From contig JABCPU010000019.1 of the NCBI GenBank assembly GCA_016800925.1, positions 186,001 to 250,000 on the forward strand: a DNA stretch of 64,000 bases, read 5' to 3'. Origin of the DNA: Suillus spraguei (Eukaryota > Basidiomycota > Agaricomycetes > Boletales > Suillaceae). The position numbers and the translations under genes are program-made. This document shows, piece by piece, positions 1-64,000 of this stretch (positions are counted from its first letter, which is position 1; every line of letters begins with the position of its first letter). Below the pieces are notes generated by a model. That model did not search any database and was not told where the DNA came from. It saw only the letters and a program-made list of their open reading frames with translations.

Positions 1-696
1 GCTCTACTGGTACTGCATTCGAGGTATCCCCGCCCATTATCATCTCGCACTGGCTGGTCCGTGTGTCGAATAATCTCATGGTCGCGTCATAAGAACCAGT
101 GAGGACGAGGTGCGGATTCAAGGTTGAAACTTCACCGGAGCGGACGTAGTCAGTGTGTGCATGGAACGTGACTACCTCGGCTTGTGATGGAACATCCCAT
201 AATTTTACGGTAGTGTCGTCTGAACAAGAGAGTACTTGCGTGGATGCGAGGGCGGAGAATTTGGTGACATGTACTGGCTGTTTATGGGAGTCTAAGGTAC
301 GAAGGATAGCGCGTGAATTGATGTCAAAGACCTGCGAGTGGATGATGAGGGATGCGCGGCAGAACATGATATACGTCATACCTGCACGAGACCTGTATCA
401 TCACCTGCAACAACAAGCTTTCCGTCAGAACGGATGTTGCCACTGCGTGCAACATCCTTGAAGCGCGAGATTGTCTTTGTCACTTTCTGGGTTCGGGGTG
501 CATAAATCTGTACACGCGTTGCTGCAGTTACAGCATACCTATGAGGTTTAGAAGGAGAGAACTGTATAGACGTGACTGGCGCGTATTCCTTGATGAACAC
601 TGGGTATTTAAATTGACGCCAATATCTTGACTCTGGACTATGTTTAGCCGCAGCTGGCCGAGCATGCCTCTGTACGACTACCGGCTGATAGTCCAT
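1..696 (-). CDS. UTP15: UTP15, U3 snoRNP / t-UTP WD40 protein (partial, 3' end outside window)
   Basis: Minus-strand gene starting at the ATG at 694-696 and running off the left edge. The N-terminus has the family opening (MDYQPVV, then YWRQFKYPVFIKEYAPVTSI and FSRFKDVA), which aligns well with what I know of human UTP15. After an intron of about 50 nt near 330-385 the frame continues with WD40 blades containing DDTTVKLWDV and LTGSYDATMRLFDTR. UTP15 is a nucleolar subunit of the t-UTP/UTPA module of the small-subunit processome, needed for pre-18S processing and linked to rDNA transcription. Only the N-terminal part of the beta-propeller is in the window; the C-terminal UTP15 domain is not. 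It is divergent from TCTP, whose ATG lies 186 bp away. Confidence 0.9.
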
Positions 697-882
697 GGTA
701 GCATGAAGGATTGTGATGCTGTCGGGATTCGGATGACAGTATTTTTGTATCCCACGAGATGATGATCTATTGATTGTACATAAAGATCAAGACCAGTTCA
801 AGATCTCTTTTACCTCAACTTCGATCTCCTTCGTCAGAACCCCCTTTCTTTTTCTCTTCAACCTTTATTGTATCTCTTAGAA
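697..882. promoter_or_regulatory. Shared divergent promoter UTP15 / TCTP with pyrimidine-rich TCTP leader
   Basis: The 186 bp between the two start codons must hold both core promoters. The TCTP side (about 815-880) is strongly CT-rich, with runs such as CCCCTTTCTTTTTCTCTTC just before the ATG. In animals TCTP mRNA is a TOP mRNA with a 5' pyrimidine tract; whether this fungal leader works in that way is inference. No clear TATA box is visible. Confidence 0.4.
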
Positions 883-1691
883 ATGCTTCTTTACGAAGAT
901 ACCCTCACAGGCGATGAGATGTTTTCCGATGCGTTCCCTATGTACGCTCTATCTTGGCGCTCGAGCCATATCATATCATATCTACTAAAAAACCTAGGAA
1001 AGAAGTGGGCGGCGTAGCCTATGAAGTCGATTGTCAGATGATCGTATTCAAGGAAGGCGATGTCGATATTGGTACGATCGAAACAAAAACAGCAGAACAT
1101 GACTGATCTCTCGCAGGTGCTAACCCCTCTGCTGAAGAACAGGAAGAGGCACTCGAGGCAGGAGCGACGACCGTCAATAACATCGTCCATTCCTTCCGTC
1201 TTCAATCTACCACTTTCAACAAAAAAGATTATCTTACTCATCTCAAGGTATCATATCATTGCTATATCTGTGGACATTGGAACTGATGAGGATGTTCATA
1301 TCAGGGTTACATGAAGACTGTAAAGGACAAATTAGAGGTGAAGGACCGGGACGAATTCCAGGCCAAGGCAAATGAGTTTGCCAAGAAGATAGTCGGTAAT
1401 TTTAAAAACTACGAATTTGTACGTTCCGCTTTCCCCCTTATACGCGTCGCCTGACAAGCAAAATTTCAGTACACTGGCGAGGCGATGAACCCCGAGGGAA
1501 TGGTAGCCTTGTTGGACTACCGGGTAAGTTCCGTGTTAGAATAAACGATGTCGTATTCTCAATGATTTCTTACTTTAGGAGGATGGGGTCACCCGTACGT
1601 GTTTTCTATCAAGCAGTGTCGCCATACTCATCGCACCTCAACAGCTTACTTCACCTTCTGGAAGCACGGTCTCAAGCAAGTGAAACTGTAA
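883..1691 (+). CDS. TMA19: Translationally controlled tumour protein (TCTP)
   Basis: Six exons starting at ATG 883 (MLLYEDTLTGDEMFSDAF) and ending with FTFWKHGLKQVKL and TAA at 1689-1691. Splicing restores the typical TCTP order: N-terminal YEDTLTGDEMFSD signature, the EVDCQMIVFKEGDVDIG strand, a loop with GANPSAEEQEEA, the helical hairpin (about KGYMKTVKDKLEVKDRDEFQ), then EDGVTPYFTFWKHG. The length, about 170 residues, is normal. Junctions I used include at|gtacgc to ctag|gaaag near 941-1005 and c|gtacgt to acag|ct near 1596-1644. TCTP is a small cytosolic ribosome- and microtubule-associated protein involved in translation and growth control. Open frames on the opposite strand here are shadows. 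Confidence 0.95.
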
Positions 1692-1844
1692 TACTCATTT
1701 CCTCAGCTGTGCTTTGCATTATATTATACAAGAGCCATCACAAGTCTGCTACACTTTGCGCTCATACAACCTCTCCGAGTCATGAATATTGAATGCATTC
1801 AAGATGTGTGAGATATCAACAGAGGTAAGACCACCATGGAAAAA

Positions 1845-3607
1845 TTACAATTCATCATGAACCTCTCGCGGTGCCTCAAATGTAGCTTGCGAGTCATTTT
1901 CAGGAGTTTTGACAGAAGGTTTCAAGCTGTTCTTGGCATGCTCCTCCACAAACGCGACAAGGGACTCCAACTCCCTGTCCCCGCTATATTCAATAAATTC
2001 CCGCGATTCGGCAGGCTTGAATTTGAGGGTAGGGAATCCGCTGATGCGGAAGGGTACTGAAGCTGGAAGATCGTTTTCTGTAGACTCCATCTTTGCACTG
2101 CATAAACGAATGAGTTAGTGTTGATAAGGTTGAAGGAAAGGACGTACATGACCAGCTGATCTTTTACTTCAGCAAAGTGATCACCGAGGGAAGCCCAGAT
2201 GGGCGCCAAGCGCTTGCAGTGACCACACCTAAATAGGTCTTGAATGAGATGCGTCATGAACCATGACCAAAACGACGCACCACGTAGCATAGAATCAACA
2301 AACACATCCTTGGAGTCATCATACACAACCTCATCGAACTGGTCACCAACGAGCGTGAACACGCTCTCATTCTGACTCTCAGGAATAGGCTGGCTCTTGA
2401 GCTTAGGAAGAAGCTTCCCAGCGACGTACTCGCCAACCATAGCAGACACAGCCTCAGCCTCAACGGGCTTGCTTTGGTCATAAGGATACTTGAGCTGGTC
2501 CTCCAAACTCTGGATGACGAAGCTCGGCCATTTGGGTTCAGCAAGGTTCAAAGCCTTTGCATGGTCACCAAACTTGGTTGCATCTATCCAAACAAAGTTG
2601 ACCTCGCCGCGATACTTGGCAGCAACAGGCTTGAGAGCAGCGATCATCTCGTCGCTCTTCTGGTCTGCAGGGTCCAAGAACAAGTATGCGATGGGTTTAC
2701 CGCTTTCACTATACATGGCGTACGTCTCTCCATTCACTTCGCCCAGGATAGGGATAGCCAGCTGTTGAACCCATGCTTCGAGCTCAGTGGTGGTAGCTGC
2801 AGACGGCGGGTATGGGTACTCGGTGACGTGTTCGTCAAAGTTGCGGTAGACCACAATAGCGGGGGGAGTGACACCTGCGGCTGCGATAGCTGCAGCGTCA
2901 GAGGTGATACCGAAAAGGTACTCGTCACGGAGTTTTTCAGCCGTTGCACTAAATTCGGGCGCAGGTGCATTTGTAGTGGAGGAGACGTAGGCGAGAACAA
3001 CGAGCTTGTCAGAGTTTTGGAATTCAACGAGGTTGGAGGCGGTGACGTCAGAAACAGCAGGGAGGTTTTGTCTTGGATGATGTTAGTACGGACAAATGGG
3101 CGAGGGGGGAGTAGAGCATACTTGAGCATGTAGCTGATGATGCCGTCTGCCTTTCGGGGACCGGAATATTCAGTGTGTGTACCGTTGCGGAAGACTTTCA
3201 AGGTGCTGTGGAAGGGTAGTCAGCGCGCACGAAGCAGGGTTTCAAACGATGGACGTACGGGTAACCCTGGACGCCATGGGACTGGCAAAGGTCTGCCTCC
3301 TCGACGCAGTCGACTTTGGCAAGCTTGATGCCCTTGTCTTTGAGTGTTGTGGCTGCCTCCTCGTAATGAGGAGCAAGAGCTTTGCAGTGGCCACACCTGT
3401 GATAAACCTCAGCCAGAATTGACGCAAAAGGACGATAAAAAGCTACCATGGAGCATAGAACTCGAGTAGAATCAAAGGTTCTGGGTTGACAGCGGAAGTA
3501 AAGTTGTCCTTTGTAAGTACAAGGACATCGGAAGACTCGGCTTCAGCTGAGGCCAAAGACGCAAGAGCGATGGCAGAGGCCACGGACACGAAAGAGGATA
3601 AGCGCAT
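1845..3607 (-). CDS. PDI1: Protein disulfide isomerase, ER lumen (HDEL), with an apparent 1-nt frameshift
   Basis: The start is at 3605-3607, with a hydrophobic signal peptide ([20 protein letters not shown]). The first thioredoxin domain has its active site FYAPW|CGHCKAL split by an intron (about 3380-3447). The b and b' domains follow ([18 protein letters not shown], then [18 protein letters not shown]). The second thioredoxin site is [16 protein letters not shown], again split by an intron. The protein ends in HDEL with the stop at 1845-1847, marking ER retention. It catalyses disulfide formation and isomerisation in secretory proteins. Oddity: around 2292-2297 the frame reads DVFVD and then loses the conserved FYA. 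One base appears to be missing where GTT-GAG-TTC is expected, and no intron can fit there. The gene is otherwise intact, so I suspect an assembly or sequencing indel. Confidence 0.9.
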
Positions 3608-3924
3608 TGGATGATGCGTTCGTGGATTCGACAGTTGGCTGTGTGAAGAAGCGGATTGTTTTTATAATGCAAGTAAGTGTATACGTGTCACCTGCGCGGT
3701 TTAGTATTACCGATTTGTCAAGTGAGCGCCAAGTGGCAATACCCAGTCTGCACTTCACTTGCCGACAGATGATCTGGGTGAATAATAATAATCTGGTTTG
3801 GAACTGGCCGGTTGCCACGTAGCTACGGCATCATGTGAGCAACTCGGTAATTGTGACATGTATCAATGTTCAATGTATGATAATCTAAGTAACACTATGT
3901 AAACCGAGACTTTAGGAAAACAGG
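3608..3924. promoter_or_regulatory. Upstream region of the PDI gene, 3' flank of verprolin
   Basis: These 317 bp separate the PDI start codon from the verprolin stop codon (both minus strand). The PDI promoter must lie here. I see a TGCCACGTAG element at about 3812-3821 (CTACGTGGCA on the coding strand), which resembles ACGT-core unfolded-protein-response sites; this is a weak single match and only inference. No coding sequence is evident. Confidence 0.3.
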
Positions 3925-5190
3925 TTATAAAGTGGACAGGTTGAAATCGCTACCAGTGGATCGACCACCACCATATCGCCTGGTGGCCGGGACGAAGGGA
4001 CGTGGCTGAGGGAAGTCAGTCACGGGAAAGGTATGTAGACCAGAGCTTGGAGGGGGCGAAGGTACTAGTATAGAATGATGAGCTATATAGAATAGTAGAC
4101 GACAGGACGACTTACTCTTGCGAGATGGAGGTACCCTGGAACTGCCATTAATGGCGGGACGTTCGACAGGTAAAGCAGGAGGATCAGTGACTGGTGATGA
4201 AACGGTACGGACTCTGGGAGGAGGAGTAGATACAGGCAGTTTTGGAGGAGCAGATGCAGGCGGGACTGGACGGGAAGGTGGAGGGCGATTTACAGGTGGA
4301 GTTTGTGCAGGGGTGTCAACTTCCGATAAATCTCGGACACGAGCTGGAGGAGGAGGAGGACCATCCAATCCGGGCGGTCTACGAGAAGGTGGAGGGGGTA
4401 CTGCTCGAGCGCCAGATCCAGCGATCGACAAGGGTCTAGCTGGAGGGGGAGGAGGGGCTTTCCTAGCAGGTGGAACCGGAGGTTGTAGGCTGTTGCGGGA
4501 AGGAGGAACTGAACGTGGTGGATGTGGTGCTAGTTTGGGTGGAGAAATAGGACGAGCACGAGGGGAAGCGGGCTGACTAGGTGAAGAGGCGGGCCGAGCA
4601 GGGGGAGAAGCGGTCCGAGCAGGTGAAGAGGAAGGACGAGCAGGGGGAGAGGCGGACCGAGAAGGTAGTGGTGGTGGACGAGCAGGAGAAGCAGTCCTTG
4701 CAGGAGGTGGTGGTCGACGTGGCGGGGGAGGAGGAGTGGGAGAAGGTATATCGGGTGGAGAAGGGGCAGATCGATTTGGCAGTGATGGTGCACGTCGATT
4801 AGGTAGCATAGGAGCTGGAGGGATTTGTCTAGGAGGAGGACCCCTAGTGGGTGCAGGAGGTGCAGGAGGTGCAGTCCGTGGCTTTCCTACCGTAGGAGGT
4901 TTGGCTAATACAAAGTGTTAATGGAATTGTTACAGGATGAATGAATATGACTTGCCCAAATTATTACTAGACTTCAATTTAGGAACTCCTCCAGCAAACA
5001 ATCCACCAAGTTGAGGACCTCCTCCCATCGATGTCGCTCCTCGTGAAGCAGCAGCAGCAGCGATACCACCACCACCACCACCACCACCACTTGCCTTTGC
5101 ATCAATCAAAGGACCACTCCTGTCATTTGTTTCTGCTTTCTTCAACCTCTTGCCCGCCTGAATCTGTTTCAACAGTTCAGAGCTCGCCAT
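3925..5190 (-). CDS. VRP1: Verprolin / WASP-interacting protein (WIP) homologue
   Basis: Three exons: about 5190-4970, 4914-4115 and 4065-3925. The N-terminus (MASSELLKQIQAGKRLKKAE, then TNDRS) is a WH2 actin-monomer-binding motif. It is followed by a Gly run coded by a (CCA/CAC)n tract at about 5065-5090. The large middle exon is a proline-rich region with many PPPP and SPPARP repeats (profilin and SH3 ligands). The C-terminus holds a WASP/Las17-binding motif: HTFPVTDFPQPRPFVPATRR, then a Gly/Ser tail ending DFNLSTL. Verprolin links actin monomers to the WASP-Arp2/3 machinery at endocytic patches and growing tips. Length about 380 residues. The order WH2, Pro-rich, WASP-binding is diagnostic. 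The start is the first ATG of the WH2 exon; an upstream coding exon is not excluded. Confidence 0.88.
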
Positions 5191-5540
5191 CGCAGAATCC
5201 AGATCGTGGTCAACGTGTGTTTATCACCTGCGCAGCCACTACAGTCACGGCGTAGTATATATGTCACGATTCATCTGTGACGAGGACTTGTCGACAGTTC
5301 ACACGAGATCGGACACGACTTTCTTTCGTCATCGGTGCCTGCCAGACGACTGCAGCGCTGGAGCCCGAGCGTTCGGTACTCCTTCCAAAATATAACTGGC
5401 CGCTTAGCCGAGTCGTTTATGTAAAGTAATTTTGATATGTTTATCCACCAAGGCTGCAACAGGCCGTCATTCTCTATCTCGTTCACTCTTGAACGTTTTG
5501 ATCCATCTTCATGCTTGGGTGGCTTTTCTTCGTTTGTCTA

Positions 5541-5759
5541 TCACCGGTAACTAGTATCCTGCCCCACCTTTGGTATATTCCGTGTAATCTCTATATATCT
5601 TGAGCCGCTTCTCGCCAACATGGCTCTTTGTTTCATGTCAGTGGGGCGCTGGAGGTGGGTAGATGATGCTTCGTATCGGATATGTGCGTTGATGGGATCG
5701 GTAGCGGGGGAGGCGTATGGCGAGCGAATCGGGATACCTGCTAGCAGTGATGATGACAT
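5541..5759 (-). CDS. Possible small protein, 72 aa, unrecognised
   Basis: An ATG-initiated minus-strand frame (MSSSLLAGIPIRSPYASPAT...) with composition that could be coding and no similarity I recognise. There are no membrane segments or signal peptide. It sits in a gene-poor stretch, has no clear splice partners and may be chance. The 350 bp between it and the verprolin start hold no other candidate. Confidence 0.2.
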   Translation of the reverse strand: MSSSLLAGIPIRSPYASPATDPINAHIRYEASSTHLQRPTDMKQRAMLARSGSRYIEITRNIPKVGQDTSYR

Positions 5760-6452
5760 TTTATGAATCTGATATCTTCTGCCATTAGCTGTGCAAATAT
5801 TGATATCATTCTCGATTCAAATTGTTACTGTGTATGCAAATGCCTTATCTAAAAATCTAAAGCCATCAATAATTTTATTATTCTCTATCCCTGCCTCTCA
5901 TAGTTCGACGAACGGCCTCGAAACGGTCGAATAATACTAGTTTCCATCTATACATTTCCACTGAGATCGAGGTAGGAAATGCTCCTGGCCTTCAAGAGGA
6001 TATGTGTTAAGAAAAATGGTACAACAGTGGTGTTGAAACTCACGTACCTGTTGAGCAGACGCGGTCCGATTGACCACCAAAGTTGCATAAAGTAGTCGCG
6101 TCGTGACGTCACAAGCGCTCTCGGACGACTATCGCATTTCCCATGAGTGTCGTAACGTCTTGTCTTTTCTTGAGTATCGCCAAGTGATATTGTCTGATAG
6201 CGCCGTGGTGATGGTCATTTCTTGATGTTTGTATCTTCTCGTCGACTTATGGCCCATGACCATGGTGGGCTATCGTAACTGCCATGGTTCTTGACGCTGT
6301 AGTGAGTAGTAAAGCCACAATGGGTGGGCGCAAGATATTGGAGGTGAAAGGACATGTGTCGTCGGGGTAGTGAGGGTCGAAAGGTGGTAGAGGTGAAATC
6401 GTGGGTGCCATGCGGGCTTCATGCGTGAACCAAATTTGTCACCGAAACAGTA
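5760..6452. other. Gene-poor stretch, nothing convincing
   Basis: AT-rich near 5790-5900, then sequence with many stops in all frames. I see no gene, tRNA or clear transposon end. It borders the decayed reading frames at 6453-8103 and may be further decayed parts of the same element. Confidence 0.4.
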
Positions 6453-8103
6453 TCAACTATAGGAGGAAGCAGTTATCTCGACGATATCTGGTAGTTGCCG
6501 GTCAGGATGGAGGTAAGCCCTACCAAATCTATTCGCAGACTTGTATAAGGTGGCAACCTTAGCACCCCCGAAATCGACAAGTAATCCGGTCGCTACGAGA
6601 GATAACTGACTGATCCTGTTGACAAGAATGTGCGATGCCGTTGCAAGTAGTGTGTAATCGCGAAGCCCTAGGTCTCCCCTAATAAATTGCGATAAGCAAC
6701 ATGCTTCGTTCATTGATGAACCCGTCCGTACCTTCTGCTACGTGGGTGAGGCTGATATTGAAGTGTTGTAGGAGGGGTAGGTATCAGCCAACTAGCGAAG
6801 TGTGGTGTTTTTTGACCAGTACTAGGAGTTTTGACCAGAAGGTAGTGGTCTTCGTATTTTGAGCTAGGGGGTGGACGAATGGAGGTAGCATTTGTAGATG
6901 AAATTTGTCACCCAGAACAAGTGGACCCAAGAGGAAGTATTGTCAGTATTGAGAGCTTTATCGATAACTAGATTTGGTGTGCCTGGGGTACAGTAAATGT
7001 GGTGATCATGGGAGGTCTTTTCGTCACCAGATAACGATAACTTGACAAGCTCCTTCCAAGTTGACAAAGTTGTCGTCGAAGAGTACGGACGGATGGCTGT
7101 GGAAGGAGTTGGTAGTCATCGTCTAAAGCGAGGCATTGGTGAACTAAACGGATCCAGGAAGAGAACGTGTGTGGATACTAATAGTATCTATAAGTGTCGT
7201 TCGGAATTTGTCGATCAGGAAAAACAGTAGTCGCATGTTCGGCGGACAAAACAGCCTAATAATGTCGATAGGTGTTGGTTATGTTTTGGACCAGGATGTC
7301 AATGTGGTGGACAATTGTAGGTACAGCATAATTTTCCTGCAGCAATGTAAATGTCAGGGGATGGCAAATTCAGGTATGATCCTCCGTACCTCGTGTAAAG
7401 GCTATTCATCACAGTGCAGATATCTTTAGTGTCTGAGACTGTCGACGAAGATATCCTTCAAGTCGTCGTCGTCGCAGGCTGTGAGGGTAATGTCAGATGT
7501 GATTGAAAGGTGGTCACAGTTAGCGAAAATCGGCAAATCAAGGGCAGTGATGTGGCAAGGCGTTAATTCGAGTTTAAGCGACAATAAATAAGGTTAAATT
7601 TGCAACGCAATGCCGTTCAAGAAGTCGTCGTCGCAGGCTACGAGGGTAGTGTCTGATGTGGGTGATACCTGGTTACGATTAGAACAAATGCGAGATAGTG
7701 ATGTCGCAAGGCGTTGTTGATCTGGTTGTTGAACTGGCACTAGGACCTGGGGTACCTTGATATAGTCTATATGTTATTAATATGTCGTTTCGAGCTGCAT
7801 TGGTACAGTTAGGGTGGTATTGGACATGTCCTCGCTAGTGGGAGGTCGCGATGCACCGGTATCGTTGCTAAGAAATATTGAGGCGGTTTCATCAACGGCT
7901 AGAGAGTGTGATGCTTGACTTAAATAGGACAGAAACCTTAGTCCAGGCAGAATTAGACGGGAAATGGTTTCGTCAATGTACAATACCAGCATGAAGCTCG
8001 TATCAATGTCGTGGCTAGGCGTGAAGCAACATACATAACAAAATGTCGTAGAAGTCATGATGGCAAATATCGTTAAGTGTACGGCATGTAGTTGATGACT
8101 CAT
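6453..8103 (-). pseudogene. Decayed F-box/leucine-rich-repeat-like gene remnant
   Basis: On the minus strand, from about 8103 down to 7430, one frame stays protein-like across several stop codons: RFLSYLSQASHSLAVDE, IFLSNDTGASRPPTSED, then TTLVACDDDFLNGIAL, a stop, then LDLPIFANCDHL and TLTACDDDDLKDIF. The phrase ACDDDFL...IAL recalls the LRR part of agaricomycete F-box-like proteins (recollection, not a search). Further short frames at 6864-7067 (MSTWKELVKLSLSGDE...) and 6453-6713 (...ISQLSLVATGLLVDFGG...) may be the same remnant. There is no intact start-to-stop gene. The alternative is a noncoding region with chance frames; the repeated ACDDD motif argues against that. Confidence 0.4.
7454..7716. 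repeat. Divergent direct repeat, two copies of about 105 bp
   Basis: Copy A is about 7454-7563 and copy B about 7615-7716. Both contain GTCGTCGTCGCAGGCT, then GAGGGTA(A/G)TGTC(A/T)GATGTG, and end with GCAAGGCGTT. In translation (minus strand) both give an ACDDD motif, so the duplication probably reflects repeated LRR-type units in the decayed gene rather than mobile DNA. Confidence 0.55.
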
Positions 8104-8460
8104 TAATTGGTGTATGGATATCCCAGCGCAACTTGAATATCCATGATGAAGTTTGCGCTTCCCGTGATGACTTCGATTGACACGACGTGTTAGTCACGTG
8201 TTCTCAATGTCATGACCGGTCAGAAAACATACGTTTTATGCGAGCTGAAGGTTCATAGGGAACCGGGGACTGGCGTGACCAAGCGAATACTACAATGTAT
8301 TGTTGGCGACATGTGCCGCTGAAGGCACGAAGGGAATAAGTAAGCTTAAAAGTAATTCATGAAAGGTGCATGTTGGAGTCATTAATCTACCTAGCTATCA
8401 CTAGCTAGCGCCGAGACCCTACATACAATCCTGGTTAACTGTGCTGGCCCTGAAAAGAGT
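8104..8460. other. Intergenic, no supported feature
   Basis: Downstream of the membrane-protein gene and upstream of the decayed frames. It holds one E-box-like GTCACGTG at about 8192-8199 and a small CTAGCTA palindromic run near 8391-8407. No open frame worth reporting. Confidence 0.4.
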
Positions 8461-10923
8461 CTAAACACTTACTTCAGCGATGCCAAAGGAGCTTGTCGTC
8501 GGTGTAGTGTTGGAGAGAATACCTTCGGAGGGGGCGTGGTCCACGAATGCGTGTTCTACCAGGGAGGGGGGCGCGACGGTGCGTTGAAATTGTCGGGATG
8601 GACGGATCAATTGGACTGTCATCTTCTTCAGATTCCTCCTGCACACTGAGCGATGGAAGTCTACGAATAGACCGCTGGGACGCAGTAAGACTAGGAATGT
8701 CAAAAGACTGCTCTCCAAAGGGGCTCGTGGTGAGTAGCTTTGAGAATGTGGGACATTGGTGACGAATTGTTCAGTAGGAGGTGTCTGGGGGATAAACGAT
8801 TGAAGAGATTGATCATCGAAGTGCCTTCGCTTGGCAGGTGACAAACTGCTCTGTCCAAATGCCAACCACCGGTCATGTCGATCCTCTGAGCCCCAAGACT
8901 CTTCGTCATCAGAGGGCACAGAAGTGCCTATATCGTTACAATGGAAATGGACAACTGAAGCCGGGGCACTCTCCAAAGGCAACACAAGACTGAGGTTAGA
9001 TGACAGTGTGCTGTGACAGGAACGTTGAGACAGTCTCTCGGCGACATCCACATTGCCACGAGAGCCTGACGCTCCGATGATATCAGATCTGTAAGCCATA
9101 AAGTCGGCTGATATTGGCGGAGACATCAGTGCCGCAGGGGGCTGCCTTGGATACGAAGTAGTGATCTTGACGCGAGGTCTAATAAGGGGACCCCTGCCGT
9201 TAGGCGGACCTTGATGGCGCTCTAAGCTTTTCGCATAATCATCCTGATTAGGCGGAATGTAACCAGCACTAGCAGTATCAGAGGATAGTCTGGAACGGAT
9301 CTTGGTGTATTCTTCCGCAGCTCCGTCGTGACCATGACTTGTAACCGGTGAAATGTAGGTCTCAGCCAGATCAAGTAAATGGGGGCGAGATTGGGTGTAC
9401 TTTAATCTCGAGGCAACCCTGACCACACCAGCACCAGCGCCAATCTGGGAACTACGACCAGCAGCGTTATAACTGTAAAGACTGGACGATATTGACGACC
9501 CAATAGAAGTATGGTAGGTCTGAGTAGTTGCGAAGTCCAGTGAGGCAGCGAATGGATGGCCAGGAATATAGGTTTGTGCACTGTGTCTGGGAGGCATGGA
9601 AACATGAATGGTGCAGGTTGTCGAATCACGAAGGCTCATGGGTACTGGCATCGGTTCGCCAAGGATCGGTATCCTTCGGCGTTTTTGGAACATCGCTAGA
9701 GTTATTCATAGTTAACATTTCAACGGGGAGCAGCTCATCTCGGAAACACATACCTAGCACAATAAGGGCCCCTATACTAAACGGAACGAATTCACCAACG
9801 ATACCTATCATCTTCACTCCGGGTACCAGATTCAAAATGTCAAAAAGCAAGAGTGATAGCGCGCGAAGTATCGTCGTATCTGTCATTGCTCCAATCCTAT
9901 GCTTGAACTCGAGGAATGACGGAGCAATAAAGGACAATGGTCTGCCGATCATATAGAGCTCTAGAGTCATAAACATCACGAACATGGTCAAGGCTGTAGG
10001 AAGGTAGCTTCATGGTAACGTTAGACAGTGATGCCATGAAGAGCACCTATCACCGACCTTGTGCTGTGGCACAAGTACGTGTCGAGCTGTGATGCATATC
10101 TGCAGCTATGATGAGTCCCAAAATTTTGGCAAACAAGAGCGAGACCACGCACGAGACTGCTCCTGCGTTCGTAGCACATGTTGCGACCACGAAACCTTAC
10201 ACTATCGGTCAAGCTCGTGTGTTGGATCGGGATAAACTCACCTCCAGCAATGAAAAGCCAAGACCAAGCCAGATATACTTCCCACCACCATAGCTCAAAT
10301 TTTCGTAGATCAAGACTTATAATGATCAAACCCGTGAAACGAGCACAAGCGGTAGAAATGTCTCCCAACGCGACAAGGAACGCTAAAGAATGAGATATGT
10401 GTCACTACGATGATGGCCTTGTGGCTCACCGCAAGCAGAAGCTCCACTGTTGGAATTGAATGATAATAAGGACGAAAAGTGGGCCACACTTGCAAAAGCG
10501 AAACAGAAAGAAAGCAGCAAGATAAGAGCATGATTTTCTTCTTCCAATGATTTTATACTGGAATTTCGATCACCACAGAAAAGTGTATTCATGGGATGTT
10601 TCTCCGAATTGTCCCAAAGGCTGTCATGTCCGCTGCGAAAGTTGGCGTCTAGCTGCAGACCCCTTCGTTCATGAAAGACCTTGTAGCACATTTGATACAG
10701 GTGACACATCACTGGCGAGGTCACAATGCATAGTAGACTGCAAATAAAAACCCAACCTAGAAAAAAAGATGCGATCTGAGGACTAAGACGCGAAATTAGT
10801 CAATACACATTGGAGACATAAGTCGACTCACTAGTCGGGATGTTCCAAAAATTCGCTTGTGGATAGAGTTTGTGCATCACGCATTACCACGAGGGTACTC
10901 CGAAATGTGTCATAGGCTGGCAT
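8461..10923 (-). CDS. Multi-pass membrane protein with long Ser/Pro-rich cytosolic tail, unknown function
   Basis: Reconstructed from at least seven exons. The N-terminal exon starts at ATG 10921-10923 (MPAYDTFRSTLVVMRDAQTL). Splicing then joins LLCIVTSPVMCHLY, ALILLLSFCFAFASVAHFSS, AFLVALGDISTACARFTGLI, VYLAWSWLFIAGG, GAVSCVVSLLFAKILGLIIA, ALTMFVMFMTLELYMIG and GIVGEFVPFSIGALIVLA: six or seven hydrophobic segments. A basic MFQKRRR stop-transfer follows, then about 400 residues of low-complexity Ser/Pro/Arg sequence. The architecture resembles the uncharacterised 7-TM proteins common in agaricomycetes. Junctions such as gcg|gtgagc to tttag|cg (about 10431-10385) keep phase. The start is uncertain because an upstream in-frame ATG (11059-11061) also exists. 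No ligand or enzyme motif is recognised. Confidence 0.6.
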
Positions 10924-11605
10924 CCTGAACAGTGGTGGCACTTGCGAAAAGAAATGGACGAGACCAGCTCGAAAACAGGGAGAAGAACGTTTTGAGGACC
11001 AGCCTCCAGTACAAATATACACTGCACGGTGAGGGAATGCTGGGGAGTTTGTAACGAACAAGCTTATCGGTTTCTAAAAATGATTTCGGTTTATATTTAA
11101 GTTACAACCTGGGCACAGCCCAGTCGAGATAGCAGCTGAGACCATCGGATATATGCCTGCCTGTGCAATTTCCCTTTTAACGTTGAGCTACCTGCCTCCA
11201 ACGTGACAGAAAGCTTAGCCTTGACGACCACAAGCCTCAAAGAACTGCGTTTAGTGGTAGGTACTACTAGTAGCAGTAGTGGTAGTGGCGCGGCCATTAT
11301 CGTTGCCAAAAACGGTTGGCAAGCAGTACTTGGGAGTCTGGGACTCTGAGCGATGATTTCATTTCAGTGCCGCAATCAAGATCGGGTCATGTTTGAGGTA
11401 CGTTGGTCATTTGAAGGAATATCATTGGTAATTGATTGATTGATATGAGCGGCGGTCTTTGGTACCTATGGGTTGCTTAAGTAAGTGAGAATCACGTGAA
11501 AATCACGTGATTTTTTGACCAAACATCGAGCCAAATACATTTTCGGGGTCAAGATTACCAGTTAGCTTGAGGTAGTAAGGCAAGGCCTCTTCCTGCTGTT
11601 CGACC
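10924..11605. promoter_or_regulatory. Divergent intergenic region between membrane-protein gene and TRA1
   Basis: About 680 bp shared by two divergent genes. It contains two tandem TCACGTGA palindromes at 11492-11499 and 11503-11510, start to start 11 bp, about 100 bp before the TRA1 ATG. It also has AGT/GTAGT-rich microrepeats near 11258-11295 and an ATTGATTGATTGATATG run near 11432. No coding signal is convincing. Confidence 0.45.
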
Positions 11606-14600
11606 ATGGACAACACACCGCAGCTGGGTACAGCTGCAGACCTTGAGATGCGGGCTGCTCGCATTGCAGACCCTGGCATAGGTATGTGCCCTGCAATAAA
11701 ATTTAGCTCTCTGTTGTTGAACATACACATACTGGTCATAGATCTCAAAACGAAGCACAATGTTGCATGCGAACTACGGGAAATGATAGACACTGTCCGA
11801 GATGCTGAATCTGCGCGAGTATTTCCTCAAATGATTCCAGTTCTCTTGGAAATTCTGAACACTGGGGAAGCTGCATATCATAAAGACACCATGGAGTACC
11901 AATTCAGGCGTGTTCTGCTTGAAATCATACATCGCATACCCTACGGGGAAACTATACGACCTCTGGCTCTGCCATTGCTTAGTGGCATGCTTCATGCCTT
12001 GCGCCATGATAATGAGGAAAATGGCGTCACTGCATGCAAGATTATCATCGACCTTCTACGGTCATTTCGATCGCTGACAGAAGAGCTGGTCGCCGAATAC
12101 ATGGGAATTCTTCAAGATGTATTTCGTAACATGAGGGGACTTGTCCTTGAAACACTCTGCGAGGACTCCCCTATTCTTGATCCCAATATCGTCCTTCCCA
12201 GCATTCGCAGTTTCAAAGTCCTCGCCGAGATGGGAATGGTAGTTGTCACCTTTTCTCAGAGCCATCGCCCACTTGTCCTTCACGTCATTCAAGCGACACT
12301 CTGCCTCAACTTCGAGGTTCTGGGTCTCGAATCTCCCGCACAGAAAAAAGCTAGAGAAGATTATGAAGCCATGGGATCTTACTGGTCCGGCATGGCACCC
12401 ACCATGAAGAATCCTCAAGCGTATATGGATTTCATCACTGGGCAAATCAAGGTATGTATCGCTGGAACAATTTCTATATTCGAGAGTGTTCATTGCGTAG
12501 ATGGTATCTTATGTTGCATATGTCATGCGAGGCTTTGGAGAACAGTTTGATTCCTTTGGAGAAAGGCTCATTCTGGCTGCTCTTCGACTAATGCAAGACT
12601 TGCCTTCCAACGGCATACAAGCACGAAAGGTGAGTTACCTAAATCAAAAACGTGACCAGACCTAATACATCTTCTAGGATCTAATAGTGGTGCTACGGCA
12701 TTTAATCGGAACGCAGCATCGGAAGGCTCTTTTACCACAGATTGACAAACTCTTCGATGAACGTATTCTTCTTGGAGATGGAGTGGGTAGTAAAGAGACT
12801 TTGCGGTGAGTTCAGTCGATCAGCCAATGAAGAGCTATATTGATCATCACGAATCAGTCCGTCGGTTTACGCCTCGGTTGCAGACCTTGTGCACCACGTC
12901 CGAGGTGAACTATCGGCTAATCAGCTCGCGCGCGTGGCGAAGCTGTATTCCGCGTTAATCCATAATCCGTACCTCAGTCATAACTTGCATACGCTGTTCT
13001 CCAAGATGATGTTCGGTCTGATCGAGAATATTACAACGAAGGACACTGCTCAAGGTGCTGCACGGGTACTGACTGCCATGTTCGAGACTTGTGTCGACAA
13101 GGTCGAGGCGATGACACTGGTCTTGGACAACGCACTTGAGAGGTTAGAGAAAGCCAAGAATGGTGAAGAGGAAGGCGTCGACTTTCTGTTGATAGAGAAG
13201 ACACGACCTGTTGCAGGTGCTGCATATGCAACTGAAAAGCCAGAAGAAGTTATTCATGGTAAGAAGACTTTCGACGTGCACAAATTACCCTTTGATGTCC
13301 TTGATCTTAGAATGTCGCTTTCTCTTCCGAACTCTCCTTCATGGGTTCCGTGTCTGCCTTGTGGGATTGAAAAAATGTGATGCCCCAGTTCCCGAGGGCA
13401 CACTAATCCTCCGTCTTTTCGAAAGTTGCATGAAATGTATGGGCCTGTTTGATACCGAGCCACGTGACGCTACCGAAGCCATGGACTGGTTCAGCGCAGT
13501 TCTGCTGGAGGTCAATCTGCATGTGTTCCAAGAGGTTTGGACCCACAAGATTGAGTTTTTTTTCGAAGCAGCTCGCAAAAGACCTGCACTCTTACAAATT
13601 TGTCAAATTTTATTCAGTCGTGAAAACGTCTCGCCTACTCTGGTAGCGATCGTCCTTCGTTTCCTCATTGACCGTTTGTCACTTCTTGGGGAATACGATG
13701 ATCAAACAGCGGTTATCACCATTCGGCTGTTCAAAATGGCATTTGGCGCAGTCACGTCTTTTCCTGTGCCCAATGAACCCATTTTGGCTGCACATTTAGC
13801 TAAACTCATCATGGATTGTTTCCCTCTCGCCGCCAAAGCCTCGAAGTCAACCAACTACTATCATCTTTTGAGAGGCTTGTTTCGCGCAATTGGCGGAGGA
13901 GGGGGCCGCTACGAGCTTCTTTACAAGGAGGTTCTACCACTCCTTCCCGATATGTTGGAAAGCTTAAACCGCCAGTTGCATGCCTCCGAAGGGTATGCGA
14001 GGGACATGATCGTCGAGCTTTGCCTTACGGTGCCACTGCGTCTCACCCATCTCCTACCTCATCTCACATATCTTATGCGCCCCCTCGCACTTGCGTTACG
14101 TGGGACTCCTGAACTCGTGTCTCAAGGTCTTCGTACCCTTGAGCTTTGTATCGACAACCTGACACCGGATTTCCTTGATCCGACTCTCAATACTGTCTTC
14201 GAGAACTCATGGAAGCGCTTCATAGTCACCTCAAGCCACTACCTGCCAGTCATCATCATGCCCACACGACCATACGTATTCTTGGCAAGCTCGGTGGACG
14301 CAATCGCCGTTTGTTGTATAAAGAACCTGCCCTCGAATACAACCCATTCTCAAAGGCCGCAACCGTTCCTCTTTCTTTCGGCGGTTCGATGGAAAACGTG
14401 AAACTGGCTCCGATGATCAACTTGGCAATTCGAACCTTGCGTAAGGCTGCACCGGCCTATCGTGCCCAGACATACTCGTTATTGGAGACATGCACTGTCA
14501 CTCTTCTGCATGATGTAAGTAAGCTTGGATAGCATCGTATTCGACTGATTTTCAATGATGTACCATAGAATAGCCATGGACCGGACGAATCAGCGGTGTT

Positions 14601-17600
14601 TGTAAAATCGCTGGAAGCGATATTTGACGCGATACACATGCCCGAAGTGAAAGACGACGCGGACAAGTTCATTCGTGAGCTATCTCGAGCTGTATTTTCA
14701 ATGGAGCTTCGCAAGAACGCTACCAAGGAAGCTGGCTCCAAGCGATATCCCAGTCCCCTGCTTTCGTCATACTTGGAGGCCTTGCCTTCCGCTCTTTCAC
14801 GTGACAATACCGAAGAACTGCACAAGGGTGAAGAACTTGTCACATCAATCTTGAATGACCTGGTGGTCATGTACTCGCAGAATGGTGCTACTGCACAGGA
14901 CCTCATTCCCACACTGGTCCAAATCTCTGCACGCTTCTGTGCCGTCTGCCTTGACGATTCATGGGTACGGAAGAGCGCAGGTTGCATCGGAATCAGGATT
15001 TTGACGTTCCTACCCAATATTGGTATCAAATGGCTGAGTGAAGTTGAACTTGTGCGAACCTTGCTCCACGTCCTGAAGGATCTCCCATTTGATCTTCCCC
15101 GCGATGTCACTGACGTAATTGAGGTCCTCAAACGTGTATTGCGCGTTACCTACGCAAATTTGGATGCCACGGCGGACGTGCCCATCATCGCTCGTGCCAA
15201 GCTAGTCCACATCATCGGTATCTTCTTTTCTGAGCTCTCAAACTCCAATCCAGTAGTTCGCCAAGCAGCCCAAATCTGCGTTGATGTCTTCGTCGAGCTC
15301 ACTGGCAAGTCGGCTCACGAGCTCCTCTTACCGCATCGGGATCGTATGTTGACAGCAATATACACCAAACCTTTGAGGGCATTATCGTTTCCAATTCAAG
15401 TGGGCATGATTGATGCAGTGCGCTATTGCGTTAGTCTCGATCCACCTCTTCCCGAGCTGAATGACGAATTGCTCCGATTGTTACATGAAACCCTCGGACT
15501 CGCCGATGCTGACGACGTCCAGCTCGCTCGTGGAAATCTTCGTCAAGGATCTCTTGAAATTATTAAGCTCAGAGTAGCTTGCATCAAGCTCCTTACTGCA
15601 TCCATGCCTATGACGGATTTCTTTTCAAAGCAGCATCAAACCAGGCAGAGGTCAGTCATGCCCCAATTTCCCTAGCGTCATTAACGTCATATGATGCAGG
15701 GTCACCGGGGTCTATTTTAAGTCTTTATATTCCCCTTCACAGGAGGTAAAGGAAGTTGCGCACGAAGGACTTCGTATGGTTCTAACACATCAAAGCCGAC
15801 TTCCCAAAGAGCTCTTGCAGACAGGCCTGCGCCCTATCTTGATGAACCTTGCAGATCCTAAGCGTCTCTCGGTCTCTGGCTTGGAGGGGCTTGCGAGATT
15901 GCTAGAGCTCTTGATCAACTACTTCAAAGTTGAGATTGGGCATAAGCTCTTGGATCATTTCCGCATCGTTGCAGACCCCCAAATGTTACAAGCATCTTCG
16001 AAACTTCCCTTAGCTGAGAATGAGGGTGTCACGAAGCTTGTCCGGTTGGCCAACATCTTCCATCTTCTCCCTTCCGCAGCGAATATCTTTTTGGAACATC
16101 TTGTCAATGCCATAGTCCAGACGGAAGCGCAGATGCACTTTTCCGGCCGTAGTCCTTTCTCCGAGCCCCTTGGTAAATATCTAGATCGTTACCCAGGAGA
16201 AGCGATGGACTTCTTTATGCGCCATCTCCAGCTCCCTCGCTATGTCAGAACCCTAAGAAGCATCCTTCAAGCAAGGCTTGCTCCCAATCTCGAACGTGAG
16301 ATTGCATCTCGCACACAGGCGTTAGTCGAGCACTGTTTGAGAAGTGGCGATCGGAGTCTCCTACTCTCTGGCCTCCTACTCTTTGATGACCTGGCAGACC
16401 TTCAGCCAACCTGGCTTGCGGACAACGAGTATATCATCGATGTCCTCCTCGGGATATGGCGCTCAGAGCCTCTGCAGCCTGAACAAGATGAAGTAATGGT
16501 CCCTGACGCGATTCACCGGCAATCTTCAATCTTGTCGATCTTCATGAAAGCGCTGGAACGAACCCCTCGCGTCGACTTGCTTTTCGATATTGTTGCGATC
16601 TACACTCGTGACATCGCAATGGATTTGACACGACTTACACAATTCCTCTATCGACACGTTGCGCTGAATGAAGACCTCTTCTATCGTCGCAATGTCTTAT
16701 CACGCTTCGTGGTTTGGTTCGAAGACACGTCATATCCATGGGCTCAGAAGACCTTTTTCCTGCGTTTTGTTCTGACGCCGACTATCTTGATCCAAGCAAA
16801 TAGCACCAACAAAGAGGGCTTGCTTGACATCGACTTCGTAACATCTCTTCATCGAGTGATCTGGCAGCCCATGACTGACACAACCTCTTTCCCGGGTGCC
16901 GATGATATGTTCATGATTGAGTTATTACACTTGACCACGGTGCTGGTGCATCGCTTCCCAGAGCTCGTTGAAGATGTGAAAAAGGATATCATCCGTTGTG
17001 CATGGCACTATATCACTAGTGAAGATGCAGTAGTGAAGCAGACGGCATATCTGCTGGCTGCGCGTTTCTTCGAAGCCTTTGATACCCCACAAAAATTTAT
17101 CCTTCGGGCTTGGACGGGCCTTCTTCGTCCTCCTCATACAGACGGTAAACTCCTTATCAAGCAGGCGCTGGATATTCTTGCACCAGCTCTTCCTCGTTCA
17201 GGTGGCAATGATGCAGGATATCCTCAGTGGGCTAGGACAACACGACGTTTACTCGCAGAAGAGGGCAATGGATTTCAACAAATCATCATGATCTATCAAC
17301 TTCTCGTCCGGCAACCGCACTTATTCTATCCCGTTCGTGCATTGTTCATTCCGCACATGGTCAACTCGCTATCCAAACTCGGCCTCTCTGGCACGGCGTC
17401 TGGTGAATCTCGTATACTCTCCATAGATATTTCCCAGGTTATCTTTGATTGGGAACAGAAGTCACAGGATTCTGGCACTCACGTTGAGTTGTCACGAGCT
17501 TCCACCACATGGGTCACCCCCCTTCCCTTCAGAGAAAGTATTGTCAGTTTTCTCGTTCGCCTTGCAACCTCTCCTCTAGAGTCAACATCCAGGACTATTT

Positions 17601-20600
17601 TGTTACCTCGTGCACTGTCGCTGTTGCAGAAGATGGTTGCGCCTTCAGGTTGGAGTGACGTGACCGTCAAGTTGAACTTTTTTTCGCGTGCTCTGGAACA
17701 GGTGCATACATTGCGCACTTCATACCCGTGTAATTCTAACGCCACTGCAGACAGAACTAGATTCAGAACCCCACGTTAACCAAGCTCTCAGTGCTTCAAA
17801 AGTGCTGCAAGTTGTTGCTGCAGATAAGGATGATGCCTGGTATCTGGCCAACGCTACAATCCTCCAATCCCTGGTTCGCAAAGGCCTGACAACAGATGAT
17901 CCCGGTTTGCATGACGCCCTTCATCCCATCTTTGAGCATCTCCTGCAACTGTTCCCTTTACCTGATCGAGACGAGAAACAGGGTGATATGTCAGACTTCC
18001 ATACCTGGGTCTACACAGCAGTCGAGGATGGTCTGACGAATACAACTGCTCTCCGTGGGGTACTCCTCATGCTCAAATCTGTTGTACAAGTCACAGCGGA
18101 GCGCGTTCAGCCGTTCAGTGCATCTCTTCTACGCCTCTTCAGCAAACTCGCCAAAGATCACGTCAGTTCAACCCCGACTACCAATGGATTTGAAAATGGT
18201 GTCCGGCTCATCATCTCTATCATTGAGATTTGCAAAGCTACCATCCTACACCTCGGCGACCATCGGAAATCATTTTTTGCTGCCTTCACTGCGCTCACAG
18301 AGAAATCCAAGAGTCCTACCCTGTGTCATTTCTCACTTGATGTCATGCGCGACTGGGCCCTTCACACGAACGAAGCATATCCAACAATGAAGGACAAAGT
18401 CAGCGTGCTGCAGAAAATGGCGGGCTTCGAGACCCGCAGCGATGCGCTCTTCCACAGCTACCTGGAACTCATCTACGACATCTACACAGAACCTTCATTG
18501 CGCAGAAGTGATTTAACATCCCGACTGGAACAATGTTTCCTCCTTGGTTGTCGTGCTCGAGATCCTGTGCTTAGAGAACGATTTATGGACCTTCTGGACA
18601 GTAGCATCCCTCGTTCCCTTCAAGGTCGTCTAGCATATATCTTAGGAGTCCAGAGTTGGGAGCCTCTCGCGGACCATAACTGGATCTATCTTGCACTCCA
18701 TCTCCTTCTTGGGGCTGTCGACGGCGAAGTGCCGTTGATTTCGGAGCGAAGAATCAGTATGGTACCCTTAAATGGCAATTTCGTCGCTCGACAGAATGCA
18801 GCGTCTGTCATTCGTGCCATGCAGAGATTAGCATTCCTTGACCCTCAAGTTGCGCACGACACTTGGGTATCAGTCTTTCCCGCGGCTTGGGCGTGTCTTT
18901 CTCGTCGAGAACAGGCGGACATGACACTTCACATGATCAACCTGCTGAGCAAGGACTTCCATGCCAAACAGCTGGAGCTGCGCCCCAATGTCATCCAGAC
19001 TCTATTGGGTGGTATTCACGCTTGCTCGCCTCCTATGACTCTGCCACCCTACTTAGTGAAATACCTCGCAAAATCATACGGTGCATGGCACGTTGGGATG
19101 GAGATTTTAGAGACGTCTCTGGACTCCGTCAAGGACGATGATCTCACTGTGAAAGAGACGGTTTACGATTCGCTTGCAGACGTTTATGCTGAATTAACGG
19201 AGGAGGACGTATTCTATGGTCTTTGGCGCCGGCGATGCCTCCACCTCGAGACGAACATGGCGCTTTCGTTTGAACAGAATGGCATGTGGGAGTTTGCCTC
19301 CAACTGTTATGAAGGGGCAATGACAAAGGCGAAGAATAGCCAAATCGCGTTCTCAGAAGTGGAGTATTGCCTTTGGGAAGACCATTGGATGCTTGCAGCA
19401 GAAAAACTCCAGCAGTGGGACACATTGCATGATTTGGCGAAGAGCGAAGGAAATCAGGAACTCCTACTTGAAAGTGCATGGCGCACGAAAGATTGGGCCG
19501 ATCAGAAAGAATCCCTGGAGGAGCAGATTAATCAACTACCCGACGTTGCGACTCCGCGAAAGCGAGTTTTCGAGGCATTCATTGCTCTTCTGAAAGTACC
19601 TGGTGCGCTGGAAAAGAACACCGAATTTACGAAGATCCTTGAAGATGCAATGCAGCTGTCGCTGCGTAAATGGGTTGCTCTTCCGTTCCACATGTCGGCT
19701 GCTCACGTTCCGTTGTTACAACACTTCCAGCAGTTTGTTGAGCTTCAAGAAGCCGTCCAGATCTTCGGTTCTCTCTCTACAACCACCGCTCAGAATCTGG
19801 AGAAGAAGTCCTCGGATCTCAAGATGGTTCTACAAGCTTGGCGAGAGCGCCTTCCCAACCTGCAAGACGACATCAGCACATGGAGTGACTTGGTTGCTTG
19901 GAGACAGAATGTTTTCAACGCAATTAACAAGGCGTACATCCCCCTTATTTCCAATACCAACCAAAGCAATAATTCCGCGACAAGCAACTTCAATACCTCG
20001 GGCTATCGCGGGTATCATGAAACGGCTTGGATCATCAATCGCTTTGCCCATGTTGCGAGGAAGCACGATCTTCTCGATGTCTGCTTCAGTTCTTTAAACA
20101 AAATTTACACGCTGCCGAATATCGAGATATCGGAAGCTTTTCTCAAACTACGGGAACAAGCGCGCTGCCACTACCAGAAACCAAATGATCTCCAAGCAGG
20201 ACTGGAAGTCATCAATAATACAAACTTGATGTACTTCTCTAACCCCCAGAAGGCCGAGTTTTTCACTCTGAAGGGCATGTTTCACGCGAGAAGTGGGAGG
20301 AACGACGACGCCAATCACTCCTTCGGCCAAGCAGTCCAGATGGACATGTCGCAAGCCAAGGCATGGGCGGAATGGGGACGGTACAGCGATCGCATGTTCA
20401 AGGAATTCCCCGGCGAAATGTCGCACGCTGCCAATGCTGTCAGTTGCTACCTCCAGGCAGCTGGACAGTATAAGAATGGAAAGAGTCGGCCCCTACTGAC
20501 TCGGGTGCTCTGGTTGTTGAGTGTAGATGACGCACAACTTACGATCTCCCGAGCGTTCGATACTTACAAGGGCGAGGCAGCGTTTTGGTACTGGATATCC

Positions 20601-23195
20601 CTCATCCCACAACTTTGTCTTTCTATCAGTCAACGCGAAGTCAAGCAAGCACGATACATCCTGCTGAACCTTACCAAGTTATTCCCCCAGGTATCCAGTC
20701 ACTTGAATCTAACTTCTTGTCATGAGCTCATCCTGGTTACAGGCATTGTTTTTCCCATTGCGGACAACGAAGGAGGACATGCAATTCATCAAGAAGCAAG
20801 CTTTGGTTACAGCAGCAGCTCGTGCTCAAAGTGCAATGACTGCCAACGCAAACAGACGTTCTGACAGCGACCAAGTGATGCAAGACGCTACGGTCGAAGT
20901 CCAAGCAGATATCATCAAGAAGGAGAATTCGTCAGGTGACACTATTGAATCTCAGCTTTCCCAGACCCAGACCCAAACCCAGTCCAACGCAGAGATAACT
21001 CCTGCTACTGCACAGAACGCGGGCGTCACTGCTTCTGCTCAAAATGCTCCGGGTGCGTCTGACACTCAGCCAACTTATGTCGTCCGTCAATCTTGGGAAC
21101 ATGTGGATGAGGTCGTTCAGATCCTTAAAACGGCGTTCCCGCTGCTTATTCTGAGCATGGAGACTATGGTGGATCAGATACTGCAGAGGTTCAAGGCTAC
21201 CCCTGAAGAAGAGATTTATCGGTTGATCTGCATGCTCTTGCTGGACGCTGTGCAGGTAAGTAATTCATGTGCTACCTGCAAACAGACGTAAAATATACAC
21301 TTCCAGAACTACGTGATGCGGACGAATACGACGGAGGATGACGGGCAGCTTCAGCAACATACTGTACAAAACATTTCGAAGATGGCTGCGAACTTGACTG
21401 GATCGGCTAGGGTATGCACTTACTACTTGAACAGGAATACGACTGACCTTATTGTAGCGAGAATATGAAGAAGACTTTGTCAAGAGTAAACTCACGCATT
21501 ATGAGTACATCCGAAAGCTTCAGCAATGGAGGGACCGGCAAGAGAAGTATCTCGACTCTCGACCACGCATCCAGTCTCTCGACCTCCTTAGCCACTATCT
21601 CACTGAGTTCCAATATGGCAAATTCGATGACATTGAGGTTCCGGGTCAGTACACTGAGGTGAGTTGCATACTTGATATTGTCGACTTGACCTTAGACTTT
21701 ACTATAGGATAAGGACAGCAATCAGAACTTCATTCGGATCCAGCAATTCGGATCCAAGTTCGAGAACTGTCGGTCATATGGTTATTGCTGGCGTAGATTC
21801 ACGGTGCATGGCAACGACAACTCGCGAACATCATTCTCCGTTCAGCTTCCTTCTGGCCGACACTGGCGTAGGGAGGAGCGGCTGACGCAAGTGTTTCGGA
21901 CTTTCAATTGGTGAGATCCTTTCTAGTTCACATGCTCTACTCACTGACCTTGCCTACTATAGTGCCCTGGTCCGCAGAAAGGAATCTCGCAAGCGAAATT
22001 TGCTGTTCCATATTCCAGCTGCTATCTCCTGTAGCCCTAGTCTCCGCCTCCTGCAGACAGATTCGTCGTACATCACACTCGGGGACATATACGACCACCA
22101 CTGCGAGGAAGCTGGTCTATCTCGTGAAGACCCCATACTCGTCTCTGGTGAGAAAGTCAAGAGCGTGCTGCTAGAATTCAAGCAAAAAAGTGGCAGGGCA
22201 GTAAGTACATTCACAACACATCTTGGATTCATTCTTATAACGTTCGGGACAGCCGAGCAAAGCAGAATATTTCACCCTGCGAAAAGACATTATGGATGAA
22301 ATCGGCACCAAACTTGTTCCGGATGATGTTCTGTCCAAAGTATGTCATTCTGTCTCTTTATGTAGTCAGTACCTCATGCACATGTTCTCGCGCCCAGTAT
22401 ATGATAAGTGCAATGGCCACGCCTGCAGACCTTTGGCGCATGCGCAAGCAGTTTGCGCTCCAAGTTGCCGCAACGAGTTTCATGACCTTCGTCTTCTGCC
22501 TCACTAGCCGTGCGCCCTCGCGTTTCCATCTTTCTCGGTCGACAGGGCTCATGACGATGAGTGAAATGTTGCCTGGTATGCCTATTTACCCCCAGTTATT
22601 AAATCAGTTATTGAATCAGTTATTGATTGGGAATACAGGTCTGGCAGGTCAGGCTCCTGTATTCGCGTCTAATGATGCAGTACCCTTCCGCTTCACCCCG
22701 AATATGCAGAGGTTTTTGGGCCCTGTATTCACCGAGGGGTTATTGACGACAGGCATCATGGTTATTGGGAGGTGTCTTACCGAGCCCGATGTGCGTTCCC
22801 TACCCGCTTTCGTCTTCATCCACTGACATGGACAACAGTTTGGTCTTGAACAACAGCTTTGCCTCTTCGCTCGGGACGAGGTAATGACATGGATGCACGG
22901 AAAAGGACATCCTTGGACGTTCGATTTGTCGTTCAGAACAAGCTGTGCGGCGAACATTGAGGGCGTGGTGAAGCGTGCTGAGATAATGGCATGTAAAATC
23001 GAGCGAGAGACGGTGAGTATACGTTATGAATCACGTGCGAGTTCCTGTTCTGATTGGTTTGTCGGTGTACAGGCCCAATCGACCACAAATATGGGCGGCA
23101 TACCAGTCATACAGACTGTTACCAATTTGATCTCGACGGCTACGAATCCTGTGCAATTGATGAGGATGAGCGAAGTATATCACCCGTGGTTTTAG
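11606..23195 (+). CDS. TRA1: TRA1/TRRAP, PIKK-family pseudokinase of SAGA and NuA4
   Basis: A giant gene of roughly 3,400 codons with about two dozen short introns, ATG at 11606 ([20 protein letters not shown]) and TAG-free run to the stop at 23193-23195. Conserved blocks in order: the N-terminal HEAT region ([20 protein letters not shown]), mid HEAT ([15 protein letters not shown] type), the FAT domain ([20 protein letters not shown]), a PI3K-like fold ([15 protein letters not shown]) and the FATC tail ([20 protein letters not shown]). The kinase-like domain lacks the DFG and catalytic loop residues of active PIKKs ([15 protein letters not shown] instead), as in all TRA1/TRRAP. It is the activator-binding scaffold of the SAGA and NuA4 acetyltransferases in the nucleus. 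Oddity: near 14196-14205 the frame shifts by one base inside a conserved stretch (TLNTV | [12 protein letters not shown]), with no room for an intron. An intron near 22580-22640 carries an imperfect CAGTTATTGAAT triplicate. Confidence 0.95.
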
Positions 23196-23396
23196 GTTAT
23201 CGAATGTTATCGAATGTTGTCTTAATGATCGTTTCTCTGTCGTTGTTTGACTGCTGTGCTGGACGTTGATTTTCTACATACTTACATGCACGTTGTACAC
23301 TAGACATAACATACTCAGCGCTTGTAGCAATGGCCAGTTTATCTGATATCCGAGTAAAGCGTACAGATATTCATGTGAACTACCCCTATCACTGGT

Positions 23397-25386
23397 TCAC
23401 GCACGGGCGTTGCGCAAGTAACCTTCTGTTTGCCGGAAGGAATTGATATGACCCTCGCTCTCGAGCATCATCTACCAATACCAGTTTCAGGTCCAAAAAG
23501 AAATGGTTTGTCGAAGAAAAATACCCACCTCTTCTGCCATCAACGCGATATCACTCCCTGGCCTATTATACATCATTGCATTGGCAAACATTAGATACAC
23601 ATCCCTCTGAAAATCTCTCGAGGTCCTGATAACTCCATCTTTGATCCTTGCTTTGATGGTCTTCAAGTCCATGGGACGCTTGATGATATCGTGGTAATCG
23701 GGCGCTTCCGTCGGTTTTATAGGATTGTGGAAGATGTTACCGTTGCGGTGTTGTGAGATTTGAGAGTGTAGGAGGTTGATGACAGCCTGGAAACGCTTGT
23801 TAGTAATGGGTTGAGCTTGGGTCGTAGATTGGGCGGTAGAGCCAGATGGACTAGATTGGAGGGGTGTGGAGGGGCGTTGCTCGCTGCTTGTCGTGTCGCG
23901 TCGGGGACGTGTGGTTACTGTGTAGTCTTTGGTTAGCGGATGCTCGGTCCTTTTGAGGGCACAAACTTTGTTCCTCCTCCCCTGGTGTAGGAGGTGAGCT
24001 CTCCTCACGTAAACGTTTCTTGTTGGGCTCCTCAGCGCCTTCGTTGCCGTCAGCTTCCACTTCGTCCACCTTGCGTTTGGCTACGCAACATGGATTACTA
24101 ATTTGATTTTGCTAAGCCTAATGTAGACGCACCCTGCGAACTTGTCTCAGTATCAACAGATAAATTCTGCTCCGTGTCGACTTCCATGGATGTCTCTTGC
24201 TCTGATTCAGTTTGGGAGTGTTTGATATCTTGTGTGGGGGATACCTCCTCTTCTTTACGTTCGAATGTCTCTTCCTCGTGAATAGGCGACTCCTCATGTT
24301 CGGGAGACTGTCGACCAGCTTCTTCCTCAACGGATCCTTCTGGGGCACCAGGTGTCAATATCGCCTCTATCTCACTTGCCTCATCGTCTGGGGACGTGGG
24401 CTGCTGCTCCCATTCAGACTGTTCTGTTTCCTCCTCATGGGTTGAGGCTACGGGTTCGTCGAGTTCGATTGGCTGTTCATAATTTTCATTCTCAGGTTCG
24501 TGTTGCTCGAATTGTGGTGGGCAGGGGGGTTCTTTTTCGAAAATTTCTACAGGCACTGATTCAGGGGCTTGATCATGTTCAATGTTCTCGAGTTCTTGGA
24601 CAAGGACTGATGCTTCTTCCTCTTCTTCTGGCTGGGGGGTAGATTCACGTTCTTGCTCTTGGATGTCGTGTGAGACCTCCGGTTCCTGCGCAATCGAGTT
24701 AGACCGAAGATGAAGCAGCCAGAAATACGCACGACGGCTGTTTCGTTCTGTGTGGGTGCAGTATCGTGTTCTGCCTCGTGCTCGAAATCTGTTCCAGAGA
24801 GTTTGGCACGAATCTTATCGTCCCATTTGCCAGCCCGAATGTCCTGAATTTCTGCAACGATGGTTCTGGGTAGGGTTAGTATGTCAGAAACTGTATGTTT
24901 AAGGTACTCACTTGAACTTGACTTCCTCTGCTGCAATCAAGTCACGCAACTCCAGGAGACGTGCATTATAGAACTTCTGGGCAAGCTTGAGATTCACAAG
25001 AGCTATATGTACTTTAACCAATATGTTAAAGTGGCATTCGATTGGGGCTTACCATGTGGAGCATTCGCGTCAGACTCGGTGCTATATGAATATTCATGAG
25101 GACATACACAACTTGGGTTGGTGCGAGCATCTCACCACTCAACTGAGCATCACTCATTAAGCGAGAGTATATATCGCGACAAGACTACATCAATAGAACT
25201 TGATCTGAGTGCGCCATACATAGTAAAAAGTTGAAACGGGCTGACGTTAGCGGAAAAGAATGTCTTTGGGCGAGAGATGATGGGATGCTTTGAGAGCAGC
25301 TTTGAGACTTGCTGCCAAGCATTTGCGCCGTACTCGTACACTGCTTGTGAGAGTAAAAGACGTTCTACGCTGGTTAATGAGCTCAT
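23397..25386 (-). CDS. BRD8-like bromodomain protein, probable NuA4 subunit
   Basis: Start ATG at 25384-25386 (MSSLTSVERLLLSQAVYEYG, then ANAWQQVSKLL), a SANT-like N-terminus as in BRD8 and fission-yeast Bdc1. A coiled-coil exon follows (about 24900-25080), then a very acidic Glu/Ser/Thr-rich linker (24098-24556) and a C-terminal bromodomain: HNPIKPTEAPDYHDIIKRPM, DLKTIKARIKDG, FANAMMYNRPGSDI. The last exon is taken after an intron beginning GTGGGTATTTTTC, giving AEEMMLESEGHINSFRQTEG and a stop at 23397-23399; reading straight through instead ends at 23487. The bromodomain would bind acetyl-lysine, with the conserved Asn in MYNRPGSD. It is tail-to-tail with TRA1, 201 bp apart; both belong to NuA4. 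Confidence 0.82.
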
Positions 25387-25568
25387 GACTACCCGAGGCT
25401 CACCCGAGGCTCGTCACAGGCCATTGACTTGGTGTCCGTGAGAAATATTATCGGCGAACAGCCTCCGGAAATTACCAAATTTGGATTATGCAGCGGGAGG
25501 ACGTCAGCCCCATTTAAGACCGTCAACTGCTGCGAACTTGCCCGCGTCTCCCTCTCTCTATTTACACA

Positions 25569-27058
<1,490 letters not shown>

Positions 27059-27365
27059 GAGGTTCCTACGCAATCTCGTACTATAGCGAAGCTGGTATTT
27101 ATACCACAAGGTGGCATATGCATATCTTCTGCACGGTCTGAAACACTTCAATTATGAGTGGCTTAGGTTATCCACATGGATCATCATGTGTTATTGCGAT
27201 GCTCCGATGTAGAGTTGTAATATATATGTTAGTGTGATGCAATAGCGTATATGTAAACATTGCTAGGAATTGTACAACAGGGGTGATATGACATAACAAT
27301 AGCGATCTTCTAGAATCTTAATCTTTGTCAGTAAATTTTCTGCTAAAGATTCAATTCTATCGAAC

Positions 27366-29853
27366 ATGGACGATGCCAATGACATCGACGACTTGAACCT
27401 ACGATCTCCTTGGTCGCTTCGCATACCCCTCACATTGAAATATGCACCAGCGAATCGTATAAACCGCGCGCGAGTGGCGCGCGCACTAAGTGGAAGGCTA
27501 GATAGAGTCGGTGTACTCGGAGGAGAAGACTGGGGACATACTGGGTGCGTTACCTCACTTGTCAGGTCTTGTTCATCGTCCAACCCGGATGACTGGCGAC
27601 TGGATGGTGAATTGCTTTGGGCCTGGTCTCGGAGGTCATACCTATTCTTATGTTGCTCCTACGTTACGTAGCTGCGTCAACGCGGTTAGCTGGGCGCAGG
27701 GTGGAGAGCTGTTGATTACCAGTGGAGACGATACGAAGTGCGTGTGTTCAATAAGTTCTCAACCCGGACGACTGACTTGGATGTGTTCTTCGTAATATCA
27801 TTATAGGATTCGAGTCTGGCGCATGGACCCATCAAGTTCAACTACTGGTGCGGACACATCTAGTAGCTCTGGTCCAAACCGCTCATCGAGCGTAACCGCC
27901 GACTCAACTCAGAAATGGTCGAATGCCGCAAGTCAGGAAGAATATCCATTCGCGTGCCAGAGTGTAATTAGCACAGGTCATACACAGAACGTCTTCAATG
28001 CGCAGATGCTTCCGTTTTCTACAAGGATGTAAGTCTCAACTGCGTTCACTATCGAATGACGGTAATTATGTTGGTAGTGCGACCGTCTCTGGAGACCGGC
28101 AAGTCCGCGTGTTCGACGTAGGCGATGCGGTGGGACAATCGCCTACGGGAAGGGAAATGGAGTATACTACGCGGGAGTCGTGTATTCGCGTGCTGCGCTG
28201 TCACTCTGGGCGCACGAAGCGCATCATCACTGAGGATAGCCCCAATCTCTTCCTTACTGTGGCCGAGGTAGCGTGTATTTTAGTTGGGTTTCAAATTTTA
28301 TTGATTAGATATTGAGGATGGCCAAGTACGTCAACACGATTTGCGTACATCGCATTCATGCACGTCGGGCGCGTGCCCTGCACCGCTGGCGACGCTCCCG
28401 CATGAGCTTTCAATAATTGCACTTTCGCCGCTCACACCGTATCAGTTCATCGTGGGTGGCGAATCACCATATGTGCGTGTGGTCATTTTGATATTTTCCC
28501 CTCGCCAGCTCTCTTGATGTTTGTGCCTGGGAAATTATGATCGGCTTAGTGGTGAAAACACTTGTCTGCGATTTCCCTTGCTCTGCCCTGTGGGATTCAC
28601 TATTCTCAGATTTTGATTTTTCTCACAATCGTGATCCTCAGGCGCACTTGTTCGACCGTAGGCATGCGGGGCGTTACTTGCATGCAGAGTGGGGTGTGCC
28701 TCCTGATGCAGACAGTGCAACGACGTGCGTCAGGAGGTTTGGACGCCGCTCACGTGCAAATGGAGAAAGAAAGGGGTATGAACATATTACTGGCGCGCGG
28801 ATGTCTGCTTGGAACGGGCATGAGGTGAGTTATTTAATCTCGCATTATGAAGGTTTAATGAACGTTGGGGACAGGTATTGTTATGTACGTCTATTTACTT
28901 GACAATATGACGTGAGGATTGATGCAGCCAATACTTCATAGCATATCACTCGGACGGTGTGTTTCTTTATTCGACGCGAGACGAGCCTGAGCTTTTCGAG
29001 GACAAGCGAGGTTCACGCTCGATCCTCACACCTAACGCAAACCAGAGACGGTTCAGCACAGCGAAGCCGCCGTCTTCGCATGGTGAGCCTTTAACTGGTC
29101 CGGACGTGGAGATGATTGTCGAGGATCAACTGGAATCATTGCTTGCAGACAATGTAATTGATGACATCGATGACCAATCGCAGGAAGATGACGAGGATGG
29201 CGATAATGACGATGCCGAGGAAGACGAGGATGAGGGTGACCGCCTGTTCAACCCGAAAGACGCGGATTCACATCAGGATGTGCCTGTAGTATATCCGCGC
29301 ATGCGGTTTACTGGGCACTGCAATATCGAAACGGTCAAAGACGGTGCGATCTGGTTGATGCAGATGTATTGATTGATGTTGAATATCATCTCCAGTGAAT
29401 TTCTTAGGACCTCATGACGAGTTCATAACTTCGGGGTCAGATGATGGCAACTTCTTCATCTGGCGGAAGTCGACTGGGGAACTTGTTGACATTCTTGAAG
29501 GCGACCAACAGGTGGTCAACGTGATTGAAACCCACCCGCACTTGCCTCTGGTTGCTGTCAGTGGGATCGACACGACAGTCAAGGTGCGCATCTTGAATAC
29601 TTTCTATTGGATGATATCTCATTTCTCGCAGTTATTTGCCCCAGCTCGTGGAGTGCCATCATTCTCGAGATGGAACAATGCTGAAACGATCAAAAAGAAC
29701 AATACGCGTGCGTCAAGGATGGGTTTGAGTGGCCGCAGTGCGGAGCTGCAATTTGCACGCCTTGTCCTGAACTACGGACAGGCGCTGCGGGGCACCCGAG
29801 ATGGTGGAGGGGAACAGTCAGAGACGCAACTCACTCAGTGCATAAATCAATGA
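27366..29853 (+). CDS. WD40 protein of the DCAF6 type (probable CUL4-DDB1 substrate receptor)
   Basis: Begins MDDANDIDDLNLRSPWSLRI at 27366. After an intron the first blades read GHTGCVNAVSWAQGGELLIT, SGDDTK|IRVWRMD, then ISTGHTQNVFNAQMLPF and ATVSGDRQVRVFDVGD, the order seen in DCAF6/IQWD1. A middle exon gives DGQVRQHDLRTSHSC and AHLFDRRHAGRYLHAEWG. A strongly acidic insert (about 29155-29240) precedes the last blades: GPHDEFITSGSDDGNFFIWR, STGELVDILEGDQQVVNVIE, VAVSGIDTTVKLF. The protein stops at 29851-29853. WDxR/DxR motifs such as VRQHDLRT and LFDRR fit DDB1 docking. The role as a CRL4 substrate adaptor is inferred from family; the substrate is unknown. The intron-exon structure in 28020-28960 is complex and approximate. 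Confidence 0.8.
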
Positions 29854-30630
29854 ACGATTTATCCGTTGTATGTGTAGTATATGTACAATACTTACGAGTA
29901 ATCTTGGTTTCTGGGGTGATATCACACGCATGAGGCCAAAGTCGTGGCTCGTTGATAAAACAACATACTCAACCTTGAACTAGGAATACGTGGTAGCCTT
30001 TCTACGTCTCAAGATACGGCCATATCATTTGGCGTCTCTATCAAGTAAAAGTATTCGTTTCCTGGCTTTTCGTCGCTCTGGCGTTTCAGATGTCACTTTG
30101 AATTGATGTTTGAGTCGTGTATTGCTCGGGATCCGAGTGGATCATTAGGCCGCTCTTACTATTTGACTCACTGCCGCCGTGGCACCAGTGACACAAATCG
30201 GACGGAGCACTGGGAGCATACTTCATCACTTCAAAGCTTCTCCAGGACCTTTCAAAACTGAACCTATGGTCAATGGTATAACTGCGAACCTCTGCTGATT
30301 TGTTTTTCTCCTTGTTATGTAAGTTCAATTATCTTGCGCCCTGCACCCGAAAGGCTCCTACTGACCCTTTGCTCTCTGTGCTCAATCACGCTGCCTACCG
30401 CTTTGTGGACGTTAATCTCGTCTTTTTACTTTCAGTGTTGCGCTGTTGTCCCTCTGTGTGATTTGAGCGTTCGTTTGCATTCATTTTTGCCGAGCTGTTC
30501 AGTCTATCTTCTACCAACTGCAAGAGGACGTCCTTTTTTGCCCGTTCAAAACAACACGTCACGTCTTTGCTTCTACCACCCGTCTCACCCACCTCTCAAG
30601 CGCTTCAACGCCGACATTTGAAAACTAACC
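29854..30630. promoter_or_regulatory. Intergenic, promoter and long 5' leader of the CTK1-like gene
   Basis: About 780 bp without a supported gene. The part before 30631 (30380-30625) is rich in CT and could be a long transcribed leader. There is no TATA box at a convincing distance. Confidence 0.35.
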
Positions 30631-33600
30631 ATGCACGCTTCTCACACCAGATCGAGGCGCAAGCGTGGCAAAATCGACAACGTCGAGGACGACGGACTGT
30701 CTCTGCATGTCTCACGGGTTGAAGACACCCAGTCTGAAGCTTATTCTCGCTCTCGTCCGCATTCTCATCAACAAACAGATTCCTACGTTCCTTTCGCATC
30801 CCGAAATTCCCTTGCCATGAGTTGGGAACCTCCTTCGTTCACTGACTCATTGGCAGCACCTGACCGTTTCCACTCCCGTCCGTCCGATATTCATCATCGT
30901 GGTGGCAGAGATAGTTACGACATCCACGATGATGATCCACCGTGGTCCGTGCGTCCTAAACATGACTGGAACCACCAGACTAGTAGGGAATGGGCAACGA
31001 ACCAAGGTTCTTCAGAGCAACAAAATTGGGGAGCGTCTACTTCGTATACGGATAGAGGTCGTGGCCACGGCTGGCAACCAGATGACAGACGGGGGAAGGA
31101 TGATCGGGGGGATAATCATCATCATCCTAATAATGACAATCACCACCACAACCGCCGTCGTAATAATCGAAAGTTTCAACAACGAGACAACGGTTGGGAC
31201 ACTCGGAGAGACAGGCAACCTCGGACGCAGGATATGCAGGAGGAGCCACTCAAGGATGAGCGGTCTTGGGAGCCTGGTCCCGGATGGCAAGCACGTGGCG
31301 CCGACCAAGGGGGTAAGCATAATCGCAATCGCAATAACGGAAACAAGAACAAAAGCAAGAAAAATCAGAATAAAAATCGTATGCGGATAGAGAAGGAGAA
31401 AGAAAAGGCGCGGGAGAGAGTGCAGCACCGAAATGACGATGACGATGACCTGAACAAGTGCTTTGTGTTTTATATTGTGCTATCTTCCACATTCTCATGT
31501 CGTTTTGTTTACAGCTGGCAGAGACGGGAGTTCCATCCTTTACCTGCCAAACCTGTTCGCACCTCCCCTGTTAAACCCAAAATGGCACCCTCCAGATCAC
31601 CATCACCTGCGGGGACGCGATCGCGATCGCGCTCTCCTGATTCTTACTACTCTCATATGTCTTCGCGAGGTCGTTCGCACTCAAGGTCGTTGTCTCCAAG
31701 ATCGCAGCAACATAGCTACAGTCCAGTTCGGCGGCGTAGTCGGACGCCCACTGACAGGGGACGAACTGGCAGGGAAGCTCAAAGCTGGAAGTCATATTCC
31801 CCTGGATCATCCGATCGTAGTTGGACCATGCGTAGAGGGCGTCGACACAGCTTTTCGTCAGCCTCGTCTGTAAGCCGGAGTAGGAGCAGAAGTTCAAGCC
31901 GGAGTATGGATGACCGGCCCAAACCTAAGCACCGTTTACCAACTGCAACTTCTATCAACGATATATCACTGTCTATATCACAAACCACCATCCAGCAACC
32001 ACATGGTGGTCCTCTTCCCACCCAAAGGGACTCTGAATCGCGACTCAATGGAAAGGCGAGGACAAACGGAAAGCAGGGCAATGTAAGCATACTCAATGAT
32101 ACTCAATGCGACCCCAGATAGGCGCTGACTAATTTGCAGCGCCGTCGACATTTCTCACCAGCTGCTGAGCAAATGCCTCCTCCAGCTAAGGTTCCACGAA
32201 CATCTACGAAACATCATTCAGGCGATTCTCTCATCAGCTACCATCCATCATCTGCATCCGCATCCGGCTTAGCCGATCATGGCTCTCCTAGAATCCGCAA
32301 GGTCTCAAAGGCAGGATTTAGGCCCATTGGGGAGCCTAGTTCAACGGTCAAATTGTTTTTCCCACGCGACGAAGACGACGACGAAGCTGGTCCCGCCCCT
32401 CAACATAAATCCCCCACCTCCCCCAAGATTCATTCAGAAGTCCCTGCAAAGCGAACTCGCGATGAAGGTGTGACCAATAGAGACGAAGATATGCGTGGAA
32501 GCATCCTCCCACGGCCTTTGCCGTTCCAACAAGTTCCTGGTCCACGCGAGCCTGTCACAAAGACAGCTCTGGCTCACCAGCCTATGCAGGTCCCGCCTTT
32601 AGCTGTCCACGACTCGTTGAAGGCTTCTATTGTACCGAAACCAGCAGGTAGTGGTGATGTTTCTATCAGTCCTACTCAGCAGTCACATACAGTCACGGTG
32701 GAGCCAGACACGGAAGGCACGCCACGACCGTCCTCTCCATCGGGAACGACCTGCAAGGACCTGTATGCCATTGTCTCCCAGGTTGGCGAAGGCACATTCG
32801 GCAAGGTTTATAAAGCTCGCAATGTCATCACCAATGTCCACGTGGCGCTCAAGCGAATCCGCATGGAAGCAGAAAAGGATGGCTTTCCAGTCACTGCCAT
32901 GCGGGAAATCAAGCTACTGCAGTCCCTACGACATCAGAACGTCGTCCGCCTTTACGAGATGATGGTATCAAACGGTAATTCTTTGGGGATCTATTGCCCC
33001 CTCAGCATACTGATTCCTTTTTCAAGGATCTGTGTACATGGTGTTTGAGTACATGGACCATGACCTTACAGGGGTTTTGTCTCAAACACAGTTCTCATTT
33101 TCGGAGGCCAATTTGAAGTCATTGTGCAGCCAAATGCTTGCTGGGCTGGCATATCTGCATCGCAAAGGCGTCATCCACCGTGATATCAAGGGTTCCAACA
33201 TTCTTATCAATAACCGAGGGGAGTTGAAACTCGCCGACTTTGGTCTGGCGCGCTTTTACCAGAAACGCCGACGAAGTGATTATACCAATCGTGTCATCAC
33301 TCTATGGTATCGACCGCCAGAATTGCTCTTCGGTGCTACGGTATATGGGCCGGAAGTTGATATGTGGAGTGCAGGGTATATTTCGTTCGTGCCTTCTCGC
33401 ACCGCCTTTTACTGATGGTATTGTTCAGCTGCATCATGCTGGAGCTTTTCACCAAGAAACCAGTATTCCAGGGCAATGACGAAATTCATCAGCTGGACGT
33501 GATCTACCGTATTCTTGGAACTCCGTCTACTGAGCGATGGCAAGGGCTCACCGCATTGCCATGGTATGAGCTGGTGAAGCCGAAAGATGTAATTCATGGT

Positions 33601-33962
33601 CATTTCCGCGAGCTATTCTCTCGGTGCGCCCATATGCCAATACAATCACAGTGAGCTCACCTTGATCTTAGGTGGTTATCGCCCGCAGCCCTAGACCTGG
33701 CCGAGCGGCTTCTGGCTTATGATCCGACGCAGAGGGTTACTGCCCTTGAGGCTCTTGAAGCTCCCTACTTCAAGGAAGAGCAACCTCCACCTGAGTTACC
33801 TGTTGAGTACGTTAGAATCCATTTTTTTTACGCCTTTCAAGTCGTTCAATTCTTCTTCTTTTTCTAAACAGCTTGTCTACTTTAGAAGGTGAATGGCATG
33901 AGCTGGAGACCAAACGGGAGCGAGCCAAGAAGCGTCGCAAACTGGAAAACGGGCTCGTATAA
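30631..33962 (+). CDS. CTK1: CTD kinase catalytic subunit, CTK1/CDK12-type with RS-rich N-terminus
   Basis: ATG at 30631 opens a long disordered N-terminal half: His/Asp/Arg-rich ([20 protein letters not shown]), then Arg-Ser dipeptides ([22 protein letters not shown]), as in CDK12/13. The kinase domain begins near 32757: [20 protein letters not shown] (Gly loop), [20 protein letters not shown] (catalytic Lys and a PVTAMRE cyclin helix near PITAIRE), [36 protein letters not shown], then [20 protein letters not shown] and a basic tail [19 protein letters not shown] ends at 33962. Introns at about 31456-31514, 32083-32139 and four within the kinase. It should phosphorylate the RNA polymerase II CTD (Ser2) with a K-type cyclin, coupling elongation to RNA processing. 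Confidence 0.9.
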
Positions 33963-34055
33963 CGTGTCTCATCGGTATGGTTGATTATAATGTACTGGAC
34001 ATTGTATGCATGGCACCAACTGCACATCGTAGTTTATAAGAATTGCAACCCCATT

Positions 34056-35599
34056 TCATGCTGTAACCGCTGGCTGTTGGACAAGACCCTTCTCAGCCAG
34101 GTGTTGCACAATAGTCTCTACCTGCCAATCAAATCAGCTCGATGATTGTCTGAGGGGAGTCCCGGAACGTACATTTGCCGCTGTCATGCGAATTTGTAAG
34201 TCCCACCGCTTGGTAAACGGAGCACCAGTATCCTCGTTTGTCTGCTCCACGTCACCAAGACCACCTGCTTTACCTTGAGCGTCATCTTCCTCTCTTGCTG
34301 CATCGAACCAGATGAGCTTATCGACTTGATCAATTGACCCTTTCAAACGCCCTTGCTCTATCATTTTCCGTGCCATTGTCTCCGCGGCTCCAGGTGCTAG
34401 GTCTAGGAGAGCACCAAGACCTCTAAAAGTGATGTTGTTATAGATTTTTGAGCTCGCCAATAGGTTATGCTCCATGACCGCTCGATCAAGTACGGTTGAC
34501 GGTCCCCTGCGAGTACTTGTCGATGGTTCAGCAAAATCATCATCGTCAATAGTCGAGGCAAGCTGATCATTGGAAGAAATAGCAATCCTTGCTAATTGAT
34601 GAGGCCGAAGGCGCTCCTCGAAGGTTCTGATTTCAGCTGGGCGGAGGATGTGGTCGAGGAACATTTTAGACAGGATGTTGTATGAGGGTAGGTCAGCCGA
34701 ACGTTCGTCTCTATACAGTGAAGCAAGTACGCGCGACCTGTTTGGACCAGCTGGGGCCAAGACTGCGCAAGTCACTGCAGCCGACCTAGTGTTGTCAGTG
34801 GGATGCAAATATCGCTAGATGCGACCTACAACATCTCCTTTCTTTCTTCTTCGTCGATTTCGGCAAGCCAGCTCAGCTCGTGATAGCGCATTGCAGCCTC
34901 GAGGAACTTGCGTGCATAGTCACTGATTCTGGCTTGGCAGAGCTTGAACTGGAGTTGTGTCACTCGGTCTGATGTCGAATTCGAAAGGGAAGCAGCGCGA
35001 TTGTAGTAGGTCTCTGCCTGAACAGAATCTTCGTCCTCTAGGAGCAGCCTGACTATCCTAATGTTCACACGAAATTTTTCTTCGTCTGGGAGTGACCTGA
35101 CACAGGCTCATAGATGAGGGGGGCACATAGGGACTATACTTAAATGAGCGAGGCTCACCGAGAAGAGATTCCCATAAGGACACGAGCGGCTTCGCTCCAT
35201 TCCTCTTCCGTTTCTAGCAAATCTGCAAGTTGAAAGCGTAAAGAATTGACCTGCAGAACATGTTATCGGACTGTATCTTCAGGGGCAATCTTGCAGACGC
35301 ACTTGCTCTTCATAGCTTACGATTCGTGGCTGAAGTGTGCTGAGAGTTTCCTCTACGACACGTTTCCGCAGGTTGTGGTCTGATATGCTTCTGGTACCGA
35401 GATTTCTGACCAGTTCAGAGAGGACTTGTCTTCCGACGACAATGCCTGCATCCTGGACTACTGTTTCCACTAACGTATGAAGATCAGGTGCTATGAGGGA
35501 CTGGTTTTGACGAGCGAGGATCTCTGATACCAGAGATAGATAGGCTGGAGCTTTGTCCTTCTGGTTGAGAGCTGCGAATTGTGTTAGTCTAGAGTCCAT
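34056..35599 (-). CDS. CSN4: COP9 signalosome subunit 4
   Basis: ATG at 35597-35599 (MDSRLTQFAALNQKDKAPAY). The helical N-terminal region carries VVGRQVLSELVRNLG and NIRIVRLLLEDEDSVQAETY with YYNRAASLSN, the CSN4 signature. Next come CQARISDYARKFLEAAMRYH, LAPAGPNRSRVLASLYRDER, and the PCI/winged-helix part MEHNLLASSKIYNNITFRGL, with GRLKGSIDQVDKLIWFD. A last small exon gives ETIVQHLAEKGLVQQPAVTA and stop 34056-34058. Length about 420 residues, normal. CSN4 is a PCI subunit of the COP9 signalosome, which removes NEDD8 from cullins in nucleus and cytosol. It is a functional companion of cullin-RING adaptors such as the DCAF-like gene 4 kb away, though this proximity may be chance. Confidence 0.92.
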
Positions 35600-36231
35600 T
35601 ATAGTTCCGTGTCAAAGACGTGATGCCGCTCGAAATCATAAAAGGAAATAATCCCTGGCGTGCTGACTGAGTGGCTGTGTTGGCAGTCGATGATCTGGTA
35701 CTCGCATCACGACCGGCTATGATTGATCATCATGTGAACAGCCATGTCAGATTCAGTACACAATTCCCTAGTAGGAGGATTTGCTTTGGGAATTTTTACT
35801 TGGCTCATGCTTCACCAGGTTCACCGTGGACAGATCGGAGGGAGGCCGTTTGAAGAAATAAAACACTGTAATCTTGGAGCTACTCCGTGAACATACTCTC
35901 ACCGTCCAGACGTATTGGCATTACTCAATTAAAATCTTTGACACGGTCTCCCTGACAATTTACACAGTCTTTCGTATGATCCAATCCCGGGCTGTTCACT
36001 CAGGTCCCGTTGAGAACTTACTCTCCTGTTCCTCCCATAACCTCGTGTCACATACTGCATACTTATACCCGGTTTAGTTATCATACTTGCTCACGTTTCC
36101 CCCGTAGGATCCTTCGCTGCTAGCCAGCGACTTGAACTCCAGCCGCCTAGACTGACGTCGGTCGTCAGAGAACCAACAGTCTGATTATTAGCCTGTGTTC
36201 AGTATCGCTCAATTTTCTGGACATCAAGATA
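35600..36231. promoter_or_regulatory. Divergent intergenic region CSN4 / YP-repeat gene
   Basis: About 630 bp between two divergent start codons. It contains a TGACGTCGGTCGTCA imperfect palindrome at about 36151-36165 (a CRE-like TGACGTC core). No gene is visible. Confidence 0.35.
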
Positions 36232-39200
36232 ATGTCCCACTTTTCCAGCCACCCTTACTACCACACCATACCAACTATTCATTCCTCCCGGAATAATCAT
36301 CCACTTCCTCTCAGTCCACCGGAGACCGATCAAGAATCCTTACCAGTTCAACTACCACCGGCCTCTCTTCTCACTGGCGCAGAGCTGGAACAGCCTGCGC
36401 ATCATGCTCTGAATTTTCCTGAGCGTTCTAGATTCCAATCTCGCAGGACGTCCACTCTGTCGTACCAGCACTCGGGAGTGCGAGATAACCGCGACCGAAC
36501 TCCTGTACGGGCCTCAAAGTCTTTAATCGTCGTTCTTCCTCCACCAGACTTTCCCGTAGATCATGGTCAACTAGGTAACGTGTTGTCCGTGGGACCTTGC
36601 CACCGCGTATCTCAGGGGATCCTCATGCCCCTATTCCCTACGGTTGGTAGTCCTAACTACCGAGAAATGAGTGTTCTAACTTTTAGATCAGATATACGGG
36701 CAACTCACTGCAATCGCACGGGAGTTCAATTTCCCGAGCACCGTGGGCTTGTGTCTCTACCACCATATCACTGAAAATGGCATCACTATGACGCCACGCA
36801 TATCTGACGATGCTTGGCAGTACCTATTGGTACATCTCATCGAGTCACGCAATGGCTCCCAACAATTACCCATCGGTGGTCGCATAGAATTCGACATTGA
36901 TCTCAACAAAGCTCGCTGGTTCGATGCCTGGCTTGCTGGTACACTGCGTGATGACACCATTGTTCCTGCTCCGCAGTCCCATGCATCTGTATTGCACTTG
37001 CATGGGGATAGTAAGACTATGTTTGCAGAGGAGCACATTGTGAACGAAGATCGTTGGGATAATCAGACCATTCAGTCGAACTCAAGGCCTACAGCTATCC
37101 GTCACGTACCCAAAAAACTCTCCCTCCTCGATCGGCTAGATTCCACTGCGCTCCAGGATTCGTACAAAGCATCGCAAGCAACTTCTCCACCTCTAAACCA
37201 TGCTGCGGATCAATTGTCTCCCATCCCACAATCTGCAGCTCCGCAGACGTCGAAAACCGAGCTCCGTCGACGCGTCAATTCATGGAGAGCAAGCGCACTC
37301 TTGGACCCTGCGTCAATGACAGAGTCATACCAGCCTGTCCCTGATGCTACGTTGGGTGCTGCGGCGACTGAGGCTATGGATGAGTACCCCTTAGAGGAGG
37401 CGGGAGTCCAAGAGCCGCTGAATTTGTCCGACTTTGCCTGGTCCGTCACATCCGCTGGGCCACTTAGTCCGCCTTTGTATTCTCCATTGTCTTCCTACCG
37501 TCTTCCCTCTGTTCATCTTGATCGTCGCATGCAGGAATCTGTGCTGCTGACGCCGATTACAGCAACTAGCTGGGGACCTCCGGATGATGATTGGCTTTCG
37601 GATGTGACAAGCATCGATCGTTTACCTTCGCCTGACATTGGTAGACGTATACTTGATAGTGCACCCCTGACCCCCGCTACGGCCACTAGCTGGGGGCCTG
37701 CTGACGATGGGCAGTCAGATGTGTCCAATATTGATCACTTGCCATCTCCAGACATTGCTCACCGAATGCTGGAAGACGCTTTAGCGAGTCCAGCCTCTGG
37801 AGCGTCCTGGCATAAGGAATCATACAGCGCATGGGCGGGCATGTCTGCCTCATCTTCTTCATGGTTCGATGTTACAGAAGTAGTGACACTTCCGTCAACT
37901 ACTTCTTATAATCCTTGGGCTGGAATGCCATGGGTTCAAGTTTGGCCTTGGTCCAAACTTGACAATGATGCAGAGCCTGGGGTTTCCTATAGTCCCTGGG
38001 CCATCGTGCCTACCATCCGGACATGGCCTTGGTTCGATATTCATGCTTCCCAGGACATGGGCGACCTGGAGTTACAGCATAGCACCTCTCGGAACCCCTG
38101 GGTTGGCATGCCCTGGTTTAACATTGGACCATGGCATGAAGTCAACAGTGCACAGCCTAGAAATTCTATGCTCATTTCGCTCAGTCAACAAGGAGGGTTG
38201 AGATCCGAATATCCCAGTCTAGACATCTGTGTGTGGTCATTGCTCGCGATTAATGGGTGGCTGCTAACTGTACAATAGATCCAGCTTCCTATCCTTATTT
38301 CAATATTTATCCCGCATGCGCAGAGGTGAACAGTTGTGGCCTCAGCAACGCTAGAGATTATCATTATCCTGTACTTGATATTTGTGAGTCGTCGTATTGA
38401 TTGGATTTTAGGATGATGCTCAGCTCGAACATTAGATCCTGCAGTTTACCCTCATTTTAATTTATATCCTTCGATTGCATGCTCAGCTATTTCATCTCCT
38501 GAAAAGACGGCCGCCTTTCAGCCACAAAAATCTGTCGTTGTGGAACTTGCTCCAGTTTACCCCCTGTTTAATCTTTGTGAGTAGTCGTTGGCGTTGCGCT
38601 TTTTTCTGAACTGATTGTTTTCAGACCCGCCTCTTTACCCGCATAATCTCAATTCAATTTATCCGGCACCGGCTGCCGAATTATTTTCATCTGTGGTACT
38701 CCCGAGTAGCTATCCGTGGCTGATTATTTGTGAGTTATCTTGTGTCCTTGCTTGAACGGAGTCTGACGTGCGCTAGATCCTTCTGTTTACCCTCATGTAA
38801 ACCCATATCCACAAGCCAGTGCTGTGGTGACCGGACCCCGCAAAGCAAAAGACGATATTATGCTGCCTGTTCAAGTGAAACTTCAGCCACAATATCCTGT
38901 TCTTGATATTTGTATGTGGAATAAGTGTGTTAATTACTGGCTTGGAGCTTATTTCCACTCAGATCCTGCAGGCTATCCATGGAGCCTGAAAACAGTATAT
39001 CCCCCAGCTGAAGTCGAAGATACTTCTGAGATCACTGTCCGCTTGTCATCGTGCTATCCATGGCTAGACATATGTGGGTCACCCAGTATTGTATTTTTCA
39101 CTACGAGTCACACTAACTGGCGCGTTAGATCCCTCAGTTTACCCCTTTATCGAGCCATACCCGACACTGAATAAGACATGCGAAAGTCCTATGAGCAGAT

Positions 39201-41601
39201 CTCAGACTCGCTGCAAGTTAGAATGGGTGAAAGTTACCTTAGCTAGGCATTACCCGTCATTTGATTTGTGTAAGACTTCACATTCACCCTTGAGTCTGGT
39301 GTACTGACCTTTTATCCTAGATCCTGCTGCATATCCACACTTTGACTTGTATCCTGCCTTGCCAAGCATCAGGCTCAGAGGTTCGCAAAAAGAGGAGTCT
39401 GCCAAGGTAAAGCAGGAGACTCAATTCGGTGAATAGTAATTCAGAAAATTTTCTCTTTCCAGGACACGGTCAATAGCGTGTCAGTCAACCTTGCAGGCAC
39501 TTACCCATACATTTGTCCTTGTGAGTTGGCTCAAGTGGAAAGTGAGCAGTTGCCCGATACCTAATTTGCTTCATGTAGATCCTCCCGCTTATCCTCACTT
39601 CGACTTGTATCCACGTGTTCAGATACATGCGTCCCGTGATGGTAAGGATCTGACGACTAACAAGTTCTTCGCTTCGAGTAGCACATACCCCTTCTTGGTG
39701 ATTTGTGGGTCCTGAAGTATATTTATCTCACTTGCTTCCTCACGAAGTACGTAGATCCTCCTGTGTATCCGCACTTCGATCTGTATCCCGCCCGCGCCGC
39801 AAAACTAGCGAGTCGGAGGGAGGACACGGCTAATTTCAAGTTCTCCATTTCAGCATACCCCTTCTTTGTCGTTTGTGAGTCCTACATTCCGCTTTTCCAA
39901 TCGTCTTCTCACAAAGTACGTAGATCCTTATGTGTACCCTCACTTCAATCTATATCCCACCCGTGCAGGAGCATCGCCGAGTTGGGAGGAGGATATGACC
40001 ACTTACAAGTTCTCCCTTCCATCGTACCCCTTCCTTGTTGTTTGTGAGTACTACATTCCGTTTTTCTTATCTATCATCTCACAGCGCATGTAGATCCTCA
40101 TGTGTACCCTCACTTCAATCTGTATCCCGCCCGCGCGGCAGAACCAATGAGTGGGGAGAAGGACATAACCAACAACAAGCTTTCTATTTCGAGTAGCACG
40201 TACCCCTTCCTGGTCATCTGTGAGTCTACATTATGTTTTCTTAGTGCTCTTCTCACGGTGCCCGTAGATCCTCATGTGTATCCTCACTTCAATCTGTATC
40301 CCACCCGCGCAGCAGAGCTAGTGATCCGAGAAGAATCGAATAATAATATTCTTAATGTGACTGCTGGTTCATATCCATATCTCGTAATCTGTACGCCTCT
40401 CAAGTATACTGCAAATGTTACCCATACTAAATCAGCTACAGATCCATCTGCGTATCCCAACTTCGATCTATATCCTAGTATCCCCCCGATAGTTGATTCT
40501 CCTGCTGCAAGCAGAAAATCAACTGTTAGAATGAACCATGAATACCCAGTGTTGAACATTTGTGAGTACGCGTGCTCATTCTCTTTCTAGCTTACCTCAA
40601 TTATGATTTTAGATCCTGCCGTCTACCCGCACTTGGATATTTACCCTGCCCTCGGAAGCGTGGCACAGTCATCCCAGAATGCTACAAACATACCAGAGCA
40701 CCTATTATCTGCGAAAAGGCGCAGGAAGACACACGCCGAACTACACACTGAGGTGGCTCGGCCACCTAGGCTTCTTGTAACTGGGAGAAAGTTTGCGAAA
40801 ACACACCGTCAGCTACACGCTGAGGTTTTTGTCAATGGTGTCACTTGGACACCTAGCGGATATGTGCAAGAACTAGCATTTCCTGATAAATTCCACGAAG
40901 GGGCCCATCGTGGCCCGCGGCGTCGAATGCCCTCTGTACATGAGATAATACCTCGACTCCCTCATTCCGGCTCGGTAAGCTCTAACAGGCAATCGCCGAC
41001 TAGTCCATTGCTGCGAGAGAGACAACAACATGTGTTGCATAACGCTCTCATCCCCCCTCTCCGCATCAGCAGTCCAGGGGTGCCAGTTGTCTCGGAGTTC
41101 CCAATTCCTATACCATCACCTGCGTCACCTACATCGCGGTTGTCGCAAGCCGTGAGATCCTTTGGATCGTCGATAATGCAGGGGCGCAGTTTGACATCGA
41201 CCTCAGATGATCACAACGAGAGGGCAAAATCTCCTACAAGGTCTATGTTTCCTTCCTTTGATCGACGCAGCTCTATGATTCCATCACTACCTCCTCCCCA
41301 TGATCCGTCAGACCTCTTGGGACGCAGTCGGTCACCTGTCCAACAGGGCGCTCAGAGCCTTGTTTTGCAGAGGGCTAAGGCATATGAACAATCGACTTGT
41401 ATGTCATTTTCTTTCTACGTTTACTTGGAACCAAATCTGACTTTTGGATCCAAAGCTTCATCCGGACATCATTCTCTCAGCGTGAAAGGAACACAATTAT
41501 CATCTCATCGCCTGCTTCCCATTCCTGATTTCCCCCCTGCAATAGATCTGGGGTTGAACACTGATAAGTCAAGCCTGAACAACACTCAGACCTCGTCTTG
41601 A
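36232..41601 (+). CDS. Large uncharacterised protein with tandem YP-repeat exons (about 1,500 aa)
   Basis: I do not recognise a named family. Exons inferred: 36232-36646; 36687-38228; then 38279-38383, 38436-38576, 38625-38729, 38777-38911, 38963-39073, 39129-39269, 39321-39406 plus 39463-39520, 39579-39704, 39755-39874, 39924-40043, 40094-40219, 40268-40390, 40442-40561; 40613-41398; 41456-41601. These give 4,506 coding nt, 1,501 residues. The N-terminus is Pro/His-rich. A conserved-looking domain follows the first intron: QLTAIAREFNFPSTVGLCLY, HHITENGITMTPRISDDAWQ, GGRIEFDIDLNKARWFDAWL. Exon 2 also holds three copies of a roughly 43-residue unit (RRMQESVLLTPITATSWGP type) and three Trp-rich copies (NPWAGMPWVQVWPW type). 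The repeat exons encode YPxxYPHFDLYP blocks ending YPxLxI. The C-terminal exon repeats RKTHAELHTEV / AKTHRQLHAEV and is Ser/Pro-rich. There are no membrane spans or signal peptide. Function unknown. Confidence 0.8.
38229..40648 (+). repeat. Tandem array of 14 phase-1 exon units encoding YP motifs
   Basis: Units start at 38279, 38436, 38625, 38777, 38963, 39129, 39321, 39579, 39755, 39924, 40094, 40268, 40442 and 40613. Every unit starts with AT-CC after an AG acceptor, and nearly every internal one ends with a lone T before GT, so each junction rebuilds a Tyr codon (T|AT). Internal exon lengths (105, 141, 105, 135, 111, 141, 144 in two parts, 126, 120, 120, 126, 123, 120) are all multiples of three. 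Introns are 47-58 nt. Units starting at 39755, 39924, 40094, 40268 and 40442 recur every 169-174 bp, and their introns are alike too (GTGAGTCCTACATTCCG at the 5' end, CTCAC...GTAG at the 3' end), so exon and intron were copied together. The unit at 39321 has an extra phase-0 intron (39407-39462). Confidence 0.85.
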
Positions 41602-41711
41602 GTTGTACATGTATTGTATATATTGCTACAAATTAATTGATTCCTACAATAATGCTCGACCGTCGGTGAATGCCAATGCAAGCATGTTAGAATAGTAAGG
41701 ATTGAAAACTA

Positions 41712-42673
41712 TCAGTCGCGGTACGGTGGAAGTTCGTCTACTACTACAGGGTCAGGTGATGACAAAATATGGCCACTGCCTGGCATTTCTGCATTGGAGG
41801 GCGGTGGGGAAGTGGATGTAGTTCCTTCACCGTCTACACTCGGAGAGTGAAGGGCCTGAACTTCGCGATTGTGGCGCTCGCGCTGGTCACGAAGCATCTT
41901 AGTTTTGCGATCATCCATGAAAGCCAGTAGAACCTGTGATTTGATGAGGTATGGATAATAGAATACCTAATTTTTCCAGTGACGTACGCTTCGTGTGGCA
42001 GCCTCAGTAGCAGCCTTCGCTTCAGCTGCATTTTTCTGAGACCTGGCTAATTTTTGCTCGGCTAGTTCTATAGTCTCTTGTAATATTTGAGCGCCGAGAA
42101 GTAATTCTTCGCCTTTGCGCTCATTCCAGACGTAGAGGGGCTGAAACTCCTTTACCTATAAGGAACTCGAGATAAAGCAATGTTAGCATACCACTGACAG
42201 GGAAGACATACCTCCGGACGAAACCCCATCTATTCTCTCGAGATTAGATAGGTACGCATATAAATTGCTTCAATAAAGCGCACCTCGATCGCATACTCCA
42301 GCGCACCCTTAGTTTCAATCAAGCGCCGTCTGATTGTATCATTTGTCGGTTTAAACTGGCGGAATTTGGGGTTTTCAGGTTCTCGTAGCAAGTTCTCAGA
42401 GATCTTTGATAATATCTTGCGAGAAACTCATCATCGATAGGCTGTTCATAGATGATAATTAACGCATCCACTGCACACCTTCAAAGAAGCCATCGCCGCT
42501 TCTTGGGAGTTAGGTCGGGAGATTCCAGGGTCTATCAGACGTCGAAACTTCTGCCGCTGCTCATGTTGTCGAAGGAGTTCAGAACTAGAAAGTTGAATTG
42601 CTTGTCCTGTCGGGACATTGCGCCGTTGAGCTGCTGCAGCAAGAAACTCTGGGTCAGGTGGTGGACTAGACAT
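41712..42673 (-). CDS. PUB/PUG-domain protein (p97-cofactor-like)
   Basis: ATG at 42671-42673 (MSSPPPDPEFLAAAAQRRNV). Splicing gives a PUB domain: ILSKISENLLREPENPKFRQ, FKPTNDTIRRRLIETKGALE, YAIE|MGFRPE|VKEFQPLYVW. An 18-nt microexon (42212-42229) encodes MGFRPE, the GF core of the domain. A coiled-coil region follows (LLLGAQILQETIELAEQKLA) and then a Pro/Ser-rich tail ending DELPPYRD with stop 41712-41714. Length about 245 residues. PUB domains (PNGase, UBXN6, HOIP) bind the C-terminus of the AAA ATPase p97/Cdc48, so a role in ubiquitin or protein quality control is inferred. There is no transglutaminase or UBX domain, so it is neither PNGase nor a full UBX protein. Convergent with the YP-repeat gene, 110 bp apart. 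Confidence 0.75.
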
Positions 42674-43137
42674 GAACTTGAATGTGGTTGGAAGCCAAAC
42701 GTGTGTATTTTCCCGCGACCTCTACTTCGTATTTACCATGCTTGGCTCAGATCTTAGTCAGTTACTGCTAAGTAAAGAAAGCATCGAAATACTACAACCT
42801 CGTGATAATCGACCCATGTCGCTGTGCCACGAAGTATTTGAAAAATAGGTTCGAGATATCTTGTCGAGTCATAATAACTCTTTCAAAGACCAGTTCTGCC
42901 ACATCCTTCAATGTTTGGGCTTGTGCTACATCCCACCGTAGACAGCCTGAGTCCGCTGCCTTAATATTGGATAGGGGCAGTTAGTCAAGTTTCGGCAAGC
43001 GCCGGTGCCAGCAAGTACATGGTACATGAATTTAAATCTCAGTCTGCACAATGAGTATGAGAATTCAACAAAGGGGAAGTGCAAAAATACATGGGTAAAG
43101 TCATGGCTACAGTCAGTATACAGTATACAACACTGGA
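42674..43137. other. Intergenic with an orphan exon-like minus-strand frame (42792-42983)
   Basis: Between two minus-strand genes. A minus-strand frame without ATG runs from about 42983 to a stop at 42792-42794. It is preceded by a branch-site-like CTAAC and an AAG acceptor, and then reads LRWDVAQAQTLKDVAELVFE, RVIMTRQDISNLFFKYFVAQ, RHGSIITRL. The amphipathic, natural-looking composition suggests a last exon or gene fragment. I could not join it to either neighbour. Confidence 0.3.
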
Positions 43138-46100
43138 TCAATTCGAATCTACTCCTTCTCCATCCGAAACTGCATCTTCATCGAATTCAGTATTGAAGTG
43201 AAGAGCAGACTGTGGTTGGAGGTGATCCAATTCATCCTCCGATGAGCTTTCACTACTCCATACAAGTTCTGATGCATTTACACTCAAACCCCTCCCGTTG
43301 GATCTGGTAAGTCTATGAGACCCCGAGAATGGTATCGACAACGATCCTGGCCTAATATTTTTAAAGAATGTGGACGAGTTAGAAGCGTTTCGTGTTGGAT
43401 CATCAGCACACGGCTCTGGTGTGGCTGTACGTGGGCTTGCAGATGAATTTCCTGCTCCACTATCGCCGTTGCGATCGAGCAGATCAGATGCCCATTTGCG
43501 ACGCAGAACAGGAGAACGCAGAGGGTCAGTAGTATTGTTATAGTTGTTCTCATGCGTTGTACTCGTCTCCGACTCATGTGGAGCGCCACTCGTACGCCGA
43601 CCGCGGCGGAAGTACCAAGCCGTGCCATTATCTTCAAATGCACGTTCGGTGTCCGAGTCCAATGGTATCGGCGACTCGGACCTTGGTCGAAGTCGAGACC
43701 CAGTAATGGGCTCAGGAACGGCTTGACCGTTAACAATAACATTCTGGGTGTCACCGGGGTTTGAGCGAGACCGAGCCCGACCAATTGCCATGCGGACTGC
43801 CCGTCGACCCATGAGAATCTCATTTTCTATGCGAAACCGATTTTCGATCATATGTAACTGAAGTTAATAATAAGCAGATGAACAAAGACGGGGAATGTCA
43901 GTAGCTCCGACCTTAGGCCACGTTGCAATTTGCCCGACTTTCATCATTCGTTCGAGCTCGGCTGAATCTGGGTCGCTCAAGATATGCAGCCAATCCTATC
44001 AATCAACCAGCCATGGGCATCGTATTTGAAAAAAGTGCTATGCGGACTACCCACCAAAATTCGCGTTCTCGGCCAGATTCTGAAGCCGAGTGTGAGCGTC
44101 GTCAGATGGTCAGATGATTGGTACATACGTGACAGTCCCATCAAAACGTTGCAGAAAGACGCTAGACCAATCCTGTCCGAGCAACTGCGGAAGAAGCTCG
44201 AGATCACGAATCACCTGGCCGGGAATGGTTTACTTAGAATCTATCAGCACAATTAAATAAACATTACCTTGAAATTCTTAGTGAGCTCTAGTTTGAGCCA
44301 CTGTTCCGCCGCAGACAGAAGAAAATTGCCTCGCCACCCTGTAAACGCATGGAGCACTGACTAGAAAAAAAATAAGAGGTTCATCCCATACCCTTTCCTT
44401 TCCTGTGAGCGACTGGTTTTCCTGCCGACCCACGAGGCGCAAAGAAGAACAAATGGACGTGAGGGTTCACTTGTGACACGACCGGATGGGTAACTCGAAT
44501 CACAGTCAGCCGGTAATGAGCATCCAACAACAACAATCTTACCATTGAAATACATTTTGAGAGCTTGAAGAGGAATATCAACCCTAGTTGATGTCAGAAA
44601 CGCATAAAAATATCTCGGCAGATCTGCCTGCTTACCTTAAAGACCCATCCTTAAACTTACTACCCCAATTCCATGGCACGACACGGCCATCGTGGAGCTT
44701 TTGCATGAGTACAACCGGGTTGAGAATTCCGGGTACAGCTGCTGAAGCGAGTAGGGCCGTCCAGATTATCGTATCCGGTGCAGTCATGTAATTCAGGAGC
44801 TTCGTGGGACTGAGATGAATGTCAGCTGTTTTAGACTCAAGGCTCAGATGACGAGCTTACGCGTGGCGATCAGCAGGGACAACAGAAATGTTGAGAATTC
44901 GCCCGGTTCGTAGATAGGCTTCTCGAAAGGTCATGGAACCTCTTGTGAAGAATGTGCACTGTAAAAGCAAGTCAAAAAATAAACGTCGGTTGAGCGTGCC
45001 TGCTAACTTTACGAGCCCACGCAACACTGTCAAATCTTGCGCCAGTGGTCCAAAAACGTTTTACCCATATCGTGAGGGTGTCTTCACATGCCGTCAGTTT
45101 TTGGGCTAGTTCAGGAACAAGAAGAGCCTTTAGTTCCGCATCTGTACGTGTGCATACCAGAGCGGCAACGAGACCACCAGCGGACGTTCCGGCAATGACC
45201 CGGGGAAGCAGCCCTGCATCTAGGAAAGCTTTCACTATACCAAAATGATCTAGAGCAGGGAGTCGGATATCAATGCCGTAGAGTAGTTTCTGACTTACAA
45301 TATCCAAAAGATGCGCCGCCTGAGAGACACAATGCAGATGTTCCCAAATTAGTGCTAGCATTTTTGAAGAATTTCCTCTTCTCTTCAATAGAAAGTTCCG
45401 AAGACTCTCGAACGAATTGTAACGAGCTCTGCAACTCAGCATGATATGCTATTAAAAGATAATTAGACCGAATAATATTTATCTTAGTAGAAACTAACAT
45501 TCGATTAAGTCTTTGGTGCCCAGGAAAGTCTGGTACCTCAAAGGTATGGATTAGGATCCTATTCGAGGGATAACATGCTTACTTCACTATAAAGCCTAAG
45601 AGAAACATAAATGGGAGTGGGATTGAGTAATATAAAAAAACATACCTGGAAGACTCGACTCCTACAAAATTGGTGCGAATACATGTTTCTAATACACCGA
45701 GAACCCCCCGAACATCCTCCTTCTCTCTCAAAATCCTCAATGACCGATTCACCTGACAAGTGTTGCTTGAGCTGCTGTGTTTTGTATACGTGACTTTCTT
45801 CACCTTGCGCAGAAGTTTCCAATCATAAAATGGATCCTCGTCAACCTTCTTCCATTCATTGAACAGAAGGTATTTGTCGAGCAACATTGCCGTTTCCTTC
45901 CATTCCTAGAGCCAAAAATGAGACACCAATGCGTATATCAAGATTCAAGACATGCGACACACCTGATATGTACGTGCCCCACGAAGACGTTTGCGTAGAA
46001 GGCCCTTCTGTCCTCGCCCTGGGATTTTGGATGAGCCAAAGTATCGGTACGGTGAAGATCAAACTTGCATGCTAGCAGCCATTCTTTGGTATTTACGAGT

Positions 46101-46612
46101 TGTCTGATTAGGATGTATAATCCGAATTGAGCCGCGATGAGTGCAAATATCAGAAACTGGTAAAGAATGGATATTAAGTCGGGTCGAAACAGGGATTTTG
46201 ATACTCACGAGGAGTGGCCATCGGAACACGAGAAACGACCACTCTTGCCTCTTATCTGTAGACTTATTCCCCTTTCGTTTTCTAATAACAAATAGTTCGG
46301 GAGTAGCAATTAACTGAGAAATAAAGCTCCGTACCTCTTCACCTTCAAGTTGATTGGAGCGAAATCCGAAAGAGCGGAGACCTTCCTCACTCGAGGGCTC
46401 TGTGGCACAGTCACAGGAGAGCTAGGGACGGTGTGTGGTGAAGCTGCTGATAGAGCATCATGTCCGTCTAGGTCGTCCGACTGCAGGGCGTTGATGAAAG
46501 CTTGTATGTGTCTGCAAATGGCTTCCGTCAATTAGAACTGACTGAAACCAGGGCAAAGAACCAACGATTCATTAACATAGCCTGAATCAAATAAATCCGT
46601 TGGTGCTTCCAT
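43138..46612 (-). CDS. Patatin-type triacylglycerol lipase (TGL3/4/5, SDP1 family)
   Basis: Start at 46610-46612 (MEAPTDLFDSGYVNES), then a Ser/Pro segment and one membrane helix (FLVFRWPLLFLIFALIAAQF), typical of the DUF3336 N-terminus. Next come EWKETAMLLDKYLLFNEWKK, VDEDPFYDWKLLRK and VLGVLETCIRTNFVGVESSR. The patatin domain has the oxyanion loop LSGGASFGYYHFGIVKAF, nucleophile elbow GTSAGG (Ser) and the DGS motif KFKDGSLRVDIPLQAL (Asp), giving the Ser-Asp dyad. SQVNPHVHLFFFAPRGSAG then GFLLSAAEQWLKLELTKNFK type blocks follow, and a Ser-rich tail ends at stop 43138-43140. It should hydrolyse stored triacylglycerol at lipid droplets, perhaps with lysophospholipid acyltransferase side activity as in yeast Tgl3-5. 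About 800 residues, many introns; one (46019-46068) has a GC donor. Confidence 0.9.
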
Positions 46613-47328
46613 CAGTCTTTGTTGCCAGCGGCGGTAAGTTGCGTAAAAGAGTCAGCAAACGCGGTCCAGGCCTCCGAGCTCCAGGCAGGTGGTAGCAGGT
46701 GTTATCGGTAGACACGTGATTTCTGATTTAATCCAAAACAAGCAACTCGATGGTTTATGTGACAAGCAAGTGCTTTCGAATAAGTAACACAGTAAAACTA
46801 CTACATAAGACGAGCGAGAATACAAGTCAAGTAGATTCAAGAATGCCAACGTTAGAAATAGCTATAAGACGACCTCTTTATACTGTCTCTAAGTATGGGC
46901 TTGTGATAATTTTAAGTGGGCATGTGATAGACACTTGCATTAGTGAATCGGCGAACAAATGAGAATACAATGGAGGGCTTACTGAGTCAGCCTCACTAAA
47001 TAGCATTCCTGAGCAGGTGCTGCCGCTAAGACTGCAAGACTGAACCTAAGCACGACAGAGTTAGATCTAGCAGACAGTATAGGACCATACCAATATCGAT
47101 ATATATTGCGTTCCTCCAGGACGAACTTCAAAGCGAGGAGAGTGGCAACAAGGCGAAAGCTTAGTCAACGAGCGCTTAAACTACGCAAGGTTCCTACTGG
47201 AACCTTGGCAATCTACAACGTTTACCTTGGCTGGGTAAATTCCGTGGTTTAAATCGACTTTCTCAGTTTCTTGAGTTTCTCTTACTAATTGAATATTGCC
47301 AAAACTCACCACCAGATACCTAATTTAC
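46613..47328. promoter_or_regulatory. Divergent intergenic region lipase / RPC11
   Basis: About 715 bp between divergent starts. It is AT-rich, with stops in all frames. It holds short chance frames (46750-46962) that I do not support. No TATA box or tRNA seen. Confidence 0.35.
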
Positions 47329-47888
47329 ATGCTGTTCTGTCCGACATGCGCTAATCTGCTTGTGATATCCTCGGAAACAGGCTATAACAAATGGGCGTGC
47401 AATACGTGTGCATACGAGTTTCCAATCTCAAAGCAGGTGTGCATCTCGAATCTTTACGATCACTGTACGGTACTTTAATGATAGTGTCTAGATGACTTCC
47501 CGCTCGCGCATGAAGCGCAAGGTAGTAGATGATGTGCTTGGAGGAGAGGAGACTTGGCGGGATGCTGATTCTACTGCCGGTCAGCCCCTTCTTTCTTTCA
47601 GGGTGTAGGAAGTTGGGATACTGACCCACGACCAATAGTTACTTGTGACAAGTGTGGTCACCCACGCGCGTATTTCTATCAGCTACAGATTAGATCTGCA
47701 GATGAGCCTATGACGACGTGTGCGTTCAGCGTACTTCTTCTGGGATTGAACTTACGAAACGTGTGCACTGATTTGCTTCTTGGGATTAGTCTACAGGTAA
47801 GTTTCACTAGTTAGTTTTATTCATAACCTAGCCCGGCTGACAATGTTGCAGATGCGCCGGATGTGCCTATCAATGGCGTGAAAATTAA
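47329..47888 (+). CDS. RPC11: RNA polymerase III subunit RPC11 (TFIIS-like), with a 7-nt microexon
   Basis: ATG at 47329 (MLFCPTCANLLVISSETGYN, then KWACNTCAYEFPISKQ): N-terminal zinc ribbon with CPTC and CNTC. The second exon gives MKRKVVDDVLGGEETWRDAD and STA. After an intron ending CCAATAG the TFIIS-type ribbon follows: VTCDKCGHPRAYFYQLQIRS, then ADEPMTTFYRCAGCAYQWRE and N-stop at 47886-47888. The acidic DE in RSADEP is the cleavage-stimulating hairpin. The FYR codons come from t | TCTACAG | a: exon end 47719, microexon 47790-47796, exon start 47852. The length, about 110 residues, matches human POLR3K (108). RPC11 provides RNA 3' cleavage and termination/reinitiation for Pol III. An upstream in-frame ATG (47296) exists, but conservation starts at MLFCP. 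Confidence 0.92.
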
Positions 47889-48574
47889 TGGTTTATAAAA
47901 ATGCAGTACTTACAACGACGTCTCATCCAAATATTTCTTAAATATTTACACTAAGCGGAGCCCAAGCGGTTGCTTTAACTTGAGTGAAGGCTTCTTTAGT
48001 TTCACGTGTGCACCCCGGATTCTACCTGTTTCAGTTATCAAGGGCGACATGTTTATCTGACACCCACGATCAATCTTATGTTCCAGCCGTCACGGGCCTT
48101 GATTATCGATATTCTCATGCTAGAGTAGGACCATGTCGTACTGCTTGCCTCACTGCTACCATGGACATCATTCTATGGAATTATGGCCCACCTCCCCAAC
48201 CACCGCCTACTCTAGAAGTTCCGTCCGCAGCACAAGGGATGGTCTAATTGGATATCGGCGTTGTTGGCCTATCTCATCTTAACTTGGACACAGCCCTATA
48301 AAATCCAACTGATGGTATCGGATCGCGCAATGCTGATTGTGGGAGATAAGATTAGCCGGGTATCGACCATTGCCAAGGTACTACATATCTATCAGCCAGA
48401 ATGAGGCTATTGTCGTCCCCCAGACGAGTCTCATGTGATCTTGATCATCTTGACACCGCCCATCATATACTCCGCTTTTGGGTTGATTGGAACGTTCTAA
48501 GGAAGTCCAAAGGTATATAAACCCATATCACACTCATCCCTTCTGCATTCATTCACTTATTTCTACTTACTATC
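47889..48574 (+). promoter_or_regulatory. Upstream region of the CipC-like gene with TATA box and heat-shock-like element
   Basis: About 690 bp. A TATATAAA box lies at about 48513-48520, roughly 55-60 bp before the ATG, with CT/CA-rich leader after it. Upstream, GGAACGTTCT at 48489-48498 matches the nGAAnnTTCn core of a heat-shock element, with a further GGAAG close by. A frame at 47984-48247 (88 codons) is not supported as a gene. The combination of a strong TATA box and HSE-like site fits a stress-inducible small protein. Confidence 0.45.
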
Positions 48575-49172
48575 ATGGGTCTCCTCGATTTCTTCTCTGG
48601 CTCCGAGACTCAGTACAACGAGGTTAGTCCCCCTGCGACTCCACAAATGACACATTCAATCATATATCTACAGTTCCAAAGCTCGGATGCACCTCATGAA
48701 GCTAAGCTAAGCCACGAACTCCTTGGTGGTGCCGTCGCGTTCGAAGTAAGCTCGATCTTTCCGTCCCACAATCAGTTCTCATGTTAAGTTTTAGGCTGCA
48801 AAGGCTTACGAAGATCACTGTGCCAGGAATGGCCAACCCCAAAGCCATGCTTTGGCTAAGGAACTTTTGTTTGTCGTGCCAGTCGCATACGTTTCGTATT
48901 GCTCATGTAATGTCTAGCGCTGGTTTCGCCGGGGCTGCTGTTGACCGCCTGGTCGAGACGAAGGGTGTACGTATTTAGTTGTTGGGACTAGAGGCTCTAA
49001 CGAATCACTGGAACAGGCTGACGCGTGGTCTGCACATCAGAGGCAGAAAGCCCGCGAGCATGGTATGTATTTTATTTGCCATGCCGTAATATATTCTGAC
49101 AAGTTATTTGAAGCTGTGACACGGATCGACGAAACATTCACTGAAGATGTTTACGTCCAGCAGAATTACTAG
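48575..49172 (+). CDS. CipC-like antibiotic/stress-response protein (DUF3759)
   Basis: ATG 48575, MGLLDFFSGSETQYNE, followed by five short introns. Splicing yields FQSSDAPHEAKLSHELLGGA, VAFEAAKAYEDHCARNGQPQ, SHALAKELFAGFAGAAVDRL, VETKGADAWSAHQRQKAREH and the end AVTRIDETFTEDVYVQQNY (TAG 49170-49172). HEAKLSHEL...AAxAYExH..NG is the CipC/DUF3759 signature, named from a concanamycin-induced Aspergillus protein. About 115 residues, no signal peptide, probably cytosolic. The molecular function is unknown; members are abundant and stress-induced. The TATA and HSE-like elements upstream agree with induction. Confidence 0.85.
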
Positions 49173-49359
49173 TTCTACTAGTGTTGATGGAAGAGTTATA
49201 CCACGTGTCAAATAGCCTGTATCTGATACTTGAATCCAAACAACCTGTATAGCCATGCAAGGCATTTCAATTTCATGGACGAACCAGAATATATACATTG
49301 CTTAACAACCATTGATCCATACTCTAAATGGTGAACAAAGCTATGCAGCCACGTCAGAC

Positions 49360-51687
49360 TTATTGCGCTTTTGTGAGCCACTTTTTCAAGCTCGTTTTAC
49401 CCATCTTGTCGACTGCCCTTTTGACATCATCCCAGGTCAAAGCACTTCGATATCGAGCGAATCCTGGAGCGATGCTCGTAGACGGGGCAGCTACGCATAT
49501 AAATATTTTTTCACCAATCAGGTGCTCGAACCCCTGAATTGTATTGGGCTCTAAAAATAGGTCGATAAGAATTCTTGACGCACCCTCATCAAAACTTCCC
49601 GAGTACACCGGGACATGCCGATGCTTCCCCCTGCAACCTGGATCGGGGCCGCTGCCGAAGCTCGGTATTGTTCACGGAAAGCGTCGTAAAGCATCTCGAA
49701 GGTTATGGCATCATGGCCAGCAGTATGAGCATGCGTGGCAGCTATAAGAAGACAAATCAAGGGATACGGCAGTGCTGGTGGAAGGATTAGCCGAAACTTT
49801 CATGCCAGGAATAAATCAACGCACTGCTTAAGTGAGGGAATGGATCACGTATACGCTGTGCATGTACTGCTGATAAGAGCTGCGCATAAGTGGGAAACGG
49901 AGACGAAGGGGCTAGTACAGCGACAACGCCAACCTATTCGATAATCAGAAAAGCTCCCCAGCTAGCCACAGGTGTCGCACCAAAATTCGTTGAAGTACCC
50001 TAATGTCGTGCGTAACAGCGACAGTTTCTTGAATTTGTTCAAGCACTTTCCGATCTGCCATAAAATTGTCGATAGCTAGGGTCCATAATGGCTCCCACTC
50101 TTCCTCGGGTGATTCAACTCGGACCCTTAACACTCGTTCTATAAGCTTCATCCAGAATGATAGTCCTGTCGGAGCAGCAGTACGCAACATTCGCCCAGAG
50201 AATCTGCTTTTGACCCTTTTCTCCAAGAGGTTAATCGTATCTATCCTCGTACTTACCCCAATGACCGCAATGCCATTGTGTCCTTGACCGACTCTACAGC
50301 TTTGCGCAGTATCCAGTAAGCAGTAAAGAAGTGCTTGCCGAGCATGTAATGCGAAGAGGTCGAACGCGTCTAAAATGACTACCACTGGCCGTGAAAGCGT
50401 GGTTAAGGCTGATACCAGCGCGGGTAGATGGGATGGGGGCGGAATGTCGATACTTGGGCCGGCATCCAAGAAAGGATTGTCATCATCATCTTGGTCATCG
50501 TCATTATTAAGTTCACCCAGGTAAGTTTTACCTGTTTGGAGAGAGAGTTGTCGCGCGATCTCTCGAAGTGCGAGGCGATCATTTAGCTCGGTATGACCCG
50601 AAAGCCTGATAACAATCGGAGTCTGGCTCAGGGACGCGATAGCTCGATCCACAGTCTCGAAAAATTAGTTTTAATATGGTTAGACGACAGGAAGATGTGG
50701 GCAGCTTACAGCAGTCTTTCCGCTGCCGCGTGGTCCGAGGACAAAACAACTATTGCCCTCCCCACGAGTGACAGTTCCCATAAGTAAATCCTTTAGTTGC
50801 TGAGAAGCTACCGTGTTAGTGGGGCCAAGACTAGCATCTTCATCGCATTCCATGCTACAATTTTGTAACTCTAACAGCATAGCGCGTTTCTGTAGACGGT
50901 GGCATGCACCAAGATGAGAGGGGAGATTGCGAGGAATGCGAATAGGTGATTGGGGTCTAGAAACTAGAGATTGATCTTTCTTGGAAGACTTCAATTGTAG
51001 CCCGTCCCTACTCGTTGTACTCGGATGTTGATTGGTCCGGTTAGGTGAGTTCCGGGGAGGCAGGACGTTCTGAAGGGCTGAAGGACGATTTGGCGACGCA
51101 GCAGCTAGTTCTGCTACGGGATATGCAACACTTGTGGTTGTGGTAGGTATCTTAGCAGGGGGTTGTCGTGTACTAGGCGCCGGTGACGCTGTGAAAGCAA
51201 GCTTTGGGAATGACCTAGGTGTCGTAATTTCTACAAAATGCAGAAGGACGCGTCCAACGTGAGATCTAGGTGGAGGTGTTGTACAATTGACTGGCAGTTT
51301 GGGAGGAGATATATTCAGCTCATCGGCATCATCGGAGTTGTCAAGCTCTTCCTGTCTGTGAGGACTCATCACGTTGGAGTTCTGTATTTCATTCCTTGTC
51401 GAGGGTATTAACGAAGCGCTGGTTTTCTTGAGGGGAGACTGTCTGGGAGCTTGCGGCGTCTTGCGAGTTCGTGAGGAGTGTGCAGATTGCACTGGCGCAT
51501 CTAGCTGTACATCATCTTGGAAGCTTTTGCTACTCTTCTGGATAACTTTCTTCGGAGAATCGCTAGACCGGGCTGACGGTGCAGCTAGTCCGGAATTGTT
51601 CTGTCGAGCGCTTGCTCTAGTGGCGCGCTTATGAGGAGAAGCCTCAATTACAGCGTCGGGGTCTTCACGCGTCTTGCGTTTAGGCAT
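49360..51687 (-). CDS. ORC4: Origin recognition complex subunit 4
   Basis: ATG at 51685-51687. The first 250 or so residues are a basic, Ser/Pro-rich disordered extension (PKKVIQKSSKSFQDDVQLDA). The AAA+ part then begins: GACHRLQKRAMLLELQNC, Walker A VLGPRGSGKTA (interrupted by an intron near 50655-50708), VDRAIASLSQTPIVIRLSGH, Walker B-like PVVVILDAFDLFALHARQAL, YCLLDTAQ, sensor 1 AVIGVSTRIDTINLLEKRVK, SRFSGR. The winged-helix end includes ITFEMLYDAFREQYR and FEHLIGEKIFICVAAPST, and the stop is 49360-49362. ORC4 is a nuclear ATPase-fold subunit of the complex that marks replication origins. Walker A is intact; Walker B is V-I-L-D-A rather than DE, as usual for non-catalytic ORC4. Divergent from MED20, only 145 bp between starts. 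Confidence 0.92.
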
Positions 51688-51832
51688 GTGTGATGATAGA
51701 TGATTGAGATCAGTAGCTTTTGAGTTTAACGCGTCTTGTCACGCGTCTTGTGGTCACATGTGGACAGTGTCACAGGTCCACGCTAAGCGCTTGAGTGACT
51801 TTGCTATTGACCACTAGCAGCTCTTTTGTTTC
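51688..51832. promoter_or_regulatory. Short divergent promoter ORC4 / MED20
   Basis: 145 bp between the two start codons, containing a partly duplicated ACGCGTCTTGTCACGCGTCTTGTGG at about 51729-51752: two copies of ACGCGTCTTGT, each carrying ACGCGT, the core of the MluI cell-cycle box bound by MBF in yeasts. Such boxes in front of a replication gene are expected for G1/S genes; control here is inference. Confidence 0.5.
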
Positions 51833-52884
51833 ATGGGATTCACAGGGTAAGTTACTTCAGCACCAGTTTATCGTGGTTAATCTGATACACGATCCAGGCT
51901 TGCTCGATGGATCAATGCACCAAGCACAGGTCTCGAACTCATCCGTGAGAATATAATGCGAAACCACCATGTTCGTCGCAACGAAAACTCAATCTTCATC
52001 CCGGTTCGTTGATGCCGCTCGTAGGGTCAGCTCCGAGGAAAGTGGTTCTTGAGCGTAAAATCTTACCGCTCGACACTTGGTTCAGTACCAGGCGTTCAAG
52101 TCCACTCAGAGCGTTCTATGTGCACTCTAACAATGAATGAGAATGTCTTCGTCCTTCTGGAGGATCCTGCAGCACCTACTCGTGCAGACATTGTAACGAG
52201 CGTTCAGAACTTCCAGACTACTGACAGACAGGTTTTCTCAGTCCCACCACACTACCGAACTACTTTCCTCACACTCCGTCCGCCTGGCGCATTAGAACAA
52301 GTTCTGCATCAATTGAAGGCACGCTGGATCCCCGTCAGACAAACAGCCCCTGGCGCGCAAAGAAGTCAGGGCGGTCAGCAACTTTCTGTGGAAGGTTTTA
52401 TTTTTGCTATTGGCAATGATTGGCTCGTCCGTGTTGGTCATGTAGTTCTCGCTGGTGGTGCTGTCAAAGGGATGCTTCTTGAAGTGAGTGATCGACCTTC
52501 GTAGGTGACAATTTAATTTAATTCTGTAATGATGCACAGGCCGAGTATCTTCCCTTACCTGTTCTTCACTCTCAAACAGCAGATGGAACCTCAGAGCTTT
52601 TATCCAACCTTCTCACATCTGTCCTCCCAAATATTCGAGAGGCTAAAACAGTGGCGGTCACCATCAGCGACTCTCAGTGGGAAGAGGTACTTTGGGATCG
52701 TGAGGAGGAGGAAAGACAGTTGTCACAGGAGAAAGCAGAGACGGAAGAAAATCTAGATAATATATATGTCTTCGGCGACGAAGGATTAGCCTCTGAGAAG
52801 AAGGGAGATTGGATAGGAGTCGATAGAGACCGTAGATCGGCTTTCTTGATTATTGGCGCATTAAAATCAGAGGGCATTTTGTAG
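51833..52884 (+). CDS. MED20: Mediator complex subunit 20
   Basis: ATG at 51833 gives MGFTG| and, after a first intron, LARWINAPSTGLELIRENIM. The second intron is best taken as 60 nt with donor after CACCAT, joining RNHH|LRGKWFLSVKSYRSTL; a donor at the later GTTCGT would leave an implausible 27-nt intron. Then SMCTLTMNENVFVLLEDPAA, DWLVRVGHVVLAGGAVKGML, LE|AEYLPLPVLHSQTADGT, REAKTVAVTISDSQWEEVLW and an acidic tail to TAG 52882-52884. The GAVKGMLLEAEYLPLPVLH segment is characteristic of fungal MED20 (TBP-related fold, Srb2 in yeast). It sits in the Mediator head, contacting MED18 and Pol II. Confidence 0.85.
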
Positions 52885-53039
52885 TTTGCACCTACGACTG
52901 TCTTCTGAAGAGTAGTTTACGCTACTAGTGATGGAATTAAATCGTAATAATGAATTCGGCCAGGGATGGTTCTTCACCGTAACTCGTATCACCCTCTAAA
53001 CAGCCCACTCATGAACGTTTAAACTTCTTCTATTCGACC

Positions 53040-54938
53040 ATGTCGCGGCGGTTTCGAAATAGCTGGTATACAAGCATTTGCGCCCGAAACTTGCTAAGGC
53101 ACTCCTCCAGTCAGGTCCAGCCTCAGTCAACCGCACTACACTTTTATCAAAATCGCCAGCTAGAGCTCTATGCTTCAAAAGAAGCAAATAGGCTGAGCCT
53201 CCGACAGCTCGTGAAACTGCTTTTGTAAAACCATTTCTTAACATACTCATGGTGTGATAGGTGTTCTTTGGCCGGTCAATGGACGAGGAGAAACTGATAA
53301 AGGTGAGCGCTCGAGCCTGGGTGCATCAAATGTTAACATTAGTGTTCAATCTCATTTGTTACAGAGCGCTAATTATGTCCGCACCGAGCTGCCTGTCCGT
53401 ATCGCACACAGGCTAAGGGATTTGCAAGCCCTTCCGTATGTAGTGGTAACTCAGGAGGGCGTAGCTCAAGTCTACGAGGTTTGTCTCAATAACACTACTT
53501 TATAGCTTGTTCTTGACCTCGGGCAACTTTACAGCTGTATTGGTCTGCATTTGAGAAGTCAGTAACTTGGTTGTGCAAAACGTACTTTTCCTGACTTGTT
53601 TACAAGGTTTCGGCGCTATCCTCAGGTCACCACCCTGAAAGAGAATGAAGCCTTTTGTGAGTTCCTCGAGAGTATCCTGGACGAACAGTAATACACTACT
53701 TTTGATCCATCGTACTCCTGGTTCTGACTACTAATATTCCAGTGCACCCGTCATACCAAGTCTGTCGCTGGGACTCTCCCTTTCATCTCCACATCTTTCG
53801 CCGGATTCCCTAGATTCATTCATGAGACGCATGCTTGTATCTCGAATCTCAAGACGTGTTCTCGCCGAACATCACCTTGCGCTCTCTAAATCCCTTGGAA
53901 CTAACAGCCTCAATCTCCCCGAAGACCCACATGTCGGCATCATTTACACCGCGCTCAACCTCAGGCATTCCATTGATAAATGTGTCACGCTCTTGCGTGG
54001 CAGGACGCACGATATAAAAGATGAAATTGGGGAGAGCGTGCCGAATCGTGGATGGCCGGAAGTGATCGTTGACGGGCATGTCGATACTAAGTTTTCCTAC
54101 ATACGTGAACACCTCGAGTAAATCTTTTCACTCACGTCGTGTTTAATCTTACCCATGCTCCATTTTCTAGGTATATTATATTTGAACTTCTCAAAAACGT
54201 GCATGTTCTCGGATCACATCTGAAAGGGTGGTTGGCTTACGGCGTTCTAGGCAATGGCGTCTACTGGACTGAATCACCGGAGCTCATCTAGCCTTCCTCC
54301 TATACGCGCCACCATCGTTGTTGGCGAGAATGACGTTGGGGTGAGAATATCTGATCAAGGTTGGCACCCCTTTTCTGGCCTGGACGCGAATTTAAAGTCG
54401 ATGTCTTGCAGGTGGCGGTCTCTCATCAGCTCGGATAAAGTCACCCTCCGACCTCTTCTCTTTCTCTCACATCCGCAATGCAACACGCATGGATGACACG
54501 CGGCTGGGCGCACTACGCTCTGCCAGCTCGAGAGGTGTCAAAGCGACTGTTGCGGAGCAAATACGCCCATGCCAGTCGAATGCAAATTCAAATAATAAAG
54601 ATCCTGAACGCGAGGCTGGCATCGTGCCACATCCCAGAATCGGGCTAGGCCTACCTATGAGTAACATCTTTACAACGTACGTGGTTCTTGGCTAGTGCCT
54701 TCATAACGTCAACTGAGCCACCTTTATAGGTATTTCGGAGGCACCCTGGAGTTGGTTTCCCTGGATGGTTGGGGTGAGTAAGATTTATCCGTAGTATTCG
54801 GGCCTCGTGCTGACTTTATGAAGGAACAGATGTATATTTACGCTTACCCAAGTTGGTGAGTTTCATTTTTTTAAGTCAGCAGGTAGCAACATGTGACACT
54901 GGGTCAAGGGCACTAACCTTGAGGGTATTGAGCTATAA
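53040..54938 (+). CDS. Mitochondrial 2-oxoacid dehydrogenase kinase (PDK/BCKDK family)
   Basis: ATG 53040, a basic Ser-rich presequence (MSRRFRNSWYTSICARNLLR), then ALHFYQNRQLELYASKEANR and SLRQLV with an intron. The BCDHK helical domain: SANYVRTELPVRIAHRLRDL, QALPYVVVTQEGVAQVYELY, FMRRMLVSRISRRVLAEHHL, DPHVGIIYTALNLRHSIDKC. The GHKL ATPase boxes: N box EYIIFELLKNAMAST (Glu, Asn), G1 ISDQGGGL, G2 GIVPHPRIGLGLPMSNIFTT, then YFGGTLELVSLDGWG, TDVYLRLPKLGTNLEGIEL and TAA 54936-54938. It phosphorylates and inactivates the E1 of pyruvate or branched-chain 2-oxoacid dehydrogenase in the matrix. I cannot tell PDK from BCKDK by eye. About ten introns. Confidence 0.88.
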
Positions 54939-55512
54939 GCGTGGCGCTACTGCCAAGCAGTGCATGTGAACTTCGCCTATAGTATGTATCCGCTATTCAA
55001 CTTCCTGTGGCATCAAATAACGCAGCTGGTGAGATTAACTCTACCTGGATATTAATATTTGTCATAAGCTCATGTACAGCGGAAGTATTACTTAGTGAAG
55101 GCTTGTAGTTTATGAACTACTGGATCCAGATAAACTTAACAACCACCAACTGCCAGTGCGTGCGGTGTCCTCATTGAGATGCTGTTCATGAAATGATTCG
55201 TGCAACTGGTAAATAATTTGAACGATATTGAGTTCATTCGAATCCTCTTCGGACAAGTTCGGAGAGCCTCCTGCTACCTGGTCGTAGTTGTACCTGCGTA
55301 CATGATGTCCCTCTATTTTGAGTAATGCTTCCCATGTTGTACGTAATAATAACAACTTGACATATGTGTCAATGAGTGTCAAACAAGTTGCTGTGCACAG
55401 CAGCAGTGTCCGTTGGACCTGAGCGTTTATCTCCTCTCTTAACGAAACACTCATCTTCGACTTTGTTCGATGTCCTTGCCGTCCCTCTTTAGAGCACCAA
55501 ACCTGGTTCATA
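54939..55512. other. Intergenic, no supported gene
   Basis: About 570 bp downstream of the kinase and upstream of the next plus-strand gene. AT-rich with CT tracts; open frames on the minus strand here (55110-55628) overlap the next gene and look like shadows. Confidence 0.35.
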
Positions 55513-56667
55513 ATGAACAGTGATTCCTGCAACCCACCCCCGCCTTCATACGAGCTCTCACAGCAGGGCCATGACCGAAAGATCGTTGAAAAGAAATTAC
55601 AACAGCTGCTCTTATCAAAGATACCCATTCATGACGTTGAAGAAGAACGCGATGAGGTTGATATTAAAGATTCTAAAGAATCAGAGGAGAAACAGCCTTC
55701 AAGTTCATTTCAGACCCCGGTACAACCGCTTCACATACAGAAGCGTACACTTCGAGGAGCTCGTCCCCTTCCTCCAAGACCAGCAGACGCCCAATGTTCC
55801 TGCGGCAAACCAGCTGCTATCAACCAAATCGGACCTCTCAAAGAAGAACCAGAGCACCAGGACTATGAAGAGGTTCTCTCGCCCCCTCCACCTTTCACAG
55901 TCGTAGGTCCTTCCCTTGAAGGGCCTCCGTATGAATACTCTATGTATCATTCCAAGGGTTCTGCGCCACAACAACCACCCAACCGTACTTCCTTTAATCC
56001 ACCCTCCGTTCGTCGTGGACAGCACCGTCCCTCTTCATCATATTCCCCCGCTGAGCCACGCACAGAGACTTCTTATCGGCGCATCTCTCATGGCTCTTAT
56101 CTCGAGCCTTCTAGCTCAAAGCATTTAACACCCTCCGGAAAAAGTTCGAATACCCGATTAAATTTTAACCCATCAATCGCCTATGCAAGCTCATCCACGC
56201 CATGCATAATCATTGGGAGCATACATCTGACTCGACAGCAGTTAATGCTGCTTCATACTACTCGTATGCGATAAAATTGCTATTTGGAAGTTAGTCATCT
56301 GATTGGTGGCGTACACAGGTCAGCAGTATCATCCTATTTACATCCAGCGCCAGCTGTCAATCCAGGTCCGCGGCCATCTTACATGTGAGTTCCCAATATT
56401 CAGTCAGGTCCGAAACCTTGCTTATGCATGTGATGTGAAAGTGGGGCCAAGAACAGATTTTCAACGCCTCCTAGGCCTTCCGCATCTTACGAATCGCTCA
56501 CGCCTGCAAGCAGCCCAGGATCTCCTGCTTTGCCATTCCATTCACCTTATGTACCTGCTTATTCAGCTTCTCAACAGTCTCTTCCTCGCTATGCTCCATC
56601 TAAGTCAAACCAAGGGGGTCATGTTCGATGGGCGTCAGAAGTTGATTTCAAAGACAAATACCCGTGA
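55513..56667 (+). CDS. Hypothetical Pro/Ser-rich protein with PPxY motif
   Basis: ATG 55513: MNSDSCNPPPPSYELSQQGH. PPSY is a WW-domain ligand (PPxY), often used by arrestin-like or Rsp5/NEDD4 adaptors. A short charged segment follows, then RGARPLPPRPADAQCSCGKP and a Ser/Pro/Tyr-rich low-complexity region. Later exons give SSAVSSYLHPAPAVNPGPRP, SYM|IGAKNRFSTPPRPSASY and a final QGGHVRWASEVDFKDKYP with TGA 56665-56667. One junction near 56150-56215 is unresolved: the frames before and after it differ and I see no clean splice pair, so an intron or an indel is possible there. No domain is recognised. It lies directly upstream of the CBK1-like kinase on the same strand but ends in a stop, so I treat it as separate. 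Confidence 0.55.
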
Positions 56668-56982
56668 CTCAGATCTATCGTAGCCTTTGTTGCCATTCGT
56701 CCAACTGTACTACAGGATCCCAGGTGTCCTACACTCTCATTACCCCCTTATGATATCTTGCTTCATGTACTACACAGCTGTAGCCCAAATAGTTTGGAGT
56801 TCCTTGTCTTATCAGTGTTATAACACTATGTAGCACCTGCATATGAAATCACAATTCAAAAGTTACAATCGCAAGCTAGAATTTCTTATTGTCACGTTTT
56901 GCATAACTAGCCAGCCGATCAACATACGACCCCGACCATCGCTAATCGGAGATCATAGGTGACACGGTGGGCCCTCACTGTC

Positions 56983-58796
<1,814 letters not shown>

Positions 58797-59185
58797 TGTT
58801 AGACTATTTGCTCGTGGTTGTATAATGTATATATGACAAGGTTTGTACACATGTATGATTATACGGCGGGGTCGCCGCAATTTCGATATCGGTGTGCATG
58901 TACACCCTCAAAAACAACTTTCAGCAACCTGCGATCCACCTGAAGTACCAAGGGTGCATTTAGCTGCGTATGAAACTGAAATCTCACCTATCTTGTCGAG
59001 TTTGAGCCCAAAGACCTTGTGCAAACGACGACGCGTCAGCAGAACGTCTCAGAACGAATCTCGACGTGCACACAGGTGAGATTTATTTGTGTCCTACATT
59101 ATCTTATCGCACCAATTCATGACGTTTTGCGGCTAGCAGTAGTGTCCTGTCATGAGTTGACCACTGCTACCAGATCTTAAAAAAA
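58797..59185. other. Intergenic, no supported feature
   Basis: 3' flank of the kinase gene. A short open frame at 58843-59079 has low coding character and no family resemblance. Confidence 0.35.
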
Positions 59186-59850
59186 TTGACCGATATGAAC
59201 ATCCCGATCCGCCTCATAAGTCTATCAGACATGAAGAATGACGTGAAGAACCACTTGCGGGGCTTTGTCCCTCCAGATAGGGTGGTACATTATCCCTGGC
59301 AAATCTATGATCCCTCCAAAACCATCAAATATGGCACTCTGGAACACGATATAGAATCCGTGTGGTTGGATACCTGCTGCGTCGACAAGAGCAACAGTAC
59401 CAACCTCGACGATTCGGTCCGCTGTATTTCAGTGATACAGAAACTTGATTGTTTGCCTCACTCATCAAATATAAAGCGAGACCTTTCATCCTATGACGGG
59501 TGATGAAAGAGGCTGGACACTGCAAGAACTTCTTGCGCCTAGAAGGACCAGATTCTTTAACAAGCACTGTGTGCCATTGACAAGTGATGAAAACGACAAG
59601 AGTCGGAAGTCGATCCGGGGATTCTGGAGAGAACCGCTGGTAAAGACTTATACGAGATTTTTATTAATGCGTACAAGGGTGTGGATGAACAGACATGGCG
59701 GGCAGCCAGGCGCACAACAAGGGTCGAAGACGTGGCCTATTCCCTGATGGGAATTTTTGATGTCAGCATGCAGATCGCATGAAGAGAAGGAACACGCATT
59801 CTCCAGACTCACGGAGGCCATTATGAGGGTCGGTTCTCCATCTATCAAGG
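59186..59850 (+). pseudogene. Decayed HET-domain (heterokaryon incompatibility) gene relic
   Basis: Scattered HET-domain blocks occur in different frames: IESVWLDTCCVDKSNS at about 59348-59400, DERGWTLQELLAPRRTRFFN at about 59500-59562, EDVAYSLMGIFDVSM at about 59721-59766, and FSRLTEAIMRV at about 59794-59828. These are the usual conserved HET motifs (xWxDTCCIDK, RGWTLQELLAP, DxAYSLxGIF), in the right order, but they are separated by stops and frame changes and there is no full frame. HET proteins mediate fungal allorecognition cell death and are numerous and fast-evolving, so decayed copies are common. The copy is broken; I give no repaired reading. Confidence 0.75.
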
Positions 59851-60576
59851 CGACGCTGTGTCACATCATAGTCGTAGTTCTCGTGTGGTTCCTCAGTCAC
59901 CAGAGCTTCCAAACTCAAGGTTGCCTACTGAACGTAGAATCCGATTAGAAACTGGAAATGACCATGACTAGCCTCGGGTTGCGACTGCCCCTGGTCACTG
60001 TTATTCCCTCTCCATTCACATTCGAGAACGGTGTTGAGAAATGGGTATGAGCGCATCGTATTTGACTACCCACTGTGTTCAATCAGCGAGTTTGATATCA
60101 CCACATTCCAGCTGAGCACCCCGAGTATCATCACCATGCGTTTGGGATTGTCAATTATTCTCTTCCCATGATGGATTATTGTATTATGAGTCCAGTACAG
60201 GCCGATCAGTCCTATCTTGATGATATTGTCTGCCATTGCTTGTACACTCGACCCTAATGCCCTCGTTGGCCATTGTTGTCGTTCGAACGGACTTGGATAG
60301 TGCAGTTCTTGTAGACTTTGTGTAGAGTAGCCTGGCTACTCACCTGGATCAACCGTTGAGCACTGAAATTTAGAGATTGGCGACTACGATCAACGATTTC
60401 GGATTCAGAGTCTTTTGACTTTCAATCGATGATGGATGTTACCGTATCAAAGTTTTTGGCAGTTGTTTGGCGCAACTTATGAGTGCGACAGTGACTGTCG
60501 TCATTGAATGAATTAGGCCGAGTTGCAGCCATTGGATCAAAATTCACTAGTGCAGCTTCCGAACGTCTTGCCTGGC
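59851..60576. other. Intergenic, no supported gene
   Basis: About 725 bp between the HET relic and SPB4. No domain seen; it probably includes further decayed flank of the HET relic (59850-60250) and the SPB4 promoter. Confidence 0.35.
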
Positions 60577-63034
60577 ATGTCGCAGTCTTGTGCTTTTGCT
60601 GGCTTGTGGTCGTCGCTTCCAACACCATTAACACCATGGGTGTAAGTCCACCGTTATTTAAATTCCAAGCATTCATGTAGTGAGACTAAAGTTTTATAGT
60701 CTGGATGTTATACAATCGTTGGGGCATACCCAGATGACGCCTGTTCAAGCTTCCACAATACCGCTATTTATGCAGCATAAAGATGTGGTAGTCGAGGCTG
60801 TGACAGGTTCTGGCAAGACGCTAGCGTTTGTCATTCCTATCCTCGAGCGTCTCATCAGAAGGGATGCTAGACTCAGAAGAAACGAAGTCGGTGCACTGGT
60901 CATCAGTCCTACGAGGCGAGTTTATGAGAGACTCTCAAGTTACTCAAAGTCTAATCCTAGTCCTCCTTCGAAAGAGAGCTTGCAACTCAAATTCATTCCG
61001 TATTTTCTCTCTTCGTGAATGCCCAACCAGATAATAGCATCTTGAAAGAGTCTGAAAATGGAGAAGGATCACCACCACCTCCAGCAGACACTGAATGCTC
61101 GGGGGCAGGATTTCCTCCACCACTTCTGCTCGTTTCATCAGATAAATCTTCCCCAGCTCAGGATATACAGCGGTTCCTCTCTACTGGTGCTGATATCATC
61201 ATTGGGACACCTGGTCGCATGGAAGAATTCCTTATAGGAAAAGGGAAAACCGTTGTTAGTGTCAAGGAGTTGGAAGTGCTGGTGTTGGATGAGGCAGACC
61301 GGTGAGCCTCTCATGTCTACAAGAGCTTATTTGCTGAAGATGTTCAAAGTTTACTGGATCTAGGCTTTCAAGCTGCCCTGACTCGCATTGTTACTCATAT
61401 TCCGAAACAGAGGAGAACTGGTCTTTTCAGTGCGACGATGACAGATGCTGATGCTCTTTCTGAACTGGTTCGCGTTGGCTTACGAAATCCTGCTCGCATC
61501 GTTGTTAAGGTTCAATCAAAAAGAACAAAGGGAATGAAGTCGGGAACCTTGCAAGAAATTCAAGTCATCGAAGAAAGGCGGATACCTGCAGGGTAAGGTG
61601 TATGTGCTACGTAATATTCTTACCTTATCCTTCTCTCCTTAGACTTCAAAACTTCTACATTAGTTGCCTCCCGTCTGAGAAGTTGGTCCAACTAACGCGT
61701 ATAATCAAGCAGGAGTCGTCATCTCATCATGCAACACACTTCATTGTGTACTTCGCGACTTGCGCATGCGTTGATTATTTTTATCGCGTGAGCCTTTTCA
61801 CATCGACCTTTTGCTCCTGAATTTCAAACAAGGTTTAGATTTTACCAACGCTGTTACCATCAAATGTCCAACTCCATTCCATCCATGGACACCTCCCTCC
61901 TGCAGCCCGCACTCGTGCTCTCTCAGCCTTTTCTTTGACTCTGTCATCGACCTCTTCCCCTTCAGTGCTTCTTGCTACTGACGTTGCTGCCCGAGGACTT
62001 GACATTCCTCACGTTGATGTTGTCATTCAGTTCGACCCTCCATCCGACTCAAAAGCCTTTTCCCATCGTTGCGGTCGGACAGCTAGAGCTGGAAGGAGTG
62101 GGAAGGCATATGCACTTTTAGTAGGAAGAGAAATTGATTATATTGGTCTGTTTCCATACGCACTCACGTTGCATCTTCGATCTGACAGCCACGTCAATAG
62201 ATTTCCTATCCGTTCGCAAAATTCCAATCAGGAAGCATCCATACATACTGGCAGATGGAAGCAAAGCTCCGGAAACGGATTGCCCCTTAACAGAGGACGA
62301 CGTCGTCAATACCTTCATGTACCAAATCAGACAGACCATCATGACAGATCGCGCACTGCATGACAAGGTAGCTGCCTTTTCCAAGCCTGATGTGCGTGGC
62401 CATTCTTACAGTTTAACAGGCTGTGAAGGCATTTGTCTCCTTCGTTCGTGCATACTCAAAGCACGAGGCCTCCTACATCTTCCGAATCAAAGACCTAGAT
62501 TTAATAGGCGTTGCCAAAAGCTTCAGTCTGTTGCGATTGCCACGAATGCCCGAACTGAAGGATCGTGATAAGTCGCAATGGGAAGGCGCAGAACTCGACG
62601 TATGTTCAATAGTTCTCAGGTATCGCACTTGCTGATTGCGCTAATGAATGAAGTGGGATTCATACTGTTATGCTGACAAGGCACAGGAAGCCAAGCGAGT
62701 TGAGGAAGATTCGAAGAAAGCTGTAGTAAATCACGACTCCGAGACTCGAGCTGCCAAACGCAAGCGTAATGCTGCATGGAGTCAGCAAGCTGATGATAAG
62801 GAAGGCAAAGACAAGCGTCGGACACAAAAGGCGAGGAAGAAGCAATGGCTTAAAAGCCAAAATGTTGTCAGTGGCAACTCAACAGGTGCCCTCCAAACAG
62901 ACAGAGCCAAGCCGGAAGAGGATGGCGAAGAGGACGATTGGCACGAACTGGCACGAGAAGAACGATTAGCTAAAAAACTGCGGAAGGGGGCTGTCTCGCA
63001 AAAAGAATTCGATCAGGAGTTCGGTGACTTGTGA
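60577..63034 (+). CDS. SPB4: SPB4/DDX55 DEAD-box RNA helicase (60S ribosome biogenesis)
   Basis: ATG 60577 ([20 protein letters not shown], then [10 protein letters not shown]) followed by an intron with GTAAGT donor. Motifs in order: Q motif [27 protein letters not shown], Ia SPTR|ELATQI (across a GC-AG intron 60916-60974), IGTPGR, II DEAD in [86 protein letters not shown]. After the helicase core come [20 protein letters not shown] and a Lys/Arg/Glu-rich C-terminal tail ([20 protein letters not shown]), typical of SPB4. It ends [13 protein letters not shown] with TGA 63032-63034. It acts in the nucleolus on 27S pre-rRNA of early 60S particles. Confidence 0.93.
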
Positions 63035-63329
63035 AAGTATGGCACTATTTCGTGCCATTCCTTTTTCAAGGTGATTCTGAATATGAAGGTGTTAGTGTTT
63101 AAATTTGGAAAGTTACATAAACATGAACAAGTTATCAGTAACCACGGCCAGGAAAACACGCTCAAAGTCGACTAGTGAAGCCCAACATCTGCACAATTTG
63201 GGTAAGGAGTACCAGATCCCAAGGTAGACGAGTCTCAGAAATTATAAGGCTTGTCAATAACACGGTAGAATATCGATATCTGTTGGAATCCCTATAAATA
63301 CATCAACTTGCTAGTTCGAATTGACCTTA
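63035..63329. other. Convergent 3' intergenic region
   Basis: About 295 bp between the SPB4 stop and the stop of the last gene. AT-rich 3' flanks, no gene seen. Confidence 0.4.
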
Positions 63330-64000
63330 TCATGTATCCTTTCTACGTAGGTTCGGCCGCATCTATAAGGAAGAGTGAGCAACAAGTATGAAGTTAAGTT
63401 TGAACAGGAGAAGCTGACCACTTCCACAAATAACGGCAACAACCGTGGAATGTAAACCAGATCAGGAGGCTTGAGCGTGTTAGTGGATCCCTTCAATTTG
63501 TGTGGTCGGTGATCTGGTGCGCGCTGGAGGTTTTCCGCGGAACGCGCAGTTAGGGTGGGAGGAAATGGGGGTAACGGTTTGTTTGTACGATGGAGTGATG
63601 GCGGTAATGGTGGGACCGGAGGGACATCTTTCCAGTTGGACTGTTGAGAGAAATTGGCAGATTTCGTACTTCGTAATGAGATAGATCGCTGGTGAGTAAG
63701 AGGCGGTGGCTGTATAGTTGGAGGCGTCAAAGGGTGTTGCGGGGGCGATATATGCGGAGATGGCCTAGCCGTTTGAACTCGGGACCGAGTTGGAGTTGGC
63801 CCTTCCTCGCTTTCCTCGCTCTCGGTGTCTTCGTAGCTCCCCGAACTGTCCGTTTCGTACTCACCGGAAGATTCATCGCTTTCGTCATCCGTTTCCTCCG
63901 CGGCAAGATCAAGAGCATCACTTTGTACCAGTTCCCCGAAATTAATTTCCCCTACCACGCCGTGTACTAGTGCCTGTGTGGCTTCGTCTTCGGCGTCCGC
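63330..64000 (-). CDS. Hypothetical acidic and Pro-rich protein (partial, 5' end outside window)
   Basis: The minus-strand frame is already open at the right edge (DAEDEATQALVHGVVGEINF). It continues through GELVQSDALDLAAEETDDES, a long Asp/Glu/Ser region, a Pro/Ser region (PPTIQPPPLTHQRSISLR) and KDVPPVPPLPPSLHRTNKPL (possible SH3 ligands), ending near LKPPDLVYIPRLLPLFVE. A short intron (about 63362-63421) then leads to MRPNLRRKDT and stop 63330-63332. Without the intron the frame runs to 63311. No domain is recognised; only the C-terminal part is visible. Confidence 0.5.

Follow-up and report, generated by a model that had tools for sequence, protein, structure and literature searches.

The window analyzed here (the whole 64,000-nucleotide stretch of DNA) contains a gene, at 36232-41601 on the forward strand and probably fungal, whose middle part was probably enlarged by successive tandem duplications, all in frame, of a single exon-plus-intron module. 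The gene model encodes 1517 amino acids, with the frame open through all 1517 codons, and has 16 introns, every one of them GT..AG and 47-58 nt long. Fourteen of these lie at the seams of the array and one more within unit 7, whereas both long outer exons are uninterrupted. The gene looks truly protein-coding, and its middle part appears to carry a selected protein repeat. The model comprises the following features:

36232..36642, forward strand: exon 1, 137 codons; its boundary with exon 2 is less certain than the other boundaries
36643-36691, forward strand: intron between exons 1 and 2, 49 nt, GTTGGT..CAG; picked by eye, aligns with the paralogue
36692..38228, forward strand: exon 2, 1537 nt, intron-free
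38229..38278, forward strand: first seam intron, 50 nt, GTGTGT..TAG, phase 1
38279..38383, forward strand: unit 1, 105 nt
38436..38576, forward strand: unit 2, 141 nt
38625..38729, forward strand: unit 3, 105 nt; starts AC-CC instead of AT-CC
38777..38911, forward strand: unit 4, 135 nt
38963..39073, forward strand: unit 5, 111 nt
39129..39269, forward strand: unit 6, 141 nt
39321..39520, forward strand: unit 7, with 144 nt of coding sequence split between 39321-39406 and 39463-39520
39407-39462, forward strand: predicted extra intron in unit 7, 56 nt, phase 0; no CTNAY match
39579..39704, forward strand: unit 8, 126 nt
39755..39874, forward strand: unit 9, 120 nt
39924..40043, forward strand: unit 10, 120 nt
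40094..40219, forward strand: unit 11, 126 nt
40268..40390, forward strand: unit 12, 123 nt
40442..40561, forward strand: unit 13, 120 nt
39705..40267, forward strand: stretch of similar introns, introns 8-11 (39705-39754, 39875-39923, 40044-40093, 40220-40267)
40613..41601, forward strand: last exon, 989 nt, stop codon at its end

The outer exons frame the array. Exon 2 holds the N-terminal domain, then repeats of other kinds (judged by eye) and, at its end, the first half-block, EYPSLDI-Y|, where the bar marks the seam; the last exon opens with the closing half-block, |PAVYPHLDIYP, followed by a C-terminal region without a Pfam match. Other boundaries between exons 1 and 2 were given up for 36642|36692, which by eye fits the paralogue, the gene reading ...LFPT|IYGQLTAIAREF across the join and the paralogue ...LQPS|LNAQLNAIAKEY.

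The seams are built to a single plan. The preliminary description had every unit begin with AT-CC, which holds at 13 of the 14 acceptors (38279, 38436, 38625, 38777, 38963, 39129, 39321, 39579, 39755, 39924, 40094, 40268, 40442, and 40613); the acceptor at 38625 begins AC-CC and encodes Tyr all the same. A lone T stands before the donor at 14/14 seams, so that Tyr is rebuilt as T|AT or T|AC, in phase 1 each time. All 13 internal units are multiples of three, as had been claimed, with lengths of 105-144 nt; unit 7 complies only with its extra 56-nt intron removed. Read straight through, unit 7 contains two in-frame stops, and it is these stops, together with the splice sites, that point to the intron at 39407-39462. 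The size given for the 14 seam introns, 47-58 nt, was borne out, while the 169-174-bp period proposed for the later units is slightly too narrow, the start-to-start distances from unit 8 onward being 176, 169, 170, 174, 174, and 171. The array is symmetric, with 3n exons between seam introns of one phase. As a property of the sequence, any exon can indeed be gained or lost without breaking the frame, since all 105 forward donor-acceptor joinings yield Tyr-Pro. The units are also homologous: all 13 align, their Tyr-Pro columns are invariant, and DNA repeat families are present.

Each seam falls within a conserved block, in which Pro follows Tyr at all four positions in all 14 blocks. The 559-residue array holds 56 Tyr-Pro pairs compared to the 8.8 expected by composition, and the other 959 residues counted hold 1. 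The four pairs per unit are constant across the 13 units (52/52), with a pS of 0.77 and a pN of 0.00 in these columns; over the 13 units, pN/pS is 0.27 in the left block, 0.36 in the right block, and 0.88 in the linker. These values show that the linkers drift while the Tyr-Pro columns are held fixed, a codon-level selection that supports the splice model.

The preliminary description also held that the introns of the later units resemble each other as well as their exons. This is clear for introns 8-11, but most other pairs are no better than shuffles. In pairwise comparisons with the splice motifs trimmed, scored as z against 300 base shuffles, five of the six pairs among introns 8-11 exceeded a z of 3, the remaining pair (8/10) reaching 2.1, and each of the four carries CTCAC at -15. 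Among all seam introns, z was above 3 in 7 of the 91 pairs and 3 or below in 84. The introns after units 9-11 are 71-80% identical to each other, compared to 36-42% for the intron after unit 12 (40391) against these three and 38% for that same intron against the one after unit 8. Because clear likeness is restricted to introns 8-11, the proposed duplication of exons together with introns is upheld for the recent modules, units 8-12 carrying those introns, and is extended by inference to the rest, whose exons align but whose introns are mostly unlike.

The following course of events would account for the architecture. The ancestral gene would have had a single phase-1 intron within one 18-residue block, YPx(L/F)x(I/L)-Y|P-xx-YPHFNL-YP, of which the left part at the end of exon 2 and the right part at the start of the last exon would be relics; because of this arrangement, the outer exons joined alone would give a complete block. 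Each new module would supply the closing part of a block, then a free linker, then the opening part of the following block, so that the seam re-forms a block at any module number. All modules would be of like origin, their growth having proceeded by unequal crossing-over, and they would be constitutively included by intron definition. The gene is a clean case of exon-plus-intron duplication with the seam inside a conserved motif, not between motifs, which would leave motif and frame intact when modules are gained or lost. Its 13 copies, all within one gene and seemingly of graded age, also form a natural series in which to follow how duplicated introns decay.

That the array is spliced we infer from its splice sites, its branch-point-like words, and the codon-level selection. 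Seam donors read GTRNGT in 12/14 cases, and CTNAY words occur in 13 of the 16 introns (a raw count, not set against a chance rate). The least credible of the competing explanations, an artefact in which splice-like signals lie within an unspliced or non-coding repeat, draws on the gene model having been built from sequence; it is contradicted by Tyr-Pro columns that stay invariant despite widely different synonymous sites and by a model open over 1517 codons, and we regard it as extremely improbable. Very unlikely too, if a little less so, is a later entry of the introns, by which the repeats were duplicated intron-free and each copy then acquired an intron at a shared position, or by which an introner-like element inserted time and again. 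The many intron pairs at a z of 3 or below fit such a history, as does the paralogue, whose 72-bp coding repeat lies in an open, intron-free frame; a seam pattern with an intron-sized gap likewise gave 28 matches, 6 of them in the gene, compared to 3 for the reversed control. It would require, however, that introns had entered 14 times, always at an identical base of an identical codon, and introns 8-11 are similar in step with their exons. Several matches of the gapped pattern outside the gene look like copies of one sequence.

Under another explanation the array is a splicing switchboard, with exon skipping or intron retention giving proteins with varied numbers of blocks, as in the spring region of titin, where splicing of the tandem Ig and PEVK regions varies (PMC7274174). 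Every forward module joining stays in frame and re-forms Tyr-Pro, and three of the 14 seam introns (38912, 40220, and 40391) are 3n in length and stop-free, so that read-through is open as well and their retention would cause neither a stop nor a frameshift. Yet frame neutrality is an automatic consequence of duplication, and the GTRNGT donors at 12/14 seams and the uniform 47-58-nt introns are what constitutive intron-definition splicing predicts. In fungi, splicing is believed to proceed by intron definition. Neither alternative splicing nor variation between strains, both raised as possibilities in the preliminary description, is therefore the default expectation, the more so as in Ustilago maydis, one basidiomycete that has been studied, exon skipping is in the minority, with 12 of 193 tabulated events versus 114 intron retentions in the table concerned (PMC2219887). 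We consider the switchboard improbable and growth by duplication of an exon-plus-intron module the better account.

The array was found at this gene as the sole site in the 86-Mb assembly. A DNA pattern for YPHF[ND-type]xYP matched seven times genome-wide, all seven in this gene, with none in the reversed control, and a pattern for the donor side of the seams, derived from the array itself, matched exactly at five places in the window, each of them an array seam, with 0 in each of 100 shuffles. A looser hexad pattern was set aside as too loose, with 36 genome-wide matches, 4 in the gene, compared to 8 for the reversed control. Elsewhere, the YPHFNLYP-type DNA pattern matched once each in 14 prokaryote contig stretches and 1 viral one, from scattered organisms, which was taken as chance. 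One paralogue, at G000:C325, has the N-terminal domain in common with exon 2 and carries its own coding repeat of 72-bp units. No Pfam-A family matched the preliminary 1520-aa version of the gene at an E of up to 1, nor did Pfam match the paralogue, and no PDB sequence matched the exon-2 piece 36689-38227 at an E of up to 1. Structure models of the N-terminal domain (two sequences) were of low confidence, with a mean pLDDT of 50.5; that of unit 11 (built from 12 of the 13 units, split unit 7 left out) had a mean pLDDT of 65.4 and, at this low confidence, no secondary structure. Both values are too low to justify a fold search.

The preliminary description knew of no such system, but the kind is known: tandem same-phase exons with a split junction codon are described in Tetrahymena (PMC6564038), and the present gene looks like an example of this architecture. 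In both, tandem frame-neutral exons are separated by one-phase introns, with a "junction" amino acid across the seams, and the Tetrahymena arrays are attributed to successive duplication and unequal crossing-over. The exons described there are exactly 90 bp, in phase 2, encode LRRs, and number in the tens of thousands in ciliates (PMC6564038), in contrast to 105-144 nt, phase 1, and a Tyr-Pro block in the one gene found in one genome here; with these values and no Pfam match, the array falls outside the 90-bp-exon LRR class. No fungal report of a tandem same-phase exon array was present among the matches listed from the open-access literature, judged by title and abstract start, of which the Tetrahymena paper alone was relevant, and five motif strings had no match in that literature. 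Titin's PEVK and tandem-Ig regions also have many tandem exons, joined in variable number, and form a repetitive, proline-containing spring (PMC7274174); titin, however, belongs to animal muscle and its variable splicing is documented, in contrast to an array known from sequence, and no kinship is claimed.

As to function, the right-hand hexads read YPx[LIF] in 14/14 blocks (YPx[LI] in 11, F in the remaining 3), and with the seam inside the conserved block they would make a multivalent docking array possible. The left-hand hexads read YPx3[LI] in 10/14 blocks and YPx[LIFV] in 12/14, with F in place of L at +3 in 9/14. A tentative reading is of a largely unfolded intracellular scaffold with 14 Tyr-Pro docking blocks, most plausibly for a YPXL/I-reading PalA/Bro1-type protein. 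The 11 right-hand hexads with L or I have the YPX[L/I] form of PalA/Bro1/ALIX ligands, a common short motif that is weak alone, and ALIX_LYPXL_bnd (PF13949) has matches on two contigs of the genome, 4/5 of them above the cut-off. Against the docking reading, hydrophobic positions after YP are easily satisfied, and F instead of L stands at +3 in those 9 left-hand hexads. Galectin-3/ALIX was considered as a precedent and set aside, the papers listed being mostly galectin reviews. PalA binds PacC via two YPxL(I) motifs (PMC4832277), and PalA/Rim20-PacC resembles the present case in its Tyr-Pro-x-Leu/Ile motif and in being an intracellular fungal protein (PMC4832277; PMC2171039); the two PacC motifs flank a protease site, in contrast to the array's 14 putative docking blocks of four Tyr-Pro pairs.

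There is close to an even chance that the role of the YP blocks is not PalA/Bro1 docking: they might, for instance, act as YxxPhi sorting signals of the adaptor type, form an aromatic-proline condensate, or build a structural coil. The YxxPhi signal fits the hexads equally well, including all 14 on the right (YPx[LIF]) and 12 of the 14 on the left (YPx[LIFV]). The composition of the array (Tyr, 10.9%; Pro, 13.9%, from the preliminary gene model) and the low-confidence structure model lacking secondary structure are likewise compatible with such a role. YxxPhi does not require Pro after Tyr, and against it stands the Pro that follows Tyr in all 56 pairs. The array is in any event a concrete case for asking whether a Tyr-Pro array acts as a multivalent ESCRT or pH-signalling ligand. 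Within the docking reading, it is conceivable, albeit unlikely, that the number of exons determines valency, with a composite candidate binding block assembled across the seam at each splice; PalA/Bro1-type sites per protein would then vary by whole blocks, between strains via unequal crossing-over or within a strain via the choice of exons.

The tandem exon array of the gene at 36232-41601 (+) held up as first observed. The preliminary description had every junction split the same Tyr codon in phase 1, and all 14 seam introns (those at the exon junctions of the array) indeed interrupt a Tyr codon between its first and second bases. The common AT-CC exon start applies to 13 exons, the remaining one beginning with AC-CC. 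All 105 forward donor-acceptor pairings would yield Tyr-Pro. At the protein level, each seam falls in the middle of an 18-residue block, YPxLxI-Y|P-xx-YPHFNL-YP. The first block takes its left half from exon 2 and the final one its right half from the last exon, giving 14 blocks and hence 56 Tyr-Pro pairs, versus 8.8 predicted from composition; the remaining 959 residues contain a single pair.

The predicted model joins exons 36232-36642 and 36692-38228, 13 internal units within 38279-40561, and exon 40613-41601, and is open over 1517 codons. Its introns are all GT..AG (16/16) and 47-58 nt long, with CTNAY present in 13 of 16 as a raw count. The exon 1/2 boundary, the least certain of those predicted, was placed by eye because it aligns with a paralogue on another contig, C325. 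Unit 7 would require an extra phase-0 intron (39407-39462) because its unspliced frame has two stops. By eye, exon 2 apparently encodes two further intron-free protein repeats, TATSWGP...LPSPDI..R-like (about three copies) and NPWAGMPWxxxWPW-like (about four). The paralogue and the Pfam-annotated neighbors are as follows.

C325 116372-118684, - strand (3773-6085 and 277-2589 in the extracted pieces L025 and L020): N-terminal-domain paralogue, 770-codon open frame
17688-20864: Tra1-type protein, open frame, domains Tra1_ring and FAT
23487-24008, - strand: bromodomain protein
32134-33048, + strand: protein kinase
34134-34808, - strand: PCI-domain protein
44972-45442, - strand: patatin-like phospholipase

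Frames from 11606 on, next to the Tra1-type frame, look by eye like more pieces of that gene. This gene and the shortness of the introns mark the sequence as eukaryotic and are consistent with a fungus, perhaps a mushroom-type basidiomycete.

In the 13-unit alignment, the four Tyr-Pro pairs per unit were invariant in 52/52 places while their codons varied (pS 0.77, pN 0.00). As uncorrected proportions, pN/pS was 0.27 for the left block part, 0.36 for the right, and 0.88 for the linker between blocks, where the alignment is gap-rich; for units 8-12 the corresponding values were 0.16, 0.14, and 0.71. Taken together, Tyr-Pro invariance and linker drift provide the strongest evidence in this analysis both for use of the spliced frame and for the importance of the motif rather than the linker.

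The preliminary description attributed the array to duplication of exon-plus-intron modules with mutually similar introns. Duplication and intron similarity both stand for introns 8-11 (between units 8 and 12), for which z scores, computed with splice motifs trimmed, exceeded 3 in 5/6 pairs (maximum, 7.0; sixth pair, 2.1); most other introns show no such similarity, as only 7/91 pairs overall exceeded 3, two of them scattered (first and second seam introns, 3.9; introns 7 and 12, 3.5). Units 9, 10, and 11 show 71-80% intron identity, with dS of 0.51-0.67 and dN of 0.24-0.28. Counting less in favor of duplication, the intron following unit 12 does not resemble introns 8-11, and dS between units 11 and 12 is already 1.66. 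Synonymous sites of older neighboring units are at or near saturation, so their unlike introns speak neither against nor for a common origin; for these modules too, we infer duplication of a single module. The outer exons are long (1,537 and 989 nt) and intron free, making one-module duplication a much simpler explanation than 14 separate intron insertions at one codon position.

Genome-wide searches covered the 86.2-Mb, 1,256-contig assembly, the window coming from its contig C358. With the array as query and the best candidates scored, at least 10 matches were found, all inside the gene, as were all seven matches to the YPHFNLYP-type pattern (reversed control, 0). Allowing for an intron-sized gap, the seam pattern gave 28 matches, 6 in the gene and 22 elsewhere (reversed control, 3), and the C-terminal exon matched only itself. 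Judged from sequence searches, this appears to be the single gene of its kind found here. The N-terminal domain had one further match, the C325 paralogue, with a genome-wide E value of only 0.032; BLASTP of the two sequences alone gave a stronger 8e-07, and their local alignment scored 81, against 27 ± 4.5 (largest, 48) for 1,000 shuffles. Both share PRIS...W and EFDID...A.W...WL.G. The paralogue, for which no Pfam match was found, carries in its open frame a different coding repeat, 4.6 copies of a 72-bp unit (L025 4514-4845); the domain thus accompanies repeat tails of two kinds.

Vincent et al. (2003), cited in PMC2171039, reportedly described PalA binding via YPXL/I. The right-hand hexads of the blocks read YPx[LIF] in 14/14 cases and YPx[LI] in 11/14, the left-hand ones YPx3[LI] in 10/14, and the V-domain family matching YPXL/I is encoded on two contigs of the assembly. 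With the same letters, the hexads may equally act as YxxPhi signals or as stickers in a condensate. The fit to YPXL/I, together with the V-domain family in the genome, makes a putative multivalent PalA/Bro1 ligand a concrete hypothesis, and this docking role of the array is open to test. Fungal PalA binds PacC via the YPXL/I motif (PMC4832277).

The preliminary description knew of no account of such a system, which does not hold as to kind; the preliminary interpretation as a whole is partly supported. PMC6564038 describes Tetrahymena LRR genes with tandem 90-bp exons, >96% separated by phase-2 introns, an amino acid encoded across every junction, and repeated duplication as the cause; PMC7274174 presents titin as an animal case of variably spliced tandem exons. 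The kind of architecture is therefore known. The Tetrahymena genes resemble this one in their tandem exons and split amino acid but differ in exon length and intron phase, the seams here being phase 1. No fungal tandem exon array of this kind was found among the open-access literature matches listed, which is weak evidence of absence; the gene is a striking and probably fungal example.

PMC2219887 tabulates 12 exon skips and 114 retentions among 193 events in Ustilago maydis, notes many exon skips in Cryptococcus neoformans, and treats intron definition as the likely splicing mode of fungi. Three seam introns (38912-38962, 40220-40267, and 40391-40441) have lengths divisible by 3 and contain no stop, so their retention would keep the frame, swapping the seam Tyr for Cys.
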